DNA of 64,000 nt, taken from NCBI RefSeq assembly GCF_032118995.1, contig NC_092651.1:19638349-19702348 (forward strand), written 5' to 3'. The position numbers and the translations under genes were made by a program. Positions 1-64,000 of this stretch are shown in pieces. Within the stretch, counting starts at the first letter, position 1. Every line of letters starts with the position of its first letter. This stretch comes from Asterias amurensis. Taxonomy: Eukaryota; Echinodermata; Asteroidea; Forcipulatida; Asteriidae. The notes beneath the pieces were generated by a model. That model did not search any database, was not told the origin of the DNA, and was given only the letters and a program-made list of their open reading frames with translations.

Positions 1-231
1 GCTTTCAGATGCTTGACTTCGAGGCCTCAAAATCTAATTCCGAGGTCTCAAAATCGAATTTATGGAAAATTACCGGTACTTCTTCTTTTTTAGAAAACTA
101 CATTACTTCAGAGGGAGCCGTTTCTCACAGAGTTTTATATTCTATCAACCGCTCCCCATAACTCGTTACCAAGTAAAGTTTTATGCTAATAATTATTTTG
201 AGTAATTACCAATAGTGTCCACTGCCTTTAA
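1..231. mobile_element. K1 MITE, right part (cut by window edge)
   Basis: This is the right part of the most common repeat in the window, called K1 here. Complete copies are about 375 bases, start TTAA-AGGCAGTGGACAC, end in the inverted form and then TTAA, and hold an inner palindrome around GATTTCGAGACCTCA. This copy ends GTGTCCACTGCCT followed by TTAA at 228–231. No ORF is conserved among copies, so it is a non-autonomous element. Confidence 0.8.
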
Positions 232-487
232 TATATGTAGTAATGTAATACACGGACACACCCATTGAGGCCGAACTTGTGCTATTTTAACGGATGTTTG
301 GTATAGGGCTCAACGAGTGTACCTGCTTGGGGCTTAAACTGCGTTCTCAGTGAGCTCCACGCAGTATCCCAAAAGTGTATTATATCGACCTGGCTAAACT
401 GTTTTATTTTTAACATGTAGGCCTACATATTATTGCCTGTATAAGATATGTTACTGTGGAAACACATAAACTGGAAAGAAATTGTAC

Positions 488-1788
488 CTGGATCAAACGA
501 TTCACGGTGACCTTCGAACTCATCGTAGGTGAATCGCAAGGATTCTTCAGTCAGCTTGCGGAATGCCTTCTCTTTGGGAAGACGCGGGAGATACTTGAGA
601 CTGTGGATGAAATCTCGAGGGAGACCTCCGCCCAGGACAACTTGGATTTCCTTGTTCAAGTCGAACCATTTGGTCAGCTGTTGGTCATCGAATTTGTAAC
701 TAAGTGGAGAGAAATAACACAATGATACAGTTTCATCATTACATATCAAGCAAACTCGGACATTTCTGATAATGGCGCTCCACTGGTCTATTCGCTCCAT
801 GATTGCTGGTAGGTCACGACGGTTTATGCAAGAGTCCTGCTCCAGGGCGTCCGTAAAGTTGTTGCAGGACACCCTCTTGATCTTTTGCCATGTTGAGGCT
901 CCCTGAGTAAAACTAGTTGAGCCATCGCTTTGCTCCTTCAGCAGTGCCCACTGAGTCTCAGTCGCCTTTGGAGTAATGCCATTTGGATGTTTCTGTAGAT
1001 CTGAAGCTTTGTTTTTGGTCTTGCTAAGGGATATTTAGTGCTGTACTTTTAACAGCCGTGATAGATTCCACCCAGTTTTCTTAACAGAATTAGTTAGGGT
1101 GTATATTATATACAAGCCTGAAATAATTATGATATTCCGTCTGATGTTTGAAGTCTGATTGGTTGTTCTTTATCATTCAAGAATTAATGAATAAATTGGT
1201 GGGTAACCATCATTCATCGCAACTGGGAAGCTGAACTGCGAAGGATGCGCCTACACAACGTCTTCGAGATCCAAGAATATTGCAACTGAGAATTTTTGTC
1301 AGCTGCCGTAAACTGATAAAAACATTGATATTCTGATTTCCTTCTGCGTCAGTTTCACTAATTTTGAGTCAGTTTGACCGATTCCCGGTCAAACTGACCC
1401 GGGTCTTTCAACATGCGACGCGAGAAACGTGACAAATCTGACCTGAGGGTTTTTAGAGTGTATGTCGTCGACAATGTTGTATCATCTGATGTAGAGCCCT
1501 TTCTGTAGCTTGGGAACGACCTTATTGTTTAGTCCCGATATAAAACACCCTGTGCCTATTGAAATGGCGCAGATGACTTCAGGGCGTTGATCGCACCACA
1601 TAATGTATTTATTTAGTATGCTCATTGATTTACTGAGGTAAGAACCTTTCTATTAAAGTGAGTTGAAACAATAATTTGGTTTCCCAACATGAGTTTCATG
1701 TCCGTCTTCAGTTAGTCTAGTTTCCTTTTAAGTGAAACATAGCACATCCGTGCCGTGTATACGAATGTCAAGATGAATACAAGTTTTC

Positions 1789-1866
<78 letters not shown>

Positions 1867-4800
1867 GTGCGTTTTCGCAACTGATAGCTAAAGCTTTTAC
1901 CTTTTGCCGTAGCACATTCTCGCTAATATGATGAAGATGCTTCGATCAATGACAGGTTTAATGTCGAAAGGTTTGCCTAGAGACCCATCCAGTACTTCAG
2001 CTACACTGGGCAGGATACCTTGCGTAAGCTTGTCGACTTTGACACCCTGTGCAAAATGCCTGAAAGTTAAAAACACTGGACACTATTGATAATTGTCAAA
2101 GACCAGTCTTCTCACTTGGTGTATCGCAACATATACATAAAATAATAAACCTGTGGAAATTTGAGCTCAATCGGTCGTCGAAGTTGTGAGATAATAAAAG
2201 AAAAAACACCCATGCCACACGAAGTTGTGTGCGTTTAGATGCTTGATTTCGAGACCTCAAATTCTAAATCTGAGGTCTCGAAATCAAATTCGTTGATAAT
2301 TACTTTTTTCTCGAAAACTACGTTACTTCAGAGGGAGCCTTTTCTCGTAGTGTTTTATACCATCAACAGCCCCCATTCATTTTTACCAATGCTCGTTTTA
2401 TGCCTATTACCAATAATGATTATTACCAAAAGTGTCCACTGCCTTTAATACACACAAAATAAGTTCTGTCTGAATATTTTTCGACTAAAAATTGCTGGAT
2501 AAAATTGTTCCCTGCATTTTATTTCAGAAAAGATACATGGGTGTCATGGAGCCTACTCTTAGTTTGAGCAAAGAGAACCGTTCTCTGCGGTTTGAGTGAC
2601 TGTGAATAACATGTGATGAATCAGTTGAACCCTTCAAAAGTTCCAGGTATGATGTGTGCACACTCAGAACTTAATTTATAAAGTCACCTTTTTTTCAAGA
2701 CACTGGACACCTTGGTAATTGTGAAAGACCAGTATTCTCACTTGGTGTATCTCAACATAAAACAACGAACCTGTGTGCGGCACCATAGTGTAAAGGCTAC
2801 ATTTAGGTCTACATTTAGGGCTACATTTTGGTGCCGCACAGTCGTCGAAGTTGGGAGAGAATAATGGAAGAAAAATCACCCTTGCCGCGTGCTTTCAAGT
2901 GCCTTGAATTCGAGACCTCAGCTGAGGTCTTCTGTGAGGTCTCTGATTCAATTCAAATATCTTTATAGTGACAACCACTCTTTCTCAAAAACTACGTTAC
3001 TTCAGAGGGAGCCGTTTTCCACAAAGGTTTATGCCATCAACAGCTCTCAATTGCTCATTACCGATTAAGTTTTTATGCTTACAATTATTTTGAGTAAATT
3101 ACCAATAGTGTCCAGTGTCTTTAAGAGTAAAGACACCACACACCGTAGTTTTACCTGAGTGCAGAATGTCCCAGTTTACGGTGGATACTCCACTCAGGGT
3201 TGTAGTCACTGAAGGCGATGTCTTTGTAACCTTCCGTAAAAATGCTGGCTGTGAACATTAAATTAAAGAGAAAGATATGAAAGCCTCCTGGGTTCTCCTA
3301 AGAGGCAAAACAATTTTGTTTACCACTCAATTTTTTATAAAATATATAATTTAGACAGGCTTAATGCATTAAAATTAAGAGAAATTAACATTTCTAATAA
3401 TAAGGTGGTTGCGTTTTTGAGATATCACCGAAATACCGGAGCAGTTGTGTCCAGACTAATCCGTGGGAATACACAATCTGAACGTCTGGCACTGACACTA
3501 AACATTTCTCATTCAATGCTACGGATATGTAGGAAATAAAGGTATTTTTTTTTTCCAGAACAGCATTACTTTGAAGTGCATTCAATCTCAAAATACTTGA
3601 CACTGTATTTGTTGTGCTCCTTGTGGTTTTGTTTAGTTTTGTTATAATGTTTGTTATATGTTTTTTTTTTAACTGATGTCTATAATTATTTAGTGTTGCT
3701 TTTTTACAATAATGTACTGTATACTATTGTGGGAGGGGGTACGACAGAGCTGGAAATCAACGATAAGCGAGACCTGAAGAGCCTTACCAGAGTGGAGTAG
3801 GGGTCGTCCAGCAAACTCTACCGGTTGTTTAACTACAGCCTGCCGGATGTCTTCTGCGTCGTTCAGAACGATCACCCAGAAGCTACCGAGCTTGAGTGAA
3901 AATATACGGCCGTACTTTTGCGATAATCGCAGAAAAGTTTGGTGAATTCGCTCCTTCGACCGGAACTCTGTAAATAAAAAACAACAACGAATCAGTGTAT
4001 AAAATAAAGTGTACTATTTTATTACGCTCGGTGCTGGTGATCGTTATCTATAGGGAAATCAGTCTCCGGGGATTCTGCCCCCATTGTGAAATCAACATGG
4101 GGCGGAACTGAAAGAGTTCGATTCGAAAGATGGCGCTTTCAGAAGATAATAATGAACCATAGAGTAACTCTATGTAATGAACACAGTGGGGGCGTTCGTT
4201 TAGCTTCCCTGCGTCATCCCCAGTCTGCGCGCCCCGGTGCGTTCGAATAGCTTTTGACGTCATTCCATGGGCTCACCCAGGTCAGCCCCCAGTGCCCTGC
4301 GTTGAGTCGTCGTTCGTTGAGCTCTTGTCCGGGGCTCACCCAAGTGAGCACCACGGGGGAGACCCAGGGAAGCTAAACGAACGCACCCAGTATTTGCCAT
4401 GGGGAGACAACATGGAAAAGAATCTCCCTACATGCCACATCACACCGTGTAGCCCTCCTTTCCTTGTTACGCATCCAGGTAGGCATCAAGCGCGGGTGCA
4501 TAAATGATGTAAGGGGTGGAGGGTCAAAAAGAACAGGAGGGCTGCACGTCACAACTGGCAGTTTGCAAAAAAATTAACATGAGCCTCGGATGCACTAGAT
4601 CGTAATGTTTTGTTAAAGACACTGAACACGGTTGGTAATTGTCAAAGACCAGTTTTCTCATTGGTGTATCTCAACATGCATAAAATAATAAGGGTCAAAG
4701 CCTAGACCGGTAGAAATGTTTGCTTCAACTCAGTAGTATAGGCCTATAGAATTTGCAATCCTAAAAAAAAAAATTATGATGTTAGCAAACGAAAAATGCC

Positions 4801-5608
4801 GACCGGTAGTCCTGCGTTTTGATGCGTGACTTTTCTTTTTGTTGACCTCCTGCGTTTTGATGCGTGACTTCTTCTTTTGTTAACCTCCAAGGTGACCCGA
4901 CCTACATGGTGGGCCAAGTGGTTTTTAAAATGGTCACTCTTTCGTATAGGAATCATCTCTCTTTTCTCAAATTCAGTTGTGCGTATTATTTGTTTGTGAA
5001 TGCCAATTTTCGAAACGGTTCAAGTCCGGCTTGTTTTGTTGCGATATGCTTGGAGACCTCTCACACGAGAACGGGACTTGAATCAAGTCTAGTTCCACTC
5101 AAGTATAAAGCACATTGGGCTCCCTGGTTTGGTTTGGACTTTAACAATGAAGGCGTTTGATGATTCAGCGATATCGAGTATACCAATTTTAAGTTTTCGA
5201 TTTCCAGCAGATTCTAATACAGAGAAGACGTATAATTCAAAGATATTAATTAAGGTTATTCAATAATAATGCCTATAGGCTAATGGTTGATATTCCAAAG
5301 TATTATAAACTATACCATCCATAGGTAGATCGATAACTGTTATAGACGGATTATGTATATCAGCCGTGTTGTTATACGTAACAAATACAACTGCTAAACT
5401 TGTTTACCTTGTGGTGCATACCTATGGCCATGGAAGGCGACTTCTGACCGTACTTACCCAGGACATTTCCAATGATGGGAAGAGCAGGCGGCCCGGGTGG
5501 GAAGCCAGATGGTCTCCTCGCGTTCTGAACCAGCAGGAGCACCACCAGGGTAACCAGGAAGAGTAACACTGTAACAGTGTTCTCAGAAATCAGCTCGGCT
5601 ATTGCCAT
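488..5608 (-). CDS. Clan 2 cytochrome P450, exons 1–5 (3′ part beyond left edge)
   Basis: This encodes a microsomal haem-thiolate monooxygenase of P450 clan 2 (CYP1/CYP2/CYP17 type); the substrate cannot be told. On the minus strand the exons are 5458–5608, 3788–3967, 3155–3248, 1901–2059 and 488–699. All have GT–AG borders with agreeing phases (1, 1, 2, 2) and give about 265 residues. Exon 1 starts at Met and encodes a hydrophobic membrane anchor (about residues 13–28) and the proline hinge FPPGPPALPIIGN. Exon 2 has KYGRIFSLKLGS and FAGRP. Exon 3 has the helix C WxxxR motif in EWSIHRKLGHSALR. Exon 4 ends ARMCYGK, and exon 5 covers the helix F/G region (YLPRLPKEKAF). The I-helix, ExxR and haem-binding cysteine must lie left of the window. 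A second exon 1–3 block lies upstream at 11.9–14.9 kb. The family is certain; the subfamily is not. Confidence 0.9.
1792..1866. repeat. (ATT)n microsatellite
   Basis: About 25 uninterrupted ATT/TTA units in P450 intron 4, ending some 35 bases from the exon 4 donor. Confidence 0.95.
2067..2448. mobile_element. K1 MITE next to the P450 exon 4 acceptor
   Basis: A full K1 copy with TTAA at 2067–2070 and 2445–2448. Its left end lies seven bases from the minus-strand acceptor AG of P450 exon 4 (2060–2061), so part of the pyrimidine-rich acceptor region is transposon end. Confidence 0.85.
2698..3124. mobile_element. K1 MITE in P450 intron 3, shared with second copy
   Basis: A diverged K1 copy ending at TTAA 3121–3124, about 30 bases past the exon 3 donor. 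The same insertion, at the same place, exists in the second P450 block (11266–11836), so it predates that duplication. A smaller palindrome is nested in it at 2774–2840. Confidence 0.8.
2774..2840. mobile_element. 67-base palindromic insertion nested in K1
   Basis: Inverted ends TGTGCGGCACCA and TGGTGCCGCACA bound a short A/T-rich core with repeated CTACATTT words. It replaces the usual K1 sequence at this point and is absent from the sister copy at 11266–11836. Confidence 0.55.
4187..4392. mobile_element. MITE with GGGGGCGTTCGTTTAGCTTCC ends, P450 intron 1
   Basis: Inverted ends (GGGCGTTCGTTTAGCTTCCC at left, its complement at right) enclose about 150 GC-rich bases. The second P450 block lacks it at the matching place (about 14125), so it entered after the duplication. 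Confidence 0.65.
4612..4690. mobile_element. Truncated K1 MITE
   Basis: Only the left end of K1 is present, starting TTAAAGACACTGAACACG and lost after about 75 bases. Confidence 0.7.
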
Positions 5609-5980
5609 CTTGACGTTACGTGATCAAAATATGACAAGTATAAACATGGATGTTCGTTCGCTGCAGGTCCCACACGACGTAAGGCCACTTAACTATAGTT
5701 TGCTATTGTCCGCACGGCCTCTTGCTGGCTCATGGTTCGTTCAATTTCTAGGGACTCAGTAATCGTTTGACAATCATATCACACTGGGCTATTGAGTTTA
5801 CATAAAGTGTATTGTCCTGACGTGCATGTACTCTGTACCGTGACTTGCAATGACAGATATTCCCAGTGTTTGGCAAGCGACCTTTCCCAAGTTTTGTCAC
5901 GCAATCTCACTGTGTTTATTCCAAAGTTTTTAAAGTCATTGTTGGTCCGGTTTGATGATATTTACATCAGTTTGTCGCAG

Positions 5981-6364
5981 TTAAAGGCAGTGGACACTAT
6001 CGGTAATTACTCAAAATCATTATTGGCATAAAACCTTACTTGGTGACGAGTAATGGGAGAGGTTGATGGTATAAAACATTGTGAGAAACGGCTCCCTCTG
6101 AAGTGCCATAGTTTTAGAGAAAGACGTAATTCTCCACGAATTTGATTTCGAGACCTCAGATTTAGAACTTGAGGTCTCGAAATCAACCATCTAAACGCAC
6201 ACAACTTCGTGTGACAAGGGTGTTTTTTCTTTCATTATTATCTCGCAAGTTCGATGACCGATTGAGCTCGAACTTTCACAGGTTTGTTATTAATGCTTAT
6301 GTTGAGAAACACCAACTGTGAAGGCTAGTCTTTGACAATTACCAATAGTGTCCACTGCCTTTAA
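5981..6364. mobile_element. K1 MITE with a matching empty site in the sister copy
   Basis: A 376-base K1 element between TTAA at 5981–5984 and 6361–6364. The duplicated block reads straight through at 15187–15210 (GTCGCAGTTAACCGAAAC) with a single TTAA. This shows the element duplicates TTAA on insertion and entered after the segmental duplication. Confidence 0.95.
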
Positions 6365-6419
6365 CCGAAACACTTTACATAGATGACTCCATACATTTCG
6401 TCTCAACATTCGTTGTCCC

Positions 6420-6600
6420 AGGTTGTGGTGACCGAGCGGAGCGCAAACTCAAGCTCTCTTATATTTAGGATCAGCAGTGAGGGTTCGAGCCCCGGTCTTG
6501 ACATTTTGTGTCTTTAAGCAAGTCACTTTTGCATTGTCCTTTGGGACGTATAAAGCCATAATGTCCCATTTGTTGTGCAAGTGCACGTACAAAAAAACCC
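6420..6600 (+). mobile_element. tRNA-derived SINE, degenerate (copy in first P450 unit)
   Basis: A GTGACCGAGCGGAGCGCAAA head resembles a tRNA A box and GGTTCGAGCCCCGGTC fits a B box. The SINE body CAAGTCACTTTTGC…GGGACGTATAAAGCC follows. The same SINE is at 15255–15430 in the second unit, so it predates the duplication. Confidence 0.6.
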
Positions 6601-6837
6601 AGTTACGATAATATTTATCGCTAAACGAAAATGATTGCTCTTGTGTATCTGACAACAGCTGTTAAATAGTGTGCCATAGCACAATTGTACTTTTAAGTCA
6701 TGCATAAATCTGTCTCATAATTTTTGACAAGTGTCAAAAAGCCTGTTATAAACAATTCTTGTTCAAGTTTGAGTAACTTCTTGGTAGGTGCCACTAAGTG
6801 TCATGTACAGGTAAATTAAAATCCATTTCAAAATCAG

Positions 6838-7140
6838 TTTACAGCAGGGGAAAAGTAACAAATTTCATTTTAAACAAACATATTTAAAATGAACAGATTA
6901 TAATTTATAAACAATTTTTTACCTGCCGTATAGCATGCAGGGCTCAAAATTTAGACCTCAATTACTCAACACTTTTACTAGACCAGATTAGTTTTTACTA
7001 AACCAGAACCAATGAGAAAAGCTTGTATTTCTTTGAACAAGCACTATTAAAGAAAAGGTTTGTTTTAAATCAGTTTTAAAAAACAAAAGACTGACAGACT
7101 TTTCCAGTCGTGAGTTAACTGGTCTGTCGCTTGCCTCCTG
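6838..7140. repeat. Unclassified interspersed repeat (copy 1)
   Basis: This segment, starting GTTTACAGCAGGGG and ending CTTTTCCAGTCGTGAGTT…, has a diverged copy at 31967–32640. No terminal repeats or ORF were seen. It sits at the junction between the two P450 units. Confidence 0.5.
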
Positions 7141-7250
7141 GAGAACCGTTCTCTGTGATTTGAGTGACTGTGAAAACCATTTGATGAATCAGTTAAACCC
7201 CTCAAAAGTTACAGGTATGATTTGTCCAAAAAAATCTGTTAAATTAACAT

Positions 7251-10200
7251 TTAAGAGTCAGTTCAGGTAAATAATTGACATAGTTGCTCACGGTCAAAAA
7301 ATGATTTTTTTTTATACTTTGTGGGTGGAAGGGCCTTGGGGTGCAAGTAAACAAAATTGCATTTTCAATTCTATATATAGCCCGTTGCCATGGTTACAGC
7401 TCATTTTGTTTTTTGGCCATTTTAGGCCGATTTTGGGGTCTGAAAAACTGGTTTTTAGCTCATATTTACAACTCCACCCCACCAAAATGCAAAATTATTT
7501 CAAAAAACCTTTTATATCACTACAAAGTATCATCCTTGGCCTTCCTTGAGAAAAAAAATTATTGCTTTAAATACCACCCTTGTGCTATTTTTGCATCATG
7601 CATTACAGTATGTTTTTAGAACTTGCAAAATCGACATTTTTACCCTATTTTTGGACCCCTAAATGTCAATTTGCCAGGGGTCTCAGAAAATTTTCCTTTC
7701 GGCTGTGATTAGGGCCACCATTGGTCCTTCCATATCTGGTGTCAAAAACTTGGGCAATTGTATCCTGTTGTGACAGTACTGCCTCAAAACTATACTTTTT
7801 TCCAAAAAACGTGAAAAATGCCTTTTTAAGGGTCTTTTCACATAATATCGACATACGTGTCCATGGTAAAAAAAAAAGGAATATTTTTCTTATACTTTGT
7901 GGATGGTAGGGACTTGGGGTCTAAATAAACAACATTTACATTTCAAATCATAATATAACACGTTGCCATGGTAACAGTTCATTTGTGTTTAGGCCACTTT
8001 AGGCCGATTTTGGGGTCTGAAAAACTGTTTTTTTACTTAATATTTACAACTCCACCCCACAAAAAAACAAAAATATTTCATAAAACCTTTTACATCACTA
8101 CAAAGTATCAACCTTGGTTTTACTTGAGACAAAAAAATATTGCTATAAGTTTAACCCTTGTGCTATTTTTAGAACGTGCATTAGAATATGTTTTTTTGAA
8201 CTTGCAAAATCAACATTTTTACCATATTTTTTGCCCTCAAAATTTCAGAATATTTTCCTTTCGGGTTTGATCAGGGCCAAAATTTGTCTTTTTATTTCTG
8301 GTAAGAAAAACTCGGGCAATTGTATCCTGATGTAACAGAACTGTCTCAAAAATAAACCCTTTTCCCCGAAAACATAGAGAAATGCATTTTGAAATATTTG
8401 CTTCATTTTGAATTTATAACATTAAGAAGTTAGTAATAATTCCATCAATCTGGCAGCTTTTCATAAGCACTCTGTGGGCTTAGTGCATTACCAAACATTG
8501 ATCAGGACTTGTTGATGACCTAAATCTTAGAATTTGCCACTGAGAGTTCTTGTTTTGTCATGACTACTTTACCTAGTTGTACAGGTATGATTCACATTGC
8601 AAGAAGAGAAGTAGTGCGATGAGCATTCTTTACTATTCTTGTCTATACATGGCCTTATAACAGTCTTCTTGGTCCCCTGCCCGCTACCAAACTAAACATT
8701 TTCATCCCCATCAGAACAAAGAGGCTCTAAAAGTGAGCAAGTACTATTCACCTGCTTTGGCCTTCTGTAAACAGTTCCCCCATCCATGGTGGGGTTCCTT
8801 TCAATTGTACTGTTGCAAACAATAAAAGAGTTGGTTTATTTAACGTGATAAACAATTCAGCAGGTAATGTTTGACAATGTTTTTTGTTGATCGTTCTCAG
8901 AGACATATATAATAATTATGAACTAGTAAGAAAGTGAATGGAAAAAATAATCAAACTAGCCTGAATAAACTTTTGTCACTGCAAATGCATCTTACTTATT
9001 TACGTTGAGCAGGTGCAAGTATTTACAACTTCTTTCAATGTTGTTTCATTAAAGGAACACGTTGCCTTGGATCGGTCGAGTTGGTCTTTGAAAAGCGTTT
9101 GTAAACGTTTATTACAAAATGCATATGATTAGAAAGATATTTTAAAAGTAGAATATAATGATCCACACAAGTATCACTCAAAAACATCTTTCTAACCATG
9201 CATTTTATAACAAGCGGTTACAAACGCATTTCAAAGACCAACTTGACCGATCCCAGGCAACGTGTTCCCTTTAAATGATCTCTTACGCTCATCTTGCACA
9301 TCGTTAGTATCATTGTTTTTAATAAGATCTTGGCAAACTTTTCCTACACTTTCAAGCGGGCTTTTTAATTTCCCACATTTGTGTTGGACATGATTGGATG
9401 CTCCAAACCATCTGCCTCAAGCACAGAAACTACATTGTTTATGATCTCTATCTCTATGAAAAGTTTTACATTTGGTAGCAGGCAGGGACCAAGGAGAGTA
9501 GGCCCTGTATTAAACACAACTTGTAAAGAATGCTCATGGCACTCTACTTGCAATGGGAATCATACCTGTACAATAGGTAAAGTAGCCAAATCAAGAACTC
9601 TCAGTGGCAAAGCATTGGTTATGGTTTGGTTGGATACCATTATGTTTAAATAAAAACTTTGTATTCATTACTCAAAGGGCATGGAAACAGTGCCAGATTT
9701 TTAACAAGCATGCATTGTTTTTGGAAAAATTACTATACTTAAGGCATGATCAGTCACAACAAGATACAATAAACACAGAGTTTCTACCCAGAAGACATGA
9801 AAATACCAATAACAACCGAAAGGGAACACTTTCAAAAAAAGAGGCGCTATTCACAAAACATTGTTTTATGCAATGTCAAGAAATATGATTGGGGCTGGGC
9901 CGGGCAAACTCTCAAACTAAGGTCATCAACAGTTCCTGATCAATGTTGGGTAATCCACTAAGCCTATAGAGTGCTTAGGAAAAGCTGCAAGATTGATATA
10001 ATTATTACTTTTTAATGTTAGAAATTCAATATGAAGAAAAAACAATTCAAAATGCATTGTTCTGTTAGGGGAAAAAAGTCTATTTTTGAGACAGCACTGT
10101 TAACATCAGGATACACTTGCCCAAGTTTTTCTTACCAGAAATAAAAAGACAAATTTTGGCCGTGATCAAACCCGAAAGGAAAATATTCTGAGACCCCTGA

Positions 10201-11202
10201 AAAAATGAAATTTTGAGGGCAAAAAATATGGTAAAAATGTTGATTTTGCAAGTTCAAAAACACATATTCTAATGCACGTTCTAAAAATAGCACAAGGGTA
10301 AAATTTATAGCAATATTTTTTTGTCTCAAGTAAAGCCAAGGATGATACTTTGTATAGTGATGTAAAAGGTTTTTTGAAATATTTGTGTTTTTTGGTGGGG
10401 TGGAGTTGTAAATATTAACTAAAAAAAAACAGTTTTTCAGACCCCACAATCGGCCTAAAGTGGCCTAAACACAAATAAACTGTTACCATGGCAACGTGTT
10501 ATATTATGATTTGAAATGTAAATGCTGTTTATTTGGACCCCAAGTCCCTACCATCCACAAAGTATCAGAAAAATATTCCTTTTTTTACCATGGACACGTA
10601 TGTCGATATTATGTGAAAAGACCCTTAAAAAGGCATTTTCACATTTTGGGGAAAAAAGTATAGTTTTGAGGCGGTACTGTCACAACAGGATACAATTGCC
10701 CAAGTTTTTGACACCAGATATGGAAAGACCAATGTTGGCCCTAATCACAGCCGAAAGGAAAATTTTCTGAGACCCCTGGCAAGTTGACATTTTGGGGTCC
10801 AAAAATAGGGTAAAAATGTCGATTTTGCAAGTTCCAAAAACATACTGTAATGCATGATGCAAAAATAGCACAAGGGTGATATTTAAAGCAATAATTTTTT
10901 TTCTCAAGGAAGGTCAAGGATGATACTTTGTAGTGGTATAAAAGGTTTTTTGAAATAATTTTGCATTTTGGTGGGGTGTAGTTGTAAATATGAGCTAAAA
11001 ACCAGTTTTTCAGACCCCAAAATCGGCCTAAAATGGCCAAAAAACAAAATGAGCCGTAACCATGGCAACGGGCTATATATAGAATTGAAAATGCAATTTT
11101 GTTTACTTGCACCCCAAGGCCCTTCCACCCACAAAGTATAAAAAAAAATCATTTTTTGACCGTGAGCAACTATGTCAACTATTTACCTGAACTGACTCTT
11201 AA
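7251..11202. mobile_element. Giant TTAA-flanked palindrome (K6, 3.95 kb)
   Basis: Arms of about 1.5 kb in opposite orientation run inward from TTAA-GAGTCAGTTCAGG at 7251 and its complement ending at 11202. Each arm holds two diverged direct repeats of about 550 bases (left about 7290–7850 and 7855–8400). Inner arm sequence continues to about 8760 and pairs with about 9380–10020. The right arm has about 300 extra bases near 9614–9912, and the spacer holds a K3 MITE. Small ORFs of 80–120 codons exist in both arms but look like by-products of the repeat. No transposase was seen. The flanks match P450 intron 3 of the first unit, which lacks the element. Confidence 0.85.
9049..9274. mobile_element. 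K3 MITE (TTAAAGGAACACG ends) inside K6
   Basis: A near-perfect palindrome bounded by TTAA at 9049–9052 and 9271–9274. The ends read AGGAACACGTTGCCTTGGAT, which fits the TTAAAGGRR pattern known for T2/Kolobok MITEs of Xenopus. A longer relative is at 53320–53710. Confidence 0.85.
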
Positions 11203-11265
11203 TTGATTAGAGGATTTATGCACCCTCAGAACTTAATATATCTCGTCTGACCAAAGTAAACAATT

Positions 11266-11836
11266 TTAAGACACTGGACACCTTTGGTAATTGTAAAAGA
11301 TCGGTATTCTCACTTGGTGTATCTCAACATAAAATAACGAACCTGTGAAAGTTTTGACTCAATTGTCGAATTTGCGAGAGAATAATATATTACAAAAAAG
11401 AGAAAAAAACACTTGTCGTGTGCTTTCAGATGCCTTGAATTCGAGATCTCAGCTAAGGGCCTTGTCACACGAGGCAACTTTTCCAGGCAACTTCGAGGCA
11501 ACCAACTGCAGCACATGCTACACGATCACTTTGGTAGCACAGGAGTAAATTTTATAACATCGTCTAACGATCCACAAAAGACAAATTTTAACATTCAAAT
11601 GGGAATGCCTTTTCTTCTTGGAGATTGCCTGGAACTGGTTGCCCGTAAATTGCCTCGTGTGACATGGCCCTAAAGGTCTTGTATTCAATTCAAATATGTT
11701 TTATAGTGACAATTTACCTCTTTCGCAAAAACTACGTTACTTCAGAGGGAGCCGTTTCTCACAATGCTCGTTACCGAGTCAGTTTTTATGCTTACAATTA
11801 TTTTGAGTAATTACCAGTAGTGTCCAGTGCCTTTAA
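11266..11836. mobile_element. K1 MITE in second P450 unit with a nested insertion
   Basis: The positional counterpart of the K1 at 2698–3124, bounded by TTAA at 11266–11269 and 11833–11836. It is enlarged by a different element nested at 11457–11670. Confidence 0.85.
11457..11670. mobile_element. MITE with GGGCCTTGTCACACGAGGCA ends, TAA target
   Basis: The inverted ends GGGCCTTGTCACACGAGGCA and TGCCTCGTGTGACATGGCCC are flanked on both sides by TAA. A three-base TWA duplication with such ends is typical of PIF/Harbinger-type MITEs. It is nested within the K1 copy. Confidence 0.65.
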
Positions 11837-11866
11837 GAGTAAAGACACCACACACCGTAGTTTTAC

Positions 11867-14850
11867 CTGAGTGCAGAATGTCCCAGTTTACGGTGGATAC
11901 TCCACTCAGGGTTGTAGTCACTGAAGGCGATGTCTTTGTAACCTTCCGTAAAAATGCTGACTGTGAACAATTAAATTGAAGAACAAGATATGAAAACCTC
12001 CTGGATTCTTCCAAAGTATACGGCAAAGCTTTTTTAACCACTCGATTGTTTTAATCGTTATTTATACATGTAGATGGGCCTAATGCTTTGAAATCAAGTG
12101 AAAATTATACATTTCTAATTAGGTATAGCATTTTATAGCGTTTTTTAAAATTTGTTATAGCGTTGTTTTGTTGTTGGAAGGCGACAGAGCTGGGAATCAG
12201 CGACAAGCGAGACCAAAAGAGCCTACCAGAGTGGAGTGCGGGTCGTCCAGAAAACTCGGACTTTTTTGGGGAGGGGGGGGGGGGCGTACGACAAAGCTGG
12301 GAATCAACGAATCAAAGCGGGACCTGAAGAGCCTTACCAGAGTGGAATTTGGGTCGTCCTGCAAACTCTACCGGTTGTTTAAAGGCACCTGGAAATAGGA
12401 TTTTTTTCTTTTAAACATAAGAGTATATATTTATTAACAATAAAACAATTTGTTGAGTAATTGTTTGTCACGATTTATATGTTAAAAAAATTAATTAAGT
12501 GCTTGGGGGTTGACTCCGCCTACCCCTTTTGTGACGTAGGAAAAGGAAGACTTTGCCTCGATCAAACATAGACCCCCCCCCCCCCCCTCGATGCGTAGAT
12601 AAACACACGTGCAAAAGTACATGTAATTCTAAGACGTGAGTTTGTACGCTGCGAAAAAGGTTTTTTTTCTGGCCTTTTTCTGGCAATGCCGACCAGGTGT
12701 ATTGCTGCTGGATGCAGCAAAACAACTAAAGATGGGGTCAGTCTTTATCTGTTTTCTGCAGATCCCAAGTATAGGCGGTTGTGGGCTGCGAAAGTCAGAT
12801 TAACTAGAGCAAAGTGGTCCGGTCCGACGTCTTTTTCAGCGCTATGCAGCGAACACTTCGAGCCGTCGTGCTTCGAATCCGGGATACGCCACTCATTTGA
12901 CATGACGAGAAGAGCCATTCTTAAACACGACGCCGTCCCAACAATTTGTTTAGCTAGTGGGAAGTCGAAGAAGGTATTTGAAAGACGTGACGAACCCAGA
13001 GGAGCATTTGCTAAACGTGAAAAAATTCGGGTAAGTTTGAACTTTGAGGGTATGTTTTTAGCTTTTGCCAAGTGACACGATTTTGTGTTGGTACCGCATG
13101 CGATTCACCGTGCGTGCAGGTCCTAAGTGACCGTCCGCACATTATACAGCAGCCATTGTGCGTGCGTGCAGTCTGCTCCGTGGCCGTATTTCTATAATAA
13201 TACGTAGGCAGACCCACATTTTACAACCCATTTTGGTCACTAAAAAGTCGCATAGTTAAACGAAATAGCAGCATTAGCTTTTGTAAAAACCACTAGGCGT
13301 TCAACATGTTCAAGTTTCAATGTACGTATGTGTGTAAAATCGTGTCTAAATTTGTTTTGATGTGCCATGTTCCCATACGTAATGTACGGAGGCCTGACTA
13401 CAAATTTTCTCTTCAAATATCGCGCCTTGAAGTACGTCACGAACAGCGCCCTCTCGGGTCGGGGCCTACTCGTAAATTTGTAAATACAATCAAAACTAAT
13501 ATTTTTAAACCTTAGTTAACTTTTTATTCACATTCCTCTCATAAAAACACATATTTTAGTGACAAAAGCTTTATTTAAAAAAAAATACCACTTCCAGGTG
13601 ACTTTAACTACAGCCTGTCGGATGTCTTCTGCGTCGTTCAGAACGATCACCCATAAGCTACCGAGCTTGAGTGAAAATATACGGCCATACTTCTGCGATA
13701 GTCGGGGGGGAGGGGTACGACAAAGCTGGGAATCAACAATAAGCGAGACCTGAAGAACCTTACCAGAGTGGAATTTGGGTCGTCCAGCAAACTCTACCGG
13801 TTGTTTAACTACAGCCTGCCGGATGTCTTCCGCGTCGTTCAGAACGATCACCCAGAAGCTACCGAGCTTGAGTGAAAATAAGCGGCCGTACTTTTGCGAT
13901 AATCGCAGAAAAGTTTGGTGAATTCGCTCCCTCGACCGGAACTCTGTAAAAACAAAAATAACAAATCAGTGAATTAAATAAATAATATACTATTTTATTA
14001 CGCTCGGTACCGGTGTCTTAGGGAAATCAATCTCTGGATATTCTGTCCCCAATTGTGAAATTAACATGGGCTAGAAATGGAAAAGTTTGATTCGAAAGAG
14101 GGCGCTATCAGAAGATAACAATTTGCCTGGGGAGACAAAATGAATCAGAGTCTCCCTGCATGTCAAACCGTATCACCATCCTTTACTTGTTAGCATACAG
14201 GCTAGGCTTACCTTCATAAAGTACGGGTGCAAGTCGTATAGGTGAAGGAACGCACACCCCGTTTCCGGTCCGGCAAGCGACACCATTAAATAAAATGCCT
14301 TCCGTCCTAATCTTTATCGCGAATTTTCCCAATTTCCTTCCTTAAAATCACAGTCCTTTTTACATTTCGGTATTCTTTCAAGCTTGTGTTACACAGATTT
14401 GGAAAAAGAAGCACAGTTTTTATCTTTTCGTATCAGGTTCTTGCCACTTTATTCACTGAAATTGCGTCTACGCATCTGACAAAATGTTAGAATGTTTCAA
14501 TACGTCCGACTACGCATCCGATTAGTGTGTACGACCTAAATTTCATTTTGAAAAATTCATATACGCATTTGCGAAAAACGATTACGCACTGCGCAGCGCT
14601 TCCTTTTACGCACTGCAGACTTTAAAGAACGGGTCCGCGCGCTGCATGCGTGCGCACCGAAAACGCAGCAAGTATGAACCGGCCTTTATCCGTACTTACG
14701 CAAGACGTTTCCGATGATGGGAAGAGCAGGCGGCCCTGGTGGGAAGCCAGCCGGTCTCCTCGCGTTCTGAACCAGTAAGAGCACCACCAGGGTAACCACG
14801 AAGAGTAACACGGTGCCAGTGTTCTCAGTTATCAGTTCGGCTACTGCCAT
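11867..14850 (-). CDS. Second copy of P450 exons 1–3 (alternative 5′ cassette or partial duplicate)
   Basis: Exons at 14700–14850, 13764–13943 and 11867–11960 (minus strand) have exactly the lengths of P450 exons 1, 2 and 3 (151, 180, 94 bases). They are open, keep GT–AG sites and the same phases. The start Met, membrane anchor, PPGPPALPIIGN hinge, KYGR, FAGRP and the helix C WxxxR region are present. Replacements include GRPKFHS for GRPLLHS just before the expected substrate-recognition site 1. Homology extends through the 5′ flank to about 15.63 kb (about 6.8 kb in the first copy). No counterpart of exons 4–5 lies between this block and exon 1 of the first gene. It could splice into the shared exons 4 onward, or be a dead fragment; the intact splice sites mildly favour the first. 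Confidence 0.75.
12178..12257 (-). pseudogene. Third, short fragment of P450 exon 2 and its donor
   Basis: About 80 bases repeat the donor end of P450 exon 2 with the start of intron 2. The match is to the stretch around GCCTACCAGAGTGGAG in plus orientation. A G-rich tract follows it at 12265–12285. With the copies at 12338–13704 and 13764–13943 it forms a ragged tandem triplication of the exon 2 and intron 2 border. Confidence 0.65.
12379..13607 (+). mobile_element. TTAA-flanked transposon carrying a THAP ORF (K5, Kolobok-type)
   Basis: A 1221-base element (12383–13603) inserted in a P450 exon 2 copy. Its ends are AGGCACCTGGAAATAGGA and the inverted AGTCACCTGGAAGTGGTA, flanked by TTAA at 12379–12382 and 13604–13607. 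The uninterrupted exon copies supply the empty site. It holds the THAP-domain ORF at 12686–13075 but no recognisable transposase core. A TTAA target, these ends and a THAP domain together fit the Kolobok superfamily; P elements also carry THAP domains but make 8-base duplications. Confidence 0.8.
12686..13075 (+). CDS. THAP-domain protein (129 aa, transposon-borne)
   Basis: The ORF starts MPTRCIAAGC and reads through a full THAP zinc-binding DNA-binding domain. It has the first cysteine pair (Cys5, Cys10), the conserved Trp in RRLWAAKV, the second pair in LCSEHF (Cys-x2-His) and the closing AVPT motif. About 85 residues form the domain; the rest is basic and low in complexity. A GT at 13031 (CGG|GTAAGT) could be a donor joining this exon to a later transposase exon that is missing here. 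It lies wholly inside the K5 element, so it is a transposon gene rather than a host gene. A remnant of the same start is at 53030–53070. Confidence 0.85.
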   Translation: MPTRCIAAGCSKTTKDGVSLYLFSADPKYRRLWAAKVRLTRAKWSGPTSFSALCSEHFEPSCFESGIRHSFDMTRRAILKHDAVPTICLASGKSKKVFERRDEPRGAFAKREKIRVSLNFEGMFLAFAK

Positions 14851-15254
14851 CTTGACGTTACTTGATCAAAATATGAAAAGTATAAACATGAGCATTCGTT
14901 GCTGCAGGTCCCACACGTAGTTTGCTATTGTTCGCATGGCTTTGCTGGCTCATGGTTCGTTCAAGTTCTAGGGACTCGGTATAAACCGTTTGACAATCAT
15001 ATCACCGGGCTGTTGAGTTAACATGACGTGTTTTGTCCTGACTTGCATGTACTCTGTAAAATGAATTGCAATGCCAAATATTCCCAGTGGTTTGCAAGCA
15101 ACCTTTCGCAGGTTTTGTCACGCAATCTCAATGTGTTTATTCCAAAGTTTTTGAAGTCATTGTTGGTCCTTGATAATATATGTCAGTTTGTCGCAGTTAA
15201 CCGAAACACTTAACATAGATGACTCCATACATTTCGTCTCAACATTCGTTGTCC

Positions 15255-15430
15255 CAGGTTGTGGTGACCGAGTGGAGTGCAAACGGAAGCTCTCTGATAT
15301 TTCTGATCAGCAGAGGGGGTGGGTTCGAGTCTCGATCTTGACACTTGTGTCCTTATATAATAAGCAAGCCACTTTTGCCTTGCCTTTTGGGACGTATTAA
15401 GCTATGTGTCCCATTTGTTGTGCAAGTGCA
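15255..15430 (+). mobile_element. tRNA-derived SINE (copy in second P450 unit)
   Basis: Head GTGACCGAGTGGAGTGCAAA, then GGGTTCGAGTCTCGATC (B-box-like) and the SINE body ending in GTGCACGTAAAA. It is the partner of 6420–6600. Confidence 0.65.
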
Positions 15431-15782
15431 CGTAAAAAAAAAAAACAGTTACAAAGATATTTATCGCTAAACGAAGATGACTGCCCTTCTGACACCAGCT
15501 GTTGAATTCGCCACAGAACATTGTACTTTTTTAGTGAGACATATCTGTCGCTTAATATTGACAAGTTTCGAAAAGCCTGTAATAAACCATTCTTGTTCAA
15601 GTTTGAGTACCTTATTGGTAGGTGCCATTAACGGGAAGTTGTTTGGTAATGACGAGAAAAAACGAGCATTGCAGAGCTGAGCTGGCTCGGCTTCGCCTCG
15701 TGAAATGGAACAGTTCAAACTTTACCGAGCGATAATATTCCTTCCATTCCACGAATTAATGCCACTCAAACTGACATATTAT

Positions 15783-16106
15783 AGATCCTTGTCATTCGAT
15801 GTATTTTAAAAGTATAACATCGTGAAAAATCACGCAAATTACTGACAACCAAAAATCATATAGCGCCGCGCAGCGGCAACAATGCACAAATCGGATCACA
15901 ACTTTTTGCACAGGTACTCCTTTGTTTTAGCAGCGGCGCGGTGGCGCTGTACTGCTCAAAAACATTAGGAACAAGGATGATCCTAACTGTTGAATGGGAA
16001 ATGCTATTCCCCATGGGCGAATAGGTCTTTTTGCTCGCCGGTGCGGATTGGAGTAATAGTGAATGCCACGTGAAGTAAGTTCCACCAATCAAATGACAAG
16101 GATCTG
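15783..16106. mobile_element. MITE with AGATCCTTGTCATTYGAT ends
   Basis: Inverted ends at 15783 and 16106 bound 324 bases, with AT/TA bases on both sides. The interior is moderately GC-rich (GCGCCGCGCAGCGGC) and shows no convincing gene. Confidence 0.55.
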
Positions 16107-18053
16107 TATGTCAGTTATATAATACTTTTTGGCCACTTTGTTTGGACAAAAACCGTTGACAATGTTTAAAATCTAAGCGAAAAAGGGCAGGATACCATTA
16201 CAGATAGTATGCGTGACATGGTATTTTGGCTAATCCAGTACCTTTTCCCGGTATTAAGCAAGCTACTTAGAAGTTTGGTCATTGCTTAGTTTGGTTCGAC
16301 TTTTGGATCACCAAAACATGTGACATCATCCGCTCGATTGACACAAATACTCACAGACGAATATTGACCTTATACCAAGGTCTAAAATAATGTTGGAAAG
16401 TTTTGTTCTCTACAATAGAAACGAGCGTGTGCAATTTTTGTAAACATGTGTCATTCATTGTAAACTTTTAGTGCCCACGTGACGCGTGACGCGCGTTGTT
16501 CGCGCGAGCACTGATTTTTTTGTTCGACGTGCATTATGACGTAAACGTGGAAAAACGTGTTGCCCAGAAACTATACGCCTCTCTTAATATTTATGCTTGA
16601 GGTACGTCACAATGCTAACTCAAAACGAGGCGCCATGCGCAGCCACTGCAAGTGATCGGGGACGTGCACCCATAGCCTCATTTTGGGTAAGAATTATAAC
16701 GTCATGCATAAGTATTAAGAGAGGCGTATAGTGCTAGTCACCACAGAGCATGGATGCGTAGCAACACCATTGTTTACCATTCATACACAGGCCTACACAG
16801 TGTGGTCAGAGAGATAAAACAAAGTTCAGTTTGTCGTACTACCACCACCAGTTGGTACGATACAATGCAGGGAAACAACCGTGACCTTGTTCAGTTAAAT
16901 TTGCATCAGTTGAACGTGATTTTAGACGCAATAATATTTTGCAGATGTGGCTGCGTTTTAAAATTAATTGTGTCACGTTATCAACATGAAATACTCAATA
17001 ACGATTTTGTGTATCTATAATAGACAATTTTCGATCACGTCTACCGCGAGAAGACGAATTTAAGTTATTGAGATTTCAGGTGAACTGTCGGCATACTTGG
17101 ACAAGTCTAGGGTAATAATAATAGCGAGATGAATCCGGAATCAGACTGTAAACAAAACAATCCACTGTCATCGCACGATGTGCAGTGTGCGTGTGTGTGT
17201 GTGTGTTGCAATTGACATCAGCTGAAGTTATTAAATGCATGAAATGCAGATCCTGCTGGCGAAGGAGAGTTATTAATGTTAGCTCAAAACAGTGGGTATG
17301 TATTCTGCGTTTGTAGTAGCTAGGAAACGATCTGTAGTAGGCACTAGAATAAACAAGATGGAGGCCACCAAGGACTTCAAATATTCACCATGCTATGTGT
17401 TGTGATGCATCTACACCATGGTGATTTATACTCGTTATTACGTTGTGCATTTTATAGATAATTTATTCATGGCAAGAAGCAACAATGCAAATCATTGTAT
17501 TGATTTAATATAATTGAGTTATGGCAAAGGCGGCCGGCAGGCTATGCCGTATATCAAATGAATGTATTTACAAATTGACACAGCTAGATCAGAAAGCAAC
17601 ATATTTATGCAATCTTGGTGCCACTTATATATAGGCCCACCTTCTTATAAACCTATATACGTATACAATAATATTTACACACTGTTGCGTTATGACGTCA
17701 TGTTATTCAAACGCCCGAACAACACGTGGGCACACACGGTCATGATGTATGTTCTGTACTTCTATTGTTAACTTAATGGTAAATGATTTATGTCAATATC
17801 CGTGAATAATCTTTATGACATTTTGACGTGATCTCGCATTGAGATTGTTTCGGTTGCTCGATGTATGTTTCTTCTAACAATACAGATCCCGTGTGAAACC
17901 AATAAACTTCCCTATTTCCATCCATTATCAATGCAGGAGTTGTTGAGTATATAGTGAACAATGCTAACTAATTTGTTATCTGTAATATTTTATTCAGCAA
18001 AGCACAAGATACAGCTGATAGTTTGTTGAAGTGTTCTATCGGATTGCAGAGAG
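16107..18053. other. Upstream region of nicotinamidase A, no gene seen
   Basis: Apart from the MITE at 16571–16731 and a short GT repeat near 17190–17206, this stretch shows no exon-like sequence. It ends at the first coding exon of nicotinamidase A and should contain that gene's promoter and 5′ leader. No convincing TATA box was picked out. Confidence 0.4.
16571..16731. mobile_element. MITE with CTATACGCCTCTCTTAATA ends (copy 1)
   Basis: A 161-base near-palindrome, CTATACGCCTCTCTTAATA to its inverted form. A second copy is at 49389–49554. Confidence 0.75.
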
Positions 18054-21000
18054 ATGGCGGCAAGATGGTCCGGTTTCGGGGACGACTACGATCCTGGAAA
18101 TACAGAACTGAAAAGCGTATGTTTCTCACACTTTGACGAAGATGGGTAAGACATGACCTGACAGTGTATGAATAACTGCATATAGTTTAATGTTTCCATT
18201 AATATGGTTTTGATATAGCTATGAGGACATCAACTCTAGATTTATCATGAGAATACTTCCTTTTCAGTTATCTGCAAAATTTGTGCATGCAAGAACATTA
18301 TATACCCCTTAAAATAATGGTATCATTGGGCGCAAGAATTTCACACAGTTAAACTTTGTTTGGCTATAATCTGCTGGCAGTAATGTTGGGGGGCGGTATA
18401 AGGACATCAGTGGGACGTGTCCCTCTTGGCTTAGTTTAAAGCCACTGAAACTAAAGGGGGTGTAGACATCAATGGGGCGTATCCCTCTTAAGGCCCGGTC
18501 ACACAGGCCCCGATAACGAGAACGAAAACGAGAACGAAAACGAGAACGATAAAAATGCACGCTCGCGATTGGTTGAATTGCTCCACGCAGAATACGCCCA
18601 CGCTCATTCAACCAATCGATGGCGTGCATTTTTATCGTTATCGTTTTCGTTCTCGTTATCGGGGCCTGTGTGACTGGGCCCCAATTTCATAGAGCTGCTT
18701 AAAGCCATTGGACCCTTTCGGTACAGAAAAAAAATAAAAGTTCACAGATTTACAAATAATTTACAGGGTTTACAGAAGGTTATGGTGAAAGACTTCTATT
18801 GAAATATTAGTCCATGAAATGCTTTACTTTTTGAGAAAACAGTAAAACAATATAAATTCTCGTTAGCGAGAATTACAGATTTATTTTAAACACACGTCAT
18901 GACACGGCGAAACACGCAGAAACAAGAGTGGGTTTTCCCGTTATTTTCTCCCGACTCCGATGACCGATTGAGCCTTAATTTTCACAGGTTTGTTGTTTCA
19001 TATATAAGTTGTGATATACGAAGTGTAGGACTTGGACAATACTGTTCACCGAAAGTGTATAATGGCTTTAAGCACAAAAAAACTGCTTAAGCAAAAATTT
19101 CTTTGCTCAGTAAAACCAGATAATCGGCCAAGACCCCACTCAGTTGTTATGCTAAGTAAACAACAGCTAAATACAAGTCACAAGCAATGTACATGACATG
19201 AAATTTTGGGCAGTAACATGTGTAAAATAAGCCAGGTATTTTCGTGCTTAAGCAAACTTTTTGCTTAAGCAGCTCTATGAAATTGGCCCCGGGTCTTTAC
19301 GCCTGTTTCAGACAGGCGCTCCAGAGTCGCGCCGAACCAATATCTGACTTAAAGTACATGAAAAGTTCGACGTCTGGAATGGTTAGGGGCGACTGGACGC
19401 GCTAAAAGTCGAAAGATGGACCGTTGCAATCGCTCGGAGGATTCTGGATTGCCTTTTATAAGGTTTCAAGGGAAGGTACACGTTTGGTTGTTGTCAAAGA
19501 CCAGTCTTCTCACTTGGTGTATCCCATCATAACCATAAAATAACAAGCCTGTCAAAATTTGGGCTCAATTGGTCATCGAAGTTGCAAAAAAATGATGAAA
19601 GAAAAAACACCCTTGTTGGACGGAATTGTGTGCTTTTAGATAAAGAATAAAATACTTCTAGCTAGAAGTCTTTTATTATTTTGGTGAGAAATTACCTCTT
19701 TCTCAAAAACTACGTTACTTAAGAGGAAGTCGTTTCCCACAATGTTTTAAACCATCAACAGCTCTCCAATGCTTGTTACCAAGTAAGGTTTTATGCTAAT
19801 AGTTATTTTGAGTTATTACCAAACGAAAGGTTTACGAACCCAAGAGGGGTTCATTTACCAAAATTCTCTCAAATTCAAACGTATTTATGTTGACCCAATA
19901 TTTTGATGAAAGCTTGAACTGGGAACGGTAAACAACTTCATAAAAACAACATGCATGGTCGGCCACACTTCCTGACCACTGAGGCGTGCCATGCAAACAG
20001 GAAAGCTGGTCATATCACAACCGATCCACGACATCTATAAAAAAAAAGGCCGTGAAAATTTGCATGTTTATCCCTTGTTTATATCTTATCAAAGGATATT
20101 TTTTAACACAATCAAATACGGTACGGTTAGACTCAAATGCTATCACCGGTTTGTTGCGCTGCATGATTGCGTGTCATTGACATTTTATAGGCGTCCCTGC
20201 ATACAGAAACATTGTGTGTTTAATTGTTAAATAAACTTGATATAATATCTGAAAAATACCTTTCTTTAATGCGTTTAGAAATTGTCAACTCCAAAATTGT
20301 TGTTCTATGATTCGACTGTTTGAAGAAGAACAACACGCTTTTGGTATGTCTGTCTGTCTCTCTATACGATACGAGAGCTACAATGTGGGAATTTTTTTTA
20401 ATGAAAAACACAAGAAGGATTACATTATAATTGTTTTGGGTTAATATTTTGTACAATGTTAAAAATAATCACTGCACTGATCCGAAGCAGGGGGAGAATC
20501 TCTTGATATAATTGTCAGACTATATCCATATAAATATACACAGCTGCCCAATATTTTGTTTACCTCCTTCTTCCTTTTTTATTTTATTTTTATTTTAGTG
20601 ACGGCGTCCTCAACAAAGATGAGTTTCACAACCTCTGTTGCGATCTCTTCACCATCGATGGGAACGATCGTGTCGTATCCAAGACGGATTCAGCGGCCAT
20701 GATGTCACTCTTGGAAGGGCAAGAGGTAGGTGATCTATAGGGTTGCATGCCCCGGTAAATACTGACTGAATTAACGTCAAGGGCCTCGTTAATATGAGTT
20801 TAGAGGGTCTTTAATATTTATTTAAATGACATCCATTATCTTGGAGTTGCTATATTATCTCTCCGTTTTGTGGTGTTTTGGGTGTTTTAGGCCCTGAAAA
20901 ACTGCCCTTTGAAAAAGGGCGTTGGATCCGTCTCACCAACAAATGGCTGTTTATTTTATATTTCATCCTGTGAATTAATGTTGGCCTTAGAAGCAGAGCT

Positions 21001-24000
21001 GTAGCTGCCGTTTCAATACAGGAACTCCATAACATGTATGATACTAAGTTTATCCATTGAGTTTCATTTAATTTTGAACTGCGTCACAAAATAACGATAA
21101 TAATATCTGTATCAAAAGTTCGAAAAGTCGCGTGTTGGACAAGATGAAATCCTTTACATTTCGAACTTGGTCGTAAAATATGTTGTTGCTGTTTTGTTTG
21201 CTTACAGGAAGCTGGTATCAATAAGGCAGACTTTGATTACTGTTGGAGTTATTGGTTTAAACAGGTACGAGCATCTAACAGATTTGTTCAAATTTCACTC
21301 TTATGTTGTTACGCCACTGTTCTGTCGGCTGTTCCAGTATTTAAACAATTAATATCACACTAGGAGAAATTCGCTGTCGAAACCAACAACCGCCTAAGTT
21401 TAAAAACAAATTCAAAGCAGGGCCTACATGAGCAATATTTGGTCAAAAAAACAAAAGGAAAACTCTTCTACTCAAAAAAATATGAAATGAAGAAACGAAT
21501 TAAATATGAAATGAATACATTATGATATATATATATATGTATAAGTTTGGCAATTTGTAAATAGAGAAGAAGATTGTTAAATGGTTTTCCACGCTATAGA
21601 TTTTGACTCCGAGAGCCGCTCTTTTTGTTGTGGACGTTCAGCATGACTTCATAGACGGCTCCTTATCTCTGAGGAACTGCGCTGCCCAACATGACGGTGC
21701 AGACGTCGTACCAGTTATAAATAAGTAAGTTAATCACACTTTTCTTTGATAAAGGTGACCACTCTAATGTCTCCGGTTTTCTGCCATGTTCCCTCTCGTG
21801 ATAATTTAATTTGAGCAAAAGAACAAGAAAACATTTAAAATGAATCTAAAGACCTAAGAAAACAATACATGAAAACGTTTGTTTTAACCATTTTCCATGG
21901 TTGTGACTCAAAACAAGGGGGTTGGTGTTGTGAATTTCAAAGACCTAACTCACTAATCACCTCTTACCTCACAAGTCAAAAGGAGGTTTAAGTATAGACG
22001 ATGTGACCTCTGACGTCACACGAAAACCATATCATGATTCGCGCGCATACCGCCGGGCAAAACCTTTGTGTTTTGGCAGCCAGCTAGAAAGTGTACGCAA
22101 TCTTACTGTGACTGCGCAACTCAGTGTCCGGCGAAACATGACGTATAGAGTGTTTTGTCAACAGAGGGCGGTTTGAATGTAAACATTGGTCACATCGTCT
22201 ATAGGCCCACATAGTGTCACAAACCTCACTTGGTTTATTACTCTGTAGAAATACATCAGTCAAAAGACTTAAGTTGGTTGTATGACATCATTTTGACTTG
22301 TAGTCAATCAAAGTGATGTATTGTAAGGCTAGTTACGTTGTTTTTACGAATATATTTTTTACAGTGTACAGACTACATTTTGTACAATCTGCTCTTAAAA
22401 CTTGTGTTTAGATGTTTGTGATAATGACTTGGTCCGCAGCTGTTTTTGCTTTGATGTCACTTTCATTAAAGATGTAACTGTCGTCTTGTTTTATCATTTC
22501 CATCTTACTTTCGCAGGCTCCTGGAGGATCTAACATTTGATCTGGTTGTGTACACCAAAGACTTCCATCCGCCTGATCATCTGTCATTTTATGACAATTT
22601 ACATTTGAGAAAACTCCATTCATCGAGCAAAGTATGATAGCGATAAATAATAACGGCGGTTTAATTTACCAACTACTGTTTCCTAGAGAAAGGGATGTGA
22701 ACAACTTTTATACTTGACGCTTCACAAAATCTACAGTCGTTTACATTTGGAACGTTGTTTCATAAAAGGAATGTTTCATGCAATGTCTAATGATTTCATT
22801 GCATGTGTTTGCTACACTTGTTGCCCTTGGCTATGATGCAAAAGTTGACTATAGCTTAATGAAAGTTCAGACGAACATATTATTTCCTGAAAAGTAAAAA
22901 TAATTGTCGAAACAAAACATGTCAATTTTTCTAGAAAAAGAAAGTTGCAGTCATGCGGATCAAACTAGAAGTTGGCAAAGGGAAGCTCTTTTGCTCTCTT
23001 TACTTTGGTTTACATAGATTAACTATTTTCCTCCATCCTCTATGCTTATATTTTATTTTGCTTATCTATCTATGTAATATTCTGTATACCTTATATCTTG
23101 AGAAGAGTGTTATGTGTTGGCTTGAATTGAAATGAATTGAATTTAGTTGAAATGGAGCCTCTATCACACACCACGTCCCATTTCAAAGAGACAGGACACA
23201 AACAAACCACGAAGGGACTATTTTAATTCGCTATTTTCTGTCTTAATCAAGGTGAAAGCAAAAGATGCCAAGTTGCTCGACACAGTGGTGTTCGACAGCA
23301 AACCGTTAGTGGATCAGATTCTGTGGCCGGTTCACTGTGTACAGGGTACCCGCGGCGAAGAGCTTCATCCAGATCTAAAGGTAAGGGAATATTGCGTGTG
23401 TTGATTAGAATAAGTTTGTAAACATTTCATTGAATAGTAAGAATGGCTTACACTTCAAAAACTTGGGTGTTAAATTGATTCGCTTGGAATCTATATGTGA
23501 CAACACCGACATGGTGTTTATTTCAACAACGATATAGTAATAGGGATAAATAACACCATGTTGGTGTTGTCACATAATTTATAGATACCAGGAAGAATCA
23601 ATTGAACACCCCAGTTTTTGCAGTGTATACAACAAATAATGAAGAAGAAATGGTCTGTATACGTTTGTATATGACTCTGAAAATTAATGGCAGTCAAAAC
23701 TTGCTTTGCAAGAAATAGGCCTACAGTAGCTTTGGATAATGTATTTTGAAAAACATTCGAAGAACTATGGACAAAAGATATCACTTTTGATTACCCAAAT
23801 TTTGAATAAACATGTATAGGCCAAAGAAGCGTTACCGTGGTAAATTTGTAATGTGTACCACTACATTGCAATGGGATGAAAACAATCGTGAACGGTTCCT
23901 AAAAACAAATAATACGTTCGCATAGTAATGGATACGTCAGTGGATGTGGCTGGAGCTCAAACAAGTCAATTGTCAACGTTGTCGTTGTAGCTAACAGCCA

Positions 24001-25287
24001 GAGCCTTAGCAAAACGTGACTTGTTACATTGTATGTAAATGGCTCGTCGTGGTTTAATTTAAACTCTGGCTCGACTTACATAACTCTCCTAAACCAGCTT
24101 GTGTTTGGTTTGACACAACAATAATATTACTGTGGTCAGCCGTCGATTTCACCAAACTCTTCATAACTTAGGATTAATCTTAGGACTTAGGACGAGTTAA
24201 GTTCCGTATCCATAGACGTTAGGACGCGTTGAGCACATCCTAAATTAAGATGAGTTACTTGTCCTAACTCGAGATAGGAATAAGCGTTTCGTGAAATCGG
24301 CTGCTGGTTTCACAAAACCTTTCAGCTAAAAAAACCTGTACTGGTGTTGAACTTACACAGATAGCAGAAAACCACATTGTCGTCACGAAAGGCACAGATT
24401 CCGACCGAGAAAGTTACTCCGTATTCATGGACAATGCAAAGAAAGTCAACACGGCATTGATTGCCGAACTGAGGCAAAGAGCGATCACTGACATTTACAT
24501 ATGTGGTCTGGCTTACGACTTCTGCGTGGGCCTTACGGCAATGGACGCCCAAAATTTCGGGTACCGGACGATGGTGATTGAGGACGCCACTAGGGGCGTG
24601 TGCCATAAGAAGATGGGAGATACAAAACAGGGATTGCTCGATGCTGGGTGTGTAGTTGGCGATACATCAGAGGTATGAACAAATTTGACTTATGATTTAT
24701 AATTTCTAGAAAGTTAATCCCATCAACCATACGGCACAAATAACATAAGGGAATTTTATGTGCCTTTTTAAACAGTAAAATTTCGCTTTATATACTACTT
24801 TTCTTTGAGGTATACTTGTGGTATTTCCTAACTTTTAAACAAAGGTGTTTATTTTGTGATTTTTGCCGTTTTACAATTCTAGTCATTGTCATAGTGGAGT
24901 GGGCACAATACAAATCAATATACATTATTGTAGTATTAGAAGTATAAAAAAAACTTCAACCAGTGTAATTCTACCAAAATAATTGACCCCTTTATGTGAA
25001 ATCGCAAATCTGAGGAGAAATGAAAGACGCAGTTTATGCTCGATTTTTGTTTGAGTCTGTCTGTTCATTTTCACCAACAGGTCGCAGCCATGCTGTCCAA
25101 GCGGACGAGGCACCCTCGATGGGGTATGGTAGCGGCGCGTAGCGTGGCCAAAGCACGGACGCTAACAAAGGGGCAACCCGATACCGTCAAGTTGAAGAAG
25201 GAGATACCATGTAGGGATCGGAACCAAAACGGCACATCGCTCTGTTATGATGACATTGGATTCGAGCAGGATAGCATTGAGCTGTAG
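18054..25287 (+). CDS. Naam: Nicotinamidase A with N-terminal EF-hand, 8 exons, 387 aa
   Basis: Hydrolyses nicotinamide to nicotinate in NAD salvage (isochorismatase-like fold, as in Drosophila Naam and yeast Pnc1). Exons: 18054–18145, 20599–20725, 21208–21264, 21600–21724, 22517–22631, 23252–23380, 24361–24672, 25081–25287; all GT–AG with agreeing phases. Exons 1–2 join to form a canonical EF-hand loop (DEDGDGVLNKDE), and exons 2–3 resemble a second, degenerate one. Catalytic Asp is in VVDVQHDFIDG, the metal-site Asp/His residues in KDFHPPDH, active-site Lys in VVTKGTDSD and nucleophile Cys in CGLAYDFCVG. The start Met is the only one before the EF-hand. The C-terminal tail is about 37 residues longer than in copy B and is polar. 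No signal peptide, so probably cytosolic. Confidence 0.93.
18492..18680. mobile_element. Palindromic MITE, GGCCCGGTCACACAGGCCCC ends
   Basis: Both ends read GGCCCGGTCACACAGGCCCC-like sequence, followed inward by repeated AACGAGAACGAAA words and a central near-duplicate of ATTGGTTGAA. It lies in intron 1 of nicotinamidase A. Confidence 0.7.
18681..19292. mobile_element. GGGCCCAATTTCATAGAGC element split by a K2 MITE
   Basis: The left end (CCCAATTTCATAGAGCTGCTTAA) and right end (19255–19292) of a foldback element surround a TTAA-flanked K2 copy (18699–19071). Other copies of the outer element read AGAGCTGCTTAGCACAAA without the insert. Confidence 0.7.
18699..19071. mobile_element. K2 MITE (TTAAAGCCATTGGACC ends), copy 1
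   Basis: TTAA at 18699–18702 and 19068–19071 bound inverted ends AGCCATTGGACC and its complement-like AATGGCT. Inner words such as CGATGACCGATTGAGC are shared with K1, so the families are related. The second copy is at 62163–62542. Confidence 0.8.
19469..19823. mobile_element. Diverged K1-related MITE in nicotinamidase A intron 1
   Basis: Internal K1 landmarks are present in order (CAAAGACCAGTCTTCTCACT, CTACGTTACTT, TTTTGAGTTATTACC). Its centre, AATACTTCTAGCTAGAAGTC, differs and matches 60111–60362. TTAA ends are no longer clear. Confidence 0.65.
21993..22203. mobile_element. MITE with TATAGACGATGTGACC ends, intron 4 of nicotinamidase A
   Basis: Inverted ends TATAGACGATGTGACC and GGTCACATCGTCTATA enclose a GC-richer core of about 180 bases. 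Confidence 0.7.
23449..23630. mobile_element. Palindromic MITE, intron 6 of nicotinamidase A
   Basis: Inverted ends around CAAAAACTTGGGTGTTAAAT and an inner palindrome (GACAACACCGACATGGTGTT / AACACCATGTTGGTGTTGTC). It starts about 70 bases after exon 6. Confidence 0.7.
24137..24303. mobile_element. MITE ending CGTTTCGTGAAATCGGCTG, just before exon 7
   Basis: Ends CAGCCGTCGATTTCACCAAA and the inverted form CGTTTCGTGAAATCGGCTG enclose inner repeats of TAGGACTTAGGACGAGTTA. Its right end is 57 bases from exon 7 of nicotinamidase A. Confidence 0.7.
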
Positions 25288-25336
25288 GACCTGCTCAGTT
25301 TAATGTGTTCTAATTGCCAAAGTACTAAAGCAATGT

Positions 25337-25342
25337 ATTAAA
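25337..25342 (+). promoter_or_regulatory. Candidate poly(A) signal ATTAAA of nicotinamidase A
   Basis: ATTAAA lies 50 bases after the stop codon at 25285–25287 and before the first downstream repeat (25383). It is the common variant signal, and no better candidate lies nearby. Confidence 0.35.
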
Positions 25343-25382
25343 ACCCCAAAACTGGAATTAACGTTTCTTTTCTGTTTTAGAT

Positions 25383-25746
25383 TTAAAGGATCTATGTAAC
25401 TTTTGTGGGACACAAAACACAATGTCCACAGATTTACACTAAACTTACACAGCTTGAAGATAATGATAGTACAAAGCTTCCCTAAAAATATTACGTGCTG
25501 AGGTGCTGTAGTTTTTGGGAAATGAGTAAAACAATGTCATGAAAATAATTTTCGTCTCATGAGACGAAAATTATTTTAATCATTTACAAACGTATTTTCA
25601 TGACATTTTTTTACTCATTTCTCAAAAACTACAGCACCTCTCAGTAAGTAATATTTGAAGGGAAGCTTTCCACTAGCATTATCTTCAAACCCTGTAAGTT
25701 TAACGAAAATCTATGGACATTTTTAAAAAGTACCCACATTCTTTAA
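25383..25746. mobile_element. K4 MITE (TTAA-flanked palindrome), copy 1
   Basis: TTAA at 25383–25386 and 25743–25746 bound two arms with the shared words ATGTCCACAGATTTACACT and CTCAAAAACTACAGCACCTC. The centre is a GTCTCATGAGACGAAAATTA palindrome. The second copy is at 32157–32535. Confidence 0.75.
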
Positions 25747-25794
25747 AACAAACCTTGCGTAATACCTCCCTTAAAGCAGCGCGTTTTTTTATAT

Positions 25795-25890
25795 TGCTTT
25801 GATAATAATAATAATAATAACAACAAAAAAACAGTATTTATATAGCGCAATATGAATTGGCATTCCTCAAAGCGCTTAACAGCAAAATGA
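25795..25890. repeat. AAT microsatellite with SINE/LINE-type tail
   Basis: (AAT)n is followed by CAGTATTTATATAGCGCAAT and CTCAAAGCGCTTAACAGC. This is the 3′ tail sequence also seen at 35263–35445, 40440–40530 and 54125–54200. Confidence 0.55.
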
Positions 25891-25921
25891 AAAGCATTTG
25901 ATCTATGATTTGGCACAGTAC

Positions 25922-26280
25922 TTAAAGACACTGGACACCTTTGGTAATTGTCAAAAGACCAGTCTTCTCACTTAGTGTGTCTCAACATATGCATAAAATA
26001 ACAAACCGTGTTAAAATTTTGAGCTCAATTATTGGTCATCGAAGTTGCGAGATAATAATGAAAGAAAAAACACCCTTGTCACACTAAGTTGTGTGCTTTC
26101 AGATGCTTGATTTCGAGACCTCAAAAACTAATTTTGAGGTTTCGGAATCAAATTCGTGGAAAATTACTTCATTCTCGAAAACTGCGTTACTTCAGAGGGA
26201 GCCGTTTCTCAGAATGTTTTATACTATCAACATGTAGTATTTATTCTGAGTAATTACCAATAGTGTCCACTTCCTTGTAA
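25922..26280. mobile_element. K1 MITE
   Basis: Starts TTAAAGACACTGGACACC at 25922 and ends in GTGTCCACTTCCTTGTAAA, where the right TTAA has decayed. About 20 bases are missing near the right end. Confidence 0.8.
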
Positions 26281-27457
26281 AGGAATGTACTAACAGTTCA
26301 CATGGACTGAAAGTGTATATTCCTTTTTTTACTTTTTGTTTTTTATTATTTTTTATACATACTTAAAACAATCCTTGCTAAGACGTTATCAACATTTAAA
26401 GCTGCGCGTTTTTATTAATATATATTTCTCTTCAATTATTGGTGCCTAGGCTTCTCGAGCCACAGCTCTTAACATTTTTTTGTGTGATTAGACACAAAAG
26501 TATAGGTGTGTAGGCTATGGGGTTACAACTTGTTTTTACATAATAATTTATATGCATAAAGAGTTTTTTGTTCACAACCTTCTTAGTTGTTTAACCGTAA
26601 AAATATCATGTGATAGGACAAGTTTTGTTACATTCCGGGCATTATAGTTCCTGTGAAAACTATGTTCTCTTGGGGAAAAAACACTTTATTGTCAGAAAGC
26701 AGTACTATATCTATCCATGTTGTCGTCTGCTCAGCTACGTGTGAGTTTACGAGATAATGCAGGAAAACAAAATAATATTAATCATAAACAAACAAACAAA
26801 CATTTTATATTCAGTAACCTTGAGTTTTTCTTTGTTGATAAACAACAATCATTTTATTTTTGTACATATTAAAACTGGTGATTGCGCTGAACTAAATGAC
26901 CTTATAGTTCTAGAGAGGTTTACACTATCACAGTCACGATTACAAAAGATCACTAGTCTCACGTGCGTGGCGTATAAGCATGGAGGGAAGTGGGTGGGGC
27001 TTAATTTATTGTATTTTTTTAACGAAAATACCATAGAGTTTTAGGCTTTCAAATGAATGGTCGGTATAAAATAAAGCTCATAAGACACCCAAAAAGGTAC
27101 ATAAGCTATGATGTAAAAATATATTTAATATAATTTGATAACAACTGGCCGATTGGTGTATCATTTTGTGTAAAAAATGGAATAAATTTAATCTGCTGAA
27201 AATGACTGATGATCAGTTGCAATTTATTGAAGCACCACATGCTGGATGCTCCGTTCTAACATGTAGAAGAAAAAAAGTAGTCTAAAAAACTAAGTACAAA
27301 TATTGAAATAAAACGGATTATTCGAGCAGTTTTAAACTCTTCTGTAATACTTTTCTATATCCCTGGGATAACAAAATATTTGATGTGTTTTGCTTAGCGC
27401 ATGGATATAACAACATGCCCATAGAGCGGATTACTTGGATCCGACCTGTGTGCATAA
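26281..27457. other. Gene-free AT-rich stretch
   Basis: No exon, terminal repeat or known repeat was recognised here. The longest open frames (about 95 codons) are AT-rich and lack any family resemblance. Confidence 0.4.
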
Positions 27458-27692
27458 GGGCCCATTCGAAGAGCTGCTTAGCACAAAAATTTCCTTGGCA
27501 TAAAATTTGTTCCTTGATAAATTGAAACAGGATTACCAACCAAACTTCCAGGTGTTGCATATTGGTTGTTACTGGTATTCAGCTGTTGTTTGCTTATCCT
27601 GAAAATCACGTGGAAGAGGTTGGTAATCCTGTTTTTATCAAAAATGTCATGCTAAGCAAATTTTGTGCTTAGCAGCTCTTTAAATTGTGCCC
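27458..27692. mobile_element. GGGCCCAATTTCATAGAGC foldback element
   Basis: Degenerate ends GGGCCCATTCGAAGAGCTGC and AGCAGCTCTTTAAATTGTGC. Typical inner words TTGGTTGTTACTGGTATTCA and TGAAAATCACGTGG are present. Confidence 0.7.
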
Positions 27693-27950
27693 TGGTCACA
27701 ATGATAAACTTTCTTGGTGCATTTTCTTCTTCAATATGCCACTTTCTGGAATTTAGCACAAAGTCACATCTTCACCCTTAAAACAACGACTTGTGAACAA
27801 TTATACTTACTAATTGTTTTTACGGAAGTCTTATAGCCCCTAGCATTTTACTTTGAAAAAATACTATACTAAAGTCGATTCCATAGTGGAAATATTTAAG
27901 CGAGACCCAATGACGGATGATCGTTATTATGCCATGTGAGATTCAGACTA

Positions 27951-28208
27951 ATGCACTTGGCTTTGTATTTCATCAAGACTGTAATTAGCACAGAAAAGTA
28001 ATGATTAACACAAACATGTAACCGGCCAAGTTCACATTGTTGTGAATGGTGTCTCACTCAAATTTTGCTTAGCAAAAAATGCACTTGGCTTTGTATTTCA
28101 TCAAGACTGTAATTAGCACAGAAAAGTAATGCTTAACACAAACATGTAACCGGCCAAGTTCACATTGTTGTGATTGGTGTCTCACTCAAATTTTGCTTAG
28201 CAAAAAAA
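27951..28208. repeat. 128-base tandem duplication
   Basis: ATGCACTTGGCTTTGTATTT starts a 128-base unit that is repeated once, nearly identically, at 28079. A lone end of the GGGCCCAATTTCATA element follows at about 28235–28255. Confidence 0.85.
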
Positions 28209-28279
28209 TTTTTCAAGCACTAACTTTTTCTAAACAGCTATATGAAATTGGGCCCAGTTGTATAAATTCATCAAAGTAG

Positions 28280-28408
28280 GGCCGTGTCCGAAATGGCGAC
28301 TTCGGCTACAGCTACGGCTAGATCGCGCGCGTCTGCCTATTCTTCAACACTGGTAGACGCGCTGATCTAGACGTAGCTGTAGCCGAAGTCGTCGTTTCGG
28401 ACACGGCC
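28280..28408. mobile_element. Palindromic MITE, GGCCGTGTCCGAAA ends
   Basis: Ends GGCCGTGTCCGAAATGGCGA and TCGTCGTTTCGGACACGGCC, with paired inner words GGCTACAGCTACGGCTAGAT and ATCTAGACGTAGCTGTAGCC. The whole 129 bases can fold back. Confidence 0.8.
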
Positions 28409-28945
28409 TAGTTGTAAAGTAGTTATAGCGCCATCAAGAGTTATAGCGCCATCAAGAGTTATCCGAAGGCCATTCACCATGTGGTCCCCGCCAACTAAAG
28501 ATCAACAAGCGCTCTTTTCAAATGAGGCTCAAAAGGCAGAATTAAAAGTGGTGGAGAATCTTGAATGCTACAATTGACGAAAGTAACATTCGGAAGGGTA
28601 TGTTTACCGGAACAAACCCACTATTTACAACTGGAAAATACTCAGCAATTGGCAGCTGGGAGACGGTGAATTTAATAGACAAATGAAGTTGTTGAATAGA
28701 CCATTCTGGAACCTGGAGTGTATACAGACACATCAGAAAGGAACATGCCCTGCTGTGAAAATGACCAGAAGGTCATGACTGAGTTGAACTGGTGCACAGA
28801 ACTTCAAGTCAGACCCGACTAGCAGTATCTGTGCAAAATTGTGGAATGGGAAAAGACTCCGCCGGGCAATCCGCAACAAAACGGTTGGTGAGTGAACATA
28901 AATAAATCATAATAAATGGCTGGCCAAGAACCAGTAACTCACCGG

Positions 28946-29437
28946 GCCGGTGTCAGATGCAATTATGTCCGCCATGCAATACTGTCCGCTCTGGACACTT
29001 TTGCATATATGTAATCGTGTCCGGGGCTATGCAAGAACCGTATGGGACATGTACATGACTGCACATGCATGCACGCGTGCACTGAACCTACGTATATGCA
29101 GCATGAATATTCACGTATTTTTAAGATTGCAGCGAATACCCAACAGCCGAACATTTCCCACGTCATTCATGACATGCACTTACATGTATAGCTTGTAAAA
29201 AAAATGGCGAACATGTTCCGCCGACCAAGGGCGTTTAATTTACTGCAACGACGGTTTTGCACGGGGGCGGGCACAACTGCATATGCAAATGAGTCCGGGC
29301 GGACACAATTGCATTATGCAGCAGCGTCCGGGCGGACACGATTGCATATGCAAAACCGTCCGGCCAACATTATTGCATATGCAATAATGTCCTCCGGATA
29401 GTATTGCATAGAGGACATAATTGCATGCGACACCGGC
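28946..29437. mobile_element. Foldback element made of GTCCGG/ATTGCATATGCA subrepeats
   Basis: Ends GCCGGTGTCAGATGCAATTA and the inverted TAATTGCATGCGACACCGGC bound about 490 bases. The right half is a run of 30-base units that alternate CCGGGCGGACAC with ATTGCATATGCAA. The left half carries the same motifs inverted and more diverged. No ORF with a family match. Confidence 0.65.
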
Positions 29438-29716
29438 TCTATAGGCTGCTATTCATTGAATTTTTATTATTTATATTTTGTATACAATTGACACCAGAGG
29501 GTCAAAATTGTTGTGGCACTGCGAAAATGGTACAATACGAATATAGCAACAGAGGGCCCTTTTGGACTCTCCGCTTTAAAATGAAAATAACTCGCTGCTC
29601 AAATATATAACTCGTAGAGAAAAACAAGTAATGCAACAAGTGAAATTTTCCGCATCCGGCGACCTTTTTTAGCCCATATTAAAGACAGTAAAGACAGCCC
29701 ATATCCAAAGCCCATA

Positions 29717-30094
29717 TTAAAGACAATAGACACTATTGGTAATTGTCAAACACCAGTCTTGTCACTTGGTGTATCTCAACATATACATACAATAACAAAC
29801 CTGTGAAAATTTGAGCTCAATCGGTCGTCGAAGTTGCGAGATAATACAGAAAGAAAAACACCCTCGTCATCCGAAGTTGTGTTCTTTCAGATTTCGAGAC
29901 CTCAAATTCTAAATCTGAGGTCTCGAAATCAAATTCATGGAAACTTAGTTATTTCTCAAAAACTACGTCACTTCAGAGGGAGCTGTTTCTCAAAATGTTT
30001 TTTACTATCAACCTCTCCCCATTACTCGTAATCAAGAAAGGTTTTATGATGATAATTATTTTGAGTAATTACCAATAGTGTCCACTACCCTTAA
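29717..30094. mobile_element. K1 MITE
   Basis: TTAA at 29717–29720 and 30091–30094, with the full inner palindrome. A short duplication of AGCCCATATTAAAGACA precedes it. Confidence 0.85.
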
Positions 30095-30416
30095 GGCATT
30101 GTTTAGGAACCTTTTCTTTTTCAATTTGGTTCAATGGCTATCTGGTTCAAGATGATACTTGCACATCCCATCAAATAATTCATCACACAGCAGGGCTGTA
30201 GTGTCATATTTGTGAGGTACTTCCGTTGGAAAGGCTATAGAGGGAGTTTTTGAAGTGGCACCAATGCCACGACCAGGGGCAACAGAGGCCGTGACCCCCT
30301 GGCTTCAAGGCCTGTCACTGGCATGGGAATCACCAAAATGACCAGTGATTACCAATGATTTTGTTAAATTTGTGTTACAATAATAAATATATAAAAATGT
30401 AGAAATTATAACCAAA

Positions 30417-30648
30417 GGGGCCCAATTTCATAGAGCTGCTAAGCACAAAAATGCGCTAAGCATAACATTTTTTTCCTTGATTAAATCAGGATTATCAATC
30501 AAATTTCCACGTGATTTTCGGGATAAGCAAACAGCTGAATACCAGTAAATGCAACAAATGGCAATTCGGTTGGCAATCCCTGTTTTTATCAAGGAAGACA
30601 TTTCATGCTAAGCAAATGTTTGTGCTTAGCAGCTCTATAAAATTGGGC
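30417..30648. mobile_element. GGGCCCAATTTCATAGAGC foldback element
   Basis: Both ends well kept (GGGCCCAATTTCATAGAGCT and AGCTCTATAAAATTGGGCCT), with inner ACGTGATTTTCGGGATAAGC. Confidence 0.8.
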
Positions 30649-31436
30649 CTAGGTTTCCTCTGTACTGGTAAAGCTACATGTAAAAAGGAACAAGATAGAA
30701 TTTTAAAACAAAGTGAACACAATGTGCACCAATGTAAACATCCCGAAAAATGCATTTATTTAAATATCTTATGAACCCCAAAACAAAATATGACATGAAA
30801 CTTGTGTGATGTGATACTGAGATGTAACAGAAGCAAATATAAGATTGCTTTAAATATTTAACTTCAGGGATGACAAACTTCAGACTTTTGTCTAAATAAA
30901 AACAAAAACTATGTATCTACATTGTAAAAAAAAGGTGTATATTCTTTTGATGTAAAGTAATTATTTTGATAACTTCTATAGTTCTTGAGATCCAAGAAGA
31001 CCATTGAGGTCGTTAACCCTAGAGGTAGTATCACATAAATGGAGTTGACAAATCCCTACCCACTGAAATTGTGATCCGACTATTTTCAGACCCTTTTTGT
31101 CAGCAAATGATGAGCGACATCACTGCAATGAACTGGTGATTCACAAATCACATTCTTAGCCAAAATTATGCATGCATGTCATATCTGGGTAACTGGGTAA
31201 CTGGGTTATCATTATGCCTTATATTCGAGAAAACAAAATATTGCTCTGTAAACTGACTGTTGCTGAAACATTCTTCAGTCAGCAGCCCTACTGAATTGTG
31301 CTTTCTAGATCCAATATTGAGTACACTGTTTAGAAGAGGAATTACATAGAGATAACAGGTGTTAGCTGTCGGATGCAAATGATGTTTTATTCTAGCCTCT
31401 CTTTCTTTAATGGAGCTTTCCCTTAATAGTGGCCTA
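30649..31436. other. Gene-free AT-rich stretch
   Basis: No coding exon or repeat end was recognised. Confidence 0.35.
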
Positions 31437-31673
31437 GGCCCAATTTCATAGCGCTGCTAAGCACAACAATTTGCTCGGCATGAAACTTTTGCCTTGATAA
31501 AAACAGGATTACAAAATTTTCACGTGATTTTCAGGATTTGCAAACAACAGCTGAATACCAGTAACAAGCATTATGCAAAAAATGGAAATTTGGTTGGTAA
31601 TCCTGTTTTAATCAAGGAAGAAATTTCATGCTTAGCAAATTCTTTTGCTTAGCAGCTCTATGAAATTGGACCC
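31437..31673. mobile_element. GGGCCCAATTTCATAGAGC foldback element
   Basis: Ends GGCCCAATTTCATAGCGCTG and AGCAGCTCTATGAAATTGGA, with the inner motif CACGTGATTTTCAGGAT. Confidence 0.8.
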
Positions 31674-31966
31674 TGATTCCTTTCAAATCCACCCACAGAG
31701 AAACCCACTATGCCCATTCTAAACCCTTCTCCACTAGAGTGTCATTAAAACCCCAATCTTTCTTAATCCTAGAACAAATTGGGCTAGCAAGGGTTAACAT
31801 TCAGATCTCCTTAGCAAAGTTTGTAGAGGCCCAGGCTAGAACAACACACTGATAACATGGTGTTGTTGACCTGGTAACCTGTCTGTGTAATGCAATATTT
31901 AGTTTGTGTTCAACAACTCTATGAAAATGTTCCTGGCTATACATTTTATATTACTGCTAAGCGGTT

Positions 31967-32640
31967 TTTACAGCAGGGGGGAACAAACAAATTTCAGTAT
32001 TCAAAAAAAATGTTCTTTGAAAAATGAACAGGTAACAATAATATAATATAAAATTAAAATTAATAATATAAACATTACATAAACACTTGTAACCTAGGCG
32101 TATATAGAAGGGCTTGAAATTTAGATACTAAGAGAAGGTTTGTTTTAATTTCAGTTTTAAAGTGTCTAGGTACTTTTTGTAGGAAAAAAAAACAATGTCC
32201 ACAGATTTACACTAAACTTACACAGTTTGAAAATAATTATAGTAGAAAGCTACCCTGAAAATATTACTTGCTGAGGTGCTGTTGTTTTTGAGAAATGAGT
32301 AAAACAATGTCATGAAAATAATGTTCGTCTCCGTAATCATGAGACCAAAAATTATTTAAGCATGTAAAAACGTATTTTCATGACATTGTTTTACTAATTT
32401 CTCAAAAACTGCAGCACCTCAGCAACTAATATTTTAATGCTCGCTTTCTACAATCATCATCTTCAAATGGTGTAAGTTTTAAGTAAATCTGTGTACATTG
32501 TGTTTTGTGTTACAAAATGTACCCAAATCCGTAAAAAAAAACCTAAAAAAAAACCTAAAAAAAACACTGACTGGCTTTTCCAGTTGTGAGTTTACTGGCC
32601 TGGCGCTGGCCTTCTGCAGCCTGCGGTCCAGTGTGAATTC
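31967..32640. repeat. Unclassified interspersed repeat (copy 2), split by K4
   Basis: Matches 6838–7140 in its outer parts (TTTACAGCAGGGG at left, CTTTTCCAGTTGTGAGTT at right). A K4 MITE interrupts it at the TTTTAA that is unbroken near 7078. Confidence 0.5.
32157..32535. mobile_element. K4 MITE, copy 2
   Basis: Starts TTAAAGTGTCTAGGTACTTT at 32157. Its arms match 25383–25746 (ATGTCCACAGATTTACACT, CTCAAAAACTGCAGCACCTC). The right end runs into an A-rich tract. Confidence 0.7.
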
Positions 32641-33290
32641 CAAGCCCTTGGCACAGTCAATGAGTACAGCTGACTATGAAAAAAACTAAACAATAAATAA
32701 CAATCAATAAAAGCAAATTAAAATTTTAAAGCTATATACATTTGTACATGAATTTACTCGTTTCCAACTCCTGAAAACAGTGCAATTTAATTTCTAGTTA
32801 TAATTGCCATAACCTTAGAATCTTAAAAATTTAATTGTAAACATGTTTCTGTTTCACAGACATGTTAATAAATCAAATTTGGCTCCAATTGCAAATATTA
32901 TTCGTTACACTACTGAACAGCAAAAATTACTTCAAAACAAAGCAAAATTGAAACTCTATACCTGCCTACCACCTCCAAGATTACATGTTTGTTGCACATA
33001 AAAATAGTGGTTGTACTGTGTATTTTTTAAATGATTAAGCATGTTTTTTAAAACTCATTTGAGACGAACTATTATTCTCTGCCTCTAGCTCTGGTGTCTA
33101 GAACAGCGTACTAACTCCCAAATATAAAAAGAAATAATTATTGATATGTTTACACCATAGTCTCTTTAATTGATTGAATCATACACAAACAAACGCAATA
33201 ACTTAAGGCATGATTAATGGTAGAATAACTTTTAACAAATTAATATGCTGTCAATTAAGTCATTAGTAGATCAACTCCTTACAACGCTTT

Positions 33291-33390
33291 TAAAGGACAC
33301 AAACGTCATGACCAGGGTTTGAACCCATACCCGGATGACTTAACAAACCGAACTTGAATCAAGTGCACTAGATAGCTCGGCTATAACTAG
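33291..33390 (-). mobile_element. tRNA-derived SINE head
   Basis: Read on the minus strand it has an A-box-like TAGCCGAGCTATCTAGTGCA and a perfect B box GGTTCAAACCC. The SINE continuation CATGACGTTTGTGTCC follows. It is too degenerate in the stems to be a working tRNA gene. Confidence 0.65.
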
Positions 33391-34277
33391 CCCTATATAG
33401 GACTCTTTCTCTGTCACTGTAGTATACTACGGAAGTGTGAAGCTGCCAGGGCTCGGCTATGACATGCTTTAAATACCAAACTACACGTATGCGAGTATCA
33501 AGGCCCCTCAGTCACGCAGAAAAATTAGGTCATAGCACATTCAAATTCTGCATTTGTGTATATTCCATCTACACTGCACACAAAATCAGGCCTGATACCT
33601 CACGGAGGCACCACAAGCAAATAGCTTCCATGTCCCTGGTTATTGCCTTGATGCCTCTTGGAATGTTCAAGTACAAAGTAAACATTTCCTCGTGCAGTGT
33701 CCTTCGTCAAGGAAAAGTCTGCCCCTTTACTACTCAAAGTACTCAATGTTTGCCCTATGTTTAATTTTCTGTAAATTCTTGCTAATTTCTGATTAATAGA
33801 CCGTGCAAGGTTGAGTAAAAGTTTTTGTGTATTGAGTAGGGCCTATTAAGTGTGCAATACTCACACTTCCAAACCCAAATAGCAAAGATTATTATGGTCT
33901 TGGACTCTATGAAAATACTTTCTGAAGGCAAATATCTCCAAGCAAAAGCCTTTTTGGTGGACAATTTGTGTATTACATCTTTTTTTGAAAGCATTTTTTG
34001 AGATGATTGAAAACCAAAACTAACTAAAACATTAAAAAATTACCAACAAGGGGAATTTTGTTTATATTTGTGGCCAGCAGCAAAGTTTGAGAATTATTCA
34101 GCTGTGAGTAAGAGCGAGAGGTTTATGTAATGTTTTTTTGGTTTCTTCAAGCCTTACATTTTAACAGGAGAGGTTAGGAGAGAATTTTATTAGACGTATT
34201 TATATTTTAAGATCTTCCAAAATTCATTGTAAGCATGCATTGAAGTTGAAGCATAGGTTAGGGTGTTAATTAAAGCA

Positions 34278-34283
34278 TTTATT
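34278..34283 (-). promoter_or_regulatory. Candidate poly(A) signal AATAAA of receptor A
   Basis: On the minus strand AATAAA lies about 105 bases after the stop codon of receptor A (34387). Confidence 0.45.
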
Positions 34284-34386
34284 TTGTGCAGCCTATTCAA
34301 TTTCATTCATTGGTTAACCTTAATAGTTTGTCTTACGTACAAAGCTACAGGCAAAGTGTGATGAATATTTTGATGGTTTCAAATTG

Positions 34387-37300
34387 TCAACACTCGGGAG
34401 GAATGTTAACAACAAATGTTTCGTCAGGATTCCTAAAGCACATTCTATGCAGGATTTGTAGACACTTCTTACAGTACCAGCCAGAGTCTCTCTGTGTCTC
34501 AGAGTCTCTCTGTGCCTTTGCAATCTTCCTGACAAAGTCTTTGGCCTCACTATGCTTGGCAAGCTTCTCCAGCAGGAGATGTACACTACTTTCCACAACG
34601 TCATGTGTTATCAGTGTTTCACTGTAGAGTCTTTCAAGATCTTTATTATAGACGAAGTCTAAATAACTATCTCCGTGCAATTCAAATACAGCAACAATAA
34701 GATCAATCATGTCTTGATGATATAGCTCAGCTTGAAGGGACCTTCTTAGTGCAACATTTGTGAAAATGTCACCAACTGTGGTTGAACACTCCTCATACAG
34801 GGTAACATTGGAGAAATCTAGGAGAAAAGAAAAGAAAAACATTTGAGAAATAATTAACTATTGGTTTATTTGTTAGGCTCTACATGCAAACCTAAAATTA
34901 TAAATGTGGAATCAGAAGTCAAATTTATTTGCCTAAGTAATGTTGCTTTTTTATACACCTTTTTTAATGCAAGTCACCAGACATACATGGCCTGAAGGCC
35001 ACTTTAAGGTTTGGGCTACAAATCAACTATTTTTCCATGGGCCGTTGCCACCTACTCCAGGGGCTGAAACAGGAGTACAGTCAATATGGATGTAGGCTTG
35101 GGAATCGCCCATCAGAAGCCTGGCTGGTAGAGCAGTACATCCCCAACTGTTAGTGTCATGAACAGGACTTGAACCCACACTCTGCTGAATCCGGTGCTCT
35201 AAGTCGCTAGGCCATGACAAGCCATGGAATTTATTATTATTGTTGAGCTCTCACAATGAAACTTTTTAATAATAATAATAATTGTGGCTTCTTATATAGC
35301 GCACATGTCCGTCACCCAGTGACGCTCCTGGTGCTGTAACATACAGTATTTCCTGACAGATAAGGGACTGTGTTTGAAATTATGAGACCTAATTCTGATA
35401 GCACCATGTAACGCTGTGGCACAATTTGCTACTGATTTTACGAGCGATTGAAAATCACAAATCTTGTTCTTTGTCTATAATGCCTTACCTTGAGTGTTGA
35501 AATCTCCCTTTGCAATGCATTCAAACTCCTCTCCAGTAACTCTACCAGCCTTCACTGTATAGACCTGGTGTGGAATCATCAAGCCTGGTAATTGAATCTC
35601 ATCCACTCCTTGAGTGAGCATCCAGTTTCGGTTAGGACGGTCCGGGTTGTGAAGACATGCACACAGTTGCAGAGCATTGCAGTTGAGCCTATGCAAACCT
35701 TTCACAGTGGCTGTTCTGTTTTGCTCACTTAACTGAATCTCCAATGGTTCATCTATTAGAAAAGACAAACATACTTTGGTTAATTGTGTCAGGTACATGT
35801 ACCTCTATAACCCTCCTGATTCAAACGATGATAAACACATCGTCGGTTCATTGCAGAACCAACGCAAAGCCTCGTAAAATCCTGTTCCCAGAACTTTGTA
35901 CTGTAATTTGCACATTTGGCTTACATGAAAAGACAGGCTGCCACAATTGTTTGTCACCGAATTCGGCTTCATGGGAGGCATTGTAATGTTGTATTTTGGA
36001 AATTGTTTTTTACCTTTTTATCTAGCGCTTTGAGGTCTTATTTGGCAATTTGGCGCTTTATAAATATCTTTTTATTATTATTATTATGAAGTCCATGGAG
36101 GTAAAAATTGTAAGTCTGAGCATCCGAGATTTCAGCAAACCACGGTAGAATTTTTGCCTGGATAGACTTAGGGATTTGTCAGTGGAAATATCCATTGCAG
36201 ATTAGAAATGGCGGCGGATGGCAATGTACTCTCAAAGATGAATTTAAAGGTCTGAAACACTTACAGCTAGATACGAGTTGATCAGTATCAGTAGTATCCT
36301 CTGTGTCTGTGGGGGAGCATCCCGAGGAGCGAGGTTTCTTCTTAAATTGCTTGCATTTCCATGGTTTTAAGAAACATCCCAATACACCAATAACCAATAC
36401 AAAAGAAACAATGGCGAGAACAAGGAAGGTAGCCATTGTAGAATCTGATAGATAAAGATAATGTGAGCAAACCAAATTAAAGATCTCCAGTTTTGTTAAG
36501 GGAGTGGTATGATCATTGGCAAAAAACTAATACAAAATATATAGATGTGTAAAGAACTGAAACTGTGCGCCGTGCCGGTGCGTTGGAGTGGCCCTGCCGG
36601 ATCTTTGAGGACAACGCTCCCACGGCTTGAAATCTTGGTGAACTGTTTCGTGATTGGACGAATTATTGATAATGTATAACAATGTATAACAAAATAATAA
36701 TTGTGTGCTGACCGGATGCGTTGTTTTGGCGCCCTTTCTTGCAATGTATTGTGTGATTAAGTTGTGCAGACAGACCAAATGTTAAATAAATCAGTGTGTT
36801 TCATATCGAATGGAATTTGAGTTTGTTTGTTTTTCTGTCTGCGTTTGGCTACAGAGCAAACAAGGACCCTGGCAGTACGTTACAGATGTATAAAATAAAA
36901 ACTCACTAAAACTAGATTATTGCAAGTTTTTAAAAAGATTTTCACCGTAAAATCTGAAAACCTCTTAAGACAAGGTGACACACATGTAGTAAATGTAGCG
37001 TAGACTTGGCTTTTCTGGTTCGTACATTTTTCAAGGAGACAAGGATTGTTACAATGTATTATTTGTGTTTTCTGAGCGTCTGATGAAGAGAGCTTTTAAT
37101 TGACACAAAACAACTCTTACATTCATCGAGCTTACTAGGAGAGGCATCCCTGGCTACCGGACAACCCAATCGCCCAGCAGGGGGCAGCTAGTGATGGAAG
37201 CTACACCACAGAGTTTTGCGAGTGCCCCCGACCGGCCAAACAGCCCTGGCTACAAGGCTACCCAATCGCCCAGCAGGGGGCAGCTAGTGATGGAAGCTAC

Positions 37301-40300
37301 ACCACAGAGTTTTGCGAGTGCCCCCGACCGGCCAAACAGCCCTGGCTACAAGGCTACCCAATTGCCCAGCAGGGGGCAGCTAGTGATGGAAGCTACACCA
37401 CAGAGTTTTGCGAGTGACCCCGACGGGCCAAACAGCCCTGGCTACAAGGCTACACAATTGCCCAGCAGGGGGCAGCTAGTGATGGAAGCTACACCACAGA
37501 GTTTTGCGAGTGACCCCGACGGGCCAAACAGCCCTGGCTACCGGGCTACCCAAACGCCCAGCAGGGAGCAGCCAGTGATTGAAGCTCCAAAGCGGAGTTT
37601 TGCGAGTTACCCTTACCGGCCAAAACCTTTGCTGTTAAAGTAGTAAAAAAAATTTTCATTACCATTTTTGTCAATGTTTTTAATGTCTACTGGATTCTTC
37701 GCGATGGTATCTCCTGCTTCAGGTTTCGTTGATGTCACACCTGACAAAAAATAAATAAAGAAAATAGTTCACATTCATGAGACTTGTTGTACTCCCTCTT
37801 GGCACATTCTTGGTTGGGAAAGATATTCTGCACATCCTCTAAGTTTTTCTAAGATTTTGAAAATCCAGTTTCAGTTTTTCTAAGTTTTTGAAAATCCTAT
37901 TTCAGTTTTTCAGAATGTTTGCAAATCCTATTTCAGTTCTTATGAATGTTTGCAAATCCTATTTCAGTTCTTCTGAATGTTAGCAAATCCTATTTCAGTT
38001 CTTCAGAATGTTTGCAAATCCTATTTCAGTTCTTCTGAATGTTTGCAAATCCTATTTCAGTTCTTCTGAATGTTTGCAAATCCTATTTCAGTTCTTCAAA
38101 ATGTTTGCAAACTTCTCTTTCAGTATGTTAGCACCCTTCCAATCCCATACACTTTGTACTCTCTCTCTGTTTCCTCTACTGGTTGGATACCTTTGAATCT
38201 TATTCATTCATTCATTCATTCATTCATTCATTCATTCATTCATTCATGTATCATTGTTCATCATGATATAAAAACATAAAATTCCATATCTCAAGAATTA
38301 TTCTTGCCTACACCCCTCCCGAGTTTAAAAGGCTATTTCAACAAATTTGCAAAGCCATTGAAGAGTATCACTTACCGGTGGTAGATTTTGCAGTGGTAGT
38401 TATAACAACTTCCTCTGCCGTGGGTTGAGGTGTTGTTACTGTGAAATATAACAGATCCAAAATATTACATTTAAATCAACATCAAGCCCCACTACAAATA
38501 TTGCACTATGGTTCAAATGTGTGCAAGTTAAATGGACACATGGCTTGGGGTAGTTTACTACATTACTGGCCAAATGATACTCAGCTAAGAATATTTATTG
38601 TAGGGTTGTCATGCAAGCCTGTTTGCTTCGTTTTTGAAAGGGCAAGGACACCAAGGCATTTTCTCCTTGGTTAAAGGGCACCCTATAAGGAAATTGTAAA
38701 CTTCCGCTGGAGCATTTCAAGGGCCAGGCAATGACCGGGGGCATGGAGGCAATCGCCTCAGTGCCTTTGTGAAGTATCAGGCCTGATCATGGCAGAGTGG
38801 TTTAGAACGTCAGTTTCAAGTTCTAGTTGTTGAGTCATTAGGCAGTGGGTTTCTAATCCTGGTCAAGACACGTGTGTCCTTCAGCAAGATGCTTTTTTTT
38901 ACTACAATTGCGAGGGTAGAGGTTGATATTGTGTTTGAGAAAGTATTCAAAGTGCCACTACCCAGGGAGCCGAGAAAGATTACAGAAATGCTGTCGGCCC
39001 AGTGAGAACAAAAATTATTTTAAGCATTTACAATAGATTTACTTGACTCTCCTGATGTGAACTTTGCTCTGTGATTTTCACTTTTTTTCTCTCAATAACT
39101 TGACGGCTATTGAAGCTGAAACTTCTACAGTAAGTGGGGATCCATGTCATGGCCAAAAACCTGGACCTATAAAAGGTATCGAAACCCTTTAACTTAAAAA
39201 AGGGTGGTGTTTGTTGTTCTTAATAATCCAAAGATTTTATTCCCTTTGTAGTGACTTATATTGCTATTTGTATTTGTCAGGCAACAACCGTTTATTTTGG
39301 TACAGAAAACATATACATTGTATATATTTGCTACATGCAACAGCAGTTGACTTTTTCCATGTGCTTCAGCTTTTTGCATGGGCAACGCCATCTTGTTTTA
39401 TGAAGTCAACAGATAAACATGCATCATTTTATTGCCCCACCTCCGCGACCTACACCATTACAACCACCTGAACCTACAGCAACACTACCAACAGTGGATG
39501 AACGACCACAGCCCCGCACAACTCGCTCTGGGAGACATGTTTACTGGCCGTCACGCTATGTCCAGTTTTTAGATTTTGGCTGAACTTCACCTTATATTCT
39601 TTGTTTAGCATCATCGACCTCTGATACCATCATCGATCTAGGAGGGGGGCTAATGTAGTGACTTATATTGCTATTTGTATTTGTCAGGCAACAGCCGTTT
39701 ATTTTGGTACAGAAAACATGTACATTGTATATATTTGCTACATGCAACAGCAGTTGACTTTTTCCATGTGCTTCAGCTTTTTGCATGGGCAACGCCATCT
39801 TGTTTTATGAAGTCAACAGATGAACATGCATCATTTTATTGCTCCACCTTCGGTTTTATAACTTCAGTTAAGTTTCATTCAAAGGGTATTCAGGAAAACC
39901 CTATTTGGCCATTGCTAACACTGTATACTACATATCTTCGCTCCAAGTATTGTGAGGGATTCCAGCACCTTTTTCTGTGGAAAAGCGTAACAATTCTAAG
40001 TTGCAATTCGTGCGGTTTGACTCTTAATCTTTGGAGTACGTGCGCTACATTCGTGCACGTTTTGACCATCGCTGTGATTCACCATTGGAAGAGCGGATGG
40101 TCATCTTATCAGTACTTTTACGCAAGTAAATTGACGGTGTTTTACATTTACTTCACCTTCAATATCCATGAAACGCATACCTTTTGGCGCATTGATCTCT
40201 TCACAAAATGTTTCGTTAGCTAGAGGATAACTTCCTAAATTCAGGTACGAGCTGCAGACTTTAGGGCAGAACCCATTTTGAATGCATGGTTTGTAAATGT

Positions 40301-40463
40301 TGAGGTGTCCATGTTGGTCAAGATCAAATGGATCTTCTGGGCAAAATGCACAGTGAATGCAATCACCATGTAGACAAAATTTTCTGGTGAGACAAAGAAA
40401 AAACAAAATACAAGTGTAAAGAAATACACTATAATACTACTAATAATAATAATAAAAATAATG

Positions 40464-40495
<32 letters not shown>

Positions 40496-42111
40496 CGTAT
40501 TTATAACGCGCCTTTTGCCAAAAGATACAAAGTGGCAGGTATTTTGACTGCAAGGAGTGGGGCGAAGTTTGAATTATGAGACCTAATCCTTAGCACCATG
40601 TTATGGTTTACAAGATGCTGTGGCGCAATATGCTGCCAATCCAGCCAGGAACACCAGGGCGAACCCCTTCTCTTTTTCGATAAGTCTATGGGTTCTTTTA
40701 CACAACACATGGGACCAACGTCTTTGCGTCCCATCCGAAGGACGAAGCAATGGTTAATTGTCTTGCTTAAGGACATGCGTTTTACAGCTGGGGATTCGAA
40801 CCCACACTCTGCTGATCAGAAACATCAGAGTTTGAATTCGGTGCTCTTAACCGCTCGGCCACGACACTAATCAACAATGCACTTTTTTTAGATGAATGTT
40901 TTACACTGTTTAAATTTACATTGTGTTAAAAAAAATAAGCATACAAAAACTGTTTAAAATATGTGTTTGTATAGATAATCTTCCCATAAAGGAAACTCGG
41001 CAAACTCCCCCGCAAGGGAACTTAAACAGCCGATGATCGGCAAATTCTCTCTCAAGCAAACATACATCTATGATTATAAATTGCACAAGTAAAAGGCTAA
41101 CTGTGATTTCACACAAATACATGTCTTTATGGTAATTTTCTTGGTGGATCTATTGATTCCATTCCTCCAGAGTAGATTCAGAACTTACCCTGAATTGTTG
41201 TCACACGGCGGATCACATTTCCACTCTTCGGGGTCCCTTTCAACTATAGTTGGTATTCTTTGTTCAGTCACTGAAGCCAACATTATCAATATGAAGCCTT
41301 GGACCACGATTAGCTGTGAAAGTAAAACAGAAATTCCACACTTACTCATGATTGGGTGCCAAGGCTTAAGCCAGGGTTTGGTTAAAGGGCGTCAAAATTT
41401 GCTGGCAATTTCAACTCATGGTGTCCAAATTAGTTTAAAACTGATCACTTACATTTCATTTACAAAGAGAAAACGGATGAAACAGGGTGTCCACATTTAA
41501 AAAAAGGTGTCCAAAAGACACCCTCTCTGGCTACATGTAACACTATATGTTGGGTGCTTAGTGGAAAAACATCGAGGCTGTTCAACATGGACCTTCTCTT
41601 CCAGGAACGCATACTTTTACAATGTCTGTCCCATCAAATTCTGAATCAAACACATTTTTTTAAACACAATAAACCCAAACCCCCTCCCCCTAAGTTCAGT
41701 TTGAAAAGGTGTAAATTTTTTTAGATATATCTAAAATAAATCTAGAGCTGTTTTTTGTGAATAATCAGTAATTGGATAAAAAATAACAAGCTGAGAAAAG
41801 TGGTTGACAGCAATGTTTCTCAGATTAAAATTTGGCGGCATAAAACCTCATAATATCTTTCTACATAAATATAGGGCCTATTACTTTGAAGTGAAATGTT
41901 TCTCAACTTGCATAACAGGCCTACTATCGAAAGCTTCTGTTTTTCTATTCAAGTAAGTTTTCTTGTCATTGTTTAGAGTGATTACCAACCGAATACCTTC
42001 CCTTTCACAGATTTACATAAAACTTAGAAAACATGCAGTGATTTACATTTTCCAATGTCTAAATCTCGTAGCAAAATACATTATTACCTTTGTGTGCAGC
42101 TGCAAATCCAT
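34387..42111 (-). CDS. Receptor A: type I membrane protein with TNFR-like Cys-rich domain, 455 aa
   Basis: Minus strand, eight exons: 42088–42111, 41189–41313, 40181–40383, 38376–38438, 37663–37740, 36265–36444, 35489–35752, 34387–34817; all GT–AG and all phases agree. Exons 1–2 give a signal peptide (MDLQLHTK then a hydrophobic run ending ASVTEQ). Exons 2–3 form a cysteine-rich ectodomain with Cys-x2-Cys-x2-Cys (GDCIHCAFC) and a later GFCPKVC, which resembles one TNFR-superfamily cysteine-rich domain. Exons 4–5 make a Thr-rich stalk (VVITTTTAKSTT). Exon 6 has one transmembrane helix (ATFLVLAIVSFVLVIGVLG), a basic stop-transfer (KPWKCKQFKKKP) and an acidic Thr-rich stretch. Exons 7–8 encode about 230 cytoplasmic residues that I do not recognise; their helical character allows a death-fold-like guess only. 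Exons 1–3 match receptor B in plan. Confidence 0.8.
35035..35222 (-). mobile_element. tRNA-derived SINE, intron 7 of receptor A
   Basis: On the minus strand it reads TGGCCTAGCGACTTAGAGCA (A box region) and GGTTCAAGTCC (B box), then an SINE body. It is in the same orientation as the host gene. Confidence 0.7.
35263..35445. mobile_element. SINE 3′ part with AAT tail
   Basis: (AAT)n, then TTCTTATATAGCGCACATGT and ATTATGAGACCTAATTCTGA. These words recur in the fuller SINE at 40440–40868. Confidence 0.6.
37140..37635 (+). repeat. 96-base minisatellite, about five units, open reading frame throughout
   Basis: Units of 96 bases (32 codons) around CAGCAGGGGGCAGCTAGTGA repeat about five times in receptor A intron 5, with the last unit more diverged. 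Because 96 is a multiple of three, the plus strand stays open for 150 codons (MEATPQSFASAPDRP… repeated). That strand is antisense to the host gene. The array stops about 25 bases from the exon 5 donor. Confidence 0.9.
37840..38125. repeat. 31-base tandem array in receptor A intron 4
   Basis: About eight or nine units of ATGTTTGCAAATCCTATTTC + AGTTCTTCTGA, with the outer ones diverged. Confidence 0.85.
38199..38247. repeat. (ATTC)n microsatellite
   Basis: Roughly twelve ATTC units. Confidence 0.95.
38784..38905 (+). mobile_element. tRNA-derived SINE fragment
   Basis: Reads ATGGCAGAGTGGTTTAGAAC, then GGGTTTCTAATCCTGGTCAA (B-box region) and GTGTCCTTCAGCAAGATGC. Confidence 0.6.
39247..40146 (+). 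mobile_element. Remnant Ty3/gypsy-like LTR retroelement (fossil)
   Basis: Two direct copies of a sequence that starts TGTAGTGACTTATATTGC (39247 and 39654) agree over about 190 bases with about three differences, as expected for LTRs of a young insertion. Between them lies a short internal stretch with the proline-rich tail of a pol-like product (motif RTTRSGRHVYWPSRYV) and a polypurine tract just before the second LTR. The element is broken: most of the internal region is absent. The right end is uncertain; a TTTTACA at about 40146 is one possibility. It sits in receptor A intron 3, close to the exon 3 donor. Confidence 0.7.
40440..40868 (-). mobile_element. Near-complete tRNA-derived SINE
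   Basis: On the minus strand: TCGTGGCCGAGCGGTTAAGA (A box region), GGTTCGAATCCC (B box), a body with TCCTTAAGCAAGACAATTAA and GTCCTTCGGATGGGACG, then a 3′ tail through ATTATGAGACCT to (ATT)n. It is the reference copy for the other SINE pieces here and lies in receptor A intron 2. Confidence 0.85.
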
Positions 42112-42717
42112 GATTTCAAACTGCTTCACTTGGATTGATGACTAGAACTTGGAAGAGAGCGCAATACACAATGAAAGCTGCAAAAATAAAAGGCAAACAA
42201 ATACCAGGTTTTAAAATAAGGTCAAGACAACAAAAACAAAAAAAACGAAAGTATAATTTTTTTGGGATGAGCCTAAAACATAAACATGGCATGTATGTTA
42301 GGCTAAACAATGCAGATTTCATAATGCTTAGTTTTAACTTCTTGTGCATAGTTGGTTGACTCAACTCAGATACTCCTAGAACTATACAGTTCGTTCTGCT
42401 ATCGTCTCCACACGAAAGCAGTATTTGATGGTCGAAGAAACTGGGTCCTGGTAAAGAAAGTGAACACTGGACATCCATTTCCTGTTCTGCATTTGTTTAT
42501 ATCCAACCCAATTATGAAAGTGTCAACTTCCTCAACCTCCACACACACACCGTACAATGTCAACAAAAAGGTTTCTGAAAACTACGAAAATAAGATTTAA
42601 GAAGGCCCCATTCTATGGGGTGATAATCTCTTTTTTTTTATAAAAAGGAATTGACATGTGATATCGTATGGCAGCAGATTTCAACATACATTGCCATGTG
42701 CACAACTACATATAGAA

Positions 42718-42844
42718 CTAGACCCAGCTGCCCAGTAACTGGGGCACTGTACTCATTTTTTTAAATTTTGACATTATCGGTCGTACCTGACAGAAAATGT
42801 CAACATTTCGAAAAAGGAATACAGCGCCCCAATTACTGGGTCTA
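42718..42844. mobile_element. MITE with TAGACCCAG…GGGGC ends, copy 1
   Basis: Ends TAGACCCAGCTGCCCAGTAA and the inverted CCAATTACTGGGTCTA enclose about 90 bases. A partial relative is at 43653–43720. Confidence 0.7.
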
Positions 42845-43104
42845 ATATAGAACTTGAACTTGAAGAAAAGCGACCCCTGGCCAGTTGATTTACTACCTCC
42901 ATGCTGATACCTTACTGATACCATGGTGTGGAGGCAGAACACTGGCTGGGTTTAGTTTTAGCCCAAGAATAAAGCGTGCATGCATGCGGTGAGGCAATGA
43001 CGACTGTGTCCTGTGATTGTGAATGATCGTTAAAAAAGTCCAAGTCTATCTCTAATCATCCTAAATCATAAATGGAAATGGAATGATAAACTATGATGAT
43101 ATTT

Positions 43105-43246
43105 AGCCCACCTTGTTGAGCTGTTAATGGCTCCGCTTTTACTATCGGTCTCATCACTGTCGCCACTACAGTGATGTCATCTCATCACTGATGAGACCGA
43201 TGTTTTATAAAAGCATGAAAAGCGGAGCAAGGTCACAAGGTGGGCT
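43105..43246. mobile_element. Palindromic MITE, TAGCCCACCTTGT ends
   Basis: TAGCCCACCTTGT and ACAAGGTGGGCTA bound arms that both carry GCTCCGCTTTT and CGGTCTCATCA. The whole 142 bases fold into one hairpin. Confidence 0.8.
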
Positions 43247-43652
43247 AGATGATATTCACTTCAGTGTTTTTTCTTCTTACCACATATGAGACCATGAAGG
43301 GCCAGCGGACATCAGGAAAGGCCAGAACAGTTCACATGATGAGATATGTAAAAGGAAAAGAAAAATAACCACACTTTTTGAGTCAGGAATTACGGAAAAA
43401 TCAACGTTTTACGCTCAAGGGAAATTCCCACGACCGTTTCCTTGTTGTTGCGACAGCCGAGTAAACCGCCCTCTGTTGTTGATTTTCGGATAACCCCTAT
43501 AATTATAGACTGGCCACCTGTTTTGTATGGTTTTTTTTTACGCCCCTCGAAGAAGGGGGTGTCAATCGAGGACGAAACTCAGTCTTGTCCGCTGTGACAC
43601 TTGGTCTTCTTGTATTGATAAGTTAGGGAATTTTACGGGGACACCGTAACAT

Positions 43653-43720
43653 TAAGACACAGTTACTGGGGCACTGCACTCACACCATTTTTCGAAATGT
43701 TGGTATAAATCTGCGCCCAA
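43653..43720. mobile_element. Half of the TAGACCCAG MITE, joined to an ATT repeat
   Basis: GACACAGTTACTGGGGCACT and CATTTTTCGAAATGTTG match 42718–42844. The other half is replaced by the (ATT)n array that starts at 43721. Confidence 0.6.
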
Positions 43721-44160
<440 letters not shown>

Positions 44161-44579
44161 CGGCCAGTGTCAAAAACAAATACATACAAGTAAAACAAGG
44201 ATAATAAGACATCAAAAAAGGTAACTTAAATACAGGGTAACTAGAGGAGCGGGATTAAACAAAAGGGTACAGGACAGGTACGGGATGTGGAGGAAGGAAG
44301 AGGAAGGGACAACAATCCATTCTAAGACGGCCAGGATAAACAAAAGCGTACTACTACACTATGACTCAAAAGCCTGCTTATCCAATCCTCGAATAGAGTA
44401 TAAATACAAAAATCACTATGATAAACACTTAGATACTATAAATAAACAAATATAAATAGATACTTTGAGTAAAACTATTAAAAAATGTGAAGCACTAGAT
44501 AGATATTTGATAGATTAAGAGGTGCTAACAAACTCGACACCAATTGAAGCTATTTAAACAAGTTATTTAAAAAGAAAAA

Positions 44580-45000
44580 CAGAATAGATAAATAATAAAT
44601 CTTACATTAATACATGAATGAATGAATAGATAGATAGATAGGTAGATAAAGAAAGAAATAAAGGAAGGGAGGAAGGAGGGAGGGAGGGAGAGGGGGAGAG
44701 AAAGAAAGAATTAGTTAAAGAAAGAAAGAAATAAGTAAATAAATAAATAAATAAATAAATAAATGAAAAAGTAATTGAGTAAATCAATAAATAAATAAAT
44801 AAAGGAATAATTAAATAAATAAATAAATAAACAAATAAATGATGAATAATAAACAAAAGAACGAACGAACGAATGAATAAATAAATTAATTAATAAGTAG
44901 CGAAATGAACAAACAGATAAATAAATAAAAAATAAAAAATAATAAATTAATCAATCAAACAAACAAAAGATAATTTCAAAAATAGATAAATAAATAACCA
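44580..45000. repeat. A-rich low-complexity tract (TAAA, GAAA, GATA units)
   Basis: A patchwork of (ATAA)n, (GAAA)n and (TAGA)n units. It lies just past the 3′ end of the LINE at 45005–45880 in the LINE's orientation, so it probably grew from the LINE tail. Confidence 0.8.
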
Positions 45001-45004
45001 TTAA

Positions 45005-45880
45005 GTTGGGAAAAAAATCAATACAGATCAAATCAAGTCAAAACAGATCAAATCAAATACAATCCATTAGCATTAAACATCATTATTGAAATAACTAGAC
45101 AGTTGGTTGTTAAAACCCCTCCAAGAGTCAAGAATGACCGAGTTCTTAACGGCGGTTGGCAAGCTACTCCAGATACGAGGGAAAGAATGAATTAGAGAAT
45201 TCTTCAGGCAATGAGTTCTGGCAAAGTGATGGTTGAAGGTCAGAGTGTCCAAGTGACGGGTATTGATTTGGGTGAGGGAAGTAACTGCGGAGCATTTGAC
45301 TTGTCCAAATAAACATTTCATGGTAAATAGAACAGTTAGTCTGTTTCTCCGGGCATCTAAGCTTAGCAGGTTCAGTGATTTGAGTCTATTATCATATGAC
45401 ATGACACCTCTTTGTTGCTTGAGACACATCCTGGTAGCTCTCCTTTGCACTCTTTCCAATTGGGACGACATAGTTGCTGTGTAAGGGGACCAGGCAGGCA
45501 GACCATATTCTAGCACTGGAAGAACTAAGGAACGGTAAAGTGATAGTAGTGCCTCTGTGGATGATCCCCCTGCGACATGCCATATAAAACCAAGAGTTTT
45601 GTTTGCTTTTTTGACAACAGCATCAACGTGGTCGGTCCAGGTGAGGGTGTTGTTGATGATCGCTCCAAGATATTTGTAGGTTGATGTGACTGCAAGCTCT
45701 GAACCATGCAGTGTGTAGTAAGGTAGAGTCAGTGTTTTTTTGGAGCGTGTCATGTGCATGACCTTTGACTTGACAATGTTGATTTTCATGCCATTAGATT
45801 CGCTCCATCGACCAATGGCGTTGATGTTGAGTCGAGGGTCCCAGAAACCCCCAGACAAAACACAAAAGGCCCAGAGAGTA
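45005..45880 (-). mobile_element. 5′-truncated LINE: C-terminal part of the reverse transcriptase ORF
   Basis: About 265 codons on the minus strand match the end of non-LTR (CR1/Jockey-type) pol proteins. They run from a thumb-region start (NGMKINIVKSKVMHMTRS), through KYLGAIINNTLTWTDHV and YRSLVLPVLEYGLPAWSPY, to ERVQRRATRMC and the tail RIWSSLPTAVKNS. The frame is open to its stop at 45073. The catalytic FADD box and everything before it are absent, as usual for incomplete target-primed insertions. The open frame suggests a fairly recent arrival. Confidence 0.88.
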
Positions 45881-46009
45881 CTAGGTGTGACAAGTACGTG
45901 TTTGGCCAAAGAGAGAACAACATTAGTGTTAATAAAATAAATCACTTTTCGAAACTACGCCGTTTATTTTCGAATCGGATCGTTACGTTTGGGCACAAAA
46001 AGCAGCTGA

Positions 46010-46010
46010 G

Positions 46011-46045
<35 letters not shown>

Positions 46046-46105
46046 CCACAACAACAACAACAACAACAACCACAACAACAGCAACTAACAACAACAACAT
46101 CACCA
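46010..46105. repeat. (AAC)n microsatellite
   Basis: About 30 AAC units with a few CCAC and GC interruptions. Confidence 0.95.
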
Positions 46106-46602
46106 AGTACTTATGCTTACCAAATTAAGATTGCCAGCCAAAATACCAAGTCACATGTAACTGGTATCCTGCTCACTTACCAAACGGAACATAATAAATG
46201 TTAAATTTATTTCGCAAAAAAAAAAAATCTCCATACCGGATTCGGAGATAATACAAAATTACCTGCTGGTTAGTGTTCTAACCTTTTACCCCCGTCCCGA
46301 CCGGTTGGTAAGCCAATGTTTACAAACCACAAAATCGTCATTAACGTGCAGTGGGTCTATGATAGACTATGGTTACCACCTGACAATCCCAATCGCTTAT
46401 AGCCCCGACTGTGCAACCTGACTATAATTATGCATATTTCCTGGTGTTAAATCGGTTTACTGCGTTACGCATTAAACCCTATTAAAGCCAACTTGCTCCA
46501 TTGTGTCGGTACTCTTTGCACGGGACAGAAACTTAAAACCCACTTTAAAAGGGGCTGATCTTGGTGCAAACTCCGTCAAGTTGTTGGACTCCAATAACAT
46601 AC

Positions 46603-49600
46603 ATGGCACCGTGGAAAGGCTTTGGTTCAGTAGCAGGGTACAGCCCTCAAAATACAGAACTGAAAGAAGCGTGTTTCAACCATTTCGACGGGGACAGGTA
46701 AAGTATTAATTATTGCGTTTGACAACACTCGGTTGCAAACCCATGATTATTATATAGCGGGGTACCATTAATATTGACAGAGGGGCAAACAACTTCCTCG
46801 CAAGTCCAAAAACATCTCTGTTTTATAGAAACAAGGTTGAGGAAGTTCAAATGAAGGGTGTGATATCACGAACATCCATTTTGTAGAGTCAAACACATTT
46901 TTTCTAAAAAAAAGGCGTTTACATCTTGTGTCATGAAATAATTATTATTAAAAAAATACACAATTGCAATGAATGTTTATGGGAATCATTACATTTTATA
47001 TACCGTTACAATATTTGTTTCCAGCCATACTCACTATATATATAACGTAAAAACCGGCTTTTTTCATTGCCAAAAGCGCCAAGCCCTTTGCAATTTCCCC
47101 CACAACAAGATGAAACTTTTTTGAGTTTGCAGCTTTTAAACAACCAACTGCTGTTCATCTTGATTGCAACAAACAACACACACTAAGGCCCACCTATGTG
47201 TGCATTGCGGGCTTTTGTCAATGTTACGTACACTCAAAGTCCAAAGGACAATATCATTGTAATATTATTGATATTTTAAAAATGAACCACCACTTGAGTT
47301 TGCTATCTCCTCTTGCCGTGCCTTGGTATGGTCGGCATTGCATTATCTTCGAACCTTTATCACGGTGTGGGTGGCCATCTTGAATTTACTCCATTCCAAC
47401 TCATTGTAACCAAACTGAGGCTGGACGAAATAAAAGTCTGGTGCCATGTTTGCGCAATGAATGTTAGCATTCATTACTGTTATGGAAACAGGGAACATGA
47501 TCAAGATGGTGACAGCGTGATAAAGGTCTATAATTAATGCTGACTCTCTGGTCAAGTCTCGCGTGTCTTCGCGCGATTTTTTTTCCTTCACAGACTTGAG
47601 CCTTCCAGGCACACAACGTACTCATAGTTGTCCCTGTCTGAGATCGTATGCAATCAAAAGGGCTCAGGACAAAAACATGGAATTACTGTTTATAATATTG
47701 TTGGCAGAATGACAATGTTAAAATGCTTTGCCATCCCAATGCAGAGTTTACCCTTCCCATAATGACCTAATAAAGTGACCGGATATCAAACTTTCAAAAC
47801 AAAAAAATCAAACTTTCTCTCAAGATACGCAAGTGAAAACATCTCCGCCTCTATGATTTTTTTAACTCAAAATTCCTTGGATTATAATTTTCTTCCATTT
47901 ATTAAAATTCAATCCAGGGATGGCTCCCTCAACGAGGATGAATTTCACAGCCTCTGTTGCGATCTCTTCACGATCGATGGGACTGGTCACGTGGTGTCTA
48001 AGTCGGAATCATTGGCTATGATGAAAGTTTTGGGCGGGAAAGAGGTAAGTTTTGTTTGTGTTGGTCTTAAAAGGCTTTTATAATAAATTGAACGAAATAG
48101 TATGAGTAAAAGTAGGTATTGACATTTCAGCACAAATAAAAAGACTCGCTACATCCCAATTATTATTACTGGCGTTAATCTTGCATTTTGTCCTTTTAAA
48201 GCATATTATTATTAATTTGTACTTCAGTTTAATGGGCATATCACCCGGGAAGGATTCGACCATTGCTGGAGGTTCTGGTTTAATCAGGTACATTGTATTG
48301 TCATTACAAATAGTGTTTGTTACTTTAAAATACGAAGAAACTATAAATAAATAGACGTACATATGCGGGTACAACCATGTGTCAAACTCTTTTGTGTGAA
48401 TGTCGGCTCTGAGAAGAGCCGGTTTGGTCTTGACGTTTCGAGCAGTATACTCTGCTCGTCTTCAGGAGAAATTCGTATTCACTTCAAAATATTTCTCAGC
48501 ATTTTTGTTTAAAGTGTCAAAGAACTATGCAACACAATTGGTGTGAGCTTGTGGAACCAATAAGAGCTGTTAAAGACAGTGGACACTATTGGTAATTGTC
48601 AAAGACTATTCTTCACAGTTGGTGTATCTCAACATATGCATAAACAAACCTGTGGAAATTTGAGCTCAATCGGTCGTCGAATTTGCGAGATAATAATGAA
48701 AGAAAAAACAGCCTTGTCACACGAAGTTGTGTGCTTTCTGATGCTTGATTTCGAGACCTCAAATTCTAAACTTGAGGTCTCGAAATCAAATTCGTGGAAA
48801 ATTACTTCTTTCTTGAAAACTACGTCACTTCAGAGGGAGCTGTTTCTCACAATGTTTTATACCATCTATCTCTCACCATTACTTGTATTTAAGAAAGATT
48901 TTATGATGATAAATATTTTGAGTAATTACAAATAGTATCCACTGCCTTTAACAAACAGAAGAGGTGCAATGAATGCAGGTGTTTACACATTTCAATGTGT
49001 ATGAGAGCCTTCGAGGAATTCCCGACGGAAAATGACGGTCAATCCAGCCGATTCTTCATAATACAATTTTGTACAGAAGATTATCATTGTGGGATTGTAT
49101 TTTCCTTTCAGATTTTGACCCCGAAGGCCGCATTGATTGTTGTAGACGTCCAAAATGACTTCATTGATGGTACACTTGCACTTCGGAACTGCCCAGCCAG
49201 TCAAGAGGGAGCCGACGTTGTACCGGTCATTAACCAGTTAATAAACTATTATAACCCCAGTTAGAATTGACCTTCTGGTTTCCATGAGTTGTCTGATCTC
49301 TATACTAGAGATCAATGAGATGTACTGATCATTAACCAGTTAAACTATAACAACCCTAGTTAGAATTGACCTTTGATCTGGACGTCTCCATACGCCTCTC
49401 TTAATACTTATGCATGACGTCATAATTCGTACCCAAAATGAGGCTATGGGCGCACGTCCCCCGTCACTTGCAGTGGCTGCGCCCATCGCCTCGTTTTGAG
49501 TTAGCATTGTGACCTACCTCATACATGTACATAAATATTACGAGTGGCGTATAGAGTTGTCTGAATAGATATCAATGAGTTATACCGATCATTAACCAGT

Positions 49601-51843
49601 TAATAAACTATTATAACCCCGGTTAGAGTTGACCTTTGATCTGGTTTACATAGAGTTCAGGTCAACTTTGGGTACTGCGTGACTCGTCTGAGGATCAAAA
49701 TGACACGAATTTTTAGCTTTAAGAAGACTGAACCCGATTAGGATCTTGGGTATTTTTAGCAAGAAAAATGGACCATACTGACTGGGAATGGGTCTCGCAC
49801 ATTGAACCCTGATTTTGTTCAATGGAGATTTCGAGTATGTTTGCAGCTTAGCTAAAACTGAACTGACGAGGTATTTACATAAACAATATTGTTAGGCAAA
49901 ACTACCAAAAAACTGTGGAGAGACATCGTTATACAGTCATGACATAATGGCCAGAGAGGCAACAATGGGATACTTTGGAACGCTAGGTGGCAGCAGACTT
50001 ACCAGGTAAATTTCCCTTTAGTTCTAATAAGCATACGCACATTGCAGAACACAATGGATTTCTGGTAGGTTACCCGTACCTTTAGTTCCCCCTTTTGGAT
50101 ACCTTGTATTTAATAATAATCTCAGTGTTATTATTTTAATAACATAGGCTGCTGGATTTTGTTCAGTTTGACGTGGTGGTATACACGAAAGATCTCCACC
50201 CTCCAAATCACATGTCCTTCTATGATAATCTGCATCTCAGGAGACTCCACCCATCCAGCAAGGTATGACCAATAGCAATGACGGCTGAAATGACGTAATG
50301 ATAATATTATGCACATACCTGAATTTATAACGAGGAAAATGATTTGAAACTTTGCGTGGTTTGAGTATAATCAGTTGGGGTTTGCGGTAGAAGCTGCCAT
50401 GGTGCTTCTGAAAACCTCACCTGTTAATTATTGTTCATTTGCATGATGGACTTGCGGTCCTTCGTTATGGACGTACCAACACGGATTGATGAATACCATC
50501 GTCCTCCTGGAAGCGGACAGGCCGCACCGACAAGACAATGTCGGCACCATGCAAGTTGGGTGTGCATGTGCTTATCACAACATTTTAGATGGGTAATTTT
50601 TCCAACATCAGTTTTCTTTTAATTTATTGTGTGTATTTATTTATTTTGTAATATTGCGTCTGCCCGTATTTATTCAAAACTGTCTCTTCAATTCGAAGGT
50701 AAAAGCTGAAGACGCCCGCATGTTGGACACCGTCGTGTTTGACAGAATGCCGTTAGTCGATCAGACTTTGTGGCCCGTGCATTGCATAGAGGGCACTTAC
50801 GGAGCGGAGTTTCATCCAGATCTAAAAGTAAGGAGTTTATTTCTTGTAAAAAGAATACAAAAAAAAAATAAATAAGTAAAAATTAGCAAAAAAAAAAAAT
50901 ATACATATGTACAAGAATACAATCGGTTGCCATAACACTAAAAGATCATCTTTCAACGTTGTCGTTTAGCGCCATAGCCATTACCGAAATCTCCTGACGA
51001 TCGGGAGCGGGATAGTTTGCAAGGTATTTTCATTTTTTTTTCAAAAACTGTCATTTCAGATTGTCGACAACCACATCATAGCTCCAAAGGGAACGGACCC
51101 CGAGATTGAAAGCTACTCTGTCCTTATGGATAACACAAAACAAGTCAATAAGGAACTGGTTGCCGAATTAAGGCAGAGAGCGATCACTGACGTTTACGTC
51201 TGTGGTCTAGCTTACGATCTCTGCGCAGGCAGCACGGCGATGGATGCCCAAAGTCTCGGGTACCGGACTATGGTAGTCGAGGACGCCACGCGTTGCGTGT
51301 GCCATGAGAAGACAAGAGCTATGGAACAGGGATTGCTCAATGCTGGGTGTTTGGTTGGCAAAGCGTCAGAGGTTAGTGTAGAAAAACTGAACGTTTCCAA
51401 ATTGGCGGCTAAAGCCGTGTTTTCATTGCACTTAAAAAGGTTAACTTACCGCCGCAGGCCCGAGGAAAGTTACAAGACCCAAAAGTCCAATGCGAACGCG
51501 GCTTAAGGCTACAAAGGCTGGATTGCGCAAAAGTAACGATATTTATTTATTTCTCGTAATTTCCGTTCTGTTAGAGTTGCAACATTTTCAAATCGGCACT
51601 ATAGTTGATAAAAAGACGGTATGTAAGAAGAGCGTCCTTGCAGAGATGTCGACAGGGAGTGCTCGTTTCTGCATCTCCATTGTTCCGTCATTATTTTGTG
51701 TATTTATTAATTTGATGAAACTGACATTTTAATGTCCTCTCCCACAGGTTCCAGCTATGGTATCAATGCAGACAAGACCTCCTCGATGGGGGCTAGTGGC
51801 GGCACTTAACGTAGCGGCCAAGCTCGGTACTGGTCCTCTTTAA
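46603..51843 (+). CDS. Naam: Nicotinamidase B with N-terminal EF-hand, 8 exons, 352 aa
   Basis: Tandem paralogue of nicotinamidase A. Exons: 46603–46697, 47918–48044, 48228–48287, 49112–49236, 50148–50262, 50699–50827, 51060–51371, 51748–51843. Exons 2, 4, 5, 6 and 7 have exactly the lengths of those in copy A (127, 125, 115, 129, 312). The EF-hand loop is DGDRDGSLNEDE. Catalytic Asp (VVDVQNDFIDG), metal-site residues (KDLHPPNH), Lys (IAPKGTDPE) and Cys (CGLAYDLCAG) are all kept, so it should be active. The exon 4 donor (CA|GTTAAT) is weak and the sequence around it is repeated in intron 4. The tail after PRWGLVAA is short. Probably a cytosolic NAD-salvage enzyme with its own expression pattern. 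Confidence 0.93.
48570..48951. mobile_element. K1 MITE in nicotinamidase B intron 3
   Basis: Complete, with TTAA at 48570–48573 and 48948–48951. Its right end is 160 bases before exon 4. Confidence 0.88.
49225..49650 (+). repeat. Three tandem copies of the exon 4 donor region of nicotinamidase B
   Basis: A unit of about 100 bases that starts at the last codons and donor of exon 4 (TCATTAACCAGTTAATAAAC) recurs at about 49328 and 49588. A MITE (49389–49554) sits inside the second unit. Each unit repeats an ATTAACCA|GTTAA donor-like site. Confidence 0.85.
49389..49554. mobile_element. MITE with TATACGCCTCTCTTAATA ends (copy 2)
   Basis: Partner of 16571–16731: both carry CCCAAAATGAGGCTATGGGC-type and GCCTCGTTTTGAGTTAGCAT cores. 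The right arm is more diverged here. Confidence 0.75.
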
Positions 51844-51849
51844 CTAATA

Positions 51850-52740
51850 TAAACCATCGTGAATAAGAAACGCCACAGGACCACGAGGAACATCGACTAT
51901 CCATAAAACTCGTATTTGCAAATCGAGGGTGCCCCCCCCCCCTCCCCGAGCCTGTAAGCCGGAGTACCATGGAATTCTGTCCGCCGGAGATTCGGTTCTC
52001 CGATGGGTTAACATGGGCTTAGGATATGAGGAGGATTCAAAAGAGAGCGCTATCAGAAGAAGTTTGTACACAGTTTCCCCATATTGGGTGGGGGGGGGGG
52101 GGAGGGGAATCTCCGGGGGAATCTCCGTGGGATCTCCTGCCACACAGGAGTCTGTGGCCGACCGGGACCCGAGCTGAATCGATATTAAAAGGGCTTTAAT
52201 AATAATGAATGTTCTCCACAAAGCCTTTTTAGTTTAAACATCAGTATGTCCACATATTATGTTCATAACGTCTACAGTTTCCAGGCTCCTATTGTAAAAT
52301 AAAATGATTTTGAAATTATATCCGAAACAATGATTGAAAAGTGGTACACTATAAAACGTTTGGATAATTACCCTTTTTACCTATCTAACTGCTAATATAG
52401 AAAAGAACAACAATTTTAAAGAAGAAAGTGTGGCACGCGCCACCATGTGTATGTATAGTCATGGTGGGAGATCCGTCCTATTAGTTTGCATTAAAACGAT
52501 ATGGAGATTAAAAACTAAATCGTTTTTATGCAGTCATTTAAAAATTATATTTAAAGCATTTTGAGAAACATTTTACATCGAAGTATTTTGCTTTTAGTTC
52601 CGGTTCAAAAGGAGTTAGGCCACCTACTCAAAAGTACTATAATGGCTATTTATAGAACTGCAGCTTTTGATTATATATCCACATTGAGAAACATTTCCCT
52701 TCCAAGGAGTATGGATTGTAGAGAGAAATTCAAGATCATC
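51850..52740. other. Downstream of nicotinamidase B, no gene seen
   Basis: It holds C- and G-homopolymer runs (51929–51942, 52090–52102) around a segment (about 51970–52070) that resembles intron 1 of both P450 units (AACATGGG … GAGGGCGCTATCAGAAGA). A late AATAAA is at 52298–52303. Confidence 0.4.
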
Positions 52741-53323
52741 TTAAAGTCACCTGGAAGTGGTATTTTTTCAAAATAAAGCTTTTGTCAATAATATATGTGT
52801 TTTGATGAGTGGAATGTGAATAAACAAATAACTAAGGTTTTAAAAAATCAGTTATTATGTTATTTACTAATTTAAGAGTATACCCCGACCCGAGAGGGCG
52901 CTGTTCGTGACGTCAATCGAGGCAGACTTTGCCTGTAATGCGTAGAGTAAACACAATTGCAAAGTACATGTACGGACCAAGTCGTGAGTTTGTACGTTTA
53001 AAAAAAAATTGTTTTTTGTTTTTTTCCGGCAATGCTGACCAGGTGTATTGCTGCTGAATGCAGAAAAACACTTTTTGAAATGTACCAACTCACGACTTGG
53101 ACATACATGTACTTTGCACGTGTATTTACTATACGCATTGCAGGCAAAGTCTGCCTCGATTGACGTCACAAAAGGGGTAGGCGGAGTCAGCCCCAAAACA
53201 ACTTTATATATTTTTTAAACATATAAATCGTGACAAACAATTACTAAAAAAATTGTTTTATTGTTCGTAAGCATATACTCTTATGTTTGAAAGAAAAAGA
53301 ATTCTATTTCCAGGTGACTTTAA
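52741..53323 (-). mobile_element. Shortened K5 element with a THAP start relic
   Basis: TTAA at 52741–52744 and 53320–53323, with ends AGTCACCTGGAAGTGGTA and, inverted, AGTCACCTGGAAATAGAA. The outer sequences match both ends of the THAP element at 12383–13603 in opposite orientation. The middle keeps only the first codons of the THAP ORF (AATGCTGACCAGGTGTATTG). An inner inverted repeat (52918–53010 with 53085–53175) lets it fold. It is a non-autonomous derivative of K5. Confidence 0.8.
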
Positions 53324-53710
53324 AGGAACACGTTGCCTTGGATCGGTCGAGTTAGTCTTTGAAAAGCGTTTGTAACCGTTTGTTATAAAATGCATATGAT
53401 TAGAAAGATGTTTTAAAAGTAGTAAGAATACAATGATCCACACACATTTGCCTCGAATTGCGTGGTGTTCCTTTTACTTTGCGAACTAACGCGGTCGGCC
53501 ATTTATGGGAGTAAAAAGTTTGACTCCCAAATGGCCGAGCGTGTTTGTCGACGAGGTAAAAGGAAAACCACGCAATTTCGAGTGATACTTGTGTGGATCA
53601 TTATATTCTACTTTTAAAATATCTTTCCAATCATATGCATTTTACAACAAACGGTTACAAACGCTTTTCAAAGACCAACTCGACCGATCCAAAGCAACGT
53701 GTTCCTTTAA
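53320..53710. mobile_element. K3 MITE, long form, abutting K5
   Basis: TTAA at 53320–53323 (shared with the K5 derivative) and 53707–53710; ends AGGAACACGTTGCCTTGGAT. Compared with 9049–9274 it has an extra palindromic core (CGCGGTCGGCCATTTATGGG / CCCAAATGGCCGAGCG). Confidence 0.85.
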
Positions 53711-53816
53711 TCTGAGAATTCCATTTCTCAGGTTGTCCAAGATACTGAGTAGACAGCGGCGGAGACATTTGGCGATATCTCAAAACGAAAAAAATCAAGA
53801 TTTTGTTTTTTTGTAT

Positions 53817-53958
53817 TGTAAATGTCTACAGTTTTAGGTGTATATTCCTACAAAGATTGAAACAATAAAGGTAAAAAAAAATGAATATTGTAAATGTCTA
53901 CAGTTTTAGGTGTATATTCCTACAAAGATTGAAACAATAAAGGTAAAAAAAAAATGAA
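53817..53958. repeat. 71-base tandem duplication
   Basis: TGTAAATGTCTACAGTTTTA begins a 71-base unit present twice, ending GGTAAAAAAAAATGAATA. Confidence 0.85.
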
Positions 53959-54124
53959 TATGCCTACTTTGCCTTTCTGTGGCCGATTTCCGGCCAGAGA
54001 ATGTTTGTTTCAATTTCGGGCAGGAGTCAACGAAACCAAAAACGCAGCCTATAATTTTTTTATATAAAAACAACGTTGTCACGAACTCTGCACAAAACCT
54101 ACTGGACATATGCAGATGCTTGAA

Positions 54125-54200
54125 TAATAATAATAATAATTTATTCATTTATATTGCGCCCATCCATAAAATGTACGCAAGCGCATAACAAGGCTAACTG
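54125..54200. mobile_element. SINE/LINE tail with (AAT)n
   Basis: AATAATAATAATTTATTCAT followed by ATATTGCGCCCATCC, the tail type seen at 25795, 35263 and 40440. Confidence 0.5.
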
Positions 54201-54397
54201 AATGATTTTAGAGCGCCTTAACAAATGCTGTGTAATTATTATTAATTATTTTAGAGCATTTTGGGAGTCAGACAGTGAATCTTTTTTTACTAAAACCCCA
54301 AAATAACAAATTTCTACTTGAATTTGTTTTCGAGCAAGGGAGTCTTGTAGTGGTAGAAACAGAAAAAGTAATGGCGGCCTGAACGTACACACCTTTG

Positions 54398-55164
54398 TAT
54401 GGTGGCCCTGAAGGGACATCGCATATCGCAAACGTGTGCGCATACGTATGCAATGTCGTGAAACAATTCGCAAATATGTGCCCACACGAATGCAATGTCG
54501 TGAAACAATTCGCGAATATGTGCGCACACGTATGCAATGTCGTGAAACAATTCGCAAATATGTGCGCACACGTATGCAATGTCGTGAAACAATTCGCGAA
54601 TATGTGCGCACACGTATGCAATGTCGTGAAACAATTCGCGAATATGTGCGCACACGTCTGCGAATATTGATTGCGATGTCGTGAATTTTATTGCATACCA
54701 TGTTGCATACCTTTGAATAAAATGTCTAATGATCTGGGGGGTTGTGCCAAGTTCCTGGGTATACACATGCTTTACAGAGGGAGTCTGCTGTAGCGCCACA
54801 GTACTCCCTAGATCGGTAACAAATTATCCACAACTATGACATCATCCTAATGGTATGCAACATGGTATGCAATAAAATTCACGACATTGCAAAACAAATC
54901 GCACTCGTGTGCGCACATATTCACGATTTGGTTCACGACATTGCATACGTGTGCGCACATATTCGCGATTTGTTTCACGTCATTGCATACGTGTGCGCAC
55001 ATATTCGCGAATTGTTTCACGACATTGCATACGTGTGCGCACATATTCGCGAATTGTTTCACGATATTGTATACGTGTGCGCATATATTCGCGATTTGTT
55101 TCACGACATTGCATACGTGTGCGCACACGTTTGCGTTATGCAATGTCCCTTCGGGGCCACCATA
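54398..55164. mobile_element. Foldback element with 42-base tandem repeats in both arms
   Basis: Ends TATGGTGGCCCTGAAGGGAC and the inverted GTCCCTTCGGGGCCACCATA are flanked by a perfect 6-base repeat CCTTTG (54392–54397 and 55165–55170). Each arm is an array of about five or six 42-base units (CATGCAATGTCGTGAAACAA-type, with TTCGCGAATATGTGCGCACA) in opposite orientation around a 120-base centre. Since 42 is divisible by three, several frames stay open for 90–160 codons as 14-residue repeats. No transposase is present. The build is like Drosophila FB/Galileo elements. Confidence 0.88.
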
Positions 55165-55170
55165 CCTTTG

Positions 55171-56355
55171 GGATCGAGTTTTCACTTCCAGGGGATCGAG
55201 CACGGCCTTATGGGTGAAGCAAGTAGTGGTGCGTCAAGGGCGCACACCACTGGGAACAAGGCTGATCTGCGCTGCATGCGTGTGCTCTTGAAGGTGTGTT
55301 CGTGTACATGGTACTCGTGATGCATGCTCCCTACAGTACACACTATGCATGCACCACACTACACACACGTCACTAGCACACTGCGAAGAGTGTGTGCGTT
55401 GGTTGATAACATTTTTAAGGCGTGTTATAATTGTTGTTTTGTAAACATTGTTAAGCGGACCAAAAGAGCAGCCAGACGTAACATCTGTCACTATACTGTC
55501 TGACCATGAGGTAGATGGTCGGCAGTGAATGGGCTGCTCTGATGAGGGAGTGGTGAAGTAAGCAGTAAGTAAGAAACGACGTTCACGATTTTCATATTTC
55601 AACTTTCATACATAACATGTTCTCTGTCCTTAATCTATCACTATCAGGATAACTTTCCGTATGGCGCCACCACTTTTTCACTCATTTTTACCAAAAGGGA
55701 TATCTCACTGAGGTAAATTAGATACTATATTATTTCATATCGAATGAAAAAGTGGTGGCGTCATACGGAAACTTTTCCGCTTAACACAAAGCGTAGAACA
55801 GTGTATACTGAGCATTGATGCTTGTGCCAAGACTCCATGTGTTGGAAGCGAATTTTTTTCCCCAGGACAGATAAGGCCACTTTTTTACCATAAAATTGGC
55901 ACATGCTATTGTGGCCTCATTGTAACACCCCTTTCACAGAATGGTTTAGCCCAACAACAAAATTAAGCGTTTGCAAAGCGATGCGACAAGTTCAAAATAT
56001 AAATCTGGGAATTCGCTCCGGGATCTGGTAAGTTTTTGTCCTTTTTCTTTGCCGTAAGCACAGAATTCCCTGCTTCCGTAAGCGCCGATTCTGTGCTTAC
56101 GGTAAGCAGAGCCATGAAATTGGGCCCTGATGGGTTGGAGACCTAAAGTTAATTTGGGTTAGTTCATGAAATACTTGTAAATTGTGAAATTCCACTCCAG
56201 CAACAAACTGCACACAACAACAGCATTCACGTTAAAATTTGTCATTGTTTTTGTCCAGATCTGGCGCTGTTGGAGTTTCATGTGTGTTATTCAAAATATT
56301 TTTCTGTATTCACCCTTGGTTCCTCAAGTATTGGCGGGTCAACTTTTTCAGCAAA
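55171..56355. other. Region before receptor B exon 1
   Basis: It holds a palindromic MITE (55647–55781) and, near 56000–56127, an end of the GGGCCCAATTTCATA element. The remainder shows no exon. The promoter and 5′ leader of receptor B should be here. Confidence 0.4.
55647..55781. mobile_element. Palindromic MITE, ACTTTCCGTATGGCGCCACC arms
   Basis: ACTTTCCGTATGGCGCCACC at left pairs with GGTGGCGTCATACGGAAACT at right over about 50 bases per arm. Confidence 0.7.
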
Positions 56356-59300
56356 ATGAACTTTTCACACGATGCATGCTGGAAGGTAAGTTACTTTCAC
56401 TTTCATGTTTTCATTGAATACAGACATGACAGAAAGGAAGTTTGTTTTGCACTTGACACCAGGAACACTGTACTACATGTACACTGTTGTACTTCCTATG
56501 ACCCATTCATTTTCCCCATTTCAATTGTTTTCTTCCTCCAAAACTTTCATCAGAAAGTTGTTTACCTTTAAAAATCTGTTCCCATGTAAAACAGGCAATA
56601 CATTGTGACGCGTGACCTGTCCTTGCTCAAAACTATGATATTGGTGTGATGTGATATTGTCTTAAAGACATTGAACACCTTTAGTCATTTTCAAAGATCA
56701 GTCTTCTCACTTGGTTGCATCTCAACATACAAAAGTTTGAACTCAAATGGTCGTCAAGTTGCGAAATAATTGGAAGAAAAGACACCCTTGTCACTTGAAG
56801 TTGTGAGCTTTGAGATGCTTGATGTCGGGACCTCAAAATCCAATTCTGAGGTCTCAAAATCAAATTAGAATATTTTAGTGGAAAATTACTTCTTTCTCGA
56901 AAACTTATTATTTCAGAGGGAGCCGTTTCTCACAATGTTTATCAATAGCTCTCCATTGCTTGTTACCAAGTAAGTTTTATGCTAACAATTGTTTTGAGTA
57001 ATTACCAATAGTGTCCAGTGCCTTTAGAGTATCTGCCTGTAAGAATGTACATATGTACCAAATTTCGGGGTGGGAGGGGGGGGGGGTTGATAATAGGATT
57101 TCAGATCTTCTTCTGAAAAACTAGAGTGAAACATCATCAAACTATTTTGTGTGTTGAAGTGTTCAGTCTCAGAAAAACCAGAAGGATAAAAAGGTACAAA
57201 CAGGCCTTAGTCATAATTGTTTTTTAAAATTTGCCTTGTTGACCCAATTCACCTGACGTCATCATCAGAAAAATCTTGAATACGCCATACTGGTGGGCAA
57301 TTTCACTGTGCGTTCTTATGTATAACTCTATGCTGTGCGTTATTCAGTGAAGTGCGCATTTTAGGCGACGCGGCGTTTACACATACATGTAAACCTAAAT
57401 GCCCACCAACATGGTGAGCATGGCTCAGTCGACGCGTGTGCAAGGGGTCAATTGACAATGTTGCAGTGAGTTACAATGTAGCTACACTATTTTTTATTTC
57501 GATCAGTTGCGTACATCTCTCTTATAAAGAGAAGATGGGTGTATCACAGACTTTCCCAGATGTCCGATATATTTACACCCAGTGTGTCCTTACATGTACC
57601 TCGATCAAGAACCTTTAGTTGTTGGCATGAATTACAGTTTTAAATGGTGAAACTGAACTAGTGACATTTGAAGGCTACTTTTGCATCTGTTTGTTGAGCA
57701 TTGGCTATAAACTCTGTTTTGAGTTGGGTAGAAGTGCCTGGTTTTTGCACTTAGTGTATGTATTTTTTAATGAGAAACACGTTTAGGAAAATTGACGAAT
57801 TTGTGAATGAGGCCAAAGGTGGAGCTGCTCTCCTCACTACAAAAGTCCACTACATACATGTAACATGAATTGTACCTGGAAACATGGAAAACCACTAAGA
57901 TAGTTTTTAAACTTGTTTACCAATTTGTTTGCATAATACATCAATGGGCTTTGTTTTTGCTGTTAAAAATACATTCATTCAAGTGCTTTTTAAACCAGGA
58001 TGTGAGAATGTAATAGTTGTCTTTGTTTTAAGTCCACTTCCTGTGTGTTATCATATCATGTTATAAGCCTGTGCTCTCCCTTTGTTTTACTGCTGTGCTA
58101 TATTGGGGCTTACCCTTACAATGCCTTAGCACTAGCTTGGCGTACATTGTCAGATTGTCTAGTAAAAACTGCTGTGTGTTAGTAAAGGACACTACCGGGT
58201 GTCTCAAAAAAAATTATACACTTTTGAAATGGCTGCCGAATAAAAAATAAACGATTCTGGGGAAGAAGGTTTTTGTTTATGGATAGCTTATGGTCTCAAC
58301 TTTCACATGACACCATAAAGTCTGAAAATAATTCATGATTGTGTGAGCAATGCTCACTTTTGTGAAGGGTTGAAAATAAGGCTGCGCAGGAATTAGCCTT
58401 CCCTTTGTGAGAGGTAAGTCCTTTGTAGCTTACACAATTCAATCCAAGATTTCGGCTACTTCAGGTCAATGGGTAACCTGAAGAATAAGTAGCCAACATC
58501 TTTGACATTCCTGTTTTCAAAAAAACGTATTATTGAACAATCTTTGTACATAATCCCCATCTGATTATTAAGAAAAACCAATGAAATGTTCAACTCATCT
58601 TACAATAACTGAAATGCGGGATGAAGGTTTTTATTCAAAGTCACAGATGTTAAATAACAAACACAGTTTGTAACATGGAAATTGCTACATGTACCATCAC
58701 CCCATCGCGACTCACATGAAGACACCACTGAGTCTACCAGGGAATGTTACAATGCTACAAGAACAAAAATGCATTTCCTGTTCACTTATGAATGTATAAA
58801 AAAAATGTTTTAATAAACCATAAACTTCACTCAGCAAACCAAAACTGATCGATTTGAGCATTAATTTATTACATCACCCTCAATTTTGTAAGCTCTCAAG
58901 TTGGAAGGCTAACTCCTGCGCAGCCTTATTTTAAACACTTCACAAAAGTGAGCAGTGCTCACCCAGCCATGAATTATTTTCAGACTTTATGGTGTCATGT
59001 GAAAGTTGAGACCATAAGCTATCCATAAACAAAAACCTTTTTCCCCAGAATCGCTTATTTCTTATTCGGCAGCCATTTCAAAAGTGTATAGGTTTTTTTG
59101 AGACACCTGGTACATGTACTCAACTTGACCTGTGGGCTAATAAAAACTGTCCAACCTACATGTAATGCTCATACTTCTCCATTTTCAGATGTGAATAATA
59201 AACTTTAAAAATGATTGCGTATCAGCCGAAATGTGTATCGGCTTGCAAGTTGTGCACACTGGCCCGATACACGAGCCTGTGCATGGGGAAAACTCTGATC

Positions 59301-62300
59301 ATTCTCTCAATATTTATCCTGACTCATAACAAAAGTTTAATCCAGTGCCAGGCCTAGACCATAGTCCAGTGCGAGGCCTAAATATTTTATTCCTAAAATT
59401 GAAGGTGGTACCCATATTATTAGCAAACTTAGCCTAATACTTTGAACACATTGGCAACAGAAGCAACTGTCCAAACAATGCCACATGTCACTGCTTAAAA
59501 ATGTTCCAGTAGACATTTTCATTTACGGGTCATTCCGTGTCAAATCACCCAATTGGTTAAACCTACCCTCTTCAAATTTGCTCAAATTTGGTGTATGGGG
59601 TAATCATGGCTCAACAAACTCAAATTTCAAATTTCAGCTCCATCCGATAAAACATTCTGTTTTAAGGAAAAACTGCTGTGCCAATTACTAGTACTATTAT
59701 AAAGGTTGGACTTGGCCTCGTACAAAATGGAAGCAGATACACCTGTGTATGTTTCGTTCACTAACGTGGCCATGTAAATAGTGTCTGGTTTCACCTTTTT
59801 TTTCTGTTTTTTTTTCTCTCCAGGAGTGCCTGTTGAAGCTGGTTCTGTTGGCAGCATGTCTGATGGACGCAATACTTGCTCAATGCCCTCCTATTCCTAT
59901 ACGAACAATGACACCAACGGGGGCTTATGATTGTTACCCGGAATGTCCAGCGGGGTAAGTAAACGCTCACACTCAGACTGGTCCCTTTGTTTTTATCCGG
60001 CTTGGTCATTGTCATAAACTTTTGAGCAGTGTACATTTTGCATGGTGTTTCCAGCATAAAACGAAGCCTAGGGCCAGACTGCCAGAGACAAGATTTTGGG
60101 CTGTGGTGACTTAAAGGCACTGAACACGTTTGGTAATTGTCAAAGACCAGTCTTCTCCTTTGGTATATCTCAATATAAACATAAAATAACAAGCCTGTGA
60201 AAATTTGGGCTCAATTGGTCGTCGAAGTTGCGAGAAAATGATGAAAGAAAAAACACTCATTTTTGAATGAATTTGTGTGCTTTCAGATATGAAATAAAGA
60301 CTTTTAACAGAAGCTAGAAGTCTTTTAACATTTTAGTGAGAAATTACCTCTTTCTCAAAGAGGTTTTTATATAAGACCACTTCATGTAGTACCTTTAAAC
60401 GGTTAACCATGTGCTGCTGCGCTCTCAGCACCCACTTCCATAAACACCGGGGAAAACCCCTTCTCTTTATGATACATGTAAGTGTACTGAAAAGCAGTAA
60501 AATGAACCACTTATCGTATTCCTAATGTAGTTTGATTTTCTTCATATTGCATCGCAGCACTTAAAGGCAGTGGACACTATTGGTAATTACTCAAAATAAT
60601 TATTAGCATAAACCTTACTTGGTAATGAGAAATGGGGGAAGGTTGATAGTATAAAACATTGTGAGAAACGGCTCCCTCTGAAATTATGAAGTTTTCGAGA
60701 AGGAAGTAATTTTCAACGAATTTGATTTTGAGACCTCAGATTTAGAATTTGAGGTCTCGAAATCAAGCATCTGATAGCACACAACTTCGTGTGACAAGGA
60801 TTTTTTTCTTTCTTTTTATCTCGCAACTCCGACAACCAATCAAGCTCAAATGTTCACATGTTTGGTATTTTATGCATATGTTGAGATATACCAAGTGAGA
60901 AGACTGGTCTTTGACACGTACCAATAGTGTTGAGTGTCTTTAAACCGTAAGATGGTGCTTTAAAAAAAGAAAAGGGTCTGTGACTCAAAAAGGATAGCTC
61001 CGCACAACTTGCAGGAAAAACACTGAGCATTTTGAGACATCCATCTACTGAAGCGCCATGAGTATCACTAAGTGGCTTATTTGAGCGCTACACTTATAGA
61101 AGCCTTTTTTCTATGCTATTAAATTGTTATTACTATTATTTTTGTAAAAGCAAACAGAGATCCTCCTTCAGTTAACTATTTATTATCATGTCCTCCAGGA
61201 GTTATTGTCACAATGGTCGTTGTAATACCTGCTCAGCGTGTCCAGACCCTTACACACTGGCCGAGCAGGGGGAGACTGAATTGTTCATTGTCGCGGAGTG
61301 CATAGACAAAGGATCCTGTCCGAACTCTTGTATTGCCAACCCTTCCTGGCCGAAGGGAAATGCAACAATGTGCCAGGACGAGTGTGTTGACCCAACACCA
61401 CCTCCACCCACAGGTATGTGTAATAATAATAATAATAGGGAGGTTTGGCTGCATGCTACACGAGCAAAAACGTGAGCATGAACGTCACTTGTTGTGAAAT
61501 TATTAAGTTTTAAGCGTACGTGAAAGTACGTGCAGACATCATACGTGAGCCCAAAGTGGTGAAGTCACCTAGAAATAACACAATTTTCTTACGTGAACGT
61601 TCACGTTTGTGCTCGGGTAACGTGCAGCTACATGTAAACCTTCCTAATACAATAATAATAGACTTGCTATGTGAACATATCCACCCTGCTTGGTGTTCAA
61701 GGCACAGAAAACACTACGTATGCACTAGAGGTTCGCCTCAAAAAGTAGCGAGAATCAGAGAGAAAACCTCATTGGGTTCCAGGCAGAACAATGTAATTTT
61801 TTTCCAACCTTCTGCTGTAGAACTTTTTGTTCCAGCAAAAGATTCTTTTTTTTCACAAGACTCGGGGGAAAGTACCGAGTATACAGTGTTTAGAACACAC
61901 ATCGGTGTATGGGTAAAAAAATAAAATAAAAATAAAATGGTGCTCTCTTGAATATTTTTTAAACCGCAATATCAACCGCTACCCTCACAGGTACTTATTT
62001 GTACCCCTGGGTAAAGAGACGCAGTTATTGTAAAGCATCTTGCTGGAGGACACAAGTGTCATGAACGAGATTTGAACCCCCACCCTGATGACTTAACCAC
62101 CAGAACTGGAGCACTGAACCACTCCCACATGACTTGCCATAATGCATAAAGTCCATAGCTCCTTAAAGCCATTAGACCTTTTCGGTACAGAAAAAAAAAA
62201 AAAAGTTCACAGATTTACAAATAACTTACAGGGTTTACAGAAGGTAGTGGTGAAAGACTTCTCTTGAAATATTATTCCATGAAATGCTTTACTTTTCGAG

Positions 62301-63519
62301 AAAACAGTAAAACAATATCAATTCTCGATAGCGAGAATTATGGATTTATTTTAAACACATGTCATGACACGGCGAAACGCGCGGATACAAGGGTGGGTTT
62401 TCCCTTTATTTTCTCCCGACTACGATGACCGATTGAGCCTAAATTTTCGCAGGTTTGTTATTTGATATACATGTAGAAGTTGTGATATACGAAGTGTGGG
62501 CCTTGGACAATACTGTTTACCGAAAGAGTTCAATGGCTTTAAGCTTGGTTCATGCTTCATGTTAATGTGATACAAATTTTGACATCACAGGGCTGGGCTA
62601 TTTTCGCAGTGAATGTTTCAAAGGAGTTGAGTACGAGTCAACTGACTCAAATTGTTTGTTGCGGCTGAATTTTTAATATTTGCTGCTTTAGGCGCTGATG
62701 GACACCTTTGGTAATAGTCAAAGACCAGTCTTCTCACTTAGTTTATCTTAACATGCATTTAACAATACAAACATGTGAAAATTTGAACATGTGGAAATTT
62801 GAATTGGTTGTCAAATTGGGAGAGATTGTAATGGAAGCAAAAACACCCTTGTCGAGCAAGTTGTGTGCTTTCAGATGCTTGAATTTGAGACCTCAGCTGA
62901 GGTCTCAAATTCAATTCAAATATTTGAGTAGGAATTACTTTTTTCTCAGACACTGCGTTCTTTCAGAGGGAGCCGTTTCTACACAATGTTTTATACTATC
63001 AACAGCTCTCCTCCATAAATCATTACCAAGTAAGTTTTGCTGACAATAATTTTGAGTGATTACCAATAGTGTGTGCCCAGTGTCTTTAAGCAGCTCAAGT
63101 ATAGTGTCTCTGTTCTTTACTTTTGTCTTTGTATGTATCTGTTATTACAGAGCCCCCGACATGCAAGGTTGGATGTAAACATGGCGGCTGTGTTGAGAAT
63201 GGTGGATGCAAGTGAGTATTGGCACAGAAACTATCCACAAAACATTCTGCTATTGTCTACTGTAAAAACATTGTGTAATTTCTTAGTGATATAATTCAGA
63301 TGCAGGCTTGGGATGACTTCAAATGCTTTTTAAGTATTCATGGTTTCAAAACTATAATTATTTTTGCTAACCTTTTTGTGAATTTCAGTTGTGACGATGG
63401 TTGGTTAGGGGCGCTGTGTGATGAATGCATCCCGGATCTAGATTGCCAACATGGTCAATGCAATGAAACAGAAAGGTGTATATGTAATCAGGACTGGGAT
63501 GGCGATAACTGCGACCAAG
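56356..63519 (+). CDS. Receptor B: TNFR-like Cys-rich domain plus DLK-like EGF repeats (runs off right edge)
   Basis: Exons 56356–56385, 59824–59954, 61199–61413, 63151–63211, 63389–63519, then beyond the window; GT–AG and phases 0, 2, 1, 2, 1. Exons 1–2 encode MNFSHDACWK and a hydrophobic signal core ending DAILAQ. Exons 2–3 carry the same cysteine layout as receptor A (YCHNGRCNTCSACPDP with Cys-x2-Cys-x2-Cys, later GSCPNSC) and a proline hinge (PTPPPPT). Exons 4–5 encode two EGF-like repeats, CKVGCKHGGC…CDDGWLGALC and CIPDLDCQHGQC…DWDGDNCDQ, whose spacing follows EGF1–2 of Delta-like non-canonical ligands (DLK1). So it is extracellular, perhaps membrane-bound further on. Exons 1–3 are paralogous to receptor A. 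Calling the first domain TNFR-like is inference. Confidence 0.78.
56662..57026. mobile_element. K1 MITE in receptor B intron 1
   Basis: Starts TTAAAGACATTGAACACC at 56662. The right end, GTGTCCAGTGCCTTTAGA, has lost its TTAA. Confidence 0.8.
58193..59112. mobile_element. Tc1/mariner-type non-autonomous element, 916 bases
   Basis: TA at both ends; termini CCGGGTGTCTCAAAAAAA and TTTTTTTGAGACACCTGG. The inverted arms extend about 210 bases (for example AAGTTGAGACCATAAGCTA in both). A TA duplication and long inverted repeats fit the Tc1/mariner superfamily. The 490-base centre has no transposase. Confidence 0.8.
60111..60362. mobile_element. Truncated K1-related MITE
   Basis: Starts TTAAAGGCACTGAACACGTT and keeps the AGCTAGAAGTCTTTTAACA centre like 19469–19823. 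It is cut at about 60362 beside a SINE fragment. Confidence 0.7.
60395..60490 (-). mobile_element. SINE middle fragment
   Basis: CACCGGGGAAAACCCCTTCT and the TGCTGCTGCGCTCTCAGCAC region match the body of the SINE at 40440–40868. Confidence 0.45.
60561..60943. mobile_element. K1 MITE in receptor B intron 2
   Basis: TTAA at 60561–60564 and 60940–60943, full palindromic core. Opposite in orientation to the copy at 60111. Confidence 0.88.
61437..61648. mobile_element. MITE with GGGAGGTTTGGCTGCATGC ends
   Basis: The left end, GGGAGGTTTGGCTGCATGCT, and right end, GTGCAGCTACATGTAAACCT, are inverted repeats, and CACGAGCAAAAACGTGA pairs with CACGTTTGTGCTCG. It begins 24 bases after the receptor B exon 3 donor. 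Confidence 0.6.
62030..62145 (-). mobile_element. tRNA-derived SINE head
   Basis: Minus-strand GGGAGTGGTTCAGTGCTCCA and GGTTCAAATCTCG match the head of the local SINE family. Confidence 0.6.
62163..62542. mobile_element. K2 MITE, copy 2
   Basis: TTAA at 62163–62166 and 62539–62542, ends AGCCATTAGACC and AATGGCT. It is close in sequence to 18699–19071. Confidence 0.85.
62697..63089. mobile_element. K1 MITE, left end frayed
   Basis: Begins GATGGACACCTTTGGTAATA and ends CCCAGTGTCT with TTAA at 63086–63089, about 60 bases before receptor B exon 4. Confidence 0.8.
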
Positions 63520-63564
63520 GTAATATCCCTGAACCAGCATCGCAACCACTCTTTAGTCTTCTGC

Positions 63565-63748
63565 GGGCCCAATTTCATAAAGCTGTTAAGCAGAAAATAC
63601 TGCTCGAAAATTGGAGCGAGAATTCCATTCACAACAATGCAAAGTTGAAATGGTTGAAGTGATTTTGGCTGCTGTCCTGATCGTGCTAAGCAATACTATT
63701 CTGTGCTTAGCACTACTCTTTTGCCTACAGGCTTTATGAAATTGGGCC
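63565..63748. mobile_element. GGGCCCAATTTCATAAAGC foldback element
   Basis: GGGCCCAATTTCATAAAGCT and the inverted GGCTTTATGAAATTGGGCCC bound 184 bases. A further lone end is at 63912–63938. Confidence 0.8.
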
Positions 63749-64000
63749 CTGGTGATGACTAGATCAAGACCATGTTTTATGGCTCTGCTTACCAGAAGCA
63801 AAGAATCTGTGAAGTGAATTTTTGATTTAGCGCATAAGATGTACCCCACATTACTAGTATGCTTTTTACACAGCTAGTGCAGAAATGGTGATAGTAAGCG
63901 CAGTGTTCAGCACTAAGCAGCGCCATGAAATTGGGCCCTGGCTAGTCAAAATGCTGAGACCAATTAAGAACTCACTCTGCGGCTGTGATGTTAATATCGA

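Follow-up and report, generated by a model that had tools for sequence, protein, structure and literature searches.

A starfish receptor gene with EGF exons of probable Delta/Jagged type

Background

The closest described systems to gene B of the starfish Asterias amurensis include: (i) the DSL ligands of Notch (Delta and Jagged), which carry a C2-DSL region ahead of their EGF repeats, (ii) DLK1 and DLK2, which are membrane proteins with six EGF repeats of the Delta type and a helix and which have no DSL domain, and (iii) the TNF receptor (TNFR) superfamily. Gene B begins in the 64-kb stretch of DNA analyzed here (the window) and is read rightwards beyond it. From its sequence, B is probably a type I receptor of a starfish family (A, B and C) that took its EGF exons from a Delta/Jagged-type gene. 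No TNFR-EGF receptor or similar mix of domains is recognized in the titles and opening lines of abstracts of the papers listed by literature searches.

Exon Structure of Gene B

Gene B has 10 exons and a 560-aa open frame with a stop. The predicted protein starts with a signal peptide and a Cys-rich N-terminal domain (NTD); four EGF repeats follow, then a single membrane helix and finally a cytoplasmic part. The exons, with the window numbering carried on for exons 6 to 10 (right of the window), are:

56356..56385, + strand, exon 1: start codon (uncertain), MNFSHDACWK; open frame, GT donor, phase 0 out
59824..59954, + strand, exon 2: signal peptide (hydrophobic peak at aa 13), then the first cysteines of the NTD
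61199..61413, + strand, exon 3: bulk of the Cys-rich NTD, homologous to A exon 3 and gene C
63151..63211, + strand, exon 4: 61 bp, beginning of EGF1, entered in phase 1 and left in phase 2, length and phases of JAG1 exon 5
63389..63519, + strand, exon 5: 131 bp, remainder of EGF1, then EGF2, entered in phase 2 and left in phase 1, length and phases of JAG1 exon 6
64105-64224, + strand, exon 6: EGF3
65421-65552, + strand, exon 7: EGF4
67015-67185, + strand, exon 8: membrane helix
73182-73442, + strand, exon 9
74770-75200, + strand, exon 10: last exon

Exons 1 to 5 form a single open frame of 189 aa that contains CDDGWLGALCDECIP and CQHGQC, with a GT donor at each of the five exons and an AG acceptor at exons 2 to 5; the initial annotation, which placed an A-like Cys domain and EGF repeats in one frame, is borne out by this chain. 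The least certain piece is the 5' end (exon 1 and the start codon), because the frame stays open upstream of the ATG. The same annotation pointed to the right of the window as the place to seek more EGF repeats and a membrane helix, and EGF3, EGF4 and a helix exon are found there, followed by the stop. A helix-exon scan from exon 3 to the last exon gives five rows, four of which are variants of the phase-keeping exon 67015-67185; the fifth (71688-71755) is weaker and does not keep the phase. The identical scan recovers the helix exon of gene A. By sequence, B has a type I single-pass layout, as read from its hydrophobic N-terminus and its single helix exon in phase, and looks like a membrane receptor, not a decoy or a soluble ligand.

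The last exon of B sits in an identical 1827-bp tandem copy, which may have arisen by recent duplication or be a fault of the assembly. A TNFR gene with the best TNFR_c6 match of the genome is located 11-13 kb to the right of the last-exon copies.

The A, B and C Receptor Family

Genes A, B and C form a family of at least three genes in the A. amurensis genome, with EGF repeats seen only in B. Gene C is located 0.5 Mb away, while paralogue A, which is without the EGF block, lies ~14 kb from B with the following exons:

42088..42111, - strand, exon 1
41189..41313, - strand, exon 2: signal peptide, then the first cysteines of the NTD
40181..40383, - strand, exon 3: Cys-rich NTD
38376..38438, - strand, exon 4: Thr/Pro-rich stalk, phase 1-1, at the place of the EGF exons of B
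37663..37740, - strand, exon 5: stalk, phase 1-1
36265..36444, - strand, exon 6: membrane helix, phase 1-1
35489..35752, - strand, exon 7: cytoplasmic, with 65% identity to gene C
34387..34817, - strand, exon 8: last exon, cytoplasmic, with homologues in B (exon 10) and gene C

The family NTD shares ten cysteines, spaced 3-(5/7)-4-2-2-(18/19)-5-3-(13/16), and B has both this spacing and the common last cytoplasmic exon. The local alignment of the A and B NTDs scores 118, a value reached by none of 1000 shuffles (maximum 54) and none of 1000 shuffles with the cysteines fixed (maximum 87). Likewise, the last exons of A and B align with a score of 98 that is reached by 0/1000 plain and 0/1000 Cys-fixed shuffles. 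The penultimate exons of A and B give no alignment above chance (score reached by 291 of 1000 shuffles); thus, the penultimate exon of B is placed by its position, phase and length. Between A and C, dN is below dS in all three exon pairs compared. EGF repeats were sought between the NTD and the helix of A and C, and none were found.

The first three junctions of B are of phases 0, 2 and 1, identical to those of A, in line with the equal phases seen by the initial annotation. From exon 3 onward, all junctions of B are of phase 1 except the one inside EGF1, and there is good support for the proposed shuffling of exons after exon 3. No Pfam model reaches its cut-off on the family NTD or cytoplasmic domain, and for this reason the receptors may themselves be undescribed.

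EGF Repeats and Notch-Ligand Exons

Among solved structures, the best matches to EGF1-3 of B are EGF1-3 of DLL1 (E 2.8e-32), JAG1 (3.1e-26), DLL4 (3.6e-22) and JAG2 (6.8e-21). Structures of HHIP, WIF1 and teneurin match the block more weakly, with 33 and 29 bits for the WIF1 and teneurin structure sequences compared to 115 and 96 bits for DLL1 and JAG1. EGF1-2 aligns to JAG1 at 12 of 12 cysteines with one two-residue gap. Exons 4 and 5, which encode EGF1-2, measure 61 and 131 bp with phases 1-2-1. Human JAG1 exons 5 (c.695-755) and 6 (c.756-886) have the same lengths and phases, the JAG1 limits being derived from the splice labels c.694+1, c.887-2, c.755+ and c.886+. In both genes the exon join splits a codon, for Asn in B and for Arg252 in JAG1, that lies between Cys4 and Cys5. 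EGF1-2 is, by structure-sequence matches and by JAG1 exon lengths and phases, of the Delta/Jagged type; the donor type is judged from human JAG1.

In Pfam, the teneurin EGF model ranks first on the EGF block and stays below its cut-off of 65 bits, with 47.1 bits on the whole of B and 32.3 bits on EGF1-2. The JAG and DL EGF models also stay below their cut-off of 27 bits on the EGF piece (26.8 and 20.7 bits). No DSL model matches the whole of B at E up to 10, and the sole DSL trace, on the EGF piece, has 9.3 bits against a cut-off of 24.2. The repeats had been described as DLK-type; with DLL1, JAG1, DLL4 and JAG2 closest among solved structures, they are better termed Notch-ligand type without a DSL domain. 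The lone DLK1 chain among the listed structures has 81 aa and covers only query residues 69-142.

Other Domain Matches

Weak matches to other domains were set aside. In a PDB profile search, the last exon has no credible match: a 'CAP REPEAT' chain (whole chain E 9.4e-7, a sum of four repeats that individually have E 1.2-5.1) and S100 and others (E 0.13 or more) are taken as chance, as are ferredoxins for the NTD (E 0.01, with weaker rows below). Weak Pfam rows include Fer4_8 (E 0.0058) and zf-NF-X1 on the NTD, Ephrin_rec_like on the NTD of B (E 0.047) and PHD_4 on the last exon of A (16.8 bits, cut-off 30.6, in two of the three members). The PHD_4 match serves as no more than a hint of a putative C-x2-C-x4-H-xn-C motif in the last exon. 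A death domain or TRAF-binding tail occurs in some, though not all, TNFR members, and Pfam gives no Death match here. NCBIfam gives two weak rows only, and PADLOC gives none.

Alternative Explanations

That B is a member of the TNFR superfamily with EGF repeats added is unlikely. The type I receptor layout, a C-x2-C-x2-C core in the NTD that resembles TNFR repeats over 12 columns, and the TNFR gene beside the last-exon copies would be consistent with membership, but A, B and exon 3 of C have no TNFR_c6 match in Pfam, the 22 TNFR_c6 places listed in the genome (E up to 0.1) do not include any of the three genes, and the familiar TNFR cysteine pattern does not match the family NTD. A comparison of the NTD profile with the genome's own TNFR repeats, based on 14 of the 22 places (the other eight were short or not fetched), gives a 15.5% match over the 12 columns, compared to 97.2-98.5% in four repeat-versus-repeat controls. 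The TNFR-like label of the initial annotation is thus rejected as family membership. That B works from outside the cell as a Notch ligand or decoy of a DLK-like or Delta-like kind is similarly improbable: EGF1-3 is nearest to that of Delta/Jagged, and a DSL domain is missing as in DLK, but B has its NTD at the C2-DSL position and shares its cytoplasmic last exon with A and C, where no EGF repeats are found. The ligand or decoy type first suggested for B is hard to sustain, since B has a membrane helix and its last cytoplasmic exon has a homologue in A.

The exon chain is read from genome sequence, its introns are long and the EGF exons have no counterpart found in A or C, which would suit two adjacent genes, one with exons 1 to 3 and one with the EGF exons, joined by eye. 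This is very improbable, as A-like exons flank the EGF exons on both sides on one strand with all phases fitting, and the scan from exon 3 to the last exon lists no second helix exon in phase. Somewhat less remote, though doubtful, is an EGF block that is ancestral and was lost in A and C, or that came from a gene outside Delta/Jagged with a similar exon pattern. The comparison covers three genes of one genome, in which the change could run in either direction, and the HHIP, WIF1 and teneurin structures and the top-ranked teneurin EGF model allow for other donors; the base-exact fit of the B exons to JAG1 exons 5 and 6 and the bit scores of DLL1 and JAG1 over WIF1 and teneurin argue against it.

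Proposed Origin and Function

Capture of Notch-ligand exons by a receptor gene is the preferred explanation. An ancestor of B would have acquired the block of EGF exons from a Notch-ligand gene of the Delta/Jagged type, with recombination in phase-1 introns placing the block where A carries its two phase 1-1 stalk exons; thus, the frame would be preserved. The NTD is predicted to sense a ligand and the helix to relay the signal to the cytoplasmic domain, while the EGF block may form a stalk and a second contact surface, with Notch or some other EGF protein as a possible partner. If exons 4 to 7 were skipped, which keeps the frame, a short form similar to A could result.

As an example of exon shuffling, gene B is unusually clear, since the exon lengths, phases and split codon still indicate the type of donor gene and a block-free paralogue is found nearby. 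If the EGF block still binds Notch, two signaling systems would be united in one molecule. A more far-reaching scheme, to which little weight is given, would make A, B and C a receptor family of their own with undescribed ligand-binding and cytoplasmic signaling domains, the latter ending in the C-x2-C-x4-H-xn-C metal-binding-like motif, and would derive the Notch-facing EGF1-3 of B from a Delta/Jagged ligand; if true, the captured repeats would wire B to Notch-presenting neighbors.

Comparison with Known Systems

Similarly to the TNFR superfamily, B has the layout of a type I receptor, a Cys-rich ectodomain and the C-x2-C-x2-C core; by contrast, TNFR_c6 does not match it, the core is followed by a loop of 18-19 residues, and the shared cysteines number ten instead of six. 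With DLK1 and DLK2, B has in common the Delta-type EGF repeats of a membrane protein without DSL, whereas the added NTD, four EGF repeats rather than six and a long cytoplasmic part of the A/B/C family set it apart. Compared to the Delta/Jagged ligands, B gives no match to DSL, differs in its N-terminal domain, carries four EGF repeats and has a cytoplasmic exon of another family, while the collinear EGF1-3, the 12 cysteines of EGF1-2 and, as in human JAG1, the 61- and 131-bp exons, their phases and the split codon are alike. Unlike B, receptor A and gene C have no EGF repeats found, and A has two short stalk exons; the NTD, the last cytoplasmic exon and, in A, the phase 1-1 helix exon are those of B.

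Exon organization of gene B

The five exons of gene B (the plus-strand gene of receptor B) that were named in the initial annotation are present, with GT donors and AG acceptors, and form a single open frame of 189 aa that continues beyond the edge of the window, which spans C4:19638349-19702348. The 40 kb to the right of the window, where a search for further EGF repeats and a membrane helix had been suggested, hold both among five additional exons (coordinates carry on the window numbering):

64105-64224, plus strand: exon 6, EGF3
65421-65552, plus strand: exon 7, EGF4
67015-67185, plus strand: exon 8, membrane helix, phase 1-1 kept
73182-73442, plus strand: exon 9, cytoplasmic
74770-75200, plus strand: exon 10, last exon

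The ten exons joined encode 560 aa, and the frame closes with a stop codon; the assignment of exon 1 is uncertain. A helix-exon scan from exon 3 to the last exon, which requires a pyrimidine tract and common donors and is not exhaustive, returned five rows. Four of them are variants of 67015-67185, which preserves phase 1-1; the fifth, at 71688-71755, is weaker and its phase does not fit. The same scan recovered the helix exon of gene A, the EGF-less paralogue. The last exon of gene B is found in each of two identical tandem copies of 1827 bp at an offset of 1824 (74129-75955 and 75953-77779), which may be a recent duplication or an assembly fault. From exon 3 onward, all junctions are phase 1 except one within EGF1; thus, the EGF block could be inserted or skipped without a frame shift, and a putative shorter, EGF-less isoform of gene B is possible by phase. 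To the left of gene B, tandem and inverted repeat arrays are seen by eye around 'acgtatgcaatgtcgtgaaacaattcgc' at 54420-55140.

The receptor family

Gene A is a complete frame of eight exons (455 aa) on the minus strand. The genome comprises 491,506,623 bases in 23 contigs, and one contig of 16,427 bp bears rRNA and tRNA genes in the manner of a mitochondrial genome. Genome searches, which score best candidates only, place the family at three genes at least. Searched with 64 aa of gene B exon 3, the genome yields three places: besides B itself, the third family gene, gene C, at C4:19167423 and 0.5 Mb away, matches with E 3.2e-4, and gene A with E 4.7e-4. The last exon of A recovered, besides itself, C at E 1.7e-25 and two places in B at E 0.16; that of B found B twice and A (E 0.2), with C absent. 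The Cys-rich N-terminal domains (NTD) of B and A align with a score of 118 and their last exons with a score of 98, each reached by 0 of 1000 shuffles, likewise with cysteines fixed. The penultimate exons score 25, reached by 291 of 1000 shuffles; thus, this exon of gene B is placed from position and phase only.

The cysteine spacing of the NTD is identical between A and C and almost so in B. The last exon closes in all three genes with C-x2-C-x4-H-xn-C, which from its sequence looks like a metal site, and its helical part, by eye, could be a death fold. In the three A/C exon comparisons dN is below dS throughout (0.33/1.98, 0.27/0.39 and 0.45/0.89), the middle ratio being weak evidence. Between NTD and helix, A and C displayed no EGF pattern and no tblastn match better than E 0.28; the span searched in C was 17.6 kb.

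Other features lie in the window:

12599-13075, plus strand: THAP domain, E 7.2e-13
24295-24678, plus strand: isochorismatase domain (PF00857), E 2.7e-11
50970-51506, plus strand: isochorismatase domain (PF00857), E 2.5e-10

The two isochorismatase matches flank gene A, one per side. Gene C has a long intron span, and within it a 398-aa open frame (L010:900-2093, plus strand; C4 about 19178322-19179515) resembles the N-terminal part of RAG1, with a RING finger (E 4e-7) and a RAG1_imp_bd match of 22.9 bits that just misses the cut-off of 23.3 (E 7.6e-5); a PDB search with this frame listed 20 chains, with no RAG1 among them and by name mostly RING/ubiquitin-ligase proteins. A 273-aa open frame near 3664 of L009 (plus strand), also within the span of gene C, is a C-type lectin by eye.

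Relationship to TNF receptors

The NTD had been described as TNFR-like, a label that Pfam does not bear out, as neither A nor B nor exon 3 of C has a TNFR_c6 match. Likewise, A, B and C are all absent from the 22 places listed for TNFR_c6 in the whole genome (E up to 0.1; 14 exceed the cut-off). When 14 of these 22 repeats were compared with a profile built from the three NTDs, the alignment covered 12 columns with a probability of 15.5%, which exceeds the negative pairs (EGF vs TNFR, 2.1%; NTD vs EGF, 1.7%). As a control, the repeats used were divided at random four times and the parts aligned with one another, which gave 97.2-98.5%. The likeness is thus confined to the C-x2-C-x2-C core.

A TNFR_c6 gene does reside beside gene B:

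C4:19726829-19727092 (window numbering 88481-88744), minus strand: two TNFR_c6 repeats

One repeat (C4:19726829-19726948) is the best TNFR_c6 match in the genome, 11-13 kb right of the last exons of gene B, and the other lies next to it. A helix-bearing exon at 86728-87031 (minus strand) is, by eye, probably part of the same gene. In tblastn of the last exon of A against this stretch, the only matches were the two copies of the B last exon.

Judged from titles and abstract beginnings, no echinoderm TNFR-EGF receptor was recognized among the open papers listed in literature searches. PMC4979521 counts 13 TNFRs in a sea urchin, 3 with a death domain, and PMC2575513 describes TNFR hybrids in amphioxus (e.g., TNFR-caspase); shuffled domains are thus already a known theme in such receptors.

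In receptor B, the NTD would bind ligand, the EGF block would form a stalk and possibly contact Notch, and the cytoplasmic domain of the last exon would carry the signal. A soluble decoy is unlikely, since gene B encodes a membrane helix and cytoplasmic tail.

Origin of the EGF block

EGF1-2 of gene B alone best match Jagged-1 (E 7.5e-11); Jagged-2, Serrate and Delta-like chains follow, and HHIP and WIF1 match less well. For the four-repeat block the best match is Delta-like 1 across EGF1-3, at 115 bits and E 2.8e-32, and JAG1, DLL4 and JAG2 come next; WIF1 reaches 33 bits and teneurin 29 bits. An EGF block that came from another gene, or that was ancestral to the family and lost in A and C, is rather improbable; the former draws on Pfam, where a teneurin EGF model ranks first for the block at 47.1 bits (32.3 for EGF1-2 alone), below its cut-off of 65. 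The Delta/Jagged EGF models are also below cut-off on EGF1-2 (26.8/27 and 20.7/27 bits).

In gene B, exon 4 measures 61 bp and exon 5 measures 131 bp, and the junction phases are 1, 2, 1. The splice labels available from two reports on human JAG1 (exon 4 ends at c.694 and exon 7 starts at c.887, PMC7982861; exon 5 ends at c.755 and exon 6 at c.886, PMC6899717) give 61 and 131 bp and phases 1, 2, 1 for JAG1 exons 5 and 6, and the latter report names Arg252 as the split codon. By the JAG1 alignment and Cys234/Arg235 numbering, Arg252 sits between Cys4 and Cys5 of EGF1, and the split codon of gene B, an Asn, occupies the equivalent place. Exon 6 of gene B is 120 bp, presumably the length of JAG1 exon 7 as well. 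In our judgement this exon structure tips the donor type to Delta/Jagged despite the Pfam ranking of teneurin, and we conclude from sequence comparison that these EGF exons of gene B derive from a Delta/Jagged-type gene, human JAG1 exons 5-6 and gene B exons 4-5 being equal in lengths, phases and the place of the split codon.
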